Assembly (NCBI RefSeq): GCF_007997305.1
Contig: NZ_VORZ01000001.1
Span: forward strand, 62,001-126,000
Source of the DNA: Psychrobacter frigidicola
Lineage (GTDB): Bacteria > Pseudomonadota > Gammaproteobacteria > Pseudomonadales > Moraxellaceae
Direction of reading: 5' to 3'
DNA: 64,000 nucleotides
Shown: positions 1 to 64,000 of the stretch, in pieces
How positions within the stretch are numbered: position 1 is the first letter of the stretch
Layout of the letters: each line of letters starts with the position of its first letter
Position numbers and translations under genes: made by a program
The notes under the pieces: generated by a model
The model's input: the letters and a program-made list of their open reading frames with translations, nothing else
Databases searched by the model: none
Told to the model about the DNA's origin: nothing

Positions 1-1
1 A

Positions 2-484
2 ATAAAAGCAGAGATTGACTCAGATGGCGATGGCGTTCCTGATGAGTTAGATATGTGTCCAGCCACTCCAGAAAACGTGGTTGTAGATGACAGAGGCTGT
101 CCTTTTACGATGCCTGGGGTAGGTCTAAAAATGGAATATCGCGCCTTTTTTGATAAAGATAGCAGTGAGCTGTTGCCGAAGTATCAAGCTGAGCTTGATA
201 AGGTAGGAATGAAGTTGCAAGAGTATAAAACCGCTACCATATTGATTGAAGGTCATAATTCAAGAACTGAAGTCGATAGCGTCTCTATAGACCAAGCGAA
301 CGCCTTAGCGCAAGATAGAGCGAATAAGGTTAAAGATTATTTAATATCGAAATATAACATCGCCCCTGAACGCCTCACGGCGACTGAGTATGGCGCAAGA
401 AGACTAATTACGTCGTCTGATAGTGAGGAGGGCAATATGTTGAACCGACGCGTTTATGCGATTGCGTCTGAACCTGAAGAATAA
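2..484 (+). CDS. OmpA-family C-terminal domain protein (5' truncated by window edge)
   Basis: The reading frame is open from base 2, so the gene starts before the window. The visible part opens with a thrombospondin-type-3-like acidic repeat (DSDGDGVPDELD, then CPATP and a GCP), which in this family binds calcium and links an outer-membrane or lipid anchor to a periplasmic OmpA-C domain. The OmpA-C region follows, with the conserved arginine of the AQDRANKVKDYL helix and a terminal NRRV. The usual GHTD motif reads GHNS, so the aspartate that contacts peptidoglycan is missing and binding may be weakened. A second, more diverged paralog follows 71 bp downstream. Confidence 0.8.
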   Translation: MKAEIDSDGDGVPDELDMCPATPENVVVDDRGCPFTMPGVGLKMEYRAFFDKDSSELLPKYQAELDKVGMKLQEYKTATILIEGHNSRTEVDSVSIDQANALAQDRANKVKDYLISKYNIAPERLTATEYGARRLITSSDSEEGNMLNRRVYAIASEPEE

Positions 485-555
485 AAAATAATTTTATTAT
501 TAAAACGATTCGAGGCAAGTCATCAAATCCAACTGAATAAGAACTTCGATTCGAT

Positions 556-1266
556 ATGAAACTAAATTTATATCTAGCCAGTAGCGTTTTTTGCAGTTCT
601 TTGGCGTTATCGGCTTGTCAAACTGCGCCAATATTGACGATTGAGAACACAGTGACAGCGCCACTGCCAATATTGATTGTGAGTCTTGATTCAGATGGTG
701 ATGGCGTGCTTGATGAAATAGACGAATGCCCTGAAACGCCGCTTCATACAGTAGTAGATGCTAAAGGTTGTCCAATAGTGGTTGATGTAGGCGGAATTGA
801 AATGGAGTTTAGTGGGTTTTTCCCGTCAATGAGCAGTCAATTACCTACTATTTATGCTGCAGAGTTTGTGAAAATGGCAGAAAAAATCAATGAGTATCCA
901 GAAGCCAGTGTTTTTATTTTTGGTCATGCAGCTACGAATGAAATTGATGAAGATGCTTTAGTGACTCTTGGTTTCGATTCTTTATCACGCAATCGCGCAC
1001 TCATCCTCAAGAATACTTTAGTCTTGCAACATAATATTGATGCTGAGCGTATCCGTACTTACGAGTGCTCAAATAAATTATTGGTTAGAGAGACAGATTA
1101 TATAAATCCTAGTTTTAAAGCACTTAATATGAAAGGTCTTGAGGCAAAACAGCGCCGCGCCACTTTAATGGCGAGTAGTTTAGTCAATGATTTAATGAAT
1201 CTTAAGTATAAATCTGATATTCAAAGATATGGTGGATACGCCAAGCATTGTAAGCTTTTTGAATAA
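556..1266 (+). CDS. OmpA-like lipoprotein, diverged paralog of the preceding gene
   Basis: The 236-residue protein has a lipoprotein signal peptide ending in the lipobox LSAC (Cys21), so it is probably anchored in the outer membrane. A single TSP3-type calcium repeat (DSDGDGVLDEID, CPETP, GCP) leads into a degenerate OmpA-C domain. The helix with the conserved arginine (LSRNRALILKN) is kept. GHTD has become GHAA, and the terminal NRR motif has become KQRR with about 20 extra residues. It matches the upstream gene over the calcium repeat, which suggests a tandem duplication followed by divergence. A cell-envelope structural role is likely; peptidoglycan binding is doubtful. Confidence 0.75.
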   Translation: MKLNLYLASSVFCSSLALSACQTAPILTIENTVTAPLPILIVSLDSDGDGVLDEIDECPETPLHTVVDAKGCPIVVDVGGIEMEFSGFFPSMSSQLPTIYAAEFVKMAEKINEYPEASVFIFGHAATNEIDEDALVTLGFDSLSRNRALILKNTLVLQHNIDAERIRTYECSNKLLVRETDYINPSFKALNMKGLEAKQRRATLMASSLVNDLMNLKYKSDIQRYGGYAKHCKLFE

Positions 1267-1299
1267 TGGCAAATTTTGATAAACCGTAAAAATTTAACC

Positions 1300-2211
1300 T
1301 TACCCCAACGCCGAAAATACCACCATCAGCACCGGCGATACAATGTTAATAATAAACCCAAAGCTGATGGCAAGAGGTACAACGGTTAGTCCACCTGATT
1401 GCTGTATAACGGGTAAGGTAAAATCCAGACTGGTCGCTCCGCCAAGACCTACTGCTGATGAAGGGTACTGCCGCATAAATACCGGAATAAATATCAGCGC
1501 AAAAAACTCACGTATCAAATCGTTAAACAACGCCACACTGCCCCAAATCGCACCATAAGCATCGGTCATTACAATCGCTGATAGTGAATACCAGCCAAAT
1601 CCTGAGGCTAATGCTAAACCTTTGGTCCATGATACATCAATAAATAACATCGCAAAGACCAATCCGCCTACCAATACCGCTATGGTAAAGACAATACTCA
1701 TCTCAACCCCGCGTTTATTCAGCATCACCTCTTTTAAGGTAATGCCTGAACCTTTGAGCCCAATACCGACTAGCAGTATTAACAGCATGAGCATCACTGT
1801 CATAGTGGTATTGTGCGGTAGATAAGCGGCAGGCAAAAAGTGTCCAATGACAAAGCCAATCACCACACAAATTACTTGTGTGAGACTACCGCGAATACTA
1901 ACACGGTGCTGCTGAGACTTGGCGCTTGGCTTTTTGGCATGCCATGGACGCAAGTGATCAAATAACATCAACGCCAGCAGTCCCGTACCGATTGTCAATA
2001 TCGATAATATAGTCACATACAACGCAATCTCGCCCAACTGACTGCGTAGACCTTCTACTTGTGACAGCTCAATACCGATTAGGGTCAAAATAATAAAGAC
2101 CAAGTAAGACAAACCTTTGTCAGCAAACCTCGTCAACTTTGGGTTACTAGGGATTACAAAGCCAATAAATAGCGGCATTAAGACTAAAACAAGGGTAATT
2201 AGGCTTTGCAT
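1300..2211 (-). CDS. lysO: LysO-type lysine exporter (DUF340/YbjE family)
   Basis: A 303-residue integral membrane protein with about eight to ten hydrophobic segments along its length. Its size and N-terminal pattern (two helices, then a loop with acidic IGIELSQVEG) resemble the LysO/YbjE lysine exporters of enterobacteria, which are about 300 residues. Members export L-lysine and its toxic analogue thialysine across the inner membrane. It is convergent with the OmpA-like gene and lies 69 bp beyond the nadB stop on the same strand. No regulatory element was recognised. The family call is firm; the substrate is inferred from the family. Confidence 0.75.
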   Translation of the reverse strand: MQSLITLVLVLMPLFIGFVIPSNPKLTRFADKGLSYLVFIILTLIGIELSQVEGLRSQLGEIALYVTILSILTIGTGLLALMLFDHLRPWHAKKPSAKSQQHRVSIRGSLTQVICVVIGFVIGHFLPAAYLPHNTTMTVMLMLLILLVGIGLKGSGITLKEVMLNKRGVEMSIVFTIAVLVGGLVFAMLFIDVSWTKGLALASGFGWYSLSAIVMTDAYGAIWGSVALFNDLIREFFALIFIPVFMRQYPSSAVGLGGATSLDFTLPVIQQSGGLTVVPLAISFGFIINIVSPVLMVVFSALG

Positions 2212-2280
2212 AGAGGCAGGCTCGTGAGATTTTTGCTAAACCGGCAATTGTAACATAATAAGGGTTAAAAACTGGAATCG

Positions 2281-4119
2281 CTAGGCGCAATTCATCACTG
2301 AAAGAGAGATGGATAACCACTCTGAGGTAGCAGTCAGGTTATTTGCTTTATCCGTGACTGGCTCAATGACACTGATTAATGGTTGACAGGCGTAAGCAGG
2401 ATAATCTTTTCGATAATGCCCGCCACGACTTTCACAGCGCTGATAAGCTGATTGCACAATAAGCGTGGCTAATTGCAACTGGCGTTCTAAGCGAAACTGA
2501 AGCAGATGTTTAGGCGTGGTTGCATTATCTATGATGTCTAAATTGCTTAAACCCGTTAAGTCATCTAAACCTGAAAGTTGAATGGCTTGTTGCCAACCTT
2601 GTATTTTTACAAGCGCCTGTGCTAATAGATCAGCGCTGCGAGTGATACCCATATTTTGACTCATCAAGGCTTTTAGCTTGGCAGTAATATCATTAATGTG
2701 ATGAGTAGTATTGAGTTTAGCTTGATTATTATAGTTACGTTCAGTCATTAAGTTAGAGGAGGGTAAGTGAATCGACTTAGTATTGGTAAGCTCTACAGGG
2801 CTCCAATTCGCAGAGAGTAAATACGTTGGTAAGTGCGCGGCGATATTACGACCGATAACCACACACTCTAATAAAGAGTTACTCGCTAAGCGATTTGCGC
2901 CATGTAGACCGGTATAAGCAACCTCGCCAGCAGCATATAATCCTCGCACATCAGTTAGACCAGTGGTGCAAGTGACCACACCACCGCAACTATAATGCGC
3001 AGTAGGCGCAACAGGAATGGGGTCAGTGGTAATATCAATACCAAGATCTAGTAAAGTTTGATAAATCTGCGGAAAATGCTCACGCAAAAATTCTGCTGAC
3101 AAGTGGCTGACATCAAGATGTACATAGCCTAAGCCATTATTATGAATTTGCTCAGCAATGGCACGCGCCACAATATCTCGTGGGGCTAATTCCGCGCGAC
3201 TGTCAATGTCTAACATGAAGCGTGTGCCTGTTTACGGACAAAGCAAATGCCCACCTTCACCGCGCAAGGCTTCTGATATAAGAAAGCTGCTATCGCCTAA
3301 TGCTAAGCCTGTCGGATGAAACTGCACAAATTCTAAATTGGCTAAACGGCATCCTGCTTGCCACGCCATCATGACGCCATCGCCTACACAGACATTAGGT
3401 GCGCTGGCACGTTGGAACAGTTGCCCTAAGCCGCCGCTAGCTAAGACGACTGCGCGACTGTGAAAGGTCAGTTGACGTTGATGATGGTGGTTAAAGACAA
3501 TCGCACCATTGCAGTAATTGTCTTTAGATTCGGTTGTCTTTTGCACCTGAGAAGAGGGCTCAGTTAATAAGCCCAGCGCTTCATGATAAGGCAAAATGGT
3601 GATGTTGGCAGCCGACTGTGCCTGTGCCGCTAGTGTTTGCATGATATGACGACCTGTTGCATCGTCTGCATGGGCGACACGCCGACAACCATGTCCGCCT
3701 TCTTTGGTCAAATGTAAATCAGCTGTTTTTAACTCATATCGAGCATTGTCAGCGTTTAGATTTTGATGGTTATCACTTTTAGGAATTTGGGTAAATGGCA
3801 CTTCTTGGTCGCACAACCATTGTACCGCCTGTTGCCCAGCGCTGAGAGTTTTAATGGTATTCTCAGCATCGCACAATCCTGCACCGGCGGTTAAGGTATC
3901 GGCCACATGGGCGGCACTAGTATCATTTTCATTCAAGCTTGCCGCGATACCGCCTTGGGCGTAGTGACTTGAACAGGTCTCCAGCGCGGCTTTGCTTAAT
4001 ATCGTAATATTTAATGACTTTGGTAATGCCAGCGCTGCACTTAATCCTGCCAATCCTGCACCGATAATCAAAACGTCGGTATGAATAGACGTGTTATTAT
4101 CTGCTAATCGTGCACTCAT
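2281..4119 (-). pseudogene. nadB: L-aspartate oxidase gene interrupted by one in-frame stop
   Basis: NadB oxidises L-aspartate to iminoaspartate with FAD, the first step of de novo NAD synthesis. The reading frame runs in one phase from an ATG at 4119 to 2281, with a TAA at 3234-3232. The N-terminal part has the FAD-binding GAGLAGLSAALAL and the flavoprotein SHYAQGGIAA motif. The C-terminal part resumes at once with TGTRFM and ELAPRDIVARAI, which in normal NadB follow the interrupted position directly. Only one codon is affected, with no frameshift. The start is placed at 4119, one base after the nadA stop, because GGAG lies nine bases upstream; an ATG at 4137 is the alternative. Without readthrough the product would lack its C-terminal half and be inactive. 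A sequencing error cannot be excluded. Confidence 0.85.
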
Positions 4120-4120
4120 A

Positions 4121-5260
4121 TCAGGCTGCTCCGACATTGGCAAACAAAGGACGGTCGGCAACGATATCTCCACTTGCAGCGACTCGCTGTTGGTTGTCTT
4201 TGGCAAAATCAAGCATGCGTTGCAATGGTTTTCTAGCGGCATCTGCCATCTCAGGCGTGAGTGTTACTTCGCCACTATTGTTAATCAGACACTGCTCAAT
4301 ACCTTTTAGACCATTCATCGCCATCCATGGACAAAAGGCACAGCTCTTACAACTGGCACTTTCACCTGCGGTAGGTGCCGCTAAAAAGCGTTTATTCGGA
4401 GAGCGTTTTTGCATTTCGTGCAAGATACCTAAGTCAGTCGCCACAATAAAGGTATCTGCGTCCATCTCATAGGTTGACTGGAGCAGCTTACTGGTCGAGC
4501 CGACCACATCGGCAAGCTCTACCACACTATCCGGTGATTCAGGATGCACCAGCACTTTTGCATCTGGATACTCTTCTTTTAGTTGCAGCAGTTCTGTGGC
4601 TTTAAATTCATTGTGTACCATGCATGAGCCTTGCCATAACAGCATATCTGCACCCGTCTCGCGCGCAATATACTTGCCTAAATGGCGGTCAGGGCCCCAA
4701 ATAATAGGTTCACCTTGTTCATGTAAATGACGGACGATATCGATACCCACTGAAGAGGTTACCACCCAATCCGCGCGCGCTTTAACTGCCGCACTGGTAT
4801 TGGCATAAACGACTACCGTACGTTCAGGATGAGCATCACAAAAGGCTGAGAATTCATCAGCAGGGCAGCCCAAATCGAGTGAGCACTCTGCCTCTAAATC
4901 TGGCATCAAGATAGTTTTTTCCATGCTTAGAATCTTAGCCGATTCACCCATAAAGCGAACACCTGCGACCACCAACGTTTGCGCGCTATGTGCCTGACCA
5001 AAGCGTGCCATCTCTAATGAGTCGCCGACGCAGCCGCCTGTCGCCAATGCCAAATCTTGAATAAAAGGGTCAACATAATAATGGGCGACCAGCACCGCAT
5101 TATTGTCTATGAGCAACTGCTTAATATTGTCTTCAACTTTCAGTCGCTCGGAGCGTGGTAAGTCTGCTGGCATCTTTGCTTTGGCGTATTCAATATTAAA
5201 ATGAGTAGCAATACGGTTATCGGTACTTAAAATCGGCGCGTCATAAGGATAAGTTTTCAT
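4121..5260 (-). CDS. nadA: Quinolinate synthase
   Basis: NadA condenses iminoaspartate with dihydroxyacetone phosphate to quinolinate and carries an oxygen-sensitive [4Fe-4S] cluster. The 379-residue protein has the expected cluster cysteines: one near GGCVGDS, one in the [10 protein letters not shown] motif and one in the C-terminal [11 protein letters not shown] motif. The family motif MAxFG appears as MARFGQ. It is somewhat longer than the E. coli enzyme (347 residues), mainly at the N-terminus. It precedes nadB on the same strand with a one-base gap, so the two are probably co-transcribed and coupled. A palindrome at 5359-5379 lies about 100 bp upstream of its start and is a likely operator. 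Confidence 0.95.
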
Positions 5261-5567
5261 AGGTGTAAGCCTTTAGTGTAGTCGCAATGACAAATGAGCA
5301 GCTAAAAAGAGATGTCAGAAAGAGTGAGAAAGTATCTAACAGAAAGTTAATAATTTAATTATGCTCATTTTGAGTATAAATACAAGTAAATTTTATCTTG
5401 TTTGTTAATGAGCGTTATTATCTAGCGTATTAATGATTATCAGTTATGATGATAAGAACGTATCTAAAATCCCATTCACGCTATACTGCGTCTTATTGCT
5501 GGCATACTGCTTTGTATAAAGCATTAATACTTCATTCGCTATAATATAAAAGGTAATCATAAAAAAC
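5261..5567. other. Divergent nadA / Nudix-regulator intergenic region
   Basis: This 307-bp gap holds the promoters of nadA (leftward) and of the regulator gene (rightward). It contains the near-palindrome at 5359-5379 that is repeated upstream of nadC. A second, shorter inverted repeat, TGCTTT-GTAT-AAAGCA at 5508-5523, is followed by a TATAAT hexamer at 5540-5545, close to the regulator start. The shorter repeat could serve autoregulation, but this is only inferred from position. Confidence 0.5.
5359..5383. promoter_or_regulatory. Candidate NAD-regulator operator upstream of nadA
   Basis: The half-sites TTATGCTCA and TGAGTATAA flank a TTT spacer and match as an inverted repeat at 8 of 9 positions (5359-5379). 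The 25-bp block 5359-5383 is identical at 24 of 25 positions to the block at 6734-6758 upstream of nadC. A shared palindrome before two genes of one pathway, on both sides of a gene for a pathway regulator, is what an operator should look like. Binding itself is inferred. Confidence 0.7.
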
Positions 5568-6632
5568 ATGACGTTGTCTTATTCGCATGCGCACCAGCAG
5601 GGCAGTGGCACGACCGAAGTGGTTGCCGTCTTGATTGCCATCACTGATCATACCGCGCGTGTCTTAACCGTTGATCAAGGTAAATTGTTGCCTAATGGTC
5701 CTTTAATGCCCTTACATCGCTCATTACAAGCGGGTGTACGGCAATGGGTTGAAGAGCAAACGCAGCAGCCATTGGGTTATTTGGAGCAGCTATATACCTT
5801 TGTCGATACCAATCGGCGCAATAAAGAGGGCCATGCGCTGGTTTACGTCAGCTATCTTGGCTTGGTGCAAGAGACGCAAACGGTTACGTTGCAAAGCCAA
5901 GCATTATGGCGGGATTGGTATGATTATTTTCCATGGGAAAATCATTTGAATGGCGCGCCTGATATCATCATGTGTTTCATAGTACCTGCGTTATTAGCAT
6001 GGGCAGAAACTGCTAGTGATGAGGCGGCTAAGTACCGTCGCAGGCAACGTATTCGTTTATGTTGGGGCGTAAATTCTGCAGTGATATACGAACCAGAAGA
6101 AGCTCAATCTGACCTGAGTAATCATAATGAATGGCATGACCATAGCGACAATCGTAATGATAATAATGAAGGCAGAGAATGGGTTGCAGAGCATGTGCTG
6201 CTGCGTTATGAGATGCTATATGAAGCAGGGTTGATTCCTGAAGCACCCACTTATCCACCCACCTATCTGCTAGATAATCTGCCAGTTGATTGGTCACAGA
6301 AGATAGGCATGCCGATGTATTACGACCATCGCCGTGTCATTGCCACTGCCATCTCAAGGCTACGTGCAAAAATTGAATACCAACCACTGATTTTCGGCTT
6401 AATGCCGAATGTCTTTACCTTGTCGCAGCTTCAGCAAAGCGTTGAAGCATTATCAGGGGTGCCTTTGCATAAACAAAACTTCCGTCGCCTGCTTGATTCG
6501 CAAAATTTAGTGATGCCGACAGGAGAGAGCAGTAACGCCCAGCGCGGTCGTCCAGCGAAGTTATATCGTTTTCGTCATGATATCGAATTGCAAAGTTTAT
6601 TAATGGATAGCAAATTTCCTAAACGTAAATAA
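5568..6632 (+). CDS. nrtR: Nudix-like transcriptional regulator of NAD biosynthesis (NrtR/NadQ type)
   Basis: The 354-residue protein has an N-terminal Nudix-like fold (about residues 15-150), but its Nudix box is degenerate: GPLMPLHRSLQAGVRQWVEEQ lacks the REXXEE signature. It should therefore sense a ligand rather than hydrolyse one. The C-terminal part (about 240-345), with VFTLSQLQQSVEALSG and FRRLLDSQNLV, resembles the winged helix of NrtR/NadQ regulators. Such proteins repress NAD genes and respond to ADP-ribose or adenine nucleotides. A low-complexity insert rich in Asn, His and Asp (about residues 175-205) is unusual. The position between nadA and nadC, next to matching palindromes, supports the role. 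Family naming differs between lineages, so the symbol is tentative. Confidence 0.7.
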   Translation: MTLSYSHAHQQGSGTTEVVAVLIAITDHTARVLTVDQGKLLPNGPLMPLHRSLQAGVRQWVEEQTQQPLGYLEQLYTFVDTNRRNKEGHALVYVSYLGLVQETQTVTLQSQALWRDWYDYFPWENHLNGAPDIIMCFIVPALLAWAETASDEAAKYRRRQRIRLCWGVNSAVIYEPEEAQSDLSNHNEWHDHSDNRNDNNEGREWVAEHVLLRYEMLYEAGLIPEAPTYPPTYLLDNLPVDWSQKIGMPMYYDHRRVIATAISRLRAKIEYQPLIFGLMPNVFTLSQLQQSVEALSGVPLHKQNFRRLLDSQNLVMPTGESSNAQRGRPAKLYRFRHDIELQSLLMDSKFPKRK

Positions 6633-6733
6633 TTTTGCAAAGGATAGTTTTTTATACTGCGGATATTATTGTCACTGACTATAAATAAATGACTCCATTA
6701 TCTTCTTGCGAGTCGTTGTACTTTACGTTATAT

Positions 6734-6758
6734 TTATGCTCATTTTGAGTTTAAATAC
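6734..6758. promoter_or_regulatory. Candidate NAD-regulator operator upstream of nadC
   Basis: This 25-bp block differs at one base from the block at 5359-5383. The inverted repeat is TTATGCTCA-TTT-TGAGTTTAA, with 7 of 9 half-site positions matching. It ends about 60 bp before the nadC start, a position that could overlap the promoter. Regulation by the adjacent Nudix-type protein is inferred. Confidence 0.7.
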
Positions 6759-6817
6759 GTGACATCCATATTAATATCAATTTCAATATCAATAAAGAGC
6801 CGAAAAAAGGGTCGAAT

Positions 6818-7678
6818 ATGACAGACAGAGTAGAGCCAGCATTAGATGAGGTGTTACTCAAACCATTGGTTGAAGTGGCATTAATTGAGGATTTGGGACG
6901 GCGTGGTGATGTGACTTCTCAGGCGACTATTCCAGCAGATATGCAAGCCCAATTACAGATTAAAGCACGGCAAGCGGGTGTCATTTGTGGTATGGACTTG
7001 GCACGTCTGGCGTTCGCCTTGGTTGATGCGCAGATTGAGTTTATCGCTGAAGTTACTGATGGGGAAACCGTTGCTGCCAATACGGTATTGGCTACTGTCC
7101 GTGGGAATGCGCGGCATTTATTAACGGCAGAGCGCACAGCGTTGAATTTTATGACCCATCTTAGTGGTATTGCTACGGCTACCAAGCAGATCGTTGATAG
7201 CGTAGCTGAGTATCCCGCGCATATTACCTGTACTCGTAAAACTATTCCAGGGCTGCGTACGGTACAGAAGTATGCAGTACGTTGTGGAGGCGGGCGCAAC
7301 CACCGCTTAGGCTTAGATGATGCTATTTTAATTAAAGACAATCATATTGCCATTGCAGGTGACATTACGACAGCGATTAAGCAAGCGCAAGATTTTGCTG
7401 GGCATTTGATACCGATTGAGGTTGAGGTTGATACCTTAGCGCAACTAAAGCTGGCATTAGCAGCTGGCGTCAATTTGGTATTATTAGACAATATGTCACC
7501 TGAAATTTTGCAGCAGGCGGTTGCTATGTGTAAAGGACGTACAAGAACTGAAGCGTCCGGAGGCATCACCCCTGAGACCGTTCAAGCCGTCGCAAAAACA
7601 GGCGTTGATTTTATTGCCATGGGTTATCTGACTCACAGCACCACTGCGCTAGATATTGGCCTTGATTTCAGCGCGTAG
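6818..7678 (+). CDS. nadC: Nicotinate-nucleotide pyrophosphorylase (carboxylating)
   Basis: NadC (quinolinate phosphoribosyltransferase) converts quinolinate and PRPP to nicotinate mononucleotide, joining the de novo branch to the common NAD pathway. The 286-residue protein is of normal length and shows the family motifs TRKTIPGLR, KYAVRCGGGRNHR and LDDAILIKDNHI, plus the C-terminal phosphate-binding EASGGI. An AAGGG ribosome-binding site lies just upstream of the ATG. The gene is intact although nadB is interrupted. It is preceded by a palindrome shared with the nadA promoter region. Confidence 0.95.
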   Translation: MTDRVEPALDEVLLKPLVEVALIEDLGRRGDVTSQATIPADMQAQLQIKARQAGVICGMDLARLAFALVDAQIEFIAEVTDGETVAANTVLATVRGNARHLLTAERTALNFMTHLSGIATATKQIVDSVAEYPAHITCTRKTIPGLRTVQKYAVRCGGGRNHRLGLDDAILIKDNHIAIAGDITTAIKQAQDFAGHLIPIEVEVDTLAQLKLALAAGVNLVLLDNMSPEILQQAVAMCKGRTRTEASGGITPETVQAVAKTGVDFIAMGYLTHSTTALDIGLDFSA

Positions 7679-7690
7679 GTTCAATAGCTC

Positions 7691-7710
7691 TAATAAATAT
7701 TTATTATTTT
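7691..7710 (+). terminator. Weak AT-only palindrome with T-run after nadC
   Basis: TAATAAATATTTATTA at 7691-7706 is a perfect 16-nt palindrome followed by four T. The stem has no G or C, so termination would be weak. Confidence 0.3.
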
Positions 7711-7889
7711 AGCGTAAGAGTTAATTGTACTGCTGCGTCTAAAATCAGTTAAAGCTAATGATTTAATTGGCTCATCTGCCTATGATACAATACCACTATT
7801 AACCGACTATTATGAGGTCATCACTGCACGCGCGTGATGGCCTTTATCTTTTTGTCAGTTCCTCTTATTTATATACAAGTGAGCGCTCA

Positions 7890-8531
7890 GTGGATACTGA
7901 AATTATCAAAATCATCTTGGCCTTTATGGTATTGATTAATCCGTTTGGTGCCCTGGCGCTATTTTTGGATTTAACCCGCGGCTATTCGATGATCGATCGA
8001 CGTAAAGTGGCGCGTGTTGCTTGTTTGACTATTTTTATCACCATTAGCTTTTTTACGATGGCAGGCGAGTCACTACTCAAAATATTGGGTATCTCAATTG
8101 GTTCGTTTCAGATGGCAGGTGGCATACTAGTGTTTTTAATTGCCATTAATATGATGAATGGGGATGGTAATCCGGTTAAGCCTGATCAAGAGAACTTCGA
8201 TGTTGACCATGTACAACATACGCCGCCAACCACCGCATCAGCAGTAGTGCCGTTAGCCATTCCAATGATGATTGGGCCAGGTGGAATCTCAACCGTCATT
8301 ATTTACTCTTCGCAAATCTCTGGCGCATTGCGAGTGTCGGCGGTAATCATTGCTGGCTTGTTTATTAGTATCTTTTGTTATTTAGCCCTGATGGCAGCAG
8401 GCCGTATCAGTCGTGTGCTAGGTGATACTGGACTGAATATCATGAGCCGAATTATGGGGATGCTACTTGCCGCTGTAGCTATTGAAATTATCGTCAGTGG
8501 TCTCCGCACCCTGTTTCCACATTTAATCTAA
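7890..8531 (+). CDS. MarC-family integral membrane protein
   Basis: The protein has six predicted membrane segments and belongs to the MarC (UPF0056) family, inner-membrane proteins of unknown transport function once wrongly linked to multidrug resistance. Typical features are the first helix with LINPFGALALFLDLT, the cytoplasmic PLAIPMMIGPGGISTVI segment and a final helix with IEIIVSGL. I place the start at the GTG at 7890 (213 residues), because the family starts a few residues before the first helix. An in-frame ATG at 7812 would add a polar 26-residue tail. The gene stands alone between nadC and tmm. Confidence 0.85.
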   Translation: MDTEIIKIILAFMVLINPFGALALFLDLTRGYSMIDRRKVARVACLTIFITISFFTMAGESLLKILGISIGSFQMAGGILVFLIAINMMNGDGNPVKPDQENFDVDHVQHTPPTTASAVVPLAIPMMIGPGGISTVIIYSSQISGALRVSAVIIAGLFISIFCYLALMAAGRISRVLGDTGLNIMSRIMGMLLAAVAIEIIVSGLRTLFPHLI

Positions 8532-8770
8532 GTATTGGTTTGCTCCATTGCTTTCTTACTACTTCAAACAATGGGCTATTTAAACTATTAAACGGCCTAC
8601 GACAACCGAAATATATGATAGAAAAATATTAGCGTTTACTTACCTATCCTGATTACTATCTTTTAAACAGAGCTTGTTTGCCATCCTACCAATCAACAGA
8701 TAACCCCCCTATAAACGCTATACATAAAATAATGTTATAGTAAGACTCATTACATTTATAGGAGTCAGTT

Positions 8771-10186
8771 TTGAGTCAGAAAAAAATTGCTATTTTAGGT
8801 GCAGGTCCAAGCGGTTTGGCGCAATTGAGAGCTTTTGAAGCCGCTCGTTTAGCCGGTGTGAAAGATTTACCGGAAATAGTATGTTACGAGAAGCAAGATG
8901 ATATTGGCGGTATGTGGAATTATACGTGGCGCACTGGTTTAGATAGGAACGGTGAGCCAGTACATGGCAGCATGTATCGTTATCTGTGGTCGAATGGGCC
9001 AAAAGAATGCTTAGAGTTTGCTGATTATTCGTTTGAAGAGCATTTTGGTCAAGCCATTCCCTCTTATCCTCCGCGTGAAGTGCTCAAAGACTACATTATG
9101 GGACGGATTAATAATCAAGATATTCGTAAATATATTCGTTTTGAAAGCCCCATACGTTGGGTGACTTTTGACGATGATACCCGAAAGTTTACGGTTACGG
9201 TGATGAACCATAAAACCGAAGAGCAAGAAGCGGAAGAGTTCGATTACGTTGTGGTTGCGACCGGTCACTTTTCAACACCGAACATGCCTTATTTTGAAGG
9301 TCTAGAAGAATTCCCTAACCGTGTTCTGCACGCCCATGACTTTCGCGATGCATTAGAGTTTGAAGGCCAAGATATTTTATTGGTGGGCAGTAGTTATTCA
9401 GCAGAAGATATCGGTACGCAGTGTTATAAATACGGCACCAATTCAGTTACGATCAGTTACCGTAGTACCCCATTAGGCTATGACTGGCCTGAAGGTATTA
9501 AAGAAGTGCCGTGTATCACTCATTTTGAAGGGGATGTTGCACACTTTGCAGATGGCACAGCGCAGCGTTTTGATGCCGTTATTATGTGCACAGGGTATTT
9601 ATTTCACTTTCCTTTTTTGCCCGATGAGCTGCGCTTGCAAACACATAACTGCTTATATCCCGCGAATTTATATAAAGGTATCTTCTGGCAGCCCAACCCG
9701 CAGCTGATTTATTTGGGTATGCAAGATCAATACTTCACCTTTAATATGTTTGATGCCCAAGCATGGTATGCGCGTGATGTCATCTTAGGCGACGTTGAAT
9801 TGCCTGACTTAGCCATGCGCGAGCAGGATGAGCAGAAGTGGCTAGCAGAATACGAGCATGTGCATACCGTTAATAGTGAGATAGACTTTCAAGCCAAATA
9901 TATTCGTGATTTAACCAATGCTACCGATTATCCCGAATTTGCGGTTGAAAAACAGGGCGATATCTTTAAAGAATGGCAAAAAGATAAAGTAGTCGACATT
10001 ATGGGCTTTAGAGAAAAGGCCTACCGTTCGACATTAACGAATACTTTAGCACCTGAGTTGCCAGAGCCTTGGTTAGATATTCTCGATGACTCGCTAGAGC
10101 ATTTTTTAAACTTAACGTTTATTGAAAGCAAAAAGCCCAATAAAGTGTCATATATTGAGAATAAAAAGTCTAGGAAAGTGTCATAA
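8771..10186 (+). CDS. tmm: Trimethylamine monooxygenase (flavin-containing monooxygenase)
   Basis: Tmm oxidises trimethylamine to trimethylamine N-oxide with FAD, NADPH and oxygen. The start is a TTG, supported by an AGGAG motif seven to eight bases upstream. The 471-residue protein shows the FAD motif GAGPSG (residues 10-15), an FMO-type motif (FPNRVLHAHDF), the NADPH-binding VGSSYSAEDIG (about 204-214) and the late CTGY. Long stretches resemble the characterised Methylophaga bacterial FMO from memory, including NYTWRTGLD, SMYRYLWSNGPKECLEF and MFDAQAWYARDVI. No TMAO demethylase or other methylamine gene is adjacent, so the product may serve as an osmolyte or nitrogen intermediate. A strong terminator follows. 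Confidence 0.9.
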   Translation: MSQKKIAILGAGPSGLAQLRAFEAARLAGVKDLPEIVCYEKQDDIGGMWNYTWRTGLDRNGEPVHGSMYRYLWSNGPKECLEFADYSFEEHFGQAIPSYPPREVLKDYIMGRINNQDIRKYIRFESPIRWVTFDDDTRKFTVTVMNHKTEEQEAEEFDYVVVATGHFSTPNMPYFEGLEEFPNRVLHAHDFRDALEFEGQDILLVGSSYSAEDIGTQCYKYGTNSVTISYRSTPLGYDWPEGIKEVPCITHFEGDVAHFADGTAQRFDAVIMCTGYLFHFPFLPDELRLQTHNCLYPANLYKGIFWQPNPQLIYLGMQDQYFTFNMFDAQAWYARDVILGDVELPDLAMREQDEQKWLAEYEHVHTVNSEIDFQAKYIRDLTNATDYPEFAVEKQGDIFKEWQKDKVVDIMGFREKAYRSTLTNTLAPELPEPWLDILDDSLEHFLNLTFIESKKPNKVSYIENKKSRKVS

Positions 10187-10243
10187 ACAAAGTTAAGCTG
10201 TTTTATTAATAATAATTATTAATAGTGACTAAATGTCTAACCT

Positions 10244-10279
10244 AAACCAAACACGTCAACCAGTCGTGTTTGGTTTTTT
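10244..10279 (+). terminator. Rho-independent terminator of tmm
   Basis: The 12-bp stem AAACCAAACACG / CGTGTTTGGTTT (10244-10255 with 10265-10276) has a nine-base loop and runs into a T tract. It lies between the convergent tmm and LysE-type genes. Confidence 0.85.
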
Positions 10280-10302
10280 CATTTTTGATATTTACTCTGA
10301 CT

Positions 10303-10905
10303 TTAGCTTTGATATAAATGCCATGCTAAATACCACATTAATATGCCGACCATTGCATCGAGTATATTCCATGCTTTAGGCTTTGCGAATAAAGGGGTTA
10401 ATAAACGTGCGCCATAACCCAATGCAAAAAAGAAGAAAAACGAGGCGCTAACCGCACCACCAGTAAATATAAGTTTACTACTAGCACCTGTAGACACCAT
10501 GCCAACTAACACTAAAGTATCCAAATAAACGTGCGGATTCAGCCACGTAAAGCCAAAACATAAAAGTAGGGCTTTTTTTAAGCTAGTGACCACTTGTCCA
10601 TTAGTCGTTAGTGCGTGTGAGGCAGTGATACTGGCATATAAACTTAGTAGCCCATAACCGAGCAAAAATGTGACACCAGCAAGTTTGGCGAGATGAACGA
10701 CTTGCGGATAACGTGTGGTGACGGCACCGAAACCTGCAACACCTGCTGATATCAATAACGCATCACTGACCGCACAGAATAGACAGATAAAAAATATATG
10801 CTCGCGTTTAAGCCCTTGCTTGAGGACAAAAGCGTTTTGCGAACCAATAGCAAAAATTAGTGAGAGCCCAAGCAAGAAACCGGAAAAATAATCGGTAGCA
10901 TTCAT
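10303..10905 (-). CDS. LysE/ArgO-family amino acid exporter
   Basis: A 200-residue membrane protein with about six helices. The first helix carries the family signature FAIGSQNAFVLKQG, typical of LysE/ArgO exporters of basic amino acids. The central FTWLNPHVYLDTLVLVG also fits this subgroup rather than the RhtB homoserine exporters. Length matches the family (about 200-210). It is transcribed towards tmm and has its own upstream gap of about 200 bp. The subgroup is clear; whether the substrate is arginine or lysine cannot be told. Confidence 0.85.
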   Translation of the reverse strand: MNATDYFSGFLLGLSLIFAIGSQNAFVLKQGLKREHIFFICLFCAVSDALLISAGVAGFGAVTTRYPQVVHLAKLAGVTFLLGYGLLSLYASITASHALTTNGQVVTSLKKALLLCFGFTWLNPHVYLDTLVLVGMVSTGASSKLIFTGGAVSASFFFFFALGYGARLLTPLFAKPKAWNILDAMVGILMWYLAWHLYQS

Positions 10906-11104
10906 AATGGTTCGTTTAATTTGTTAGTAAGAAAATTAGGACAGGTAATCATGGGGTAACTATATAGACGCATTGCTTTATTTAAAGGTTTAAGCGTATA
11001 GAGCGTTGACGTTTGCTTACTGGCAGACTATTAAAAAGCTGCTAAGATACGCTATAGGTTTAGCATATGCAATATGAATTAAACACGTAAGGACAGCGTC
11101 AGCT

Positions 11105-11854
11105 ATGGTCATCAGTTTGACAAGAATGCTCCAGTCATTTGGGCAAGCACACAATGATTTACCTGCACAAGCTGCTAAAAATGCGCGGCAAACTGCTGCG
11201 CGTGAGCCTATTAATGATGATTCACATTCTAATGTTAAACAAGACCAAAAATCCGTTACAACCCTAACCCAGCCGCAGCGGGTAGAGCGTATTTGTTCGG
11301 CTTTAGCACAAGTCAATGATATCCGCACACCAACGCCGCTGACAGATCGCTATTTATCCAATCGCGCGCAGATGCGCCCGACTAATCGACCCCCCTTCGA
11401 CCCTAATACTTTATGGTTTCTTAAATATGGATACTGTCCGATTATGACTGAACTTGTCGATGTTGTTGATGAGGCCACTTTAAATGCCATGCCAATTGAA
11501 GCAGTGGCTATCCTTGATCGTATTAACGGTAAGCTAAAACGCTACCGCGATTGGAGTGAGGAGCTAAATAAAGAACAACAGCAGCAACATAGTGAACGGC
11601 AGTTCGTCATTGATAAGCTGGTAACTGAAAGTATTCCTGAAGCATTGCATCATTATGAACAGCTGTTGCGATTTAGTCCGCACCGTACAAAGAACAGCAC
11701 TGTTCAGGGTAATATGACTGCAGGAGGCATGTTGACTGATCTATTTTTGGAGATTGATTATGAATTAGATGAATTGTTAGATGAGCTACACCAGACCGTG
11801 CTTAATCGCCTAGCCTCGACCCATCGTTATGTTAAGAGCCGTACCAAAAAATAA
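11105..11854 (+). CDS. Uncharacterised helical protein, first of three tandem paralogs
   Basis: I do not recognise a named function. The 249-residue protein has no signal peptide or membrane helix, a polar N-terminal third and a helical C-terminal two-thirds. Two segments recur in the next two genes: one with the pattern ERQFVIDKLVTESIPEALHHYEQL and one with IDYELDELLDEL followed by RYVKSR. It also shares the LNAMPIEAVAILDRINGKLKRY helix with the third gene. The spacing of LP/IP, Tyr and the following amphipathic helices recalls the XpaC family by eye, which is a weak similarity. A probable terminator separates it from the second gene. It may be the soluble member of a membrane-associated set. 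Confidence 0.65.
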   Translation: MVISLTRMLQSFGQAHNDLPAQAAKNARQTAAREPINDDSHSNVKQDQKSVTTLTQPQRVERICSALAQVNDIRTPTPLTDRYLSNRAQMRPTNRPPFDPNTLWFLKYGYCPIMTELVDVVDEATLNAMPIEAVAILDRINGKLKRYRDWSEELNKEQQQQHSERQFVIDKLVTESIPEALHHYEQLLRFSPHRTKNSTVQGNMTAGGMLTDLFLEIDYELDELLDELHQTVLNRLASTHRYVKSRTKK

Positions 11855-11910
11855 GACAGACTTAATTTTAGCTATCATCGTTCCAAAAAAGCGATATCTT
11901 ACATAACAAT

Positions 11911-11940
11911 ATAGGGCTTTAATTTGCCCTTATTTTTTTG
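11911..11940 (+). terminator. Probable terminator after the first paralog
   Basis: A short GC-rich stem, AGGGC / GCCCT (11913-11917 with 11926-11930), has an eight-base loop and is followed by TATTTTTTT. The stem is short but the T tract is good. Confidence 0.55.
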
Positions 11941-12029
11941 TTTAATATTAGAAGTTAATTTAGTCTTGAATGCTGAAGAGACAATAATAATAAAGAGTTA
12001 CCTAACACCATAAGAATAAGGAAACTATA

Positions 12030-12647
12030 ATGACTCAATTAACGGCTATGTTAGTGATGTTTGTTTTATACGGTGTGTTGCCGGCAGCGGGAATATATTT
12101 AGGTTATCGTGGTATCAAAAAAGTTACGGCGCCAAAAATGCTGGAATATAAAGCTATGCCACAGTTGGGTTATATCCCTGAAAAAAGCTTGCCAGAAGCA
12201 GTCAAAAATTCGTTGGCTCAAATCAATGGAAAAGGCGAGAAACTACGGGTAATTTACGGGGATACCAATAATGATGGTCAAATTGACGATAAGGACGCCG
12301 TCTCCGAAACTTATGTCATGATTCAAAACTTAATGGATAAGCATATTCCACAAGCGGTTGCTGATTATCGGCGTTTATACGATTTGGAAGGTGCACGCGT
12401 TGATACTACTAAAATTAAAAATTCGGATGTCACGGGTAAAGAAGCCTTATTAGAGGTATTAGGGACTATTGATGCTCAATTTGATGACTTATTAGATGCC
12501 TCTTATCATCAAGATGGACAAAAGCTGCTAGTGACCAATCGTTATTTACAGCAGCGTTTTGATACTCCTGCTTTCAATACTCAGACTGGTAAGCTTGCAG
12601 ATGTTGATAATAGTATTAACCTTATTAAGGATAATAGAGAGGAATAA
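12030..12647 (+). CDS. Uncharacterised membrane-anchored protein with EF-hand-like loop, second paralog
   Basis: The 205-residue protein has one N-terminal membrane helix (about residues 5-25) and a soluble helical domain. Residues 78-89 read DTNNDGQIDDKD, with Asp, Asn, Asp, Ile and Asp at the positions of an EF-hand or dockerin calcium loop. Neither paralog has this loop; it sits where they carry a helix-helix linker. The following SETYVMIQNLMDKHIPQAVADYRRLYD and FDDLLDASYHQD...RYLQQRF segments align with the other two genes. It has an AAGGAAA ribosome-binding site. Calcium binding is an inference from the motif. The third paralog starts 38 bp downstream, probably in the same transcript. 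Confidence 0.65.
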   Translation: MTQLTAMLVMFVLYGVLPAAGIYLGYRGIKKVTAPKMLEYKAMPQLGYIPEKSLPEAVKNSLAQINGKGEKLRVIYGDTNNDGQIDDKDAVSETYVMIQNLMDKHIPQAVADYRRLYDLEGARVDTTKIKNSDVTGKEALLEVLGTIDAQFDDLLDASYHQDGQKLLVTNRYLQQRFDTPAFNTQTGKLADVDNSINLIKDNREE

Positions 12648-12685
12648 TGGAGTAAAGTAGGGGAGTAGTCAAAGGATAAACGAAT

Positions 12686-13249
12686 ATGAGTATATTGCTA
12701 GGCGTTGGGGTAGTAACCACAGTTACCGTTATATATTTAGGTAAAAAAGGCTGGCAGGCGCTGCATAGAGCGGTAGGTATTACCCCAGGTGTGTTGATTT
12801 ATAAAAACCCCAATGAACCTTTATCGCTGCTTGATGTGACGTGGCAAAATTTAGCTTTAAATGTTAAGTATTTAAATGGTCTGCCCGATGAACAGTTGCG
12901 CCAATTGCAACGTATTGATAATAAGGTGACTACTTATAAAGGTTATCAACGAAATCTACAAGAACAAAACCTAACGGAGGCTCTGACTGAACAAGAATTT
13001 GTGCTGCATAAATTGCTTCATACGCGTTTACCAGAGATGCTTACCAGTCATCATCATGTACGAAGCACGAGCGCCGGTGATAATAGAAGTCATACGGATA
13101 ATATTAACACCGTTCAAGCCAATGAAATTTTGCAAGAAGTGTTAGACAATATCGAAGAGCGCTTAGATAACGGGTTAGAGAGAATGGAGACACAGCACTT
13201 ACAGGATTTACGAATCATGAAGCGTTACATAGATAGCCATAATGCTTAG
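12686..13249 (+). CDS. Uncharacterised membrane-anchored protein, third paralog
   Basis: The 187-residue protein has a short N-terminal hydrophobic segment (about residues 3-17) and then a mostly helical domain. The LNGLPDEQLRQLQRIDNKVTTYKGY region aligns well with the first paralog, and EQEFVLHKLLHTRLPEML plus LDNIEERLDNGLERM...RYIDS align with both. An Asn/His/Ser-rich linker (about 118-137) separates the two conserved helical blocks. No catalytic motif is visible. A 17-bp-stem terminator shared with rluB follows, so the second and third genes probably form one operon. The function is unknown. Confidence 0.65.
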   Translation: MSILLGVGVVTTVTVIYLGKKGWQALHRAVGITPGVLIYKNPNEPLSLLDVTWQNLALNVKYLNGLPDEQLRQLQRIDNKVTTYKGYQRNLQEQNLTEALTEQEFVLHKLLHTRLPEMLTSHHHVRSTSAGDNRSHTDNINTVQANEILQEVLDNIEERLDNGLERMETQHLQDLRIMKRYIDSHNA

Positions 13250-13280
13250 CTTAGTCGCTATCTTAGATGATTGTAGATGT

Positions 13281-13320
13281 AAAAATCTGCCAACGATACA
13301 CATCGTTGGCAGATTTTTTA
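13281..13320. terminator. Strong bidirectional terminator between the paralog operon and rluB
   Basis: A perfect 17-bp stem, AAAAATCTGCCAACGAT / ATCGTTGGCAGATTTTT, has a four-base ACAC loop and A/T tracts on both sides. It serves the convergent genes on either side. Confidence 0.9.
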
Positions 13321-13358
13321 ATTCAATAGATTAAGTATGCGTTAGTCTAACTTTAGGG

Positions 13359-14270
13359 CTAACCATTACTATTGCGGGTGTTACGTGAACCACGGCTAGC
13401 AGGACTTGCACTGCTTTTAGGTTTTGCGCTCTGACTGCGAGAGCTATCAGTACGGCGAGCCTTGAGTGGTTTATTTTTGATACGTTCTTGCTTATCTTTA
13501 GCGGCACCGTGTAGACCAGTACCATAACGAGGGCGCAAGCTTACCAAGTCGGTTAGGATATTAATATCTTTTCTATCCAGCTCTAAGAAGCGACCTGTAC
13601 GCAGCTCTTTTGGTAGCGCAATGTTGCCATAGCTGGTACGCAGTAGACGGCTTACCTTAAGGCCTTGTGACTCAAACAGACGGCGCACTTCGCGATTACG
13701 ACCTTCTTTTAGTTTGACATGATGCCAACGGTTCACACCTTCGCCGCCACCATCTTTGATATCATCAAATTTAGCCAAACCATCCTCTAGCATCACACCC
13801 GTGGTCATCGCACGTGCTTTCTCAGGGGTAACTTCACCCAATACACGTACCGCATATTCACGCGTGACTTCACTAGAAGGATGCATTAAGCGATGCGCCA
13901 TCTCGCCGTCATTAGTGAATAATAACAACCCTGATGAATTGATATCCAAGCGTCCCACCATCACCCAACGGTCATGAGTCAATTTAGGCAAACGCTCAAA
14001 TACAGTCGGACGACCTTCAGGGTCATTTGCTGAGCAAATTTCACCTTCAGGCTTATAGTAAGCCAATACGCGGCGACGCTTCTCATTCTCAGACGTATAT
14101 TTAATCTGACGGCCATCAACGCGAATCTCATCGCCTTGCTCAACACGGTCACCAATGGTAGCTGGGCCGTTATTTACCGTTACACGGCCTGCTTTAATCA
14201 CTTCTTCCATCTGGCGGCGCGAACCAAGTCCCATACGAGCGAGGGCTTTTTGTAATTTTTCATCTTTCAT
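13359..14270 (-). CDS. rluB: 23S rRNA pseudouridine synthase B
   Basis: RluB makes pseudouridine 2605 in 23S rRNA helix 93. The 303-residue protein has an N-terminal S4 RNA-binding domain (residues 1-60, KLQKALARMGLGSRRQ) and the RsuA/RluB catalytic signature GRLDINSSGLLLFTNDG, whose aspartate is the nucleophile. After the catalytic domain (about residue 240) comes a Lys/Arg/Ser-rich low-complexity tail of about 60 residues, typical of RluB rather than RsuA. It forms the left boundary of the capsule locus and is transcribed away from it. Confidence 0.9.
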   Translation of the reverse strand: MKDEKLQKALARMGLGSRRQMEEVIKAGRVTVNNGPATIGDRVEQGDEIRVDGRQIKYTSENEKRRRVLAYYKPEGEICSANDPEGRPTVFERLPKLTHDRWVMVGRLDINSSGLLLFTNDGEMAHRLMHPSSEVTREYAVRVLGEVTPEKARAMTTGVMLEDGLAKFDDIKDGGGEGVNRWHHVKLKEGRNREVRRLFESQGLKVSRLLRTSYGNIALPKELRTGRFLELDRKDINILTDLVSLRPRYGTGLHGAAKDKQERIKNKPLKARRTDSSRSQSAKPKSSASPASRGSRNTRNSNG

Positions 14271-14432
14271 AACGATATCCTTGAGTCGGTTGTAGTTACA
14301 TTTCGCAATGTACGAATTTATAGACGTTCATTCTACGCTATTTCATAAGAAACATAATGAAAAATTTGTACGGTTGAACCATTTTTAGAATACATAATGG
14401 TTATTAATCATTGAATATCAATAATTTAAGGG

Positions 14433-14462
14433 TTGACTGATGCTAATTATCAATATTTATAA
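14433..14462 (+). promoter_or_regulatory. Possible sigma70 promoter, distal to wza
   Basis: TTGACT and TTATAA are separated by 18 bp. The -35 matches the consensus at five of six positions; the -10 is poor. The call rests on sequence alone. Confidence 0.3.
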
Positions 14463-14705
14463 CAAAAACTTGTGAGGTATAGTTAAATTATGATTAATTC
14501 GTTATTGTGTACATAATGTTACCAACAAAAATAGAGTACTTTAGGTATAAGGTAAAATAATTAGCTTTAATATGCTTGAGAATCAAGGTATGCTTATTGC
14601 CGACGATGATGTATAGAAAGTGCTTAATGGTAACGGCTGACCGTAGTAATCTTTGCCAAAAACTCGAGATAATGCGCTGTTTGTATTTGATGTTACTATA
14701 GGTAG

Positions 14706-14915
14706 CGAGCCGAGCGTATTATATACCGTCTACGTTTTGGTTTTGTTTCATCTTCAGCAATAATAGCAAGACGCTTACATCCTATAGGTCGTTCTGATCG
14801 GAATATATCATAGGCTCTCATCCCTATAGTTGGTACTATTCTACTTATTAGTTGGCTAGCAAAAGGAATAGTCTCACAAGATAATCCATGGGTTTTGCTT
14901 GATAATCATGTTTAA
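14706..14915 (+). pseudogene. Relic of a DUF805 membrane protein gene
   Basis: Translation in one frame gives IIARRLHPIGRSDR, an in-frame TAG at 14811-14813, then ALIPIVGTILLISWLAKG and DNPW. This follows the DUF805 pattern of RRLHDxGRSGWW, a LIPxIG helix and a C-terminal xDNxxG. The segment upstream (RLRFGFVSSS) may be the family N-terminus joined after an internal deletion. There is no start codon with a ribosome-binding site, so the relic is not expressed as a protein. It suggests that another gene once lay between rluB and wza. Confidence 0.6.
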
Positions 14916-15094
14916 AAAAGGGATTACTGTTTAATATTACATTATAGAATTTAGCAAAATTATTATTCGCAGCAATTAATTGAAGAAAAATAAAAAATGC
15001 TCGACAGAATATACATTTACGCAGATAAATGGTAACAATTAATTATTTATACACAACTTATGTTATGATGCGGATTATTTTTGCTACTAATGTA

Positions 15095-15126
15095 AAGATA
15101 AGCATGTAGTATAATAAGCTTATCTT
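15095..15126. promoter_or_regulatory. Inverted repeat enclosing a TATAAT box, candidate wza promoter/operator
   Basis: AAGATAAGC (15095-15103) and GCTTATCTT (15118-15126) are perfect inverted repeats. The 14-bp spacer contains TATAAT at 15110-15115, about 55 bp before the wza start. No good -35 lies at 17 bp, as expected for a promoter that needs an activator, or for a repressor site on the -10. It could also form a hairpin in a longer leader RNA. Confidence 0.5.
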
Positions 15127-15169
15127 ACGTGACCTTGCATTACCATTATGATTCTATAGGGTTTCTCAT

Positions 15170-16249
15170 ATGAGACAGTCAACCAAGCTGCTAAGTGCAG
15201 CATGCCTAGTAATCAGCAGCCTACTTTCTGGTTGTACTGCTACCATCAACTCTGGCCTTCATTCTGGCCCATTGCCACCTAATGGCGAATTTACAGCCGA
15301 TAATGGCATTCATTTTAATGTTCAACCATTGAGTTTAGCCACACTGCCTCCTAAGCAAGCTGCTGTTCGACCTAACAGTGACCTATCTCGCCTAATTAAA
15401 TCGTCTCATCGAGTAGACTATCGTATTGCACAAGGTGACGTCCTAAGCATTATCTTAGTTGGCTACCCTGACATTACCACTGCCGGTGCTTCCGGTTATC
15501 CAGTAGATCAGCAGGGCTTTATTCAATTCCCGCTGATAGGACGTATTAAAGCCAGTGGCATCAGTGTGCCGCAATTTACCGCTAATCTGCGTGGACAGCT
15601 GCAACGTTATCTTAAGTATTCAGACCCCCAAGTCAAAGTGGTTGATTACCGTGGCAACAAATTTTTTATTGATGGTGAAGTGAGTAAGCCTGGCGAGTTC
15701 AGTATTGCAGATGCACCAGTTTCATTATATAGCGCACTCTCTATGGCAGGAGGAGCGACCCCAGCTGGCGACTCCAACAATATCGTATTTAACCGTAAAG
15801 GCATCAACTATAACGTAGGTCTACAATCATTAAGACAAATGGGCTCGTCAGCCAACCAAATTTATTTGCAAGATGGCGACTCCATTCACGTAAACAGTCA
15901 AAGCCGCAATAGAATTTATGTTTTAGGTGAGTTTGGCAAAGTAGAGCCTGTCCCCATTCTCGAGCAAGGCATTAGTTTGGCACAGGTCCTAGGTGAGTCG
16001 AATGGTCTGAATTCTAATACCGCCAATGCTGCTAAAATATATGTGGTTCGCGACAATCCAGCAAATCGATATACCAATATCTATTATGTAGATATGCAAA
16101 CCATTACGAGCTTTGCACTTGCCAACCGTTTTGAGATGCAACCAAACGACATTGTTTATGTTGATCCAACAGGCTTAACACGTTGGAATCGTATTATCAG
16201 CTCATTATTACCCTCTTCATCGGCAATTAATTCTATTTCACGTCTCTAG
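15170..16249 (+). CDS. wza: Capsule polysaccharide export lipoprotein Wza
   Basis: Wza is the outer-membrane export channel of Wzy-dependent capsule systems. The 359-residue precursor has a lipoprotein signal ending in LLSGC (Cys22). The polysaccharide export domain begins at about residue 83 (DYRIAQGDVLSI). Two SLBB-type repeats follow, at about 165-245 (FFIDGEVSKPGEFSI) and 250-330 (IYVLGEFGKV). The C-terminal stretch is amphipathic, as expected for the helical barrel. It starts the operon wza-wzb-wzc, with a 15-bp gap to wzb. The palindrome around a -10 box just upstream is the best candidate for control. Confidence 0.93.
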   Translation: MRQSTKLLSAACLVISSLLSGCTATINSGLHSGPLPPNGEFTADNGIHFNVQPLSLATLPPKQAAVRPNSDLSRLIKSSHRVDYRIAQGDVLSIILVGYPDITTAGASGYPVDQQGFIQFPLIGRIKASGISVPQFTANLRGQLQRYLKYSDPQVKVVDYRGNKFFIDGEVSKPGEFSIADAPVSLYSALSMAGGATPAGDSNNIVFNRKGINYNVGLQSLRQMGSSANQIYLQDGDSIHVNSQSRNRIYVLGEFGKVEPVPILEQGISLAQVLGESNGLNSNTANAAKIYVVRDNPANRYTNIYYVDMQTITSFALANRFEMQPNDIVYVDPTGLTRWNRIISSLLPSSSAINSISRL

Positions 16250-16264
16250 GTAGTAGTAGGTATC

Positions 16265-16726
16265 ATGAGTTTTAATAATATCTTAGTGGTCTGCGTGGGT
16301 AACATATGCCGCAGCCCGATAGCTGCCGCTCTTTTGATGCATCACTATCCTGAAAAACATATTGACTCTGCGGGTCTATCAGCCGTGGTAGGTCACCCTG
16401 CTGATAGCAAAGCGATGGCAGTCATGTCGGCAAGCCACTCAATCATGTCGGCAAGCCACTCAATAGACGATATGTATATGAGCGACCATATTGCCAAACA
16501 GATTAACGAGCAGCTGGTAGGAAAAGCAGACCTGATTTTGACCATGTCAACCAGCCAAAGCAAGTGGATTGAAGAACAGTGGCCGCATTGCCGTGGCAAA
16601 ACCTTTAGAATCGGACATTGGATTGACAAAGATGTTGCCGATCCTTATGGTCATAGTGAAACAGCATTTGAGACTGCCAAACAAGATATCGTTGACAGTT
16701 TGGATCAATGGTTTAATAAAATCTAA
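16265..16726 (+). CDS. wzb: Low-molecular-weight protein tyrosine phosphatase Wzb
   Basis: Wzb dephosphorylates the autokinase Wzc and so permits cycling of capsule assembly. The 153-residue protein has the P-loop C10-VGNIC-R16-S and a late DP motif (VADPYG) with the general-acid aspartate. An exact 21-bp tandem duplication at 16423-16464 repeats seven residues (MSASHSI, residues 54-67) just before the region that flanks the active site. Normal family members have one copy at this position. The reading frame is kept, so activity may survive. It lies 13 bp before wzc. Confidence 0.92.
   Translation: MSFNNILVVCVGNICRSPIAAALLMHHYPEKHIDSAGLSAVVGHPADSKAMAVMSASHSIMSASHSIDDMYMSDHIAKQINEQLVGKADLILTMSTSQSKWIEEQWPHCRGKTFRIGHWIDKDVADPYGHSETAFETAKQDIVDSLDQWFNKI
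16423..16464 (+). repeat. Perfect 21-bp tandem duplication inside wzb
   Basis: The unit CATGTCGGCAAGCCACTCAAT occupies 16423-16443 and again 16444-16464 with no mismatch. It is in frame. Its identity suggests a recent slippage or duplication event. Confidence 0.95.
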
Positions 16727-16739
16727 GTAGTGACTATTT

Positions 16740-18959
16740 ATGAATACAGATTCAAATAATTTATCAAAGTCTGCCGCCGATAATAATGAGATTGACTTAT
16801 CGGTTTTTCTGCTGATGTTATTGCGCGGCTGGAAATTTGTGGTTTTTTTTGCATTATTGGGCCTAGCTATAGGGATACTATATAGCCGATATGTAAACCC
16901 TACGTTTAGATCAGATGCGCTATTACAGATTGACGAGACGTCACAGGGCATCTCAGCGCTCGGTGCGAATATCTCTGATCTTATTGGATCGGAAGTTAGT
17001 AAAGCTCAGACGGAAGCAGAGTTAATAAAATCGCGCATGGTATTAGAGCCTGTCGTAGATATGCTGCACCTTGATATTCGTTTGAATGATCCTACAGTCA
17101 ACTCTTGGGATAAGATAAAAAACAATCGCACGGATACCCAATTCAACACGCCTGGAGGGGTATCGCTAAAGACAGAAAACGGACAGGTAGAAGTCAGTCA
17201 ATTCAACGTCTCACAAGACTATCTCAATCGTCCTTTTACTTTGGTAAGATCTGATACAGGATTCGTACTCAGTAATGGCTTTGATGACTTCAAAGGACAG
17301 CTGAATCAGCCCCACCGCTTTAAAGGCACAGACGGTGTCATCCAAATTACCGTCACCGATTTACCCGCTGGCGCTCATCCTGTCAATATCACTAAGCAAT
17401 CTTTACAGTCTACGACAGATTCTATAAACGGTGCCTTATCTGTAACAGAAAAAGGCAAGCAGACCGGCATTATCGCTCTATCTCTAACTGGGGCAAACCA
17501 ACAGCAAACAACCTCAATATTAAAGCAAATCCTTTTATCTTATGTCGATCAAAACCAGTCGCGTGGTTCTGAAGAAACCACTAAAACCATCACTTTTATG
17601 GAAACTCAGATACCTACGCTTAAACAAAAGCTTGAGGACTCTGAAGCTGTATTCAATGAGTTTCGTAAAAAATATGGCACTATTGATGTCAGTAAAGAAG
17701 CTGAGCTACTATTGACAGAAAACTCTCAAATAGACTCTCAGTTAAATGAACTAAAACTTAAAAGAGCCGATCTGACGACGTATTATACGGAAGAGCATCC
17801 ACTAGTCGTGCAAATTAATGACCAGCTCAAGGTTCTCAATGATAGAAAGCAAGAGATAAATGGCACTATCTCAGGTTTACCTGAAATACAAAGAGAGTTT
17901 TTGAAGTTGTCAGAAGATACTGGTATTAACAGAGAAATTTATCTCACGATGCTCAAAAACTATGAGCAATTAAAAATCGTCAAAGCGGGCCAAATTGGCT
18001 ACGCACGTATTATTGACCTTCCTATTAGTACCTATAATACTATTGCGCCAAAAAAACTACTGATAATGTTGTTAGCAACAATAATAGGCTCTCTTTTAGG
18101 AGCGATATTGGTATTAATTAAAAACTTGATTAGAAATGTAGTTAAAGATCCCGAGCGTTTAGAAGCAAAAACTGGCGTACCAGTGATTGCCACTGTCCCA
18201 CGCTCGGTAACTTTGGCACGGTTGATGAGGAAGAGCAAGGCATCAAATCGTCTGCTGGCTTATGTTGATCATAATAGTCTGAGCTATGAGGCTATCAAAA
18301 GCTTAAGAACGCACCTGATGTTCGGGATGCCAGAAGAAGGCAAAGCCGGTCAGCGTGCTAAAGTGATACTCATCTCAGGTGAAAGTCCAGGTGTTGGTAA
18401 ATCGTTTATTTCTGCTAACTTATCAGAGGTATTCGCCCAGCTTGACAAAAAAGTCTTACTTATAGATGCGGACATGCGCTTAGGTGAATTGCATAAAATG
18501 TTTAAGATAGAACAGAATATTGGTCTAGCAGATTACTTATCACAGAACCGTGAAGTCTTAAAAGACAATAATAATTTATCTAATTTTATTCATCCTACTA
18601 CTATGGATCATATTGACTTTATGCCTAGAGGTGAGTATCCACAGAATCCATCCTCACTACTAGCCGGTGATAAATTCTCTAATTTAATGACGCAAATAAA
18701 TCCTCATTATGACTACATTATTATCGATTCCCCACCTATTTTGGCGGCCTCAGATGCGATAATATTATCGCAATATGCAGATAAAGTATTAGTGGTGGCT
18801 CGATATAATGACTCTACAGAGAGGCAAGTAGTTTATGCAGTTAAACAAATGAATAAAGCTAATGTACAAGTAGATGGTATTGTTCTTAATGACATGCAGC
18901 AAGGTATTATGAATAAATACAGTTACCATTACAGCTATGCTTATGGCAATAATAAATAA
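16740..18959 (+). CDS. wzc: Tyrosine-protein kinase Wzc, polysaccharide co-polymerase
   Basis: Wzc is an inner-membrane BY-kinase that controls chain length and couples synthesis to export through Wza. The 739-residue protein has a Wzz domain between two membrane helices (about residues 30-50 and 440-462). The cytoplasmic kinase follows: Walker A GESPGVGKS (about 547-555), Walker A' LLIDADMR (about 574-581) and Walker B YIIIDSPP (about 660). The last residues form a tyrosine cluster (YSYHYSYAY), the autophosphorylation site that Wzb acts on. The length matches E. coli Wzc (720). Confidence 0.95.
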   Translation: MNTDSNNLSKSAADNNEIDLSVFLLMLLRGWKFVVFFALLGLAIGILYSRYVNPTFRSDALLQIDETSQGISALGANISDLIGSEVSKAQTEAELIKSRMVLEPVVDMLHLDIRLNDPTVNSWDKIKNNRTDTQFNTPGGVSLKTENGQVEVSQFNVSQDYLNRPFTLVRSDTGFVLSNGFDDFKGQLNQPHRFKGTDGVIQITVTDLPAGAHPVNITKQSLQSTTDSINGALSVTEKGKQTGIIALSLTGANQQQTTSILKQILLSYVDQNQSRGSEETTKTITFMETQIPTLKQKLEDSEAVFNEFRKKYGTIDVSKEAELLLTENSQIDSQLNELKLKRADLTTYYTEEHPLVVQINDQLKVLNDRKQEINGTISGLPEIQREFLKLSEDTGINREIYLTMLKNYEQLKIVKAGQIGYARIIDLPISTYNTIAPKKLLIMLLATIIGSLLGAILVLIKNLIRNVVKDPERLEAKTGVPVIATVPRSVTLARLMRKSKASNRLLAYVDHNSLSYEAIKSLRTHLMFGMPEEGKAGQRAKVILISGESPGVGKSFISANLSEVFAQLDKKVLLIDADMRLGELHKMFKIEQNIGLADYLSQNREVLKDNNNLSNFIHPTTMDHIDFMPRGEYPQNPSSLLAGDKFSNLMTQINPHYDYIIIDSPPILAASDAIILSQYADKVLVVARYNDSTERQVVYAVKQMNKANVQVDGIVLNDMQQGIMNKYSYHYSYAYGNNK

Positions 18960-19007
18960 TCATATTGTCATTACCAATTATCAGTACCGTAAGTGAGTGT
19001 TATATTC

Positions 19008-20972
19008 ATGAAGTCGAATTCCAACGATAGCAATTATGATCATAAAATTACCAATACCTGGTTTCAGAGTAGTGCTCAATATCTATTAGCGTTACCACGT
19101 AGTGTTAAGCGCGGGATCTTGATAAGCGCCGATTTCATCATGTCAGCTATCTGCTTATTTTTTGCTCTTGCATTACGTTATGGTTATATTAGTAATCATG
19201 TTAGCCCCATAGCTCTCTTTGGTTATGCGCTGCTTCCAGTAGTGGGTCTTTATGCTATTGGTTTTTATAAAGGTGTGGCTAGAGTATTCTCTGATGCAGT
19301 AATGGGTAGGGTGTTACAGTTATTTATTATCCTTATTGTTCTTTATGAAACCATTATTCAATTTGAGTTATTGCCTAGCATTCCACACACTGTGCCTATT
19401 ATATTTTTATTCATGTTTTTTGTTTGGGTATGGAACAGTCGACTAACTGTCAAAGAGCTATTAACGCGCTGGCAGGGTAAAAGCCAAAAACGTCTTAGAG
19501 ATTATACCGGTTATGACAACATTATTATCTACGGGGCAGGAGAGGCAGGTAGGGAGTTACTGGAAGGACTAAAAAATTCTCACAAGTACAATGTAGTTGC
19601 TTTTGTTGATGATGATCCGCAACTGACAGGTGCATATCTACTTGGTAAAAGAATTTATGCGGCTAATAAACTAATAAGCTTGGTAGATAAGCTGGATATA
19701 GCACAGGTATTTTTGGCTGTGCCATCTATTAGCCGTGCACGTAAAAGACAGATTATAGATGAGCTAGCAGATGTTTCTATTAAGATTAAAGAGCTACCTA
19801 GTCTACAAGAGATTGCTGATGAAAAAGTTACTGTAAGCAATATGCGTAAAATAGACATACTAGATGTATTAGATCGACAAACAGTAGAACCAGATGCTGA
19901 CTTGCTACAAAAAAACATTACCGATAAATGTGTGCTGGTTACTGGCGCAGGTGGTTCTATTGGCAGTGAGCTATGTCGGCAAATTATTAAAAACAAACCC
20001 AAAACTTTAATACTTTATGAGTTATCAGAGTTTGCTTTGTACAGCATTCATCAAGAGCTTGTAGCGACACAAGCGAAAAATATTGAATATCAGAATATAA
20101 ATATAGTAGCCATTATTGGTAATGTTACCAATGAAGATAAACTCTTGAGAATATTTAAAAAGCATCACATTCAAACGGTATATCATGCTGCTGCTTATAA
20201 ACATGTTCCTATTGTCGAGTACAACCCTTTTGAAGGGGTAATCAACAACGCTAAAGGTACTTACCATTGTGCTCGCGCTGCTATTGGTGCTGAGGTTGAA
20301 ACCTTTGTACTAATATCTACTGACAAAGCAGTGAGACCTACCAATATAATGGGAGCGTCTAAGCGTTTAGCTGAGCTGATATGTCAAGGGTTAAGTAAAG
20401 CAGAACAGAGGAATAGCCATACTAATATTAGCATGGTACGCTTCGGTAATGTGCTGGGCTCATCAGGCTCAGTTGTACCTTTGTTTACTAAGCAAATTGA
20501 GCAAGGTCGCGCTATTACAGTCACACATCCAGATGTCACACGCTACTTTATGACTATTCCGGAAGCTGCTAATTTAGTGATCCAAGCGGGTGCTATGGCA
20601 ATGGGTGGTGAAGTATTTGTACTCGATATGGGTAAGCCTGTCAAGATTGTCGATCTTGCGCGTCGCATGATACACCTAAGTGGCTGCGAGACTAAAGATA
20701 ATGACCATCCGAATGGCGATATAGAGATTCTATTTACTGGACTGCGGCCAGGCGAAAAGCTCTACGAAGAACTCATTATTGATGAAAATAATGTCAAAGA
20801 AACTTATCATCCATTAATTATGCAGGCAATGGAACAAAGCTTCCCGTTGGACGATATTGAAAATACCTTATTTGAGCTCTCTCATAGAGAGCGAGAACAT
20901 GATGTTATATGGCTAAAACAACAGTTTAAACACTTTGTTGTAGGCTACCAAGAGGGTTCTACACCTATATAA
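19008..20972 (+). CDS. Membrane NDP-sugar 4,6-dehydratase (WbpM/PglF/FlaA1 family)
   Basis: The enzyme should convert UDP-GlcNAc to UDP-4-keto-6-deoxy-GlcNAc, the entry to 4-amino-4,6-dideoxy sugars. About four N-terminal membrane helices (roughly residues 35-150) are followed by a first Rossmann motif (GAGEAGRE, about 176) and a catalytic SDR domain with GAGGSIGSE (about 313) and STDKAVRPTNIMGASKR. Methionine replaces the usual SDR tyrosine (MGASK), as in the long WbpM-type dehydratases. I prefer the ATG at 19008, with AGTGAG ten bases upstream; a GTG at 18993 would add five residues. The aminotransferase and formyltransferase genes at 31.7-33.7 kb are its likely partners. Confidence 0.92.
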   Translation: MKSNSNDSNYDHKITNTWFQSSAQYLLALPRSVKRGILISADFIMSAICLFFALALRYGYISNHVSPIALFGYALLPVVGLYAIGFYKGVARVFSDAVMGRVLQLFIILIVLYETIIQFELLPSIPHTVPIIFLFMFFVWVWNSRLTVKELLTRWQGKSQKRLRDYTGYDNIIIYGAGEAGRELLEGLKNSHKYNVVAFVDDDPQLTGAYLLGKRIYAANKLISLVDKLDIAQVFLAVPSISRARKRQIIDELADVSIKIKELPSLQEIADEKVTVSNMRKIDILDVLDRQTVEPDADLLQKNITDKCVLVTGAGGSIGSELCRQIIKNKPKTLILYELSEFALYSIHQELVATQAKNIEYQNINIVAIIGNVTNEDKLLRIFKKHHIQTVYHAAAYKHVPIVEYNPFEGVINNAKGTYHCARAAIGAEVETFVLISTDKAVRPTNIMGASKRLAELICQGLSKAEQRNSHTNISMVRFGNVLGSSGSVVPLFTKQIEQGRAITVTHPDVTRYFMTIPEAANLVIQAGAMAMGGEVFVLDMGKPVKIVDLARRMIHLSGCETKDNDHPNGDIEILFTGLRPGEKLYEELIIDENNVKETYHPLIMQAMEQSFPLDDIENTLFELSHREREHDVIWLKQQFKHFVVGYQEGSTPI

Positions 20973-21029
20973 TACTAGAGCATATAATATATTAAATTAA
21001 ATACGGCTAATATAATTCAAAGGAATACT

Positions 21030-22307
21030 ATGATAGATATCAATAACATTAAGATAGCCGTGATTGGTCTTGGTTATGTGGGACTACCCCTTGCAGTTGA
21101 GTTTGGTAAGACTAACTCAGTAGTTGGCTTCGATGTTAATACTGACCGTATTTCTGATTTAACGTCAGGTATAGATCATACGTTAGAAGTTAGTAATGAA
21201 GAGCTGTCACAGTCATCATATTTGAGCTACAGCTCAGATATCCAAGCGCTTAAAGACTGCAATTTTTTTATTGTAACTGTGCCTACCCCTATCGATGAAT
21301 ATAAGCAGCCAGACTTGACTCCGCTGATAAAGGCCTCAACAGCTATTGGTAGCCTACTGAAAAAAGGTGACATTGTGGTTTATGAGTCTACCGTATACCC
21401 AGGTGCTACGGAAGAGGTCTGTATCCCTGTATTGGAAAAAATATCCGGGCTTGTTTTTAATGAAGATTTTTATGCAGGCTACAGCCCTGAGCGTATTAAT
21501 CCAGGTGATAAAGAACATAGGGTAACTAATATCCTAAAGGTGACTGCAGGGTCTACTCCTGAAGTAGCGGATTTCGTCGATGAAGTCTACAACCTAATTA
21601 TCACCGCAGGAACCCATAAAGCACCGTCTATCAAGGTAGCAGAAGCGGCAAAAGTCATTGAAAACACACAAAGAGATGTCAATATTGCTCTTATCAATGA
21701 GCTAGCAGTCATTTTTAATAAGATGAATATAGATACTGAAGCTGTATTAGAAGCAGCAGGGACGAAATGGAATTTCTTACCCTTTCGTCCAGGCTTAGTA
21801 GGTGGGCACTGTATTGGCGTTGATCCTTATTACTTGACGCACAAAGCACAAGCTATCGGCTATAATCCAGAAATTATCCTTGCTGGTAGACGTCTTAATG
21901 ATGGTATGGGTGCTTATGTAACGACTCAGCTCATCAAGACGATGATAAAAAAGCGTATTCAAGTCGAAGGTGCAAAGGTATTAATACTGGGACTCAGTTT
22001 TAAAGAAAACTGCCCAGATGTTCGTAACACTAAAATCATAGATATCGTACATGAGCTACAAGAATACAATATCGAGGTCGATATTTATGATCCTTGGGTG
22101 GATAAACTTGAAGCTGAGCGTGAATATAATGTCATTCCTATCACTGAGCCCCTACCTAATCATTATGATGGTATTGTTCTAGCCGTTGCGCATCAAGAGT
22201 TTATCAAAATGGGCATAGATAATATTCGCCGTCTTGGTAAAGACGATCATGTTCTCTATGATCTAAAATATATGTTTGCAAAAGATAAAACTGATATCCG
22301 CCTATAG
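21030..22307 (+). CDS. wbpO: UDP-N-acetyl-hexosamine 6-dehydrogenase (WbpO/TviB family)
   Basis: This family oxidises C6 of UDP-GlcNAc or UDP-GalNAc in two NAD-dependent steps to the uronic acid. The 425-residue protein shows the N-terminal Rossmann motif [14 protein letters not shown], the central [22 protein letters not shown] and the catalytic cysteine in [12 protein letters not shown]. The last third is the UDP-binding domain. Sequence style is that of WbpO/TviB rather than Ugd or WbpA. The next gene, a WbpP-type epimerase, suggests UDP-GalNAcA as the final product. An AAAGGAA ribosome-binding site precedes the start. Confidence 0.88.
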
Positions 22308-22352
22308 TTAATTGTTCAGTTTAAATAATAAGCAATAAGGAAAATAGCTACG

Positions 22353-23384
22353 ATGAAAGATATTAATTACGAACAAATTGAACAAGTACTGCTAACTGAT
22401 ACAAAGACTTGGCTTATCACTGGAGTAGCAGGGTTTATCGGCTCAAATTTACTTGAGACTTTATTAAAGCTTAACCAAAAAGTTATTGGTCTAGATAACT
22501 TCGCTACTGGTTATCAGAAGAACTTGGATGAAGTCCAGTCATTAGTCAGCGCAGCCCAGTGGCAAAACTTTAGTTTTATTGAAGGTGATATTAGAAAGTC
22601 AGATGACTGTCATCAGGCGTGTGTAGGTGTTGATTATGTATTGCATCAAGCAGCACTTGGCTCTGTACCACGTTCTATAGCAGATCCTATTGCTACTAAT
22701 GAGACCAATATTTCAGGATTTCTGAATATGCTGACTGCGGCACGTGATGCCAAAGTTTTAAGCTTCACTTATGCAGCTAGTAGCTCGACTTATGGAGATC
22801 ATCCAGCGTTACCGAAAGTTGAAGATGCTATTGGCAAGCCCTTGTCTCCCTATGCAGTAACTAAGTATGTTAATGAGCTTTATGCTGAAGTATTTGCTCG
22901 TACCTATGGATTTGAATCTATTGGTCTTCGCTACTTCAATGTTTTTGGTAGACGCCAAGATCCAGAGGGTGCTTATGCTGCGGTTATTCCAAAATGGACT
23001 GCTGCCATGATTGCAGGAGATGATGTCTATATTAATGGCGATGGAGAAACGAGTCGTGATTTCTGTTATATCGATAACACGGTACAGGCTAATATCTTAG
23101 CAGCGGTTACCCGTAATCCAGAAGCTAAAGACCAAGTTTATAATGTAGCAGTCGGTGATAGAACAACATTAAATGAATTATTCAAAGCTATCAAGACAGC
23201 CTTAGCGGATAATAGTATTGTCTATAACAAGCAACCTGTATACCGTGAATTCCGTGTAGGCGATGTAAAACATTCGCAAGCTGATATAAGCAAAATTAAA
23301 ACTTTACTGGGCTATAATCCTAAATTTGTTATTAAAGACGGCATTGCCAATGCTATGCCTTGGTATGTTAGTTTTTCAGGTTAA
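22353..23384 (+). CDS. wbpP: UDP-N-acetylglucosamine 4-epimerase (WbpP/TviC family)
   Basis: This SDR enzyme interconverts UDP-GlcNAc and UDP-GalNAc, or the corresponding uronic acids. The 343-residue protein has the cofactor motif [12 protein letters not shown], the family signature [15 protein letters not shown], and the catalytic Ser (AASSSTYGD) and YxxxK (YAVTK). The stretch [23 protein letters not shown] is typical of WbpP. It follows the dehydrogenase by 45 bp and both make one precursor. The GC content drops sharply after this gene, marking the edge of the strain-variable part of the locus. Confidence 0.9.
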
Positions 23385-23542
23385 AAACTATTAGAAATAA
23401 AGAAAGTTTTCTAACTAAACGTTAGTATGTTTAAAAGGTTTTATATTCTAGAAAGTATAATTAAAAATACACGTTTAAATGATATTTTTAAAATTACGTC
23501 TATATTATCTTCTCTATTCTATAAAATCTTGGTTGAATAAAT

Positions 23543-24589
23543 ATGAAATCAAACATTTGTTTTTTAATATCTGATTTAGAGAACTCAGGGGGTACACAGC
23601 GGATGTTGTGTTGTCTCTGCAATTTATTAGTGGACCACTTTAATATAATCATAATGGTTCATTCTAAAGGTGATTCTTTTTTTCCTCTTGACTCACGTAT
23701 TAAAATAGATGTTTTGCCTGCTACACCAGGATATCTAAATACAAACTTAGAGATCTATAAAATATTAAAATGTAATAAAATTAAATATTATATTAATTTG
23801 GATTCTAACTCTTTAATATTAAATGGTTTTTTTGTTCCAAGATTTACTAAAATAATTCTTTGGGAACATTTTTCAATTGAAAACAACTTTAAAAAGGTGC
23901 TTTTTACCATCTCCCGGCATTATTCAGTAATACGCTGTAAAGAATTAGTGTTTTTATCTAAATATGAGGTGATGGCATGGAGCAAATATAGTTTTTTTGC
24001 AAAAAATAAATCTGAGCTAATATATAACCCATTATCTATAGATACAAATGATATAGATAAGTCTAATAAAATGCACTTAAAGACATTTCTAGCCATTGGT
24101 AATATTACTAATGTTAAAGGTTTTGATATATTGCTTGATGCTTGGGTAACTTTAAATACTGACTGGAAGTTGCGTATAGTAGGTCTGAATGAAGATCAAA
24201 TGTTAAATCTAAAACATTTAGTAAACACTAGAAATGTTAAAAACATAGAGTTATACGGTAAAGTAAAGAATATACAGGATTTTTACAAAGACGCGTCTGT
24301 GTTTTTATTACCTTCTAGAAAAGAAGCGACTCCATTAGTTCTGATTGAAAGTCAAGCTTATGGATTGCCAGCCATAGTTTTTAACCATTTACCAGGAGTT
24401 TTAGAGCTGGTAGATGATTCAGCTTTAATTGCAGACTTTGATAGAAAAGCTGAATCCTTTTCAAACGAGATGAAATTGATAATAAGTGATAGTCTTTTAT
24501 ATGAGAACCTACATCTAAATGCATTAAAGAATGCTGATAAATTTAGTTTGGAAGCATTTAAAGAAAGATGGTTAGATATTTTAATATAA
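23543..24589 (+). CDS. Glycosyltransferase, GT4 family
   Basis: The 348-residue protein has a GT-B fold. The N-terminus carries the gly-rich SGGTQRMLC loop, and the C-terminal domain the nucleotide-sugar motif LPSRKEATPLVLIESQAYGLP with the E-x7-E pair of GT4 retaining enzymes. It is very AT-rich compared with wza-wbpP, which suggests horizontal acquisition. The ribosome-binding site is weak. The donor and acceptor sugars cannot be told from sequence. It should add one residue of the capsule repeat unit on the cytoplasmic face. Confidence 0.82.
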   Translation: MKSNICFLISDLENSGGTQRMLCCLCNLLVDHFNIIIMVHSKGDSFFPLDSRIKIDVLPATPGYLNTNLEIYKILKCNKIKYYINLDSNSLILNGFFVPRFTKIILWEHFSIENNFKKVLFTISRHYSVIRCKELVFLSKYEVMAWSKYSFFAKNKSELIYNPLSIDTNDIDKSNKMHLKTFLAIGNITNVKGFDILLDAWVTLNTDWKLRIVGLNEDQMLNLKHLVNTRNVKNIELYGKVKNIQDFYKDASVFLLPSRKEATPLVLIESQAYGLPAIVFNHLPGVLELVDDSALIADFDRKAESFSNEMKLIISDSLLYENLHLNALKNADKFSLEAFKERWLDILI

Positions 24590-24823
24590 AACAATACTAT
24601 ATTTTTTGAAAAGTTAAACTAGGCTCGTTCTGAGACTATGCTATTTAACTTTAACAAAATATTAAATATATTAAGGTTCAGTCTTATTTAATTGTCTTTA
24701 TAATTAAAAATATTTCTACTTTTCGAGAGTAGTACGTATTATAACAACTGAAGTGCTACGGGCAAGCATACCACATCTAATTTAGATCTTAGTCAATTAA
24801 TAAATTATGGAATATTAAACTCA

Positions 24824-26602
24824 ATGGCACAATATGTTTTTGTGAAAATTCGCCAATCCGTTGAACCATCAAAAATATTCTCAAAGCTTGAACAGGTCTG
24901 TGATTTATTAACACCTGTAGCAATTAAAGGAAAAAGTAAAAATACAGTAGCGGTATGGCCAAAAGGTTCAAACTCTTTTTATGCTATCCAGAATAGCGAG
25001 AGTACTGCTAAACCCGAGCATGGCGCGTTAGTGATCGGATGGGTTCAGCAGTCAAATTATAACGGCTCAGATTTGTTCAACTCTGAGTCTGATGGTTCTT
25101 ATGCTGTTATTAAAAATACTGAAAATGAGTTGTCATTCTTTTCAGACCAGTTCGGATCACGAACTTTATGGTACTACTGTGACGAGAGTGCTGTTATCGT
25201 TTCTACCTCACAGCGTGCGATTGTTGCTCTAAAAGGCAGTTTTCAATTTAATGAAGAGGCGCTTGCTTGGTATCTATCATCAGGGTGTCAGGGACCGTTT
25301 ATTTCTTGGGATAAAGATGTTAAGCAGGTACTTCCACATTTAGAATACAGACTGGACGTTGCTAATTAGTGTGTAGACTCAAAGCAGAAGCCTGGTATGG
25401 AACTTCCGTTGTCAGGTAGTACTAAAATGAGTGATTATCTTGATTTGTATGAACAACAAGTAACTACTTCGCTGGATCAGATTGTTAACAGTTATCCCAA
25501 AGGACAGGTTTTAATGCCATTGTCTGGAGGACTGGATAGTCGCTTACTGTTGGCGCTCAGTAAAAAAGCCAACCTCGATGATAAGTTGACTCTTGTTAAC
25601 TGGGGAGTAGCGAACCGAGAAGATGTTTTTGATGATAAAGTAGCTGCCCAGCGTGTAGCAGACTTTTATGGTAAAGACTTATTGGATATGTCCTTGCCTG
25701 CTCATATAGACTCTTACAACCAAGTTTTAGATAGTTTCGTGGAAGCAAGTGAAGGTCGTATTGACCACTTTAATGCATTTACAGATGGTTTTAAGATGTG
25801 GGATAAATTTTTTCAGAATGGGTATCGAATGATCGTGAGAGGTGATATTCCATTCCCTGCCGGATTTTGCCTTGATGAGCTTCAAATTAGGATAATGATG
25901 GGTCTAGAACTGTTTAGTGACTATTCAAATATAGATAGTTTTAACGTAAAAAAATATTCTGAGCTACAGAGTGAATTCCTAACTAAGCGTTTAGATGGAG
26001 AGTCGCTAACAAGATGGAGAGATCGAACTTTCACAGGTATTCGTGTACCTATAGTACTTGCAGCATTTTCACATCAAATAAGCGGATTTACAGAAAATAG
26101 AACGCCAATGTTAAATTGGACGTTATTTAAGCTTTATATGGGACTACCTGATAAAGAAAAAGGAGACAAACTACATATCAGAAAACTTTGGAAAAAGTAT
26201 GACCGCAGTGGCACATCTTCCAAAGCAGCTGGCTCGTTGCGCTCAATGGACTCATATTTTAATAACAAGCAGGGCCAAAAGTATTTACTTAAACAGCTTA
26301 AATCTTTGGAAGAAAGTAAGTATATTTCTTCAGATTTAGTTACATCTATTCAAAGGCTTCTCTCTGAGCAAAAGTCCTTATCATCAAATCAATAACATGT
26401 GACAGTTTCTAGAAAAACAGTAGTTTCCAAAAAAATTCAAGCGTTACTATCAAACTATCTACCAACTTCAATTAAGGCTTATATTAAATCTAAACAAGTA
26501 AAAATATTATCTTCGACAACCATAGCTTATCGTATTACTCTTGCAGAAAAAATTATAACTATGTATAAGACTGATTCAAATAAAATTAAGGTGGACTACT
26601 GA
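24824..26602 (+). pseudogene. Asparagine-synthase-like gene with two in-frame stops
   Basis: One reading phase runs from 24824 to 26602 and is broken only by a TAG at 25367-25369 and a TAA at 26393-26395. Joined, it encodes about 590 residues, the usual size of capsule-cluster asparagine synthase homologs. The first part (to 25369) resembles the amidotransferase domain (FFSDQFGSRTLWYY) but starts MAQY, so the Cys2 nucleophile of glutaminases is absent. The middle part has the ATP pyrophosphatase loop PLSGGLDSR. The last 67 codons (IAYRITLAEKIITMY) look like the family C-terminus. A WbpS-like role, amidating a uronic acid such as GalNAcA, fits the neighbours but is an inference. The following GT4 gene overlaps the final stop by one base. 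Confidence 0.8.
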
Positions 26603-27696
26603 TGTTTCCTAAACGCGTTCTTCATATTATAAGTAAAATGGATCGTGCGGGAGCCGAAACTATGCTGATGAATTTATATCGGCATACTGACCGCAATAAG
26701 ATCCAATTTGATTTTATAACTTTTACAGATGAAACGGGTGATTACGATGCTGAGATTATAGCATTAGGTGGAAAAGTTATTCCAATTATAGCCAGTAATC
26801 CAATTACACGAATGCTGAAACTAAAAAAATTCTTACAACGACATCCTGAGTATACAATCGTACATGCTCATATGTCATTAAGTAATGCTTTCCATTTACT
26901 CGCTGCTAAAAACGCTGGAGTTAAGCACCTTATTTCACATGCACATAGCACTAAGAATGGTAAAAGAGGTATAGTAGAAAAAATATATGAGAAGTGGGCC
27001 TTAATAACTAACCGTCACATAGCAACATATAAAATAGCATGTGGTGAATTAGCTGCACAGTATTTATTTGGTACTACAAGAAATGTTTTATTATTACCGA
27101 ACGCTGTTGATATACAAGAAATGGTAACAGTCGCTGAAAATTCTCGTGATTATATAAATCGCGAATTTAGTGACAATGGTCTAAAAATCATTCAAGTGGG
27201 TCGTTTATATAAAGTCAAAAACCATACTTTTTCTCTAAAGATTGCTGAAGAACTTAAGAAGCGTCAAGTAAACTTTACAATATATATTATTGGTCAAGGC
27301 CCGCTTGAAAAAGATCTAAAGCAACAAGCCCAAGATACCTCGTTACTAGATAATGTTAAGTTTTTAGGGCTACGCACGGACATTACCGAATTAATGGCCA
27401 GTGCAGACTATATGATAATGCCGTCTTTATCTGAAGGTTTTCCCGTAGTATTAGTAGAAAGTCAAACCGTTAGGTTAATGACGATAGTTTCGAAAGAGGT
27501 ACCAGCTGAAGTAGATTTAGGGATTGGTTTAGTTGATTTTTTGCCCATTGACTCCGCTGTCGAATGGGCCGATCATTTATTAGAAAATAAACAATCTAAT
27601 ATATCTAACGAAGAAATAATAAATGTATTGAAGTCAGGCGGTTTTGATGTGGCTTTAAGTGCAGAAAAACTAGCTAAAATGTACATGAGCTTATAA
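26602..27696 (+). CDS. Glycosyltransferase, GT4 family
   Basis: The 364-residue GT-B enzyme begins with HIISKMDRAGAETMLMNLYR, a common N-terminus in capsule GT4 proteins. The donor-binding motif is PSLSEGFPVVLVESQ, with the second Glu seven residues after the first. The start overlaps the previous stop (TGATG), and AAGGTGG provides a strong ribosome-binding site, so translation is coupled to the asparagine-synthase-like frame or its last fragment. That coupling could matter if upstream translation stops early. The sugar specificity is unknown. Confidence 0.85.
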   Translation: MFPKRVLHIISKMDRAGAETMLMNLYRHTDRNKIQFDFITFTDETGDYDAEIIALGGKVIPIIASNPITRMLKLKKFLQRHPEYTIVHAHMSLSNAFHLLAAKNAGVKHLISHAHSTKNGKRGIVEKIYEKWALITNRHIATYKIACGELAAQYLFGTTRNVLLLPNAVDIQEMVTVAENSRDYINREFSDNGLKIIQVGRLYKVKNHTFSLKIAEELKKRQVNFTIYIIGQGPLEKDLKQQAQDTSLLDNVKFLGLRTDITELMASADYMIMPSLSEGFPVVLVESQTVRLMTIVSKEVPAEVDLGIGLVDFLPIDSAVEWADHLLENKQSNISNEEIINVLKSGGFDVALSAEKLAKMYMSL

Positions 27697-27738
27697 TTAA
27701 GCACCAGTATGTTTTAAGAAACTTCTATAGAGGAATAA

Positions 27739-28779
27739 ATGCTTCCATATTTATTAGTTCTCAGTTTTGTAATGTTTTGGATTACTCTAGAACAGAAAGT
27801 CCTTAATCGCAAATCTTTTTGGTTACCTCTCATAGTTTTGGCATTGTTTGCGGGTATTCGAAGTTATTATGTTGGTACTGATTCACCAGGCTATGTGAGA
27901 AGTTTTATTAATCCACTGGATATTGGGGAATTTAAATTTAGAGATGATGTAGAGGTTGGTTACCAACTGTTACAGTATAGTATATTGAGCTTAACACGTA
28001 ACTATTTCTGGCTGTTTTTTATTACTGGTTTGATAGTTGTTTATTGCTATTTAAAAATGATTAAAAAATATAGTGTAAATTACCTATTGTCTGTTTTCTT
28101 GTTTATAACTCTTGGTACTTATATATTCTTTTTTAATGGACTGCGGCAAGGCTTAGCTATGGCTATTTTTGTATTAGCCACTCCTTATTTGCTAGAAAAG
28201 AGAATTATTCCTTATGTATTGATATCCTTACTTGCTTCTCTTTTCCATGTTAGTGCCCTGTTTATGATTCCATTCTATTTATTATCTACTATAAAGATAA
28301 AAATGATTTATAAGGTTCTAATATCTTTTTTCGGTTCTCTGGTTTCAAGTAGCTTTTTAGTTTCTTATTTTGCAGAAAGTAATCAAAGGTATGAGGTTTA
28401 TACGGAAGTATCAGAAAAACCTGGAGGTTTATTGGTACTAAGCTTTTTTGCTATAATAATGATTTTTATATACTTTATTAGCAATGTTTATAGAATTAAA
28501 GAAGAGAATTTTGATAGGCTTTTTACATTTTATGCTGTTGGTGTGGCTTTTATTATACCAGTTGCTATGCTAGGTACAAATCCATCAGGTCCGCAAAGAC
28601 TTCTTACTTATTTTATATGGCCGTTAATTCTAGTATTACCTATAGTGTTTAAAAAAATCAATAATACTTTGTTTTCTAGCCTTTTCGTAGGGCTCATTTT
28701 AACTTACTTCATTCTAACAGTATCTAGATTTAGTGATTTAACTCCATATATTATTAACCCTATTTTTGAGATTTTCTAA
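27739..28779 (+). CDS. wzy: Capsule repeat-unit polymerase, EpsG/Wzy family
   Basis: An integral membrane protein of 346 residues with roughly nine to ten helices. It shows the EpsG-family marks: an N-terminal basic-aromatic loop with YYVGTDSPGY, then the FFNGLRQGLAMAIF segment and FHVSALFMIPFYLL. Members polymerise lipid-linked repeat units at the periplasmic face. It is the only polymerase candidate in the locus and pairs with the flippase at 40.3 kb. GAGG provides a ribosome-binding site. The next gene overlaps its stop (TAATG), so they are translated together. Confidence 0.82.
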   Translation: MLPYLLVLSFVMFWITLEQKVLNRKSFWLPLIVLALFAGIRSYYVGTDSPGYVRSFINPLDIGEFKFRDDVEVGYQLLQYSILSLTRNYFWLFFITGLIVVYCYLKMIKKYSVNYLLSVFLFITLGTYIFFFNGLRQGLAMAIFVLATPYLLEKRIIPYVLISLLASLFHVSALFMIPFYLLSTIKIKMIYKVLISFFGSLVSSSFLVSYFAESNQRYEVYTEVSEKPGGLLVLSFFAIIMIFIYFISNVYRIKEENFDRLFTFYAVGVAFIIPVAMLGTNPSGPQRLLTYFIWPLILVLPIVFKKINNTLFSSLFVGLILTYFILTVSRFSDLTPYIINPIFEIF

Positions 28780-29669
28780 TGAATAAGCAAATTTATATCT
28801 CTATTGGTATATCCTTTTTTAATGATGAAAAGTATTTAGAAGATGCAATATGTTCGGTGTTGGCTCAAACCCATCCCTATTGGGAACTTATTTTAATAGA
28901 TGACGGATCGACTGATCGCTCATTAGAAATAGCAAAGTCATATGAAGAAAAAGATAGTCGCATTAGGGTTTTATCTGATGGAGAAAATAAACGTTTAGCA
29001 GCTCGCTTAAATCAAGTTATTTTGGCATCTAAATATGATTATATCGCCCGTATGGATGCAGATGATTTAATGAGTAATGATCGACTTGAAAAGCAGTTAA
29101 ATATTTTGGAAAAAAATAGTGCAATAGACCTTGTCACTACCGGATGTTTAACAATAGGTGAAGATAATGAGCTAACTGGAGTGAGGTTAGGCAAAAATTA
29201 TCAAATGGACGCAGAAATGATTCTGAATGGACTTACTAATTTGTTACACGCTTCTTTATTAGCACGTAAAAGTTGGTGTGTTAGGAATAAATACAATGAA
29301 AATAGGGTAATAGCACAGGATTTTGAACTCTGGTTGAAGTCTGCAAAGAATAATGATTTAAATTATATAGTGATTGAAGAGCCTTTATATTGGTATAGAG
29401 TAGCTGAAAATGTAACAATCACAAAATTAATTAAAGGCTATAACACTCAAATTGAAGTTATAAACAATAGCTATAAAGATGTTATAACAAAAAGCAAGAA
29501 AAACAAAATCATAAATAAATTTCAGTTGAAAAAATTAATAGTAAAATCTTTAAATAAGTTTGGATTGTTAAAGTTATTACTTCTTCTTAGGTCTGATAAG
29601 TATAGTCAAGAGGACTTAGACTATTACAAAAAAAATATTATAGAAATAAAGAAAATGAGAGTTTTATAA
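28779..29669 (+). CDS. Glycosyltransferase, GT2 family
   Basis: The 296-residue protein has a GT-A fold of family 2. The nucleotide-binding IDDGSTDRS motif lies near residue 38 and the metal-binding RMDADD near residue 92. A likely catalytic-base acidic patch is AQDFELWL. The C-terminal 80 residues are lysine-rich and could rest on the membrane. It overlaps the polymerase gene by one base and the following GT4 starts directly after it, so these genes form one tight operon. Substrates are unknown. Confidence 0.85.
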   Translation: MNKQIYISIGISFFNDEKYLEDAICSVLAQTHPYWELILIDDGSTDRSLEIAKSYEEKDSRIRVLSDGENKRLAARLNQVILASKYDYIARMDADDLMSNDRLEKQLNILEKNSAIDLVTTGCLTIGEDNELTGVRLGKNYQMDAEMILNGLTNLLHASLLARKSWCVRNKYNENRVIAQDFELWLKSAKNNDLNYIVIEEPLYWYRVAENVTITKLIKGYNTQIEVINNSYKDVITKSKKNKIINKFQLKKLIVKSLNKFGLLKLLLLLRSDKYSQEDLDYYKKNIIEIKKMRVL

Positions 29670-29670
29670 T

Positions 29671-30798
29671 ATGAAGATTATTCTGATAGGTACCGTAGCT
29701 AGTAGCTTTTTAGGTTTTAGATCTGATTTAATCAAGGAGATTATAGCTCGTGGACATCATGTGTATGCATTTACATCTGAATATAGTATAAATGAATTGA
29801 AAGAGATAGAAGGTTTAGGAGCAATACCAGTCACCTATAAGCTAAGTCGAGGTGGATTAAACCCTATAGCAGATATAAAGGCAACTCATTCGTTAACTAA
29901 AAAAATTAAAATGATAGCTCCAGACTTGGTATTTTCATATTTCTCTAAGCCGATAATTTTTGGTACTTTAGCCGCCAAGTTAGCAAAAGTTCCTAAAGTT
30001 ATAGGAATGTTAGAAGGACTAGGATATACATTTACTGAGCAACCTGAAGGATTGAGTAAGCGAACCCAAATCATAAAACGATTCCAAGTGCTTCTTTATA
30101 AAATAGCATTACCTCAATTAGATGAGCTTATCTTCTTGAATCCTGATGATCCGAACGATTTATTGACTGTTAATAATATAAATGTTAAAGGGTTAAGTGT
30201 ATTAGGTGGTATAGGACTAAATCTCAAAGAATATTGTTATTCAGATCAATATCCCATAAATATAACTTTTATTTTTATCGCTCGCTTATTAGCTGAAAAA
30301 GGCATACATGATTATATAGCCGCTGCTAGAATAGTGAAGGATAAGTATCCAGATACTAAGTTTATTGTGTTAGGTACAATAGATAAAGAAGCTTTAGGTG
30401 CCTTAACAGAGAAAGAACTAGAGCGATTAGTAGAAGAGAATATTGTTGAATATCCTGGTCATGTTAACAATGTGTCAGAATGGATAGCAAAATCTAGTGT
30501 GTTTGTCTTGCCTTCTTACTATCGCGAAGGAGTACCACGTAGTACTCAAGAAGCAATGGCGATTGGGCGTCCTATTATTACTACTGATGTTCCGGGCTGT
30601 CGCGAAACGGTCATCGACGGCTTAAACGGTTTTTTAGTTGAAAAATGGAACCCACAAGCTTTGTCTGAAAAAATGATTTATTTTATTGATCATCCTGATC
30701 AGATTGAAAGAATGGGTTATGAAAGCTATAAAATAGCACAAGAAAAATTTGATGCTGATAAAGTCAATCAGCGCTTATTAAAGCTGATGGGTTTATAG
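29671..30798 (+). CDS. Glycosyltransferase, GT4 family (PglA/WbpT-like)
   Basis: The 375-residue GT-B protein opens with a secretory-looking but cytosolic Rossmann strand (MKIILIGTVASSFLGFR). It has the GLGYTF element of enzymes that act on undecaprenyl-diphosphate-linked sugars, such as PglA. The donor site is LPSYYREGVPRSTQEAMAIGRPII, with the GT4 E-x7-E pair. Because it lies directly before a PglC-type initiating transferase, it is the best candidate to add the second sugar of the repeat unit. This is inferred from context. Confidence 0.85.
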   Translation: MKIILIGTVASSFLGFRSDLIKEIIARGHHVYAFTSEYSINELKEIEGLGAIPVTYKLSRGGLNPIADIKATHSLTKKIKMIAPDLVFSYFSKPIIFGTLAAKLAKVPKVIGMLEGLGYTFTEQPEGLSKRTQIIKRFQVLLYKIALPQLDELIFLNPDDPNDLLTVNNINVKGLSVLGGIGLNLKEYCYSDQYPINITFIFIARLLAEKGIHDYIAAARIVKDKYPDTKFIVLGTIDKEALGALTEKELERLVEENIVEYPGHVNNVSEWIAKSSVFVLPSYYREGVPRSTQEAMAIGRPIITTDVPGCRETVIDGLNGFLVEKWNPQALSEKMIYFIDHPDQIERMGYESYKIAQEKFDADKVNQRLLKLMGL

Positions 30799-30806
30799 GA
30801 GCTAAA

Positions 30807-31403
30807 ATGTTAAAGAGACTATTTGATATTACTGTTGCAACAACAGCATTAGTTGTTTTATCTCCGGTATATGGTTTTTTGGTTTATAAGGTTAATAAAA
30901 ACCTTGGGTCACCGGTGCTGTTTCGGCAGACACGTCCTGGCAAGCATGGTGTGCCATTTGAGATGATTAAGTTTCGTTCTATGATAGATTCTAAAGATAC
31001 CGATGGTAATTCTTTGCCAGATAGTGGCCGCCTCACAACATTTGGTCAGAAGCTACGCAGTAGTAGTCTTGATGAGCTACCAGAGCTTTGGAATGTAGTA
31101 AAAGGTGATATGAGCCTAGTAGGACCTCGTCCACTGCTTATGGAATACATTCCGTTATATAATCAAGAACAGAATCGTCGCCATTTGCTACGTCCTGGTA
31201 TCACTGGGTATGCTCAAGTCAATGGGCGAAATGCTATCAGTTGGGAAGAGAAGTTTAAGCTTGATATATGGTATGTCGAAAATCAATCATTATGGTTAGA
31301 TATCAAGATTTTATTTAAAACAGTTGGTAAAGTCTTTAAGGCAGAGGATATAAAGGCTTCTAATCACGTTACTGTCGAAAATTTTAGAGGTAATAATGTC
31401 TGA
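30807..31403 (+). CDS. Initiating phosphoglycosyl transferase (PglC-type, monotopic)
   Basis: This enzyme transfers a sugar-1-phosphate from UDP-sugar to undecaprenyl phosphate, starting the repeat unit on the inner membrane. The 198-residue protein is of the short PglC class: one N-terminal re-entrant hydrophobic helix (about 12-32), then a basic RQTRPGKHG and the catalytic FEMIKFRSM region. The conserved SLDELPELWNVVKGDMSLVGPRPL follows, with its Asp-Glu pair. PglC-like enzymes often use UDP-diacetamido-trideoxy sugars, which fits the dehydratase, aminotransferase and formyltransferase genes here. The next gene overlaps it by 8 bp. Confidence 0.92.
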   Translation: MLKRLFDITVATTALVVLSPVYGFLVYKVNKNLGSPVLFRQTRPGKHGVPFEMIKFRSMIDSKDTDGNSLPDSGRLTTFGQKLRSSSLDELPELWNVVKGDMSLVGPRPLLMEYIPLYNQEQNRRHLLRPGITGYAQVNGRNAISWEEKFKLDIWYVENQSLWLDIKILFKTVGKVFKAEDIKASNHVTVENFRGNNV

Positions 31404-31728
31404 CTATACAGCCCTTACTAATAATATAGAGCGATCTGAAGCAGCGTACCACATATATTCTGAACATCCGAATTACCATCACGCCCTACATATCTTTCAC
31501 GCTAATGAAAAAGTGTATACTTGCTTAAATCACTTATTAGAACTAGAAGTTATGACTAAAGAGATATCAACAAAGGTATTTGACTATTTATTTCATCTTG
31601 AAGACTGGTTTTTACAGTTTTCTGCTTTAGAGAAAGAAGTAGAAAACATAGAAGACCGATTCTCTTTTGATTCTTTAAAAAATAGCATACCTTACCCTTC
31701 TAATTTTTTAGAGAGTATAAAAGAATGA
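31396..31728 (+). CDS. Uncharacterised 110-residue capsule-locus protein
   Basis: I do not recognise this protein. It is 110 residues, acidic and predicted to be all-helical, with many aromatic and histidine residues in the first half (YHIYSEHPNYHHALHIFH). There is no signal peptide or membrane helix. It overlaps the sugar transferase gene by 8 bp and the formyltransferase gene by 4 bp (ATGA), so it is translationally coupled on both sides. That arrangement makes it likely to be a real gene and perhaps a partner of one of those enzymes. Confidence 0.6.
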   Translation: MSDYTALTNNIERSEAAYHIYSEHPNYHHALHIFHANEKVYTCLNHLLELEVMTKEISTKVFDYLFHLEDWFLQFSALEKEVENIEDRFSFDSLKNSIPYPSNFLESIKE

Positions 31729-32477
31729 AATACGGTTTTGCGGGCGATAGACAGCTATCAGTAGAGATATTGAGCTTTTTAATTAATGAAGGGTATAAGC
31801 CAAGCTTCTTAATTGTTGGTGATTCTAAAAGTTCAAGTCATAAGCAAGAACTTATTAAGATAAGCGGTTTAGAAGAAAAAAGTATTTATAATATGAGCTT
31901 TATGAATGATCCAAAAAATGCAGATGTATTAAATGACTACGAGGTGGATTATATCTTTGGGATTCATTTCCCTTATATTATTTATGAAAATGTGCTTTCT
32001 ATACCGAAGATTGGCTTTCTTAACTTACACCCAGCTTATCTACCTTATAATAAAGGTTGGCATACGCCAAGTTGGGCCATTATTGATAAGAAAAAATATG
32101 GAGCAACTCTACATTTTATGAGTGAAGAGCTCGATGGGGGTGATATAGTAGCTCAGGCAGAAATAGAAGTAGAACCATGTTTCACTGCAAATGAGCTATA
32201 TAAAAACGTTCTAGAATTAGAAAAAAAGGTTTTTATTGATGCACTACCAGAATTAGTATCATTAAACCCAAAAAGAATACAACAAAGTGGCAAGGGTACC
32301 AGCTACAACAAAAAAGCTTTGTCTAGAATTCAACAAATTGATATGGATAATAAAATATTACCTTTGGAACTTATTGACAAGCTTAGAGCCCTTACGACAA
32401 ATGATGTTAACGAAGCTGCTTATTTCATTGTAGATGGAAAAAAATATAGTATACAAGTGAATATAATAGCTAATTAA
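31725..32477 (+). CDS. Sugar N-formyltransferase (formyl-THF-dependent)
   Basis: The 250-residue protein has the formyltransferase fold of Fmt and ArnA. The catalytic triad is visible: Asn and His in FLNLHPAYLPYNKG and Asp in LDGGDIV. Related enzymes use 10-formyl-tetrahydrofolate to formylate the 4-amino group of dideoxyamino sugars. The gene directly before an aminotransferase and downstream of a 4,6-dehydratase suggests a UDP-2-acetamido-4-formamido-2,4,6-trideoxyhexose as product. The N-terminal YGFAGDRQLSVEIL differs from Fmt, consistent with a sugar enzyme. The substrate is inferred. Confidence 0.82.
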   Translation: MKYGFAGDRQLSVEILSFLINEGYKPSFLIVGDSKSSSHKQELIKISGLEEKSIYNMSFMNDPKNADVLNDYEVDYIFGIHFPYIIYENVLSIPKIGFLNLHPAYLPYNKGWHTPSWAIIDKKKYGATLHFMSEELDGGDIVAQAEIEVEPCFTANELYKNVLELEKKVFIDALPELVSLNPKRIQQSGKGTSYNKKALSRIQQIDMDNKILPLELIDKLRALTTNDVNEAAYFIVDGKKYSIQVNIIAN

Positions 32478-32504
32478 ATTAAAGTAGTAAAATGAAGGAG
32501 CTGT

Positions 32505-33716
32505 ATGCTAAATACAAAGTTTTCACCGTGGCCGAGTTTCACTCAGCAAGAGGCTGATGCTGTTAGCCAAGTCCTATTATCTAATAAAGTGAACTACTGG
32601 ACAGGGCAAGAGTGTCGTCAGTTTGAACAGGAGTTTGCTGACTGGGCAGATAGTAACTATGCCATTGCTTTAGGTAATGGTACGTTGGCACTAGATGTCG
32701 CCTTGCAAGCACTCAATATTGGTACTGGCGATGAAGTTATCGTCACCCCACGTACTTTTATAGCTAGTATCTCCTGTGTAGTCAATGCTGGTGCCATTCC
32801 TATCTTTGCTGATGTTGATGAAGCGACAGGTAATATCACTGCTGAAACAATTAGTGCGGTACTGACTGATAAGACCAAAGCTATCATATGTGTGCATCTA
32901 GCAGGCTGGCCATGTGATATGGACGCGATGATGGCGATTGCAAATAAGCATGATTTATATGTTATTGAAGACTGCGCGCAAGCACATGGTGCAACTTATA
33001 AAGGTCGTAGTGTGGGCAGTATTGGTCATATTGGTGCATGGAGCTTTTGTCAGGACAAGATCATGACTACAGGTGGTGAAGGCGGTATGGTCACCACCAA
33101 TGATGAACAGCTATGGCGCAAAATGTGGGCGTATAAAGACCACGGCAAAAGTTATGCTGCGGTCTATGAAAAAGAACATCCTCCTGGTTATCGCTGGTTA
33201 CATGAGAGCTTTGGAACTAATTGGCGCATGCTTGAGATGCAAGGAGTAATCGGTCGAATTCAACTTGGACGTATGAGCGATTGGACCGCGAGTCGTACTG
33301 CTAATGCGCAAGCAATCTTGCAGGCGTGTGATCAATGGGCTGCGAAAGGTTATTTGTCTGTGCCCAAGTTAGAAGACACTGCGGAGTTTGCTGACTCTAA
33401 GCATGCTTATTACAAGTTGTACGTTTATGTACAGACAGAAAACTTACCTGTTGGCTGGTCGCGTGACCGAATTATTGAAGAGATTAATCAGCTCGATGTA
33501 CCCTGCTTTTCTGGATCAGCTTCTGAAGTATATTTAGAAAAAGCTTTTGATAATACGGGTCTGCGCCCAGAGCCTAGATTGCCAATGGCTAAACAACTGG
33601 GAGAGACTAGTTTGATGTTTTTGGTACATCCAACGCTTACTGAATCAGAGATTAAGCAGACGGTAGAAGCGATTGATACTGTATTTACTAAGATAGATAA
33701 TTTGAATAAAGCTTGA
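32505..33716 (+). CDS. PLP-dependent sugar aminotransferase (DegT/DnrJ/EryC1/StrS family)
   Basis: The 403-residue enzyme should aminate the 4-keto sugar made by the 4,6-dehydratase, as PglE does. Family motifs are LGNGTLALDVALQAL, EDCAQAHGATYKG and the PLP lysine in SFCQDKIMTTGGEGGM. NWRMLEMQGVIGRIQL fits the dimer and substrate region. An AAGGAG ribosome-binding site lies upstream. Codon use is closer to that of the housekeeping genes than its AT-rich neighbours, so it may have a different history from the 23.5-32.5 kb block. Confidence 0.9.
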   Translation: MLNTKFSPWPSFTQQEADAVSQVLLSNKVNYWTGQECRQFEQEFADWADSNYAIALGNGTLALDVALQALNIGTGDEVIVTPRTFIASISCVVNAGAIPIFADVDEATGNITAETISAVLTDKTKAIICVHLAGWPCDMDAMMAIANKHDLYVIEDCAQAHGATYKGRSVGSIGHIGAWSFCQDKIMTTGGEGGMVTTNDEQLWRKMWAYKDHGKSYAAVYEKEHPPGYRWLHESFGTNWRMLEMQGVIGRIQLGRMSDWTASRTANAQAILQACDQWAAKGYLSVPKLEDTAEFADSKHAYYKLYVYVQTENLPVGWSRDRIIEEINQLDVPCFSGSASEVYLEKAFDNTGLRPEPRLPMAKQLGETSLMFLVHPTLTESEIKQTVEAIDTVFTKIDNLNKA

Positions 33717-33737
33717 GTCATATCCCATCGTCATTAT

Positions 33738-33779
33738 CATTTGATAGTGGAGTGAGAGAGGTTTGCTCGCTATCAAATG
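33738..33779. repeat. Inverted repeat between the aminotransferase and wzi genes
   Basis: CATTTGATAG (33738-33747) and CTATCAAATG (33770-33779) are perfect 10-bp inverted repeats 22 bp apart. No T tract follows, so it is not a classical terminator. It may be a partial attenuator or a protein site before wzi. Confidence 0.45.
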
Positions 33780-33818
33780 TCACGTTATCACCATACACAT
33801 TTATAAAAGTAGCCAATT

Positions 33819-35249
33819 ATGTATAAACAACTGAGCATTCTATTGGGTTTTGGTGTGGTATCAGTGCTAGCATCAGCACAGAGTCTATATATGAACGATA
33901 TGAGACTTAAGTCAGACCTTGATTGGTTAAACACTCAAGGCGTCACTCAAATTAGTACCAGTACATGGCCACTAACTGCTAATGAAATCGGTCGAGCCTT
34001 GCAGTCTGCTAATGCGTCAACCCCTGCGCAGCAGCAAGTACTACAATCTGTTCGAGCTATGCTGAATGAAAGTACTCAAGTCGGCGTTAATGCTTCTGTA
34101 GGGCTATATGCTCAGACGGATCGACAGCAGCTTCCGCAAACATTTGCTGATGATCAAATGGCGAGACAACAAGCTACTGTACAAGTAGGCTTTAGTGACA
34201 AGCAGTGGGAAGCAAACTTACAAGCTAATGTAAAAAAAGATGATTTGATAAATGATGACGATGTCAGCTTTGAAGGGTCTTATATTGCTGGTACTGCTGC
34301 TAATCAATGGCTGATAGCGGGGCAAATTCCTACATGGTGGGGACCTGGAAATGACGGTAGCCTTATCCGAGGTGATGCCAGCCGTCCTGTGGTTGGTGTT
34401 ACTATGCAGCGTGATGAGCAAAAAGCGCCCACCTCAAAGTATCTATCATGGGTAGGGCCATGGCAATATCAACTATTCGGTGGTCAGCTTGATGATTATG
34501 CCGCTGTACCAAAAACAAAACTATTTGGTATGCGTCTTACGGCAGCCCCGTTGCCATGGTTAGAACTTGGGGCGTCCCGTACTTTTATGTGGGGCGGTGA
34601 CGGCCGACCGCAAAGTTTTAGTTCTTTTGTGGATGCATTAAAAGGAACAAAAGACAATGGCGATACTGGCAAGGAAGACCCTGCTAACCAGCTCGGTGGT
34701 TTCGATGCGCGAATGAACCTTGCGCCTTTAGTGAATATACCAGCTGCGGTCTATGCTCAGTATGTAGGTGAGGATGAAGCGGGTGGTCTGCCTGCCAAAA
34801 ACATGTATCTGCTCGGAGCAGATTATGCCTCTGAGATTTATGATATGCCTTATCAATTATATACTGAGTATGCGGATACGCGCTCCAGTGGCAAAGCACG
34901 AGGAGTTTCTTATAATCATTTTAATTATACAGATGGTTACTATCAGCAAGGTTATCCTCTTGGTCACGCTTTAGGAGGCGATACCCGAAGTATGTCTGTA
35001 GGCAGTAAACTTTGGATAAATAATAATGACTTTATCCGAGCAAAGTTGCAGTATGCCAAGGTGAATGAATCGGACAGAGATACCAATCAAGCTTTTCCAA
35101 ATACAGATACCCTAAAAGCTATCGATATTTCGTGGGATCATCAACTAAAACCACAAGCGCTAATCACAACTAGACTTTGGGCAGTGGACTCAAAAATAGA
35201 GTCAACTGATGTAGGTGCAGGAATAGGGCTAGAGCTTAAGACTTATTGA
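33819..35249 (+). CDS. wzi: Outer-membrane capsule-assembly protein Wzi
   Basis: Wzi is an 18-stranded outer-membrane beta barrel that helps attach exported capsule to the cell surface. The 476-residue precursor has a Sec signal peptide with a likely cut after ASA (residue 21). An N-terminal helical bundle (about 22-90) precedes aromatic, alternating strands to the C-terminus. Motifs include WWGPGNDGSLIRGDASRPVVGV and LGASRTFMWGGDGRP. The length matches E. coli Wzi (479). It has its own upstream hairpin and a strong terminator downstream, so it may end the first transcription unit of the locus. Confidence 0.9.
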   Translation: MYKQLSILLGFGVVSVLASAQSLYMNDMRLKSDLDWLNTQGVTQISTSTWPLTANEIGRALQSANASTPAQQQVLQSVRAMLNESTQVGVNASVGLYAQTDRQQLPQTFADDQMARQQATVQVGFSDKQWEANLQANVKKDDLINDDDVSFEGSYIAGTAANQWLIAGQIPTWWGPGNDGSLIRGDASRPVVGVTMQRDEQKAPTSKYLSWVGPWQYQLFGGQLDDYAAVPKTKLFGMRLTAAPLPWLELGASRTFMWGGDGRPQSFSSFVDALKGTKDNGDTGKEDPANQLGGFDARMNLAPLVNIPAAVYAQYVGEDEAGGLPAKNMYLLGADYASEIYDMPYQLYTEYADTRSSGKARGVSYNHFNYTDGYYQQGYPLGHALGGDTRSMSVGSKLWINNNDFIRAKLQYAKVNESDRDTNQAFPNTDTLKAIDISWDHQLKPQALITTRLWAVDSKIESTDVGAGIGLELKTY

Positions 35250-35275
35250 GCTTGGTTTTCTGAAGCTTCTAAAAT

Positions 35276-35310
35276 AGGGTTTGTTAAGCTTTTAGCAAAC
35301 CCTGTTTTTT
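35276..35310 (+). terminator. Rho-independent terminator after wzi
   Basis: The stem AGGGTTTGTTAA / TTAGCAAACCCT (35276-35287 with 35292-35303) has a GCTT loop and is followed by GTTTTTT. It likely ends the first capsule operon. Confidence 0.85.
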
Positions 35311-35417
35311 GGTCTAAATAAAATGATTCTAGCGTAGCCTGGAGTAGATTCACAATGTTATATTCATTAAAAAAATAATGAATAATAATTTTATATTAAA
35401 TTTCTGGTAGTGTTGAA

Positions 35418-37352
35418 ATGAAGTTTAGAAAAGATATTAACGGCCTTCGGGCAATCGCAGTCATTGCTGTTGTGCTATTCCATTTTAATGCGTCTTGGAT
35501 GCCTGGTGGCTTTGCTGGCGTTGATGTATTTTTTGTGATTTCAGGTTTTTTGATGACTGGAATTATCTTTAGAGGTATCGAGCAAGAGAATTTTTCTATT
35601 TTGAAGTTCTATGTCGCTCGTGCTAATAGGATTATTCCTGCTTTGGCATTGCTTTGCTTGGTATTGATAGTCTTTGGTTGGTTCTATCTCACACCACTAG
35701 AATATAAAGCATTAGGTAAGCATGCTGCCAGTAGTGTTAGTTTCTTATCTAATTTTGCTTATTGGAGAGAAGCTGGATACTTTGATGCAGCTTCTCATGA
35801 AAAGTGGCTCTTACATACTTGGTCACTATCGGTGGAGTGGCAGTTTTATATCGTCTACCCGTTATTACTGGTTGGTATGCGTAAGTTCTTGTCTATTAAA
35901 ACCATGAAGATAATGCTGTTGGTAGGAACGGTTTTAGGCTTTATTTTTTGTGTTGTTTCTACCTACAAGTGGCCTAATGCTTCTTATTTCCTACTGTCTG
36001 CTAGGGCATGGGAGATGATGATTGGCGGGGTTGCTTATCTTTATCCTTTTACATTGCAAGAGAATAGAAAGAAGTTGGTAGAGTGGACAGCAATTGCTTT
36101 AATCGTTGGCTCTTACTTCTTGATATCGGCAGAAGACCCTTGGCCAGGTTATTTAGCACTATTCCCTGTTCTAGGCTCGTTTCTTATTATTCAAGCTCAG
36201 CGTAATGACAGTATCATTACAAGTAATATTGTATTCCAAAAAATAGGGGCTTGGTCTTATTCTATCTACCTATGGCACTGGCCTCTCGTGGTCATTATTT
36301 ACATATTCCCATTACCTAAATATTATATTTATCCGGGGATGGCACTCTCCATACTTCTTGGTTTCCTAAGCTATAAATATGTGGAGAAAATTAGGTTTAG
36401 GAATGATTTTTCTAGTTTATTTAGCTATTTTCGAAGTAAACCGATATATATTGCGGGAATTGTAGGACTATTAGGAAGCATGTTGTTTGTAAGTTCTCAA
36501 GCCTTTACTTCTTATCGCTTATCGGCAGACCAGATCTTGATAATAGAGCAGAAGCTGAGAGATCCTAGAGAACCAGTTTGTGGAAAAGTGGAAAACGGCG
36601 TCTCTCCAAAATGTCTTTACGGTGATGGTCCAGTAAAAGCCATTGTTATTGGTGATAGTCACGCTAATGCTCAGATGGTTGCTATTGGAGAAAGTGCTAA
36701 GTTACATCATGGTAGTATTTTAAGTTTTGGCCTAGATAATTGTGTGACAATCAAAGGTATGAAACAAATTGTTAATAATAGAGGAAATGTGGATTTAAAC
36801 TGTGGACAGTTAGTATCGAATGCTATTGATATATCAGCAAGTAAATACCCTAATATACCTGTGATTATTATCAATAGAACTAGTTCAACACTACTTGGAT
36901 TCAATGAAGTTGATGATGATAGACAACCTCCAACATTCGTTGATAAGGTTTTCAAAAAAAGAAGTAATGAGTATGTAAACAATATAACTAACCATATGAT
37001 TAATACGGTTTGTGATTTTTCCCAGAATAATCCTGTTTACTTAGTAAGGCCAACGCCTGAGGTTAAACGGCATGTGCCAAACACTATGTTTAGAAGTTTA
37101 ATTTTTGGTAAGGATACACATATCAAGATAACACGCGATGAATACAACCAGCGTCATACCGCCGCATTTAAAATGCAAGATGATGCTGCAGCGCGCTGTG
37201 GAGCAAAAATATTAGACCCTACACCAATTCTATGCGATGACGGCTACTGTTATGGTGATGTTGATGGAGTTCCACTTTATTTTGATGATGATCATTTAAG
37301 TAGTTATGGTTCAGAACTAATTTCACCTATTTATGATGAAGTCTTTAGATAG
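35418..37352 (+). CDS. OafA/YrhL-type O-acyltransferase with C-terminal SGNH domain
   Basis: The 644-residue protein has an acyltransferase-3 membrane domain (residues 1 to about 370, about ten helices) with the signatures RAIAVIAVVLFHF and GFAGVDVFFVISGF. A periplasmic SGNH hydrolase-like domain follows, with the serine in GDSHANAQ and the Asp-His pair in DDDHLSSYG. Such fusions O-acetylate surface polysaccharides using acetyl groups delivered across the membrane. It should decorate the capsule or the lipopolysaccharide. It follows the wzi terminator and so must have its own promoter. Confidence 0.92.
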   Translation: MKFRKDINGLRAIAVIAVVLFHFNASWMPGGFAGVDVFFVISGFLMTGIIFRGIEQENFSILKFYVARANRIIPALALLCLVLIVFGWFYLTPLEYKALGKHAASSVSFLSNFAYWREAGYFDAASHEKWLLHTWSLSVEWQFYIVYPLLLVGMRKFLSIKTMKIMLLVGTVLGFIFCVVSTYKWPNASYFLLSARAWEMMIGGVAYLYPFTLQENRKKLVEWTAIALIVGSYFLISAEDPWPGYLALFPVLGSFLIIQAQRNDSIITSNIVFQKIGAWSYSIYLWHWPLVVIIYIFPLPKYYIYPGMALSILLGFLSYKYVEKIRFRNDFSSLFSYFRSKPIYIAGIVGLLGSMLFVSSQAFTSYRLSADQILIIEQKLRDPREPVCGKVENGVSPKCLYGDGPVKAIVIGDSHANAQMVAIGESAKLHHGSILSFGLDNCVTIKGMKQIVNNRGNVDLNCGQLVSNAIDISASKYPNIPVIIINRTSSTLLGFNEVDDDRQPPTFVDKVFKKRSNEYVNNITNHMINTVCDFSQNNPVYLVRPTPEVKRHVPNTMFRSLIFGKDTHIKITRDEYNQRHTAAFKMQDDAAARCGAKILDPTPILCDDGYCYGDVDGVPLYFDDDHLSSYGSELISPIYDEVFR

Positions 37353-37570
37353 GGCTAAAATGCTGTTATGGGATATGTATTCTATACCAAACGAAAAATT
37401 ATCATAACTGAGTTGGGATGAGATATTAAGTAAATTGAATCCATGAAAAGTGACCTTGGGAAAGCTTTAATTTTATTGATAGTAATAGGCTTAGCCTCGA
37501 AAATTGCAAAGCTGTGTGCTAACATTTAGAATTCTTACAGCATTGAGTAGCGTCCGATGTAGTACGACTC

Positions 37571-37622
37571 TCAATTCTTACCACTACCCATCCAACATTA
37601 ATGGTTTTTAAAATATGAAAGG
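37571..37622. repeat. Diverged intergenic repeat, copy A
   Basis: This block shares TCAAT, CTTACCACT, AATGG, AATAT and AAAGG in the same order with 39471-39522, roughly 70% identity over 52 bp by eye with one gap near the end. It is probably the remains of one mobile element or of a duplicated intergenic segment. Confidence 0.5.
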
Positions 37623-37666
37623 CTGCGTGCGAGGCCTAACGCGTTTAGCTCTACCAATGCGGTCTA

Positions 37667-38218
37667 TAGTGTTATAGTCAATCCAAAATAAAAGAAACAT
37701 AACCCATATTATGAGATAGTTTAGGCATATCATTCTCCATCCAACCTTGACGCAGAGATTTAGCTTGTGCCCATTTCTTGTCGGTAGGGTTTAGATTAGA
37801 GTAGGACTATAGGGTGCTAGAAATAACAGAGGATGACTATGCCTATATCTTTTTTTTGCTAATATTCAATCTTTTCAAAGCATAGCCCATGCCTGATTTG
37901 CTACAGTTTAGACGCTGTGCTCACTCATACAGATAATCGTCTGGATATTGTTCCACGTCTTTAAATATTTTCATTAGATATACTGGTTGGCACTTTGTAT
38001 CTGGTGGTTTGGATGCTAGAGTCTATGAGCCAGCGCTGTAGTATGCTTCTGCTAATACTATAGAACACACAAGCTTACTGAATACTTATATCTTGCTGTT
38101 TGAAGTTTTTTAATAGCTTGATTACGAAAGTCTCCTGAATAGGTCATCGTTTTTATTTCGCTTTACTTGCTTTGAAAGTATGATACTATTTCTATTTTGG
38201 ACTTATTGTATGACGCTA
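37667..38218 (-). mobile_element. Decayed IS630-family insertion sequence
   Basis: On the minus strand, fragments of an IS630 transposase are readable: the start MTYSGDFRNQAI at 38147, then DVEQYPDDYLYE and CSKSGMGYALKRLNISKKK, and near the end YSNLNPTDKKWAQAKSLRQ, which matches the YSPDLNPIEKKWAQAK motif holding the last catalytic acid. Several stops interrupt it, and the region with the first two catalytic aspartates appears deleted. The terminal inverted repeats are still visible: TAGTGTTATA...ATCCAAAATA from 37667, and on the other strand TAGCGTCATA...GTCCAAAATA from 38218. It is inactive. Confidence 0.75.
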
Positions 38219-38497
38219 CAGTTATTGGGTTTGTAACTTTATTAAATATCTGCTAATAAAAAGTATAATATTTATATCAATTTCGAGCTTCAGTTATGAC
38301 TTATGCAAGAGGCTTAACGTAAAAATCCAGTCAGTAACTGAATTAACCTGTTTTAAGCAAGTTATTTTGTTTTTAGCATAGTTTGATTTTTATATAAAGA
38401 GTATTGTAAGCCAATTTATAAGTTGTTAATTATTAAAACACTGTGATTAAAAGTGTTGTGTATTTCAAATGTGGTTTCTAAAATTAAAGGTTGTTCA

Positions 38498-39442
38498 ATG
38501 ACTTATTTTATCAAGCGTAAGTTTAGAGATATTTCCCATACTAATATATTTTTTGGTCGACTCTATTCCTTACTTAATAACGTTAAAGCTAATTATTCAA
38601 GTGTTATTAGTGATGATCTATATGCAAAGATGAAGTATTATGATGCTACAAAACTTAAGTTAAATTTAAAAAATCCAATTACATTCAATGAGAAGTTATG
38701 GTGGTTAAAGATAAATTATAGAACACCTTTAATGACAAAGTGTAGTGATAAAGTTGAAGTACATAAATATTTAGATGAAATTGGTTTAGGTTGTTTATCT
38801 AATCCAATCAGAGGTGTTTATGATACTGCCGAAGATGTGCCATTTAGTGAAATGAATGGTAAGTTTTTTATAAAATGTAATCACGTTTCAGGTGTTAATG
38901 CATTTTTTGATTCAAAAAATGAAAGTAGTTTTAATAGAAAGCGCTTCAATAAAGAATTTAATAAAGCTTTAAAGGTAAATTATTACCATCAAACTAGAGA
39001 GTGGAATTATAAAAATATTGTACCTAAGATATTAGTAGAAGACTTTATTGAGAGTCAATCGACGCTACTAGATTATAGGTTTTTTTGTTTTCACGGTAAG
39101 GTTAAGTTGATATTTGTTGATACAGATACGGCATCAGAAGATGGTAAACATAATCCAAATTCTAAAAGAAACATATATGATGAACAATTTAATCTACAAG
39201 ATTTCACAGTTGGTAGAGAGAACTTCGATGAAAGCTTAGTTGAAAAGCCTGATAATTTACAACTGATGATTGAATATGCTGAAAAAATAGCTAATCCATT
39301 TATTTTTTGCCGAGTAGATTTATATAATAATGAAGGTAAAATAAGTTTTGGTGAAATTACCTTTTACCCAAGTGGAGGTACACAGCAATTTAGCAATGAA
39401 GAAGCTGACCTCTTAGTATCAAGTTGGTTAGATATTAAATAA
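38498..39442 (+). CDS. ATP-grasp polysaccharide biosynthesis protein (TupA-like)
   Basis: The protein belongs to the TupA-like ATP-grasp family found in capsule and teichuronopeptide clusters, where it may form an amide bond or act in glycan modification. Typical stretches are NPITFNEKLWWLKINYRTPLMT, CSDKVEVHKYL, FFIKCNHVSG, LVEDFIESQ and the metal-binding DLYNNEGKISFGEITFYPSGG. I prefer the ATG at 38498, with AAGG eight bases upstream (314 residues); a GTG at 38453 would add 15. It is strongly AT-rich and flanked on both sides by relic-filled DNA. The exact substrate is unknown. Confidence 0.75.
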   Translation: MTYFIKRKFRDISHTNIFFGRLYSLLNNVKANYSSVISDDLYAKMKYYDATKLKLNLKNPITFNEKLWWLKINYRTPLMTKCSDKVEVHKYLDEIGLGCLSNPIRGVYDTAEDVPFSEMNGKFFIKCNHVSGVNAFFDSKNESSFNRKRFNKEFNKALKVNYYHQTREWNYKNIVPKILVEDFIESQSTLLDYRFFCFHGKVKLIFVDTDTASEDGKHNPNSKRNIYDEQFNLQDFTVGRENFDESLVEKPDNLQLMIEYAEKIANPFIFCRVDLYNNEGKISFGEITFYPSGGTQQFSNEEADLLVSSWLDIK

Positions 39443-39470
39443 AAAATAGTTCATATTATCATTGATATAG

Positions 39471-39522
39471 TCAATCCTTACCACTGTAAACCTAATATCA
39501 ATGGCGTATTAGAATATAAAGG
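39471..39522. repeat. Diverged intergenic repeat, copy B
   Basis: Partner of copy A at 37571-37622. The bases just before it (ATAGTCAATCC) also match 11 bp inside the left terminal repeat of the IS630 relic, which hints at shared mobile-element ancestry. Confidence 0.5.
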
Positions 39523-39890
39523 ACTACTACATCAGATCTCCAAGGCGCCAAGCTTTACGCATGCGTTCCTTACTGCTACCTATAACATTCATTGAGCGTT
39601 TTTAAAAATAAAGATAATTTAGATCACTTCCATTGATACTTTACACATTCACTGATTATGTGAATAAGATGTACGGCAATGTATTTTCTAAAGAGAGAAT
39701 TAAGGGGCACTGCAAACTAATAATGTTAATCTGATTAGAACTTGGTTTTATTTTGAGTCTGCATCTGAGGTAGGATGGCGTTTTTAGGCTATTACAAGCA
39801 AAGCCAAAGCTTTTTTTGAGTTTTTAATTAATGAAGTTATTAGAGGGTAGTATTACTCCAGTACTTCAATTATTTTAGGTAATAAATTTA

Positions 39891-40058
39891 ATGAGAGTTC
39901 TACTTACAGGTGGTGCAGGATCAGTCGTGCTATCAAATGTAATTCCTGAAGATGGTGTAGCTATTGGTGCTTTAAGTTCGATAATAAGAAATTATCGTGA
40001 TTTTGGAGTTTATTGTGGCATACTAGCAAAAATAATTAAAGAGCAAAAAGTCTATTAA
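39891..40058 (+). pseudogene. 55-codon chimeric remnant: epimerase start joined to acyltransferase end
   Basis: The frame reads MRVLLTGGAG, the Rossmann start of an NDP-sugar epimerase or dehydratase. It continues at once as SVVLSNVIPEDGVAIGALS and FGVYCGILAKIIKEQK, the C-terminal end of a hexapeptide-repeat sugar O/N-acyltransferase. Both parent families share a GAG followed by a small residue at the junction, so recombination or a deletion through that short homology is plausible. At 55 residues it lacks both catalytic cores. It indicates that two further sugar genes once lay here. Confidence 0.6.
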
Positions 40059-40268
40059 GGTTATAAAATATTTATTAAAGAACTGCTGTTTTGTGTCGAA
40101 GTCTAGTAAGTAATTATCGTACTCCATAACTATAATATTGAAGACTATAATAATTACTTACTCATACATTAATAGAAAATTATAAAATAATTAACTTAAA
40201 GAACGGTACGTACAATCTAATCGTGTTTTAAAAATTATAATATAAAAATGGAAATTTAAGAGAAAACA

Positions 40269-41804
40269 TTGAAAAATCCTTCTCTAAAAAGAAATGCTAT
40301 AGCTAATTATTTTGGCCAAGCATATGTAATGCTGATTGGTATAATTGTTACACCATTATATTTACAGCACTTGGGTGTAGAAGCTTATGGGTTAGTAGGT
40401 TTCTTTGCTTTGCTGCAAACTTGGATGAATCTGTTAGATATAGGCTTAACACCAACGTTAGGTCGACAAATTGCGCATGCACGTGGCAAAACGAAAGGCT
40501 TTGATGAATTTCGAAAGTTATTAAAAAGTTTCGAAATAATATTTTTCGGTTTAGCGCTAATTGCTATTTCCGGTGTTTATTTTGCTAGTACGTGGTTAGC
40601 TAATGATTGGATCAATGCTGAGCTACTCTCAACTGATGTGATAGCCTATTGTATCAAACTAATGGGTGTAATGATTGGCCTGCGCTGGTTTTCGGGCTTA
40701 TATCGTAGCGGTATTAATGGTCTTGAAGACCAAGTTTGGCTAAACATTGCTAATATTCTTTTAATGACACTTAAGTTCGTTGGCGCTTTAATATTACTAA
40801 TCTTTATTAGTAATGATATACAACACTTCTTTGAGTATCAGCTTGTTATTGGATCAATTGAGCTTGTTGTTGTAATGATGCGTTTTTATACGAAGCTACC
40901 GATATCCAAAGTACCTATTCATGTCATCTCATTTCATTGGGATAGTGTTAAATCTGTTGCACCTTTTGCGTTGGGCGTAGCTTATACAGCGGGTATCTGG
41001 ATATTTGTCTCTCAAGTAGATAAATTAATTTTATCAGGTGTTCTAACTCTTGCAGAGTTCGGATACTTTAGTTTAGTCGTTATAATAGCATCCGCTATTA
41101 ACGCCATTACTGGACCTATTAGTAATGCTATACAACCGCGTATGACCTATCTATTATCAGGTGGTTCAGAAGTAGATATGCTTGTCCTTTATCGTAATGC
41201 AACGCAGCTTGTGACTTGGGTATCAATGTCAGTCTCTATTATGGTTGCTTTTTTTGCGGAGCCATTAATTTATGCTTGGACAGGGAACAAAGAAGCAGCC
41301 AGTTGGTCAAAAGAAATACTTTTTTGGTTTGCTCTAGGTAATGGTATTTTAGCAATTATAGCTTTTCAATATTATTTGCAAATAGCACATGGTAAATTAA
41401 AACTACATATATTAGGTGCTACTCTTTCAGCAATTGTTGAAGTGCCAATTATAGTTTATGCTGCATTAAACTATGGAGCATTAGGTGCTGGTATTACATG
41501 GTTTATACTGAGAGTAGTTTGGGGACTGGTTTGGACGCCTATCGTACATCATTATTTCGCACCAGGTTTACATTGGAAGTGGTTATTTAATGATATATTG
41601 ATTATCGTATTAGCTGTAACATTAATTGCATTGCTAATGCAGTATCTATATCCAGAAACGAATAACTTTTCTCGGCCAGTTATATTTCTTGTACTAATGA
41701 TTATGGGAACGATAGTAATGGCAGTAAGTAGCTTGTCTTCAAGCTTTATTAGAGGGAATGTTAAAAATAAAATAAAAAGAAAGCGTACAAAAGCTATGAG
41801 TTAG
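40269..41804 (+). CDS. wzx: Repeat-unit flippase Wzx
   Basis: A 511-residue polytopic protein of the MOP/PST superfamily with about 12-14 helices. It starts like other O-unit and capsule flippases (NAIANYFGQAYVMLIGIIVTPLYLQHLGVEAYGLVGF). It moves undecaprenyl-linked repeat units to the periplasmic face, where the EpsG-type polymerase at 27.7 kb would act. The start is a TTG with AAGAG about eight bases upstream; a basic RNKIKRKRTK tail ends the protein. It is the only flippase in the window, so the two AT-rich modules probably work together. Confidence 0.88.
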   Translation: MKNPSLKRNAIANYFGQAYVMLIGIIVTPLYLQHLGVEAYGLVGFFALLQTWMNLLDIGLTPTLGRQIAHARGKTKGFDEFRKLLKSFEIIFFGLALIAISGVYFASTWLANDWINAELLSTDVIAYCIKLMGVMIGLRWFSGLYRSGINGLEDQVWLNIANILLMTLKFVGALILLIFISNDIQHFFEYQLVIGSIELVVVMMRFYTKLPISKVPIHVISFHWDSVKSVAPFALGVAYTAGIWIFVSQVDKLILSGVLTLAEFGYFSLVVIIASAINAITGPISNAIQPRMTYLLSGGSEVDMLVLYRNATQLVTWVSMSVSIMVAFFAEPLIYAWTGNKEAASWSKEILFWFALGNGILAIIAFQYYLQIAHGKLKLHILGATLSAIVEVPIIVYAALNYGALGAGITWFILRVVWGLVWTPIVHHYFAPGLHWKWLFNDILIIVLAVTLIALLMQYLYPETNNFSRPVIFLVLMIMGTIVMAVSSLSSSFIRGNVKNKIKRKRTKAMS

Positions 41805-41953
41805 CTAAAAGGTTGATATTTTTTAAGTTATAAGTAATTAGTCGTAATTTAATATATTTGTTTTTAATCTTAATACCGTAATTGGTTTTATTTTTTGTAG
41901 AAATGAATCAATAATAATTTATTTTATAAATTTAATTAATAGGTAGAATAATA

Positions 41954-43000
41954 GTGAACTTACTCAGCGAGTTTGAAATATTAGATAGAGTTAAAGCTGA
42001 CTGGAGTAGCCCATCAGTTACATTCTTATGTACGACATATAATCAAAAGGATTACGTAGGTCAAACCATCGAAAGTTTTTTAGTACAAAAAACTTCATTT
42101 CCTTACCAAATTTTAATTCATGATGATAAATCTACAGATGGAACAAAAGAAGTTATTGAAGGTTATAGGTTAAAATATCCAAATATAATAAAATGTATTT
42201 ACCAAGATGAGAATAAGTACAGTCAAGGAATATCACCTATACTAATTGCAGCAAAAGAATCTGATGGTGATTATATTGCTTTATGTGAAGGAGATGATTA
42301 TTGGATTAATGAAGATAAGATCGAAAATCAATTCAACTTGATGATGAGTGATAAATCTATATCTATGGTTGTAGCTCCTGGTGAGCGATTGCGTGATGGT
42401 GAGCTATTATCCGATCTACATTGTTATTACGGCCCTAATGAAAAGAGTGTAACAGCTCAAGATATTTTGAATGTTCCAGGTATGTTTGCACCGACCCATT
42501 CATATATGGTGAAGAAATCTTATCTCATCAATGCTGAAGAAGCGTTTATCGGTGCACCTGTAAGTGATACATTTATCGAGTTATATTGCGCTGTTTTTGG
42601 AAAATTCGTTTATTCTCCTGAAGTAGGCTCAGTCTATCGGCTTGCAGCAAAAAACTCTTGGTCTGAAACAATGGCTAGTAATAAAATTGATAATCAATTA
42701 AAGTTTATAGCTTCCATGCGGCAAACAATAGAAAAATCAAGAAAAATTAAAGGCTTTGAGGATTTAGATTGGTCTGTAAAGTTGTCTGCTATGTATTATA
42801 CACTTGCTTTGTATTATCTTAAAGAAAAAGAGTTTAATAGTTTTAGTAAAGCAATTGAAAAAAGCTATAATTATGCATTTATCTTTAAGCAACAGAAAAT
42901 GCTTTTTTATTTAAAAGACCATATGCACTTAATATATGATTCATTTTATCCTGTATTATTACTTAGGCGTAAACTAAAAGTAGTTTTAAAACGCTCATGA
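41954..43000 (+). CDS. Glycosyltransferase, GT2 family
   Basis: The 348-residue GT-A enzyme has the family 2 motifs CTTYNQKDYVGQTIESFL, IHDDKSTDGT (about residue 54) and EGDDYW (about residue 113). YNQKDYVGQTIESFLxQ with EGDDYWxxxxKxxxQ is a recurring type in capsule and O-antigen clusters. The start is GTG with TAGG upstream. The last 80 residues are basic and may touch the membrane. It ends the capsule locus; what follows is relic DNA and then scpB on the opposite strand. Confidence 0.85.
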   Translation: MNLLSEFEILDRVKADWSSPSVTFLCTTYNQKDYVGQTIESFLVQKTSFPYQILIHDDKSTDGTKEVIEGYRLKYPNIIKCIYQDENKYSQGISPILIAAKESDGDYIALCEGDDYWINEDKIENQFNLMMSDKSISMVVAPGERLRDGELLSDLHCYYGPNEKSVTAQDILNVPGMFAPTHSYMVKKSYLINAEEAFIGAPVSDTFIELYCAVFGKFVYSPEVGSVYRLAAKNSWSETMASNKIDNQLKFIASMRQTIEKSRKIKGFEDLDWSVKLSAMYYTLALYYLKEKEFNSFSKAIEKSYNYAFIFKQQKMLFYLKDHMHLIYDSFYPVLLLRRKLKVVLKRS

Positions 43001-43487
43001 TCCCAATAGGGATTACGGAGATGAAAGTTTAATACTGATAGCAGTTACAGTCTGTATTGGCATTTTTTATAGTCAGCTACTAGCTTAGTCAATCTCATCA
43101 GTACTCAGTAAGAAAAGACTTTGGTTACGATTGACTACGTTAGTGATGTCAATTGATTGATTATCTACGTCTGGTATAAAAAATACTCGATATAAATTTG
43201 GAAGCTATATCCTCGATTGTGACGTACCATCCAAGCTTTAGTATTTCGAAGTGAATCGATCAGTTAGAGTCACTAATCGAGCTACCTCCCCTATAGAATG
43301 TGTCAATATCATACAGATGCATTATCTAAGACAATAAGTACTAATCACCGCTAAACTTTAAACAATAAAGCTAACAGACATTTGAGTATGTATGAGTTAT
43401 AGCTTACTACTTATTAAGTTTGGCCTTAATGAGAGATTTAAAAGGAACTTATCAACTTAACAAGTCTTTTTTTATAGAGTCAGACCT
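43001..43487. other. Gene-free right border of the capsule locus
   Basis: This 490-bp gap separates the last glycosyltransferase from scpB. It contains a probable IS30 transposase relic on the minus strand (about 43110-43315). A possible weak hairpin (AATAC...GTATT, 43031-43058) precedes a CATTTTTTAT tract and might end the capsule transcript. No intact gene is visible. Confidence 0.5.
43110..43315 (-). pseudogene. Probable relic of an IS30-family transposase
   Basis: On the minus strand, ARLVTLTDRFTSKY is readable at about 43241-43282. It matches the xLVTLxxRxTxKY motif of IS30-type DDE transposases, which follows the first catalytic Asp. A DIDTFYRG stretch in a neighbouring frame just before it would supply that Asp region, implying a one-base frameshift. 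Stops interrupt the rest. No terminal repeats were identified, so the assignment rests on a short motif. Confidence 0.4.
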
Positions 43488-44096
43488 TTAAGTTATTGCA
43501 TTAGTTACTGTCATATCCGGCATTGGTGGCAGCAGATCTAAACTAGTCAGTCCAAAAGCGTCTAAGAACTGAGGAGTGGTGTGCAATAATGCCGGACGAC
43601 CTAAAGTATCTTTATGGCCATTTTCTATAATCCAGCCTTTATCAAAAAGCTGTCGTAAGATGTTACTCGATAAGGTTACACCGCGTACATACTCGATGTC
43701 ACTACGGGTTACTGGCTGCTTATAGGCAATGACGCTTAAGGTCTCTAGTAGTGCTTGGCTGAGCCGCTCTTGGCGCTGGGGAAATACGCGCTGAATGAGC
43801 GCGCTATAGCCATCAGCGATTTGTAGGCGGTAGCCGCTGGCCGTTTCAGTAAGGCTCAATACACCAGCCTCTAAACGTTCTTGAAGTTGATCCAGTGCCA
43901 GTTGCAGCTCTTTATTAGATAGTGACAAATATTTTTTTAGAGCATTTGCAGTAAGCGGCGCTTCTGAGGTGTGAAGGAGTACTTCGATATACTTGCTAAT
44001 CGTTTCGTACTTATTGATATCTTTGTCTTGTTGATTTAGAACTGCTGAGACTTTCTGCTTATCATTATCCGTTGTAGCATCACTAGATATTGTCAT
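43488..44096 (-). CDS. scpB: Segregation and condensation protein B
   Basis: ScpB is the winged-helix kite subunit of the SMC-ScpAB condensin. The 202-residue protein has two winged-helix domains. The second shows the conserved LLETLSVIAYKQPVTRSDIEYVRGV, followed by IENGHKDTLGRPALLHTT. The N-terminal 30 residues are polar and probably disordered. It lies 74 bp downstream of scpA on the same strand and marks the right border of the capsule locus. Confidence 0.93.
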   Translation of the reverse strand: MTISSDATTDNDKQKVSAVLNQQDKDINKYETISKYIEVLLHTSEAPLTANALKKYLSLSNKELQLALDQLQERLEAGVLSLTETASGYRLQIADGYSALIQRVFPQRQERLSQALLETLSVIAYKQPVTRSDIEYVRGVTLSSNILRQLFDKGWIIENGHKDTLGRPALLHTTPQFLDAFGLTSLDLLPPMPDMTVTNAIT

Positions 44097-44170
44097 TACT
44101 ATACTGCTCTTTAAAAAAGGTTTGGTAGAAAGGATGCTTTGAAGAAGTTGCGATGGTCTTTAAATGCGCT

Positions 44171-45115
44171 CTAGGTTATCCACTGTAAGGTTAATGGATT
44201 AAGATTAGTAGCTTCTTCTTCAGCTTTTTGATTAGTATTATCTTTAGTTAATTTCTTATCGGCTAAGCCAGTATTGACTACTTCTATCATCTGGCTTTTT
44301 ATCAGCTCTAACACCGCCACGAAGCTAACCACTGCTCCTATTCTACCCTGTCTTTTATCAAGCAACTCATAAAATAAACATGCGCCATTTATACTTAGCT
44401 GACGACTAATACTCACAATCCGATCAGCCAGCGGTACAGCGTCGACCTTAATGGTATGCATTTGATAATTTGGTATGAGTTGCATTTTAAATAGGCTATC
44501 AATCAATAAGGTCGGTGAGTAACTGGGTAGCTCTGTGCGCATAATATCTTGATTGGGCATGCTAACCATCGCTAAGAATACATCGCGTTCAAGACGGAGG
44601 AGAGTGTCCAAACGCTGGCTCGCCTCTTTAATTTGTGCGTATGCTTCTAAGCGATCAATCAACTCAGCCTTTGGGTCACACTCATCAGTAGGAGTTTGCG
44701 GAGTGGGCAGTAACAGCTCAGTTTTGATAGCAATCAAGGTTGATGCCATTAATAGGTAATCACCTGCTAATTCAAAATGCTCAGTATCTAACTCATTGAT
44801 ATAAGCTAAATACTGTTCAGTGATAGGCAGTATAGGCATTTGAGTCAAATCAACGTTGTTCTTCTTGACCAAATATAATAAAAAATCTAGTGGTCCTACA
44901 AATTGCTCGAGCCAAATAGCAAACGCTTGTGGTGGTACATACAAGTCTTCCGGCAGGTGCTGTACCGGTGTCTGATAGATACGCAGTGCTACAGTATTGT
45001 GGGGATTGGCGATATCATAAACATCGGCAGTAATAGATGTATGGCCGCGATCAGGTACGCTTTCAAAGCTCAGGCTATTACTTAAGTTTAGCAAGTGGGC
45101 GTATACCAATAGCAC
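44171..45115 (-). CDS. scpA: Segregation and condensation protein A
   Basis: ScpA is the kleisin subunit that bridges SMC heads. The 314-residue protein has the N-terminal kleisin motif [26 protein letters not shown] (about residue 70 onward) and the following [18 protein letters not shown]. The C-terminal part ends in the winged-helix region with [11 protein letters not shown]. The ATG at 45115 overlaps the end of trpS by 38 bp. The first 60 residues are poorly conserved, so a later non-ATG start remains possible. scpA and scpB together indicate SMC-type rather than MukBEF chromosome condensation. Confidence 0.9.
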
Positions 45116-46217
45116 GGCGCGTTTTATCTAATTGCTTACGGCTATGGCGTCGTGCTTTGTCTGCGCCCATTTGTAAAATTTCTTCCAGCTCTCTTGGATT
45201 GGCCATCAACTCTTGATAGCGGGCACGGAACGGGGCAATCTCACTATCTATTTTATCAAACAGCGCTTGCTTGGCATCGCCCCAACCAATACCTGCTGCG
45301 AATTGTGTGCGCATAGCTGCAATTTCTTCAGGAGTGGCAAAGGCTTTATAAATCTCAAATATAGCGGAGTCATCAGGGTTTTTTGGTTCGGCAGGTAGCT
45401 GTGAGTTGGTGACGATTTTCATAATGGCTTTATGCATCTGTTTTTCGGCACTTACTTGCGGATTACCATCACCAAATAGCGGTATAGTATTGCCGTAACT
45501 TTTACTCATCTTACGACCATCAAGACCCTTTAATAATGGTGTGTCATCATCAACCACCGAGCTAGGTTCAGTAAATAGTGGCTTGTATCTAAAGTTAAAT
45601 GTACGAGCAATATCGCGCGCCATTTCGATATGTTGTATTTGATCGTGACCAACAGGTACGTGAGTAGCGTTAAACATTAAAATATCAGCTGCCATCAAAA
45701 CAGGGTAGTCAAATAATCCCATACTAATACCATCATCAAACTCATTATAGTTGATATCTTCTAAGTTTTTTATTTCCATATCGCCATGCATTTCTTTAGC
45801 TACTTTTGACGTTTCTTTATTCGCATCAACAGCAGCCTTATAAGCATGGGCACGGTTCATCAGACCTTTTGCACATGAACAATTCAAAATCCAAGCCAGC
45901 TCTGGTATTTCAGGCACATCCGATTGACGATAAAAGGTCACGCGCTCTGGGTCAAGACCACAGGCAATCCAAGTCGCCGCAATTGATTTGGTAGATTCAT
46001 GAATAATCGCAGGATCATAGCAACCGATAATGCCGTGATAATCCGCTAAGAAGAAAAATGCTTCATCATCACTGTCTTGGATAGACTCAATCGCTGGGCG
46101 AATGGCGCCAACATAGTTCCCCAAATGTAGAGTACCAGTTGGTTTAATACCCGTTAAAATACGTTTGGCTACTGTCTGTTGGGTATTTGAAGGGTTTACA
46201 CTGTCATTATTATTCAT
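45078..46217 (-). CDS. trpS: Tryptophanyl-tRNA synthetase
   Basis: A class I aminoacyl-tRNA synthetase that charges tRNA-Trp. The 379-residue protein has the HIGH-type motif [10 protein letters not shown], the tryptophan-site segment [23 protein letters not shown] and the signature [10 protein letters not shown]. The C-terminal helical domain ends in a basic [20 protein letters not shown] tail. It overlaps scpA, so the three genes trpS-scpA-scpB likely form one operon. Confidence 0.95.
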
Positions 46218-46319
46218 GAAAAATCCGTAGATATTTTTATTAAGGTGTCATTAATGGGGTTAAAGACTACTAAAGAAGTATAGCAAATTTCCATCACATC
46301 TCATATTACTTAGCTTATA

Positions 46320-47411
46320 TTACTTGTAGATGTCAGTACGACCATTAGGGCCATTTTTGAAACGACGATGGAACCACATCCACTGAGTAGGGTCAATACG
46401 AATGAGACCCTCTAGAATCTCGTTGACGCGCGTGGCATCAGCGACCTCATCGTGACTAGGATAGTTGTCTAACTGGGGCGTAATGGTCAGATGATAATGC
46501 GGACGTTTTCCACTAGGTAAGCTATCAGGGGTTTGTCGATAAGTATGCAGAGCCATAACGGCTGGCGGATGCGCTTTATCTCCGAGCTTAGCCAGTCGTC
46601 TTGGTGCAGTAATCGTTGCGGCTGGCACGCCAAAAAAGGGCGCCATCACCCCTTGTTTAAGGCCATAATCCTGATCTGGTGAGTACCAGATAACGTGCCC
46701 GTCTTTAATGGCGCTTACCAAACTGCGCATGTCACGGCTAGAGATTTGTTTGCCAAAGATAGCATTGCGGCCGTTATAAACGAGCCAATCCAAGAATGCA
46801 TTATTCTGTGGTCGATACATACAATCCATCGGAAAAAATTGCGTGCACAGCATACCGCCTAAGTCTAGCATCGTATAATGCGCGCCCAATAGAATAACTG
46901 CCCGACCATCATTTTGTGCATTAATGACATGCTGTAATCCAGAGATAGAAACAGTACGAGTAAAGATGTTCGGACGGAACCAGGTACATAACGTCTCAAA
47001 TACCCCGATACCTTGATTGACAAAAACTTGCTTGGCCATCAGCTCGCGTTCGACCTCAGGCTTCTCAGGAAATGCCAATCTAAGGTTGGTCAAGGTATCG
47101 CGCCGCCGCGAGCTCGCCAGCTTATAGAGTGTAATACCTAATTTACGCCCTAGCCAAAACTGCCAGCGCAATGGCAAATAAATCATGGGCAAAATCATGG
47201 CAAGAAGCAGCCATATACCCCAATATTTTGGCAATAAAAATCGCCCCTCGAACGGCTTTCTAGCGGCCTGTTCGGTATGTTTATGGGTTTGCTTTATGGT
47301 GGGTGTACCGACCGGTATAGCAGGCGACTTAGCAAGCTTGCTATTATTTGGCGCAGGCGTGACGGTCTTTGAGGAAGTTTTACTGGGATCGAACTGTTCG
47401 GGCGCTTTCAT
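46320..47411 (-). CDS. lpxL: Lipid A biosynthesis acyltransferase (LpxL/HtrB family)
   Basis: The enzyme adds a secondary acyl chain to Kdo-lipid A or its precursor at the inner membrane. The 363-residue protein has a Pro/Lys/Thr-rich N-terminal extension of about 60 residues, a membrane helix (about 65-85) and the acyltransferase motif GAHYTMLD (HX4D). QDYGLKQGVMAPFFGVPAATITAPRRLAKLG and a terminal PTQWMWFHRRFK are typical of LpxL. The extension is longer than in E. coli LpxL (306 residues). Whether it is LpxL or LpxM cannot be settled by eye. Confidence 0.88.
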   Translation of the reverse strand: MKAPEQFDPSKTSSKTVTPAPNNSKLAKSPAIPVGTPTIKQTHKHTEQAARKPFEGRFLLPKYWGIWLLLAMILPMIYLPLRWQFWLGRKLGITLYKLASSRRRDTLTNLRLAFPEKPEVERELMAKQVFVNQGIGVFETLCTWFRPNIFTRTVSISGLQHVINAQNDGRAVILLGAHYTMLDLGGMLCTQFFPMDCMYRPQNNAFLDWLVYNGRNAIFGKQISSRDMRSLVSAIKDGHVIWYSPDQDYGLKQGVMAPFFGVPAATITAPRRLAKLGDKAHPPAVMALHTYRQTPDSLPSGKRPHYHLTITPQLDNYPSHDEVADATRVNEILEGLIRIDPTQWMWFHRRFKNGPNGRTDIYK

Positions 47412-47561
47412 GATATCGATACTAAGGCTGAAAAGTTATGATAATGATGAGGGAGCGGGGACAGCTTTGCAAGTGAGTTTTTCACAAAGGTTTTGAGTAA
47501 TATTAGCAGTTATTGGCTCAGCTAGTAAGAGCGGCAAAAACTTTATCCAAAATGCAGATAT

Positions 47562-47600
47562 AAAAAAGCCTTATAAGCTGCTTACAGCTTATAAGGCTTT
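47562..47600 (-). terminator. Rho-independent terminator of rplM-rpsI
   Basis: A perfect 16-bp stem, AAAGCCTTATAAGCTG / CAGCTTATAAGGCTTT (47565-47580 with 47585-47600), has a CTTA loop. On the minus strand it runs into a T tract, as needed for the ribosomal operon. Confidence 0.88.
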
Positions 47601-47694
47601 GCAAATCTATTTTCCTATTATTGTACTGCTTATATAAAAGCAGGGGCAATAATAACCAACAGATAGGAGATAGCTTTGATTAACGTTCTGAAGA

Positions 47695-48081
47695 TTAACG
47701 TTTTGAGAATTGTGGACGTTTACGTGCTTTACGTAGGCCCAATTTCTTACGTTCAACTTGACGCGAGTCACGAGTAACAAACCCAGCTGCTTTTAGAGAA
47801 GGTTTATTAGTGTCATCAAGCTCAATCAATGCACGAGTAATACCGTGACGGATTGCGCCCGCTTGGCCACTCATACCACCGCCTTTCACGGTGATATAAA
47901 TGTCATAAGCGCTACCAGATTCAAGTAACTCTAGCGGCTGGCGAACAACCATACGTGAGGTTTCGCGGCTAAAATATTCATCAAGTGGTTTACCGTTAAC
48001 AACGATGCTACCAGTACCTTTAGCTAAAAAGACACGAGCGGTAGAGGTCTTGCGGCGACCAGTTCCGTAATTGCGTTCCAT
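47695..48081 (-). CDS. rpsI: 30S ribosomal protein S9
   Basis: The 128-residue protein matches S9 in length and motifs: [16 protein letters not shown] at the start, [17 protein letters not shown] in the middle and the tail [11 protein letters not shown], which reaches the P-site tRNA in the ribosome. It follows rplM by 10 bp, the standard L13-S9 operon, and is followed by a strong terminator. Confidence 0.97.
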
Positions 48082-48091
48082 AAGTTTATCC

Positions 48092-48520
48092 TTAGATGTC
48101 TAGTTCTTTAGGTTGCTGAGCTTCATGTGGATGATCGGTACCCGCATATAGTTTCAGCTTTTTGATCATCGCATAGCCAAGAGGACCTTTTGGAAGCATA
48201 CCCTTAACCGCTTTATGTAGAACATCTTCAGGCTTACGTGCAAGCAGCTTAGTGAAGTTGGTTTCTTTGATACCACCTGGATAGCCACTGTGGCGATAGT
48301 ATTTTTTATCTTGCGCTTTTTTACCCGTTACCGTGATTTTTTCAGCATTGATGACAACAATGAAGTCACCAGTGTCAACGTGCGGGGTATAACAAGTCTT
48401 ATGCTTGCCACGTAAGCGGCTAGCAATTTCAGTAGCTAAGCGACCAAGGGTTTTGCCGTCAGCATCTACGACATACCAGTCATGGGTCACTTCAGCTGGT
48501 TTTGCACTAAGTGTTTTCAT
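48092..48520 (-). CDS. rplM: 50S ribosomal protein L13
   Basis: The 142-residue protein is full-length L13, with [28 protein letters not shown] at the N-terminus, [26 protein letters not shown] and the late [13 protein letters not shown]. It is the first gene of the L13-S9 operon. In E. coli the protein represses its own operon by binding the leader; I did not find a clear leader structure here. Confidence 0.97.
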
Positions 48521-48706
48521 GATAAAACCTTAAATTTAAAATTCGTTGAGAGTTCATCTGGGAACGGGGCTCTCAAAAAACAGACTGCACATTATAAGCA
48601 GTAGCGCTTACGCTTGCAAGCTGCATTGTTGTTTATTTTCGCCTGCTAATCATTAAATCCTAACGTTTTGCAGGGTTTTAAGTGTTTTTTGATATAAGCT
48701 GTCTGA

Positions 48707-49390
48707 TTATGACGATGACAGTCTATAAAGTCCAGCAACAACTTGCCCCACTTTGGTATGCTTTAGGCAATCAAAACCGGTTAACCCTTGAGCGGTCAAC
48801 GTCGTGCGTAAAGAGAGAGCCAATTCATCCAGTTGTATAGTCAAATCTTTATCGGCTTCTAAATAAATCAGCGTTCCTGCCGTTATTAACTCTTGAGTAA
48901 TCAAAGCTGTTAAAATCGGCTGCCATAAATTATCAGCATAAGGGGGATCGATGAAGACAATGTTGAAAGAGGTATTGATTATATGGTTTTGGGTTAACAC
49001 TTGCTCAGCGGCACCATGCATAATTTGATAGCTATCGGCAATAAGGCGTAGTTGCTGAGCGCTTTGTGTGAGCATTTGGCTTTGCGCACGATTGGTTTCG
49101 ATAAAGGTGCAATAAGCCGCACCGCGTGATAGGGCCTCAAAGCCTAACACTCCACTACCAGCACAGCTATCAAGTACACGCGCACCATGAGTATCCGCTA
49201 GTAGCCAATTAAATAAAGTCTCACGCAATCGATCTGGCGTTGGACGTAAGCCGTCGGCATCGATGAAAGTAATGTTACGACGTTTAAACTGTCCACCGAT
49301 AATACGGACATTACCGGCAGCTGTATTTTTATTATTATGATTTGTTTTAAGTTTGGATTTAGGTTTTGGTGATGCAGATGTTTTTTTCAT
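48707..49390 (-). CDS. rsmD: 16S rRNA (guanine966-N2)-methyltransferase
   Basis: RsmD methylates G966 of 16S rRNA on assembled 30S particles. The 227-residue protein has a basic N-terminal tail, the conserved RIIGGQFKRRN and LRPTPDRLRETLFNWL, the SAM-binding VLDSCAGSGVLGFEALSRGA and the catalytic motif VFIDPPYAD. It lies 16 bp downstream of mrdA on the same strand and is probably co-transcribed with it. Confidence 0.93.
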   Translation of the reverse strand: MKKTSASPKPKSKLKTNHNNKNTAAGNVRIIGGQFKRRNITFIDADGLRPTPDRLRETLFNWLLADTHGARVLDSCAGSGVLGFEALSRGAAYCTFIETNRAQSQMLTQSAQQLRLIADSYQIMHGAAEQVLTQNHIINTSFNIVFIDPPYADNLWQPILTALITQELITAGTLIYLEADKDLTIQLDELALSLRTTLTAQGLTGFDCLKHTKVGQVVAGLYRLSSS

Positions 49391-49406
49391 AGTATTAATA
49401 ATATCT

Positions 49407-51389
49407 TTATTTTGTCTTGGCAGTGGCGGTCAACTCAGCCTCTGCCTTTTCTTTGAGCGCATCTTGTTGATCACGTATGGCATCACGTTCAGCTTTATCT
49501 TGTACTTTTTGATTTTTAATGGCTTTAAGCTCATCGGCACTCGGCGGTAAAATAGGGTCGTTGTTACGCTGTAGCACCCAATAATCAAATAAGGCACGAC
49601 CAATGGGAGCCGCGACAACGCTACCACCACCGCCATTTTCAACCAAGACTGATAGCGCAATTTGCGGGTTGTCGACGGGTGCAAAGCCATTGAACCACGC
49701 GTGATCCCAATGGCGTTTATCGAGTGCCGCTTTATTATAGCTTTTGCCTTGTGCAATAGACTTTACCTGTGCCGTACCTGTCTTACCTGCAATACGGTAA
49801 TCGGAGGTGTATATACGGCGACCGGTACCTTGTTTAATCACATTTTCCATTGTATCTTGCATGCGTGTCCAGTCAGACTCTTCTCCATTGTAAGCGATTT
49901 TACCGTCCGGCTTTCTAATAATGGCCACTTCTGCGGCACCATTACTGCTCTTCAACAGATGCGGGGTAATGTGATAGCCTTTATTCGCAGTGATAGCAGT
50001 GGCTTTAGCAATTTGTAGGGGCGTGGCTAAGAAATAGCCTTGACCAATACTGACGGAGATGGTTTCACCTGGCAGCCACTCCGTACCGTAGCTATCCTTC
50101 TTCCATTTCGGTGAGGGCATAATACCAGCTTTCTCATTAGGCAAATCAATACCAGTTTTTGAACCAAAACCAAAGCGTACCATCCAGTCGTGCAGGCGCT
50201 GAATGCCCATCTCATACGCCAATTTATAATAATAAGTATCGACCGACATGACAATAGATTTTGTGAGATTGACCGTTCCATGACCTCCTTTTTTCCAATC
50301 ACGAAACCGATGCGAATTACCTGGCAAACTAAAATAACCGGGGTCATAGATAGTGCTGTTCCAAGTGCGCAGGCCGTAATGCAAACCTCCTAACCCCTCA
50401 AATGGCTTTATGGTAGAGCCGGGTGGATACATGCCCTGTAAAGCGCGGTTATATAACGGCTGATCAAGATCTTCACGCAGCTCGCCATAGTCTCTAAAGG
50501 AGATTCCAGAGATGAAAGGATTGGGGTCATAGCTTGGGTTACTGACAAACGCCAGTACGTCGCCATTTTGAGGGTCTATCGCTACAATTGCTCCACGGCG
50601 ACCAGCAAGCTGTTGCTGGGCTACCATCTGCAAGCCATAATCTAAGCTCAAGGTAATATCATTACCTGCAATTGGCGCCTTAGTATCCAACTGGCGCAAT
50701 ACATTACCATGAGCATCGGTTTCTACAGCTTTATGTCCCGGTTGTCCGAGTAGAATATCTTCATAAAAATCTTCAATACCGATTTTACCAATAAGGTCAG
50801 TGCCGGCATAACGATCTTTATCAATCAGCTTGGTTTCTTTATCATTAATACGTCCGACATAACCGATGACGTGCGCGAACAGCTCATCATAAGGGTAGGA
50901 ACGGGTCAGCTTACTTTCAATAGTGACCCCATTGAAAAACGGCTGACGCTCACTAAACTGCGCTAACTGGGCGTCAGTGAGGTCGATTTTAATAGTTACC
51001 GGATCATTTTTTTTACTTTGGTGCAATCTTGCCAAAATATTGATGATGTCTTCATCTGTCAGCTCAAAAATAGGCGCAAGTAACGCTAGGGTATTCTCTG
51101 GGTTCTCTACGGTATCGGGATTGAGCATAGCGGTAAAAACAGGCTGATTGTCCGCTAGCAGTATGCCATTACGATCATAAATATAACCCCGACTCGGTGG
51201 CGTTGATATCAGTCTAATGCGGTTATTGTCTGCTTGCGCCTTATATTTATCATGGGCGTACAACTGCAGGTAGCCATAACGCAGCAGCAAAACGGCCAAA
51301 CCTGCAAAGATAAGCAAGCCAAAGATAATAATCCGGTGCATGAAAATACGGTCGACTTGTTCGGCATCTGGGGTTAACGATCTATTCAT
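49407..51389 (-). CDS. mrdA: Penicillin-binding protein 2 (elongation transpeptidase)
   Basis: PBP2 cross-links peptidoglycan in the Rod complex that sets cell width. The 660-residue protein has one N-terminal membrane helix (about 20-42), a dimerisation/pedestal domain starting with PPSRGYIYDRNGILLADN, and a transpeptidase domain with PPGSTIKP (SxxK serine), SVDTYYY (SxD) and GKTGTAQV (KTG). A charged tail of about 50 residues after the transpeptidase is unusual. No rodA gene follows; rsmD does. Confidence 0.95.
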   Translation of the reverse strand: MNRSLTPDAEQVDRIFMHRIIIFGLLIFAGLAVLLLRYGYLQLYAHDKYKAQADNNRIRLISTPPSRGYIYDRNGILLADNQPVFTAMLNPDTVENPENTLALLAPIFELTDEDIINILARLHQSKKNDPVTIKIDLTDAQLAQFSERQPFFNGVTIESKLTRSYPYDELFAHVIGYVGRINDKETKLIDKDRYAGTDLIGKIGIEDFYEDILLGQPGHKAVETDAHGNVLRQLDTKAPIAGNDITLSLDYGLQMVAQQQLAGRRGAIVAIDPQNGDVLAFVSNPSYDPNPFISGISFRDYGELREDLDQPLYNRALQGMYPPGSTIKPFEGLGGLHYGLRTWNSTIYDPGYFSLPGNSHRFRDWKKGGHGTVNLTKSIVMSVDTYYYKLAYEMGIQRLHDWMVRFGFGSKTGIDLPNEKAGIMPSPKWKKDSYGTEWLPGETISVSIGQGYFLATPLQIAKATAITANKGYHITPHLLKSSNGAAEVAIIRKPDGKIAYNGEESDWTRMQDTMENVIKQGTGRRIYTSDYRIAGKTGTAQVKSIAQGKSYNKAALDKRHWDHAWFNGFAPVDNPQIALSVLVENGGGGSVVAAPIGRALFDYWVLQRNNDPILPPSADELKAIKNQKVQDKAERDAIRDQQDALKEKAEAELTATAKTK

Positions 51390-51892
51390 GTAAAGTCAGT
51401 ACCAAGGCGTGTGCCGTGTTTAAAATAATAAAAATAATCAGTTACGTTAGATTATAACAGAACAAATTTATAAGATAACATCCGTTAAAAGTGCTCGTCT
51501 TTGCTGTATTCAGCATAGTAATAGATTTTCAGATGATTATGGGTTTTTAATTGAAAAGTTAAGAGGGTGGTGATGGTTCGTAATTGATTGTCCACAACCA
51601 TTAAAACCTGAGGTTTTACAGAGAAGGCTGTACCTACCACTTACAAGCGATCGTTAAAAAATACAATCAAATGCGTTACCTTCAGTCATTTATAACCGAG
51701 GGTAATATGTGCTAATAAATAGCAAGTATGCTAAAATTAGACGTTTTTATTTATTGCATTGATTATCGCTGAAAGCACGGTTTTATTAGAATCCAGAACA
51801 AACCAGCCGCCAAATGTCAATTGCGGATAGCTAATAACAGTATCAATAGCATTAGAACGATGATAACCGTTAAGGTAGGGGCATAAAGAGTC
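51390..51892. other. Divergent mrdA / DUF445-gene intergenic region
   Basis: About 500 bp between divergent genes. The only structured element I see is a perfect palindrome, AAAACCT-G-AGGTTTT, at 51603-51617, which could be a protein-binding site. No convincing promoter pair, RNA gene or relic was recognised. Confidence 0.45.
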
Positions 51893-53227
51893 ATGGTTGC
51901 AACTTCAATATGGCAGACACTCGCTGAGCATCCAGAATTTTTTGCCATGCTGACCATTCCACCAGTGACCGCGTTTGTAACGTGGGTACATGTGTGGATG
52001 GCACTAAAAATGCTATTTTATCCGATTAAGTTTCGGGGTATTCGCATTCCAGGTTTTCCATTTTTTGGGCTACCGGGTATTGGCTGGCAAGGTATCGTTC
52101 CGCGTAAAGCTGGCAAGATAGCGGGCGTTATCGTTGATCAGACGCTCTCAAAACTGGGTTCGCTTGATGAGTTTTTTCAAGCGATGGAACCTGAGCAGAT
52201 GGCGGATTTTATCACTGAAACTGTTGATAAGAACCTTGAGGCGCTGATTGATGAGATTATGCTTGAGCGCTCAGAGACGCTTTGGAATAACATTCCTTAT
52301 GCTGTAAAGCGCCGGATATATAGCCAAGCGCATCAAGAGTTGCCCGGTATCATGCAGTCACTGGTAACTGATTTGACTTACCATGTCGAAGACTTGGTTG
52401 ATATGCGGCAGATGATTGTCAATAAGATGGAAAGTGATCGGCGCTTGATGGTTAATATGTTCCTAAAAGTTGGTCAAACAGAGATTGATTTTATTTGGCA
52501 TATTAGTGCCTTGATTGGACTCATTTTCGGTTTTATCCAGATGTTCATCTTTTTGGTGGTGCCAGCCCATTGGACGGTGCCGTTCTTTGCTGCAGTTTGG
52601 GGCTTACTCACTAACTGGATTGCGATTTGGATGGTGTTTAACCCAGTTGAGCCGCGCTTTATCCCGTATTTGAAGTTTTTTGCACGTCGTAGTGGTTTCC
52701 CTTTTATTAACTTGCAACTGCCGCATATGGCGCAATTTCGCTGGCAAGGTGGCTTTATGAAACGCCAAGAAGAAGTTTCAGTGGTGTTTGCTGAAATTGT
52801 TGTTAATGATTTGGTGACGCTTGAGAACATCATGAATGAGATGATGTATGGCGAGCGAGCGGCGCAAACCCGTGAGTTGATGAAATCGCACCTTTATCAA
52901 GTGCTAGAGTCACCTGTCGTCAGCACCACTTTACGTATGGGTCTCGGTCGCCGCGAGTTTGGTCAGCTAAAAAATACGATCATTGATAAATCGATTATGG
53001 CAACGATGGTGCCACTGCGCGATCCTGAGCTGAATGAGAGCCGGGCTAGTAAAATATTTGGGCTGTTCCGTGACCGTATCCGCGCGCTATCGCCTGATGA
53101 ATTTCAAAACTTATTGCGTCCTGCGTTTCGTGAAGACGAGCTGACCCTGATTGTGCTGGGTGGTTTAACTGGATTTTTAGCAGGTTGGCTACATCTGATT
53201 TTAGTGTTTTTTCCAGCCATGCAATAA
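51893..53227 (+). CDS. DUF445-family membrane protein
   Basis: The 444-residue protein has membrane helices near both ends and one central hydrophobic hairpin (about residues 205-260). In between are long amphipathic helices. This is the DUF445 arrangement, with the repeated IPGxPFFGLPGIGWQGIVPRKAGKIAG type segment and FNPVEPRFIPYLKFF at the second one. The function of the family is not established; it is often predicted in the cell envelope. It is a single-gene unit with a possible weak hairpin after it. Confidence 0.75.
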   Translation: MVATSIWQTLAEHPEFFAMLTIPPVTAFVTWVHVWMALKMLFYPIKFRGIRIPGFPFFGLPGIGWQGIVPRKAGKIAGVIVDQTLSKLGSLDEFFQAMEPEQMADFITETVDKNLEALIDEIMLERSETLWNNIPYAVKRRIYSQAHQELPGIMQSLVTDLTYHVEDLVDMRQMIVNKMESDRRLMVNMFLKVGQTEIDFIWHISALIGLIFGFIQMFIFLVVPAHWTVPFFAAVWGLLTNWIAIWMVFNPVEPRFIPYLKFFARRSGFPFINLQLPHMAQFRWQGGFMKRQEEVSVVFAEIVVNDLVTLENIMNEMMYGERAAQTRELMKSHLYQVLESPVVSTTLRMGLGRREFGQLKNTIIDKSIMATMVPLRDPELNESRASKIFGLFRDRIRALSPDEFQNLLRPAFREDELTLIVLGGLTGFLAGWLHLILVFFPAMQ

Positions 53228-53572
53228 AGAGGTAAGCTGAAATTATAAACAGTCATTTTAGTGGCTGTTTAACCTATCGATTTGCAGATTAGCTAGTAGG
53301 TAAATCAACAGTCAGGCTATGGTATTAGTAGCATACAGGTCTTCTACACAGGCGATACAGCGTAGATACGTCTCTGTAATAAACTGACGGTAATGTACGT
53401 CAATGTAAATTAAGTAATAAACCGTATCAGTGATGAATATTAGTGACTCATATCGATTACTAAGAATAAGATACTGATAATAAAGAGAGCCACACCAATA
53501 CTGGGCGTTTTAAAAAATCAAACAGCCCAGTCCGCAACTGTAACCGTATTAAGGTAAACAAGGTTAGACCGT
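53228..53572. other. Intergenic region before ccmF
   Basis: About 345 bp with no gene. A 9-bp stem with one G-U pair, AAACAGTCA / TGGCTGTTT (53247-53255 with 53262-53270), lacks a good T tract and may weakly end the DUF445 transcript. ccmE, which usually precedes ccmF, is not here. Confidence 0.45.
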
Positions 53573-55585
53573 ATGTTAATCACAGAATTGGGTTATTTTG
53601 CCTTGCTTGCCGCCTTTGTGTTGGCGATTTTGCAAGTGGTATTACCGACCTTTGGCGTTATGCGTGACCAAATTGCATTGCAGCGTCTGGCGCCAAGTTT
53701 AGCTTGGGCGCAGTTTGCGGCAATGATTACCTCATTTGGTGCGTTGATGGCAGGCTTTTATTATAATGACTTTAGCTTAGTCTATGTCACTCAGCACTCC
53801 AACACTTTATTGCCTTGGTACTATAAGTTATCAGCAACATGGGGCGGGCACGAAGGTTCGCTGTTGTTATGGATGACTATCATGGCGACGTGGTGCGCGC
53901 TAGTCTCTTACTTTAGCCGTGGTCTGCCGCTGTCTATGCGCGCGCGGGTATTGATTATTTTAGCAGGTGTCCAGTTAATGATGCTGGCGATGTTGATTTT
54001 CACCTCGTCACCATTTGATCGCACTTTGCCAAATCTAGCCGTGGATGGAGCTGACCTTAACCCTGTGTTGCAGGATTTTGGTCTGATTATTCACCCGCCG
54101 ATGCTATATATGGGTTATGTGGGCATGGTCGTACCGTTTGCCTTTTGTATGGCAGCATTATGGGCAGGGCGCTTGGATGCAGCTTGGGCTCGCTGGTCAC
54201 GACCTTGGACGCTTGCGGCTTGGGGCTTTTTGACAGTGGGTATTTCGCTAGGTTCATGGTGGGCTTATTACGAGCTTGGCTGGGGTGGCTGGTGGTTCTG
54301 GGATCCAGTAGAGAACGCGTCATTAATGCCGTGGCTTGCTGGTACTGCACTACTGCATTCTTTAGCGGTCACCGAAAAACGTGGGGTATTTAAAGCTTGG
54401 ACGATTATGCTGGCGATTTTCGCTTTTGCATTAAGTCTGCTTGGAACATTTTTGGTACGTTCTGGGGTTATCACCTCCGTACATTCATTTGCCGCCGATC
54501 CGACCCGTGGTCTGGTAATTTTAGTGATTCTGGGCATTATCGTTGGTGGCGGCTTGTTAATGTTCGCCGTTCGCGGTTGGCGCTTGACGGTCGAAAGTCA
54601 GTATCAACTGATTTCACGTGAGTCATTTCTAGTCATTAATAATGCCATTATTTTAATTGCCACCTTAGTGGTATTGCTAGGTACGCTCTATCCTATTATC
54701 GCTGACGCCTTCAATCTGGGTCAGGTATCGGTAGGTCCTCCTTATTTTAATGCGTTATTTGTCCCTTTGACTTGGCTGCTATTAGTAGCGATGGGTATGG
54801 GATCTAATATTCGCTGGAAGCAAGATAAGCGTCCGCTCTTGGGCGTTGGGATGGTCATTGCGGTCAGTAGTATTATACTGGGCGCAGTCATTGCCTACTT
54901 TGTTCATCCGTCCTCTATGCTCAATATTGGCGTGACCTTAGCGCTTAGCTTTTGGGTGCTGTTCTGGATGGTGGTTGATTTCAAAGACAAAACTAAAAAT
55001 GCACCAAACTTCTTTAAAGGGTTGGGTCAATTGCGTTTGAGTTATTGGGGCATGCAAACCGCGCATATTGGCGTACTCATAGCAGTTATTGGGGTGGCCT
55101 TTACCAGCAGTTTGAGTATAGAGCGTGATGTAGCATTAGGTCTCGGTGATACCGTTCATGTGCAAGGGTATGATTTTGAAGTGAAGGACTTTCATGAAGT
55201 CAGAGGGAGTAACTTTGATGGCATGCAAGCACAAGTTGAAGTGACCAAAGACGGTCGCGCGGTAGCTACTTTATTCCCTGAAAAACGTACTTATGTCGTC
55301 AGCATGATGCCGATGACTGAGGCAGCTATTGATGCCAGTCTCATGCGCGATGTTTATGTGGCACTCGGTGAACCTATTGCTGAGGGTAGCAATCAATGGG
55401 CCGTGCGTATTTATGTTAAACCACTTATACGCTGGATTTGGTTGGGTACGCTTATTATGACCTTAGGCAGCTTACTGAGTATGTTTGACAAGCGCTATCG
55501 CATTAAAAAAGCGAAAAATTCACCGTTGCTTGCTGATACGCTTCCTAAAACAGAGTTGCCAGTCGTGTCCACAGGGGAGAAGTAA
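53573..55585 (+). CDS. ccmF: Cytochrome c maturation haem lyase subunit CcmF
   Basis: CcmF joins haem from holo-CcmE to apocytochrome c together with CcmH at the periplasmic face. The 670-residue protein has about 15 helices and the tryptophan-rich WWD segment WAYYELGWGGWWFWDPVENASLMPW. Conserved histidines are seen in ATWGGHEGSLLLW and IIHPPMLYMGY. It is the first gene of a ccmF-ccmG-ccmH-ccmI operon in this window; the ccmABCDE part must be elsewhere. Confidence 0.95.
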   Translation: MLITELGYFALLAAFVLAILQVVLPTFGVMRDQIALQRLAPSLAWAQFAAMITSFGALMAGFYYNDFSLVYVTQHSNTLLPWYYKLSATWGGHEGSLLLWMTIMATWCALVSYFSRGLPLSMRARVLIILAGVQLMMLAMLIFTSSPFDRTLPNLAVDGADLNPVLQDFGLIIHPPMLYMGYVGMVVPFAFCMAALWAGRLDAAWARWSRPWTLAAWGFLTVGISLGSWWAYYELGWGGWWFWDPVENASLMPWLAGTALLHSLAVTEKRGVFKAWTIMLAIFAFALSLLGTFLVRSGVITSVHSFAADPTRGLVILVILGIIVGGGLLMFAVRGWRLTVESQYQLISRESFLVINNAIILIATLVVLLGTLYPIIADAFNLGQVSVGPPYFNALFVPLTWLLLVAMGMGSNIRWKQDKRPLLGVGMVIAVSSIILGAVIAYFVHPSSMLNIGVTLALSFWVLFWMVVDFKDKTKNAPNFFKGLGQLRLSYWGMQTAHIGVLIAVIGVAFTSSLSIERDVALGLGDTVHVQGYDFEVKDFHEVRGSNFDGMQAQVEVTKDGRAVATLFPEKRTYVVSMMPMTEAAIDASLMRDVYVALGEPIAEGSNQWAVRIYVKPLIRWIWLGTLIMTLGSLLSMFDKRYRIKKAKNSPLLADTLPKTELPVVSTGEK

Positions 55586-55586
55586 G

Positions 55587-56258
55587 ATGACATCTCCTGA
55601 TAATATGCCTAATGATAACCCTGCTCAGAATAACGATGAGAACCAAAAGCCTAGCCCTAAAAAGAAGAATAAAAAACAGCTTAAAATCTGGTTTTTGATT
55701 CCGCTTATCGTCTTTGCGGGGCTGATGATTATGCTATACATGCGCCTAGGTAAACCGGTAGAAATTGTGACCAATACGGCTCTTGAGCGACCAGTTCCTA
55801 CTTTTGAGTTGCCTTTATTATCAGACACGACCCGTATGATGACCAATGATAATTTACCAAACCAGCCATTTTTAATGAACGTTTGGGGGTCTTGGTGCCC
55901 AACTTGTATCATTGAGCATCCCTTTTTAATGCAGTTATCCGAGCGCGGGGTTAATATCGTTGGGGTAAATTATAAAGATGATATTGGTAATGCGTTTAGC
56001 TATTTAAATCAGCGCGGCGATCCTTTTTCAATGTCTATTCAAGATTTATCGGGGCAGTTTGCGCTAGATTTGGGCTTAACGGGCGCACCTGAAACCTTTG
56101 TGGTTGATGGTGATCGTATCATTCGTCAGCATATTATTGGTGAGATTAATGAAGAAAATTGGCAAAATCGTATTACCCCTTGTTTGATGGTGCTTAATAA
56201 AGCCAATGAGAGCGGTGGTAGTCCAGATAAGCAACAAATTGCGGAGGTATGCCAATGA
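55587..56258 (+). CDS. ccmG: Thiol:disulfide interchange protein CcmG/DsbE
   Basis: CcmG keeps the haem-binding cysteines of apocytochrome c reduced. The start is taken at 55587, right after ccmF, because GGGGAG lies about eight bases upstream. A polar, lysine-rich cytoplasmic leader (about 40 residues) precedes one membrane anchor (LKIWFLIPLIVFAGLMIMLYM) and the thioredoxin fold with WGSWCPTC. GAPETFVVDGDRIIRQHIIG contains the cis-proline region typical of DsbE. An upstream ATG at 55485 lies inside ccmF and is unlikely. Confidence 0.93.
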   Translation: MTSPDNMPNDNPAQNNDENQKPSPKKKNKKQLKIWFLIPLIVFAGLMIMLYMRLGKPVEIVTNTALERPVPTFELPLLSDTTRMMTNDNLPNQPFLMNVWGSWCPTCIIEHPFLMQLSERGVNIVGVNYKDDIGNAFSYLNQRGDPFSMSIQDLSGQFALDLGLTGAPETFVVDGDRIIRQHIIGEINEENWQNRITPCLMVLNKANESGGSPDKQQIAEVCQ

Positions 56259-56842
56259 GTACCAAACAATTTATAGTCCCCGAAATGCAAGTTAATCGTG
56301 TGCCAACCAACGCGGTCTTAAAGTTGTTGAGCGTGATGCTGGCATGTCTGCTTAGCATGACGGCATACGCGGCTATTGACGTTTACGATTTTGACTCACC
56401 GCAACAAGAAGCCCAATATCGTGGTCTAATCGAAGAGCTACGATGTCCAAAATGTCAGAATCAGAACCTTGCGGCCTCTGATGCCCCTATTGCACAAGAT
56501 TTAAAACAGAAAACGTTTGATTTGATTAAAGATGGCCGTAGTGATGGCGAAATTCGTGACTATATGCAGGAGCGCTATGGCGACTTTATTAGCTATAAGC
56601 CGCCTGTGCGTCCATCGACATGGATCTTATGGTTTTTTCCGCCATTATTATTAATCGTCTTAATTATCGGCTGGTTTTGGCAAAGTAAGCGTCGCCAAGT
56701 TGTGGCCCGTGGTCAAAAAGACGTCATAGTGGACAGCACAGCTGAGCCCTTAACGCCGGCGGAACAAGCTGAACTTGATCGTCTATTATCGCGAGCCGAG
56801 AATGTCGACCACGACATCACTAGCCCAGAGGACAAAAAATGA
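56255..56842 (+). CDS. ccmH: Cytochrome c maturation protein CcmH
   Basis: CcmH is a membrane-anchored thiol-oxidoreductase that receives apocytochrome c in the haem-lyase complex. After a signal sequence ending in TAYAA comes the redox motif LRCPKCQ (LRCxxCQ) and the following NLAASDAPIAQDLKQ. A membrane anchor lies near residues 125-145 (WILWFFPPLLLIVLIIGWFW). The start at 56255 fits the GGAGG seven bases upstream; an ATG at 56249 lies too close. It overlaps ccmG and ccmI, as usual. Confidence 0.93.
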   Translation: MSTKQFIVPEMQVNRVPTNAVLKLLSVMLACLLSMTAYAAIDVYDFDSPQQEAQYRGLIEELRCPKCQNQNLAASDAPIAQDLKQKTFDLIKDGRSDGEIRDYMQERYGDFISYKPPVRPSTWILWFFPPLLLIVLIIGWFWQSKRRQVVARGQKDVIVDSTAEPLTPAEQAELDRLLSRAENVDHDITSPEDKK

Positions 56843-58119
56843 CCATTTTTTCTACTGCCGGCTTATTTATCGCTTTAAGCTTACTGATTGCTCTTATACT
56901 CGCTCTTATTGTCATCATGCCGTGGCTACGAGCTGCGCGCTCGCAGGATAATCCTGTGGACAATCAACTGCTGGATATCAACGTCGCGGTATTTCGCGAA
57001 CGTCTAGCGGAGCTTAAAACCGATAAAGACAACGGTACCATTGATGACAGCCATTATCAGAACCAGAAGCTGGAACTGGAGCGTCAGCTATTAGAAGCCC
57101 AGCGCCAAATAGCGCCAATGGTTACCCCAAGTAATAAAAGCCGTCTAATTGTAGCGGCTTGGGTGCCAATATTGGCGGCGCTGGCTTATCTATTAATAGG
57201 TAATCGCACCCCTGTATTTGAGCTGTGGCAAGCTGAGGATAAAGTAGGACAAGTTGCTGATGACTTATTGACTGGTAAAATTGACCAGCCACCAGCATGG
57301 GCGATTGAAGATGGTCGCCAACTGATTACAGCGATGCAAACCAACGTCCATCGTCATGCTGATGATCCCAACCGCTGGATGCGCTTGTCTGAGCTATTTT
57401 TATCGCTTGAAGCCACTGATTCTGCGTTAGAGGCGTTATCACGTGCTTATCGTTTATCTCCTGACAATGAAGAGATTGCGACTACTTACGCTCAGATCAG
57501 CTTTTTTGCCAATCAAGGTAAATTGGATGCCAATAGCCGCCGTGTTTTACAAGACGTATTGGCCAAAAACCCGCAACATGAAGGGGCGCAAATGCTCATG
57601 GCCATGGGTGAGGCTCGTGGCAGTAACTTCGATCAAGCTCAGGGTTGGATTCAGCGTTTGCGCAACAGTATCGCTGCCAAACCGGGTGACCATACTAAAG
57701 CGTTGGCAAGCTTAGATGAGCTGAGTGCGAACGTTAGCGCGCAGAAGCAGCAAGCTTCTGAAGGTATTGATGTCACCGTAACGGTTAACTCTAGCTTATT
57801 ACCCTTGGTAAAAGGCGACGATGTCTTGTTTATTGCGATTCGTGACATCAAAGGCGGGCCACCATTTGCCGCCAAGCGTTTGCCAATCAGTGTGATTAAG
57901 CAAGGTGAAGCTAGCGTTAGTCTAAGCGATTTGGATGCGATGATGCCTGAACGCACCATTGCATCAGCCCGTGCAGAAAAGACCCAGCTTGCTGTCGTTG
58001 CTCGCATTAGCCATAGCGGCAATGCTGTTGCAGAGTCAGGCGATTTGTCTGGTAATCCGGTTGTGATTAGTGCTGAGCAGAATCAAGTAAATGTTGAGAT
58101 CAATCAACAAGTACCCTAA
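56839..58119 (+). CDS. ccmI: Cytochrome c maturation protein CcmI (CycH)
   Basis: CcmI is an apocytochrome c chaperone whose TPR domain holds the substrate C-terminus. The 426-residue protein has two membrane helices (about 10-32 and 98-115) flanking the NVAVFRERLAELKTDKDNG loop. TPR-like helices (about 175-290) follow, with ESALEAL-type repeats, and then a C-terminal beta-rich domain common in proteobacterial CcmI. It overlaps ccmH by four bases (ATGA) and a strong terminator follows. Confidence 0.9.
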   Translation: MTIFSTAGLFIALSLLIALILALIVIMPWLRAARSQDNPVDNQLLDINVAVFRERLAELKTDKDNGTIDDSHYQNQKLELERQLLEAQRQIAPMVTPSNKSRLIVAAWVPILAALAYLLIGNRTPVFELWQAEDKVGQVADDLLTGKIDQPPAWAIEDGRQLITAMQTNVHRHADDPNRWMRLSELFLSLEATDSALEALSRAYRLSPDNEEIATTYAQISFFANQGKLDANSRRVLQDVLAKNPQHEGAQMLMAMGEARGSNFDQAQGWIQRLRNSIAAKPGDHTKALASLDELSANVSAQKQQASEGIDVTVTVNSSLLPLVKGDDVLFIAIRDIKGGPPFAAKRLPISVIKQGEASVSLSDLDAMMPERTIASARAEKTQLAVVARISHSGNAVAESGDLSGNPVVISAEQNQVNVEINQQVP

Positions 58120-58145
58120 CAAATAAGTACGATAATAAATTTGGT

Positions 58146-58184
58146 AAAATCAGCGCCGTAGACTTTAGCTACGGCGCTGATTTT
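58146..58184 (+). terminator. Rho-independent terminator of the ccm operon
   Basis: The 16-bp stem AAAATCAGCGCCGTAG / CTACGGCGCTGATTTT (58146-58161 with 58169-58184) has a seven-base loop. It is GC-rich at the loop side and ends in TTTT. Confidence 0.9.
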
Positions 58185-58383
58185 GTGTTATGAAAAGATA
58201 AATCTTCCATAATTTATCGCATCAAGACTAAAAATACTTGAGCTTTGTAAATTCACAAGGTAAGGTAAGCGGGACAATTAATAGCGTACCTAATTAACAT
58301 TATGGTAACATTAATTTAAGGTCTAAATAATTGCCCTTAAGTCCTATTTATTTTGAACATTTTCTATTGAGGAGAGTCGTACA

Positions 58384-59049
58384 ATGATGCGTATTATTTT
58401 GCTAGGTCCACCAGGTGCCGGTAAAGGTACCCAAGCCCAATTCATCTCTAAAGAATACGATATTCCGCAAATCTCGACTGGCGATATGCTGCGTGCTGCA
58501 ATTAAAGAAGGCACTGAGCTTGGTAAACAAGCCCAAGGTATCATGAACGCTGGAGGTCTGGTCTCTGACGACTTAATTATTAACCTAGTAAAAGAGCGTA
58601 TCACTAAGCCTGACTGTGCTAATGGCTGCATTTTTGACGGTTTCCCGCGTACTATTCCACAAGCGCAAGCCCTTGCCGATGCTGATGTAGTTATTAATCA
58701 TGTGGTTGAAATCAGTGTGCCTGATGACGAAATCGTTAAGCGTTTGTCTGGTCGTCGCCAGCATGCAGGCTCAGGTCGTGTCTATCATATTGACCATAAT
58801 CCACCTAAAGAAGACGGCATTGATGATGTCACGGGTGAAGCCCTTATCCAGCGTGAGGATGATAAAGAGTCTACCATTCGTGAGCGTTTGGCGACTTATC
58901 ATCAGCAAACTGAAGCCTTGGTTGGTTTTTACCAAGACAAAGCTAAAGATGATAGTAATGCTAAAACTGCGCCTGATTATGATAAATTTGATGGTACGCA
59001 AGGTATTGATGAGGTTAAACAGCAAATATTATCTGCGCTAAAAGGTTAA
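58384..59049 (+). CDS. adk: Adenylate kinase
   Basis: Adk interconverts ATP + AMP and 2 ADP. The 221-residue protein has the P-loop GPPGAGKGT (residues 8-16), the AMP-binding [11 protein letters not shown], the [11 protein letters not shown] motif and a long LID domain (about 125-165) with no zinc cysteines. GAGGAGAG lies upstream. The next codon is also ATG (58387) and could be the real start. It is the typical bacterial long form and is followed by a terminator shared with secB. Confidence 0.96.
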
Positions 59050-59071
59050 GCTAAATAACGTTTAGTTGAAC

Positions 59072-59103
59072 AAAAAAATCCTGCTTATTAGCAGGATTTT
59101 TTA
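59072..59103. terminator. Bidirectional terminator between adk and secB
   Basis: The stem AAAAAATCCTGC / GCAGGATTTTTT has a TTATTA loop, with A and T tracts on both sides. It serves the convergent adk and secB genes. Confidence 0.9.
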
Positions 59104-59134
59104 TTGAATAGTGTAGAAGCTTTTAACTTCATAC

Positions 59135-59587
59135 TTATGCATTACCTTCAGCATCTATTTGTGCTTGTTGTTGGCTCTGAGCATAAGCTTGATCAAAGTT
59201 AACGGGAGCTAGTAATAACTGCGGGAAGCTACCACGAGTAACGATGTCGCTGATTACTTCACGTGCATAAGGGAACAACACGTTAGGGCAGTAAGCACCT
59301 AAGATTTGACCGATTTGATCTTCAGGAATATCTTTTAATAAGAAGATGCCCGCCTGATGAACCTCAGCGATAAATGCCGCTTCTTCAGCATTTTTAGCAG
59401 TTACACTAACAGTCAAAATCACTTGATAATGGCCGTCATCAAGCTTATCAGCATTGCTTGATAAATTGATATCCAGCTCAGGATTCCACTCTTTGGTGAA
59501 TACCTCTGCGCCTGGTACTTCAAGTGACATGTCTTTGACATAAATGCGTTCTAGCGCTAGTTGTGGTTGTGCCTGTTCGTCAGCCAT
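59135..59587 (-). CDS. secB: Protein-export chaperone SecB
   Basis: SecB keeps exported proteins unfolded and delivers them to SecA. The 150-residue protein has the family pattern [46 protein letters not shown] and the late [32 protein letters not shown]. It is acidic and tetrameric in relatives. It lies downstream of grxC and the rhodanese gene, an order seen in many gammaproteobacteria. Confidence 0.96.
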
Positions 59588-59740
59588 GATAATTCCTATA
59601 ATAAATTAGTCAAATGTTGAGAAAATGTAATTCTACTCTGAATTATAATTCAATAGTAATAAATTCTCACCCAGCTAAATCTTTATTAAAAGATACCACT
59701 ATAAATATAAGTAGCATCTTAATAAAGGTAGGGTAGCGGA

Positions 59741-60004
59741 TTAACCAGCTAATAGCTCGTCAAGTTTGCCTTGTTGATTCATCTGATTAAGCTCATCAAA
59801 ACCACCAACAAAAGTATCGCCGACAAAGATTTGTGGCACAGTGCGATAGTTATTGGTTTTTTGCATTAGCGCACGGCGATCATCGCTGCTCATATCATGC
59901 ATGCCAATTTCTTCATATTCAACGCCTTTAGATTTGAGGAGTTGTTTAGCGTTTGAGCAGTATGGGCAAATAGGGGTAGTATAGACTTTAACAGAGACAG
60001 TCAT
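59741..60004 (-). CDS. grxC: Glutaredoxin 3
   Basis: The 87-residue protein is a class I dithiol glutaredoxin. The active site CPYC lies at residues 13-16. The TVPQIFVGDTFVGGFDEL segment carries the cis-proline and glutathione-binding residues. It reduces mixed disulfides using glutathione in the cytoplasm. A hairpin at 60190-60250 separates it from the upstream rhodanese gene. Confidence 0.95.
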   Translation of the reverse strand: MTVSVKVYTTPICPYCSNAKQLLKSKGVEYEEIGMHDMSSDDRRALMQKTNNYRTVPQIFVGDTFVGGFDELNQMNQQGKLDELLAG

Positions 60005-60189
60005 TATCGATCCTTAGTTAATTTATGAGTTTATCATGCAATATTGGTATTATAAGAGGTGCTATGGTTGGCTGCAATCAAGTTAAGCACAAGCCTATAT
60101 TTGATTGCGCTCATTATAAAATGGGGATGGATGCCATGAATTCAAGTTCTCTCAGCTGGAATATCAGATAAGTATGATGAGTATCCTAA

Positions 60190-60250
60190 AAAAATAGCCC
60201 ATAGAAAAAGATACTAGTTTATATCGTATCTTTTTTTATGGGCTATTTAT
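60190..60250. terminator. Compound hairpin between the rhodanese gene and grxC
   Basis: Two nested stems, AAATAGCCCATA / TATGGGCTATTT and AAAAAGATAC / GTATCTTTTT, form one long hairpin. A and T tracts on each side could allow termination, most likely of the rhodanese gene on the minus strand. Confidence 0.7.
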
Positions 60251-60278
60251 CGCTAGTTATTTTTTACAATATCCTAGA

Positions 60279-60737
60279 CTACTTAAGCAAACTAGGTTTG
60301 TTTTTGCCTTTAGTTTGTTTAGCCTGAACGTCTTTTAATCCAACTAGAGGCATACCGCCTGCTTGCCAACCGCCAATCCCGCCATCTAAACGATAGACAC
60401 TGTCTTTACCTATCATCTGTATCGCAGCGCCAGCTTGTACGCCCATATCACAAATAATAATGACAGGATGCTCAATAGCGCGTATCTCTTCTAGGCGCTC
60501 TTTGAGCTCAGTAAAAGGAATATTGCGACTGCCTTGAATATAGCCGGTGGAAAACTTCTTTTTGGCGCGAATATCAATAAGTTGCGCGTTCTGAGAGTTA
60601 ACCATCATGCCTAAGGTGTTTGGCGACACTTTTCTGCCGCTACGTTTATTTTCAATGGCAAAGAACAGTACGATAAGTACCGCTAATATACCAAATAAAA
60701 ATGGGTGGTGACCCACAAATTCAAGCGCACGATCCAA
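60279..60737 (-). CDS. Membrane-anchored rhodanese-like protein (YibN type)
   Basis: The 152-residue protein has one N-terminal membrane helix (about 13-30) and a cytoplasmic rhodanese domain. The catalytic cysteine is in IIICDMGVQAGAA, and the surrounding DIRAKKKFSTGYIQGSRNIPFTEL and LDGGIGGWQAGGMPLV are standard rhodanese motifs. E. coli YibN has the same layout and sits upstream of grxC-secB. It may move persulfide sulfur near the membrane; the acceptor is unknown. Confidence 0.9.
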   Translation of the reverse strand: MDRALEFVGHHPFLFGILAVLIVLFFAIENKRSGRKVSPNTLGMMVNSQNAQLIDIRAKKKFSTGYIQGSRNIPFTELKERLEEIRAIEHPVIIICDMGVQAGAAIQMIGKDSVYRLDGGIGGWQAGGMPLVGLKDVQAKQTKGKNKPSLLK

Positions 60738-60932
60738 ACCATACCTCCAAAAAAATAGGTGCTCTGTTAGGCGCTATCCGCAATCTAACATTGAACAAGG
60801 CGCTATTATACCGCTAAGAAGGTCTATAGTAAACGTGTCATCGCCAAGCTTCTGTTATAACGATTGGCGTTACTAATACTGTTATTAGCAAAACTTAGTT
60901 TTAATAATGCTCGTTGTCAGTAAAGTTCAGCA

Positions 60933-62036
60933 TTAATAAGGCTTAGTATCAGCCTCGATTTGTAAGGTAACCAAATTCTCAACACGGCGCTGTAGTACTT
61001 CACCGTCAGCGACCGCTTGCCATAGCGCACATCCTTTACTGTTATGGGTATGACGACAATCGCGGAACTGACAGTTGCCAGATAAAGGTGCCAGCTCAAC
61101 GAAGCCTGAGATAATATCGTCAGGGGTTAAATGCCAGATACCATATTCACGTATCCCTGGGGTATCGACAATGCCGCCTTGGGTTAAGTCTTCTGGATTA
61201 AACGGTAATAAGCGGCTGGTAGTGGTGGTGTGCTGACCAAGTTTTGAGTTATCAGAGATGATATTAACGCTCTGCGCTGATTCGGGCAGTAGCGCATTGA
61301 TTAAGCTGCTTTTCCCCACGCCTGATTGACCAGCGAAGATGACCAGCTTAGTATCGATATAACGTTTAAGTTCGCCAAGTCCTTGCTGATCATTGCTAGC
61401 GGCGACGTTTTCAGGACAATCAACTGAAGTTAATACGCTGTCATAACCAAGCGCTGCATATTGGGTTAGTAGCTTGTTAGTATCAGCGTCATCATTTTCT
61501 GCCAACAGATCTGCTTTATTAAGTACCAGCAATGGCTTCACTCCAGCATGATGACAAACCACTAAATAACGGTCAATCAAAGTAGGCGCAGCGGCAGGTA
61601 AGGGCGCAAAGACAATCGCTAGAATATCAACATTAGCGGCGACGGGCTTGAGTTTATGATAGCGATCGGGGCGTGAAACTAAAGAGGTGCGCGGCTTTAC
61701 GGATTCTATACGGCCAAATCCAGTATTGGAATCGGCATTCCAGCGTACATTATCACCTGCAGCTAACATCGGTAGGTTAGTACGCACGTGGCAGCGCCAA
61801 ATATCACCCAATGCGAGCTCTTGCCAAAACGGTTCAGGGTCATCGGGTGCAAATGCGGGTTGAACAGGGATAACGGCTGGCAAGCTAGTGACTTGTACTT
61901 CCAACTGCTTACCATAGTGCGCCATGACCACGCCATCCATCAAGCTTTCATCTATGCTGTCTTGATTGGATAACTGCTGTTTATCAATGCGACGAATCTG
62001 CTGTTTGGTCAGTCTGCGTTGCCGAATTAATGCCAT
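60933..62036 (-). CDS. rsgA: Small-ribosomal-subunit biogenesis GTPase RsgA
   Basis: RsgA is a circularly permuted GTPase that checks late 30S maturation. The 367-residue protein has an N-terminal OB-fold, then the G4 motif NKADL, the P-loop GQSGVGKSSLINALL and the G3 DTPGIREYG. Last comes a zinc site with NCQFRDCRHTHNSKGCAL. The order G4-G1-G3 shows the permutation. It is divergent from orn. Confidence 0.95.
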   Translation of the reverse strand: MALIRQRRLTKQQIRRIDKQQLSNQDSIDESLMDGVVMAHYGKQLEVQVTSLPAVIPVQPAFAPDDPEPFWQELALGDIWRCHVRTNLPMLAAGDNVRWNADSNTGFGRIESVKPRTSLVSRPDRYHKLKPVAANVDILAIVFAPLPAAAPTLIDRYLVVCHHAGVKPLLVLNKADLLAENDDADTNKLLTQYAALGYDSVLTSVDCPENVAASNDQQGLGELKRYIDTKLVIFAGQSGVGKSSLINALLPESAQSVNIISDNSKLGQHTTTTSRLLPFNPEDLTQGGIVDTPGIREYGIWHLTPDDIISGFVELAPLSGNCQFRDCRHTHNSKGCALWQAVADGEVLQRRVENLVTLQIEADTKPY

Positions 62037-62264
62037 GAAGGGTGACCTATTAAAAAATATTGCTAAGTGTAGCGTGAAAATTTGCTAACATACAGCCTAA
62101 AGCGCCTATGACAGCCAGTGATTTTGTAACGTTTTAGGTACAATGCAAATCATATGCGGGCAATTTAAACTATTATTTGTACCCCATGGTATTTGCTAAT
62201 AACTATTTATTAACAACCATTTATTAATAACTATTGATTAAGCATATTAAATATAGGATAGCTT

Positions 62265-62852
62265 ATGAGTACCAGCGACCATCCCAATAAGATTAGAATT
62301 AAAAACCAAGGTAAAAAAGGGCTGGTATGGATTGACTTAGAAATGACCGGACTTGATACCTTAAATGATGAGATTATCGAGATTGCTACTGTCGTGACCG
62401 ATGAAGACTTAAATGTCTTAGCAGAAGGCCCAGTTTTTGCTATCAAAGTATCTGATCGTAAGTTAAACGGTATGGATGATTGGAATACCAAGCAACACGG
62501 GCAGTCAGGTTTAGTAGATCGGGTGCGCCGTAGTACGGTTACTTTAGCGGAAGCAGAAGCCGAAACTATTAAGTTTTTGAATAAATGGGTGGACAGCGGT
62601 AAGTCGCCTATGTGCGGTAATTCTATTTGCCAAGACCGCCGTTTTATGGCGCGACAAATGCCAGAATTAGAGAGATTTTTTCATTATCGCAACCTTGATG
62701 TGTCCTCCATCAAAGAGCTATGCTTTCGCTGGCGCCCTGATATTCTTAAAAACTTTGAGAAGGGTGGTAGCCATTTAGCGTTAGATGATATCCGCGACTC
62801 TATTCGCGAGCTTAGGCATTATCGTCAGCACTTTTTTAATTTGCTACCTTAA
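62265..62852 (+). CDS. orn: Oligoribonuclease
   Basis: Orn degrades 2-5-nt RNA, mainly diribonucleotides, and also clears pGpG from cyclic-di-GMP turnover. The 195-residue protein shows the DEDD exonuclease pattern: [10 protein letters not shown] (first Asp and Glu), then [24 protein letters not shown] (second Asp), and later [11 protein letters not shown] (last Asp). The histidine-tyrosine HYR near the C-terminus is present. It has a perfect terminator downstream. Confidence 0.96.
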
Positions 62853-62880
62853 GTTTAAGCCGTTCGATAAATGTAGTATT

Positions 62881-62920
62881 AAAAAAAGGGTTTGTTGACT
62901 AGTCAACAAACCCTTTTTTT
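62881..62920. terminator. Perfect 40-bp palindromic terminator after orn
   Basis: Bases 62881-62900 and 62901-62920 are exact reverse complements, with A and T tracts at the outer ends. The hairpin can act in both directions for the convergent orn and lpxH genes. Confidence 0.9.
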
Positions 62921-63005
62921 TAACGTCTTTTTTAAGAAAGTTATTTAATAAACGTTACTAAGTTTTGCAGTCTTATAAAGTTTGTAACCCTACACTAGCT
63001 TAAAG

Positions 63006-63863
63006 CTATCTTGGCAAAAACTTAAATTCAAATAATCCAAATCCGGCATTATTAGTATTGCTGTCAATATCTGTATCGATATCTGTCGTAATGGCACCAA
63101 TAACAGCGCTAACTTTAGGCTGGCGTGTGTCTTTATCGAGCAGGCGCCAATCACCAAGCACGTAGCGGCTTCTGCCATCAGAGCTGCGATGAATCTCAGG
63201 ACGATGCGTATGACCATGTAGCAGCGCGTCAAAGGTATAAAGGGCGTAATTCACCGCGCCTTCATTCACATCCATAATATGAGCGGCTTTAGTAGTATTT
63301 TTTTCTTTACTTTTTTGCCTTATATTCTCGGCAATGGCCAAGCGTTTTTCTAATGATTTATTGAGCAGATACCACTGGGTTACTCTGTTGCGCATTATTT
63401 TGCGAAAGAACTGATATTTTTTATCATCGGTACAGAGGGCATCGCCATGCTCTAAACGATACCGCTGCTGTCCAATATGTAAGGTATAAGGCTCATAAAT
63501 CAGCTCACCACCGAATACATTACAGAAAGGCTGACCTAATAAAAAATCACGGTTGCCATGCATCACTAATACTTCACAACCATCAACACGCAGTTGTTTT
63601 AACTTCATCATCAGTGGGGTTAACCAATGTGTCTGTTGTTCAATCTCTGATAGTGATAAATAAGCGTCATCCCCTAGCCACACCTCAAACCAATCCCCTA
63701 GAATGAATAAGCGCTTAAGGGCAGGTAGGGCAAGACAGTCATCAAGCAAGGCCAAAAAAGCCTGCACTAAGGCAGGCTCTTCAGGTGATAAATGCAAGTC
63801 GCTAATCAATACTTGCCGCACCTCATGAGGGCGGGTGGTAATCAGATGGTCGAAACTTTGCAT
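63006..63863 (-). CDS. lpxH: UDP-2,3-diacylglucosamine diphosphatase
   Basis: LpxH hydrolyses UDP-2,3-diacylglucosamine to lipid X in lipid A synthesis. The 285-residue protein has the metallophosphoesterase motifs in order: SDLHLSPEEP, GDWFEVWLGDD, HGNRDFLLG and HGHTHRPEIH. It is longer than E. coli LpxH (240 residues), with a charged insert at about 155-180 and a C-terminal stretch with many Asp and Thr. It lies immediately downstream of the peptidyl-prolyl isomerase gene that runs off the window. Confidence 0.93.
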   Translation of the reverse strand: MQSFDHLITTRPHEVRQVLISDLHLSPEEPALVQAFLALLDDCLALPALKRLFILGDWFEVWLGDDAYLSLSEIEQQTHWLTPLMMKLKQLRVDGCEVLVMHGNRDFLLGQPFCNVFGGELIYEPYTLHIGQQRYRLEHGDALCTDDKKYQFFRKIMRNRVTQWYLLNKSLEKRLAIAENIRQKSKEKNTTKAAHIMDVNEGAVNYALYTFDALLHGHTHRPEIHRSSDGRSRYVLGDWRLLDKDTRQPKVSAVIGAITTDIDTDIDSNTNNAGFGLFEFKFLPR

Positions 63864-63895
63864 TTATCATAATCCTAGTAGTTTATATAAGGCGC

Positions 63896-64000
63896 TTACT
63901 CAGAAATAATCTTCGCTGAGTTGATGATAACTGGCGTTTTTGGCACATCAGCATGCATACCGAAGCGACCAGTAGGGACACCTTTCATTTTTTCAATCAC
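63896..64000 (-). CDS. ppiB: Peptidyl-prolyl cis-trans isomerase (cyclophilin), C-terminal end only
   Basis: The last 34 codons of a gene that starts beyond the window. The reading is VIEKMKGVPTGRFGMHADVPKTPVIINSAKIISE and a TAA, which follows the C-terminal pattern of cyclophilin B (VVDKIKxxxTGxxGxHxDVPxxxVIIxxA). It precedes lpxH on the same strand with a gap of about 30 bp, so the two are probably co-transcribed, as ppiB-lpxH are in enterobacteria. Confidence 0.8.
   Translation of the reverse strand: MIEKMKGVPTGRFGMHADVPKTPVIINSAKIISE

Follow-up and report, generated by a model that had tools for sequence, protein, structure and literature searches.

What might three adjacent genes between lysE and rluB do for Psychrobacter frigidicola? 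The genes, which we call A, B and C, lie within the 64,000-nucleotide stretch of DNA that was analysed as a whole (the window; part of contig C1 of genome G000), and an initial annotation, made from the sequence alone, had described them as three diverged, tandem paralogues. Open reading frames are indeed present where it placed them (Table 1), all on one strand, with gaps of 175 bp between A and B and 38 bp between B and C; lysE flanks them on the opposite strand and rluB is convergent. The names of the neighbouring genes (nadC, a MarC-type gene, lysE, rluB and wza–wzb–wzc) are mostly ones that we presume to apply. The hairpin between A and B may separate the transcription of A from that of B and C. 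Terminator-like sites in the region number five, against a mean of 1.7 in shuffles, and promoter-like sites are no commoner than in shuffles. Downstream of the wza-type genes, the GC content is low (0.30–0.37 at positions 22001–32000 and 36001–44000 of the window), as expected of a variable polysaccharide locus.

Table 1 Features of the A–B–C locus, in coordinates of the window
Feature	Position	Strand	Description
Gene A	11105..11854	+	249 aa, without membrane helix; variable N-terminal part, then conserved helical domain
Helical domain of A (about aa 126–249)	11480..11851	+	Homologous to B, C and TelA-adjacent proteins
Terminator-like hairpin and T run between A and B	11913..11930	+	
Gene B	12030..12647	+	205 aa, N-terminal membrane helix and helical domain, cytoplasmic as judged by charge
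Predicted N-terminal membrane helix of B (aa 3–27), then positive stretch YRGIKK	12036..12110	+	
Three-helix bundle of B (aa 56–77, 93–125, 136–178)	12195..12563	+	Predicted structure
EF-hand/dockerin-like loop of B (aa 78–89, DTNNDGQIDDKD)	12261..12296	+	Pattern match
Gene C	12686..13249	+	187 aa, N-terminal membrane helix, then same domain as A and B

A, B and C are homologous to each other and under purifying selection. Single pairwise BLASTP comparisons gave E-values of 2e-9 (A–B), 1e-8 (A–C) and 3e-5 (B–C), and profile comparison of the orthologue alignments with hhalign gave 97% for A–C, 90% for A–B and 63% for B–C. dN/dS was 0.05–0.21 in nine of 12 pairs, the other three not being computable, and C is the fastest-evolving and least conserved of the three. 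The division into one soluble protein and two proteins with N-terminal anchors, also claimed in the initial annotation, was borne out by hydropathy (best 19-residue means: A, 0.99; B, 2.1; C, 2.0). Under the positive-inside rule, the basic residues that follow the N-terminal helix of B and C mean that the domain of each should face the cytoplasm.

The genes are retained across the genus. Co-occurrence in relatives, a check that had been proposed along with the annotation, was observed in a 199-genome search of the family, where 65 of the 66 genomes of the genus yielded one or more A/B/C homologues among the matches listed; G416 gave none among those matches, although telA is present there. B itself was found in all 36 genomes of the host genus that were searched with it and in none of 21 genomes from other families of the order (both among the matches listed), and a plasmid search with B as the query gave no match. 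The 30 loci kept from the B search have the order A–B–C and contain A in 28 cases, B in 30 and C in 30; one of the two loci without A is a short one at a contig end, and the loci of G034 and G471 lack A. Homologues also occur in six genomes of a second, sister genus (g268) among the matches listed, where they sit at several other loci with other neighbours, one of them adjoining an rluB-type gene (neighbours judged by eye).

Known families and structures offered little guidance to function. Scans of A, B and C against Pfam, NCBIfam, PADLOC and PHROGs gave nothing convincing, and a JetB/MukE-like match of B (E 4e-4), present in five of the 28 members of alignment A2, is likely due to chance. 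The predicted structure of B has pLDDT values of 70–88 in 12 of 13 ten-residue blocks over residues 51–180 (66.5 for the whole model). Foldseek found no match to this model at E 0.001, and VIA-align returned only generic bundles and BAR-like matches; a model of XpaC likewise retrieves unrelated bundles, so the result excludes nothing. In a PDB sequence search, the best E-value was 0.25, and XpaC itself reaches just 0.22.

Between its first and second helices, where pLDDT is 47, B has a loop carrying a pattern (D-x-[DNS]-x-[DNS]-G-x-[ILV]-x3-[DE]) that we take to be that of EF-hand and dockerin calcium loops. All of 30 B proteins and all of six further diverged ones carry it, but none of 28 A or 30 C proteins does, and about 0.1% of shuffled B sequences match it. 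B therefore fits the calcium pattern, but with a single conserved loop rather than paired loops and with a family profile below threshold (Pfam Dockerin_1, 9.7 bits against a cut-off of 22.9). On this pattern match, the loop could bind calcium. One B-like protein of g268 that was checked (L125:5418-6065) does not have the loop, which may therefore have been gained in the host genus.

Relatives of A, B and C are found beside telA in other proteobacteria. A small protein of G397, from the same family as the host, is encoded 1.8 kb from telA and weakly resembles A/B/C (27%). Following it up pointed to G192, which is related to Methylococcus capsulatus (its protein is 95% identical to one in a named record) and encodes, 2.3 kb from telA, a PspC-domain protein in which the shared helical domain occurs twice. 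We combined the G397 and G192 seeds with named Methylococcus relatives, the g268 proteins and B in a profile, A3. Because seven of its 12 rows come from the two TelA-adjacent seed lineages, the A3 survey alone is not independent of them. Among the matches listed, A3 matched 21 of 398 genomes of the phylum, two of the host genus and 19 others, and telA lies within 1.6 kb in all 19 outside the genus. Seventeen of these belong to a single family of another class (f226, which we take to be alphaproteobacterial), and the other two are gammaproteobacteria with a VWA-type gene in between. In f226 the two genes form an apparent operon: the gap between partner and telA is −80 to 55 bp in 16 of 17 genomes, so that they abut or slightly overlap, and the seventeenth reads as a long overlap, probably because the start of the open reading frame was called too early. 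A further partner–telA pair, 1.7 kb apart, was found in G393 (16 genomes searched, nine with matches).

The TelA-adjacent proteins (for example, L148:1141-1854, L136:5008-6141 and L123:7907-8632) have in common with A, B and C a domain in which a helix containing LP and a tyrosine is followed by a loop and then by a long L-rich helix ending near R-F/Y-L. They are likewise small, mostly with N-terminal membrane segments, and their genomes encode TelA of the same clade. The arrangements differ: elsewhere a single gene stands beside telA, whereas the host genus has three genes away from it, and the trio is set apart by an A without a membrane helix and by the EF-hand-like loop of B. In Methylococcus the shared domain, present twice, is fused to PspC (PF04024), a domain that A, B and C do not have. 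No Pfam or NCBIfam family covers the shared domain in the proteins scanned (A/B/C, TelA-adjacent and g268); PspM (NF047839) matched two TelA-adjacent proteins at E 0.05–0.09, mostly N-terminal to the domain. Around these loci, telA has an MscS-type gene no more than about 3 kb away in each of three lineages (L071:7761-9530, L123:1407-2345 and L136:2666-5017). A VWA-type gene, one of which was scanned, stands between telA and the partner in three genomes (L168, L169 and L188), and L169 and L188 have another substrate-binding-type gene on the far side of telA.

The relationship is also recovered from the host side. An HMM built only from the A, B and C proteins of the genus was run against 705 open reading frames (541 in the loci shown) with the host-genus and g268 loci hidden; this search is free of TelA-adjacent seeds, yet its open reading frames come from loci fetched by seed-based searches. 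Its top ranks were proteins encoded beside telA in Methylococcus, in other gammaproteobacteria and in the family of another class. At E-values up to 0.2 it returned just TelA-adjacent proteins, and the first row outside the family had an E-value of 0.33. A profile built from A alone recovered only some of them (best E 2.5e-5), as did one built from B alone (best E 7e-4). Aligned by hhalign, the A/B/C plus g268 profile and the TelA-adjacent family gave 97.7% with a score of 80.8, and single profiles gave 96% (A), 94% (B) and 82% (C); identity between A/B/C and the TelA-linked proteins in the profile alignments is 12–22%. Could such matches arise from coiled-coil composition, with A, B and C being a generic helical bundle? 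The generic bundles and BAR domains among the PDB matches, as well as the weak JetB/MukE-like match of B, are what this explanation would lead one to expect, but we regard it as very improbable, because column-shuffled and reversed profiles scored no more than 17.6 (the maximum of 40 column shuffles; 14.5 when reversed) against 80.8, and because the matches among the 705 open reading frames fall on one gene beside telA and not on other helical open reading frames. TelA itself surfaced there only with the A+C and B profiles, and at E-values no better than 0.11.

Does the host encode a TelA with which such proteins could work? The initial annotation had raised as a doubt that no telA gene is nearby. 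This is correct within the window, but the doubt itself falls away: G000 has one telA, on another contig (C4:3775-4725, between infC- and rnr-type genes), and it is of the same clade as the partner-linked TelA. Among the matches listed in the family search, 65 of the 66 genomes of the genus have exactly one TelA (PF05816), and telA and an A/B/C homologue occur together in 64 of the 66 and in the same six g268 genomes. G474, a 300-contig assembly, has A/B/C homologues and no telA match among those listed. In a 47-row TelA tree, the host genus, g268, G397, Methylococcus and the sampled adjacency genomes occupy one side of a 100/100 branch, with 20 TelA linked to XpaC genes and six other TelA of the same family on the other side; G393, G881 and L129 form long branches in this tree, and deep joins may be false. 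The tree sampled six of 18 host-genus loci, six of 17 f226 genomes and four of six g268 genomes. All 20 XpaC-linked rows, drawn from 24 loci, match PF05816. The host genus thus has the kind of TelA that adjoins relatives of A/B/C elsewhere, yet keeps the two apart. In other genera of the family, a gene that is presumably of TerD type stands beside a different TelA clade (L122:3673-4242 and L130:3931-4509).

The likeness to XpaC proposed in the initial annotation survives in one respect, in that relatives of A, B and C adjoin telA elsewhere, and fails in another, in that neither PF10112 nor direct profile comparison recovers it. XpaC proteins (PF10112, Halogen_Hydrol) are partners of TelA/YaaN and have two or more N-terminal membrane segments; they have membrane segments, as B and C do, and the helix lengths predicted for the C-terminal bundle are close to those of B (22/33/43 residues in B and 23/32/47 in XpaC), although such an arrangement, compared here by length, is common. 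PF10112 proteins occur in 22 of 321 genomes of the class, and the neighbouring gene encodes TelA in 20 of 20 loci scanned, of 24, but this is a TelA of the other clade. The XpaC alignment omits L094, a longer XpaC fusion, and alignment A4 covers 20 of the 24 XpaC loci. By contrast, A, B and C do not stand beside telA and gave no match to PF10112 up to E 10. The TelA-adjacent and g268 proteins scanned gave none either, and of 29 genomes searched (19 from the host genus, ten from other families) none had a protein above the PF10112 cut-off, so no other recognised TelA partner was detected in them. The proposed profile–profile check gave only 2.5% and 1.9% when A/B/C were aligned directly with gammaproteobacterial XpaC, and 10.7% for the merged family. 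Higher values were reached solely by way of TelA-adjacent intermediates: 49% for the TelA-adjacent family (score 32.2, shuffle maximum 19.1) and 84% for A3, with C-terminal domain aligned to C-terminal domain. Comparison through these intermediates is only suggestive. Together with the helix lengths, it is nevertheless what one would see if A, B and C were true XpaC proteins that have diverged beyond the reach of the Pfam model. We find this improbable in view of the missing PF10112 matches, the low direct values, the separate clades of the TelA partners of the two families, and the hydrophobic segments, of which XpaC has two or more by eye, B and C one each and A none. As far as sequence comparison goes, A, B and C appear to be XpaC-like in role and perhaps in ancestry, without being members of PF10112.

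Because their relatives stand beside telA elsewhere, A, B and C are probably moved and triplicated partners of the host's own TelA. We consider it probable, on the adjacency and the near-complete co-occurrence with one TelA clade, that they constitute a diverged and multiplied partner family of that clade, relocated to the lysE–rluB locus away from telA. Several observations speak against a partnership with TelA: telA is on another contig, G416 and G474 are mismatched, the G034 and G471 loci lack A, C is least conserved, as if less constrained, and single-protein profiles of A or B miss some of the TelA-adjacent proteins. Some of these would be explained if the proteins shared ancestry with TelA partners but had been re-used at the membrane independently of TelA, for example in envelope or capsule assembly. 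The separate contig of telA, the strong divergence from the TelA-linked proteins and the G474 homologues without a telA match fit this alternative, as do the presumed wza-type genes, which begin at 15170 (wza–wzb–wzc lie 2 kb from A–B–C). We nonetheless judge it unlikely, because TelA co-occurs almost throughout the genus and in the same g268 genomes, and because the g268 homologues sit at other loci with other neighbours; for a role in capsule assembly in particular, rluB, which is convergent, lies between C and the capsule genes.

If A, B and C are indeed partners of TelA, B and C would each be anchored in the inner membrane through a single helix, their bundles facing the cytoplasm; A would be the soluble subunit; and the three, possibly as a hetero-oligomer, would together form a scaffold that docks cytoplasmic TelA beneath the membrane. 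Such a scaffold would be needed in envelope stress or on exposure to toxic anions, and the EF-hand-like loop of B could make one subunit responsive to calcium. A likely role, by analogy with XpaC–TelA pairs, is that of a cytoplasmic, membrane-tethered helical scaffold acting with TelA in tolerance of envelope stress or toxic anions. The PspC fusion of Methylococcus also points to envelope stress.

In Firmicutes, XpaC–TelA pairs are tied to envelope stress, according to three reports. For Lactococcus, one of them counts an XpaC-like gene and telA1 among the putative members of the CesSR envelope-stress regulon, and deleting the two together caused a partial growth defect under membrane-protein overproduction (PMC3139573). 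Bacillus subtilis xpaC–yaaN is listed as core sigma-W (PMC3498285). In Listeria, a bacteriocin induces the xpaC–telA pair, and increased sensitivity of a telA mutant to nisin and tellurite is cited (PMC12791056). One proposal is that TelA builds structures beneath the membrane (PMC7824862), and the protective mechanism of the Listeria protein is stated to be not known (PMC12791056). With the PspC fusion, these stress reports make a membrane-tethered TelA scaffold the best reading. Neither TelA nor XpaC appears in the main text of a survey of the PSP system (PMC11237479), and a paper on tellurite in Psychrobacter (PMC5822837) does not mention telA. Within titles and the opening lines of abstracts, with subscription papers mostly outside the search, no such TelA-partner family is described.

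More tentatively, and with considerable doubt, we propose that the proteins represent a Pfam-unlisted family of TelA partners in Proteobacteria, tied to PspC and the Psp response, which in this genus may have become a three-subunit, calcium-modulated TelA scaffold of one soluble and two membrane paralogues. If true, this would be a second TelA-partner family, whose own TelA clade and PspC fusion would provide a handle on TelA function. The partners being separable from telA in the host genus, the subunits and the possible calcium loop would be testable by simple deletions.

A fourth paralogue, D, was detected in 28 of 80 genomes of the genus at E 1e-6; the matches are mostly shorter and about 35–40% identical to the query. 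In G000 it is a remnant with three in-frame stops (G000:C1:1546615-1546941; L165, L171). D is intact and longer in G005, G022, G034, G474 and G477, none of which gave an A-like match in the 16-genome search. It adjoins a gene that we take to be efp in G005 (L164/L170) and in G034 (L190), and telA is near efp in g268 (L173–L176), which suggests that telA and its partner once shared a locus.
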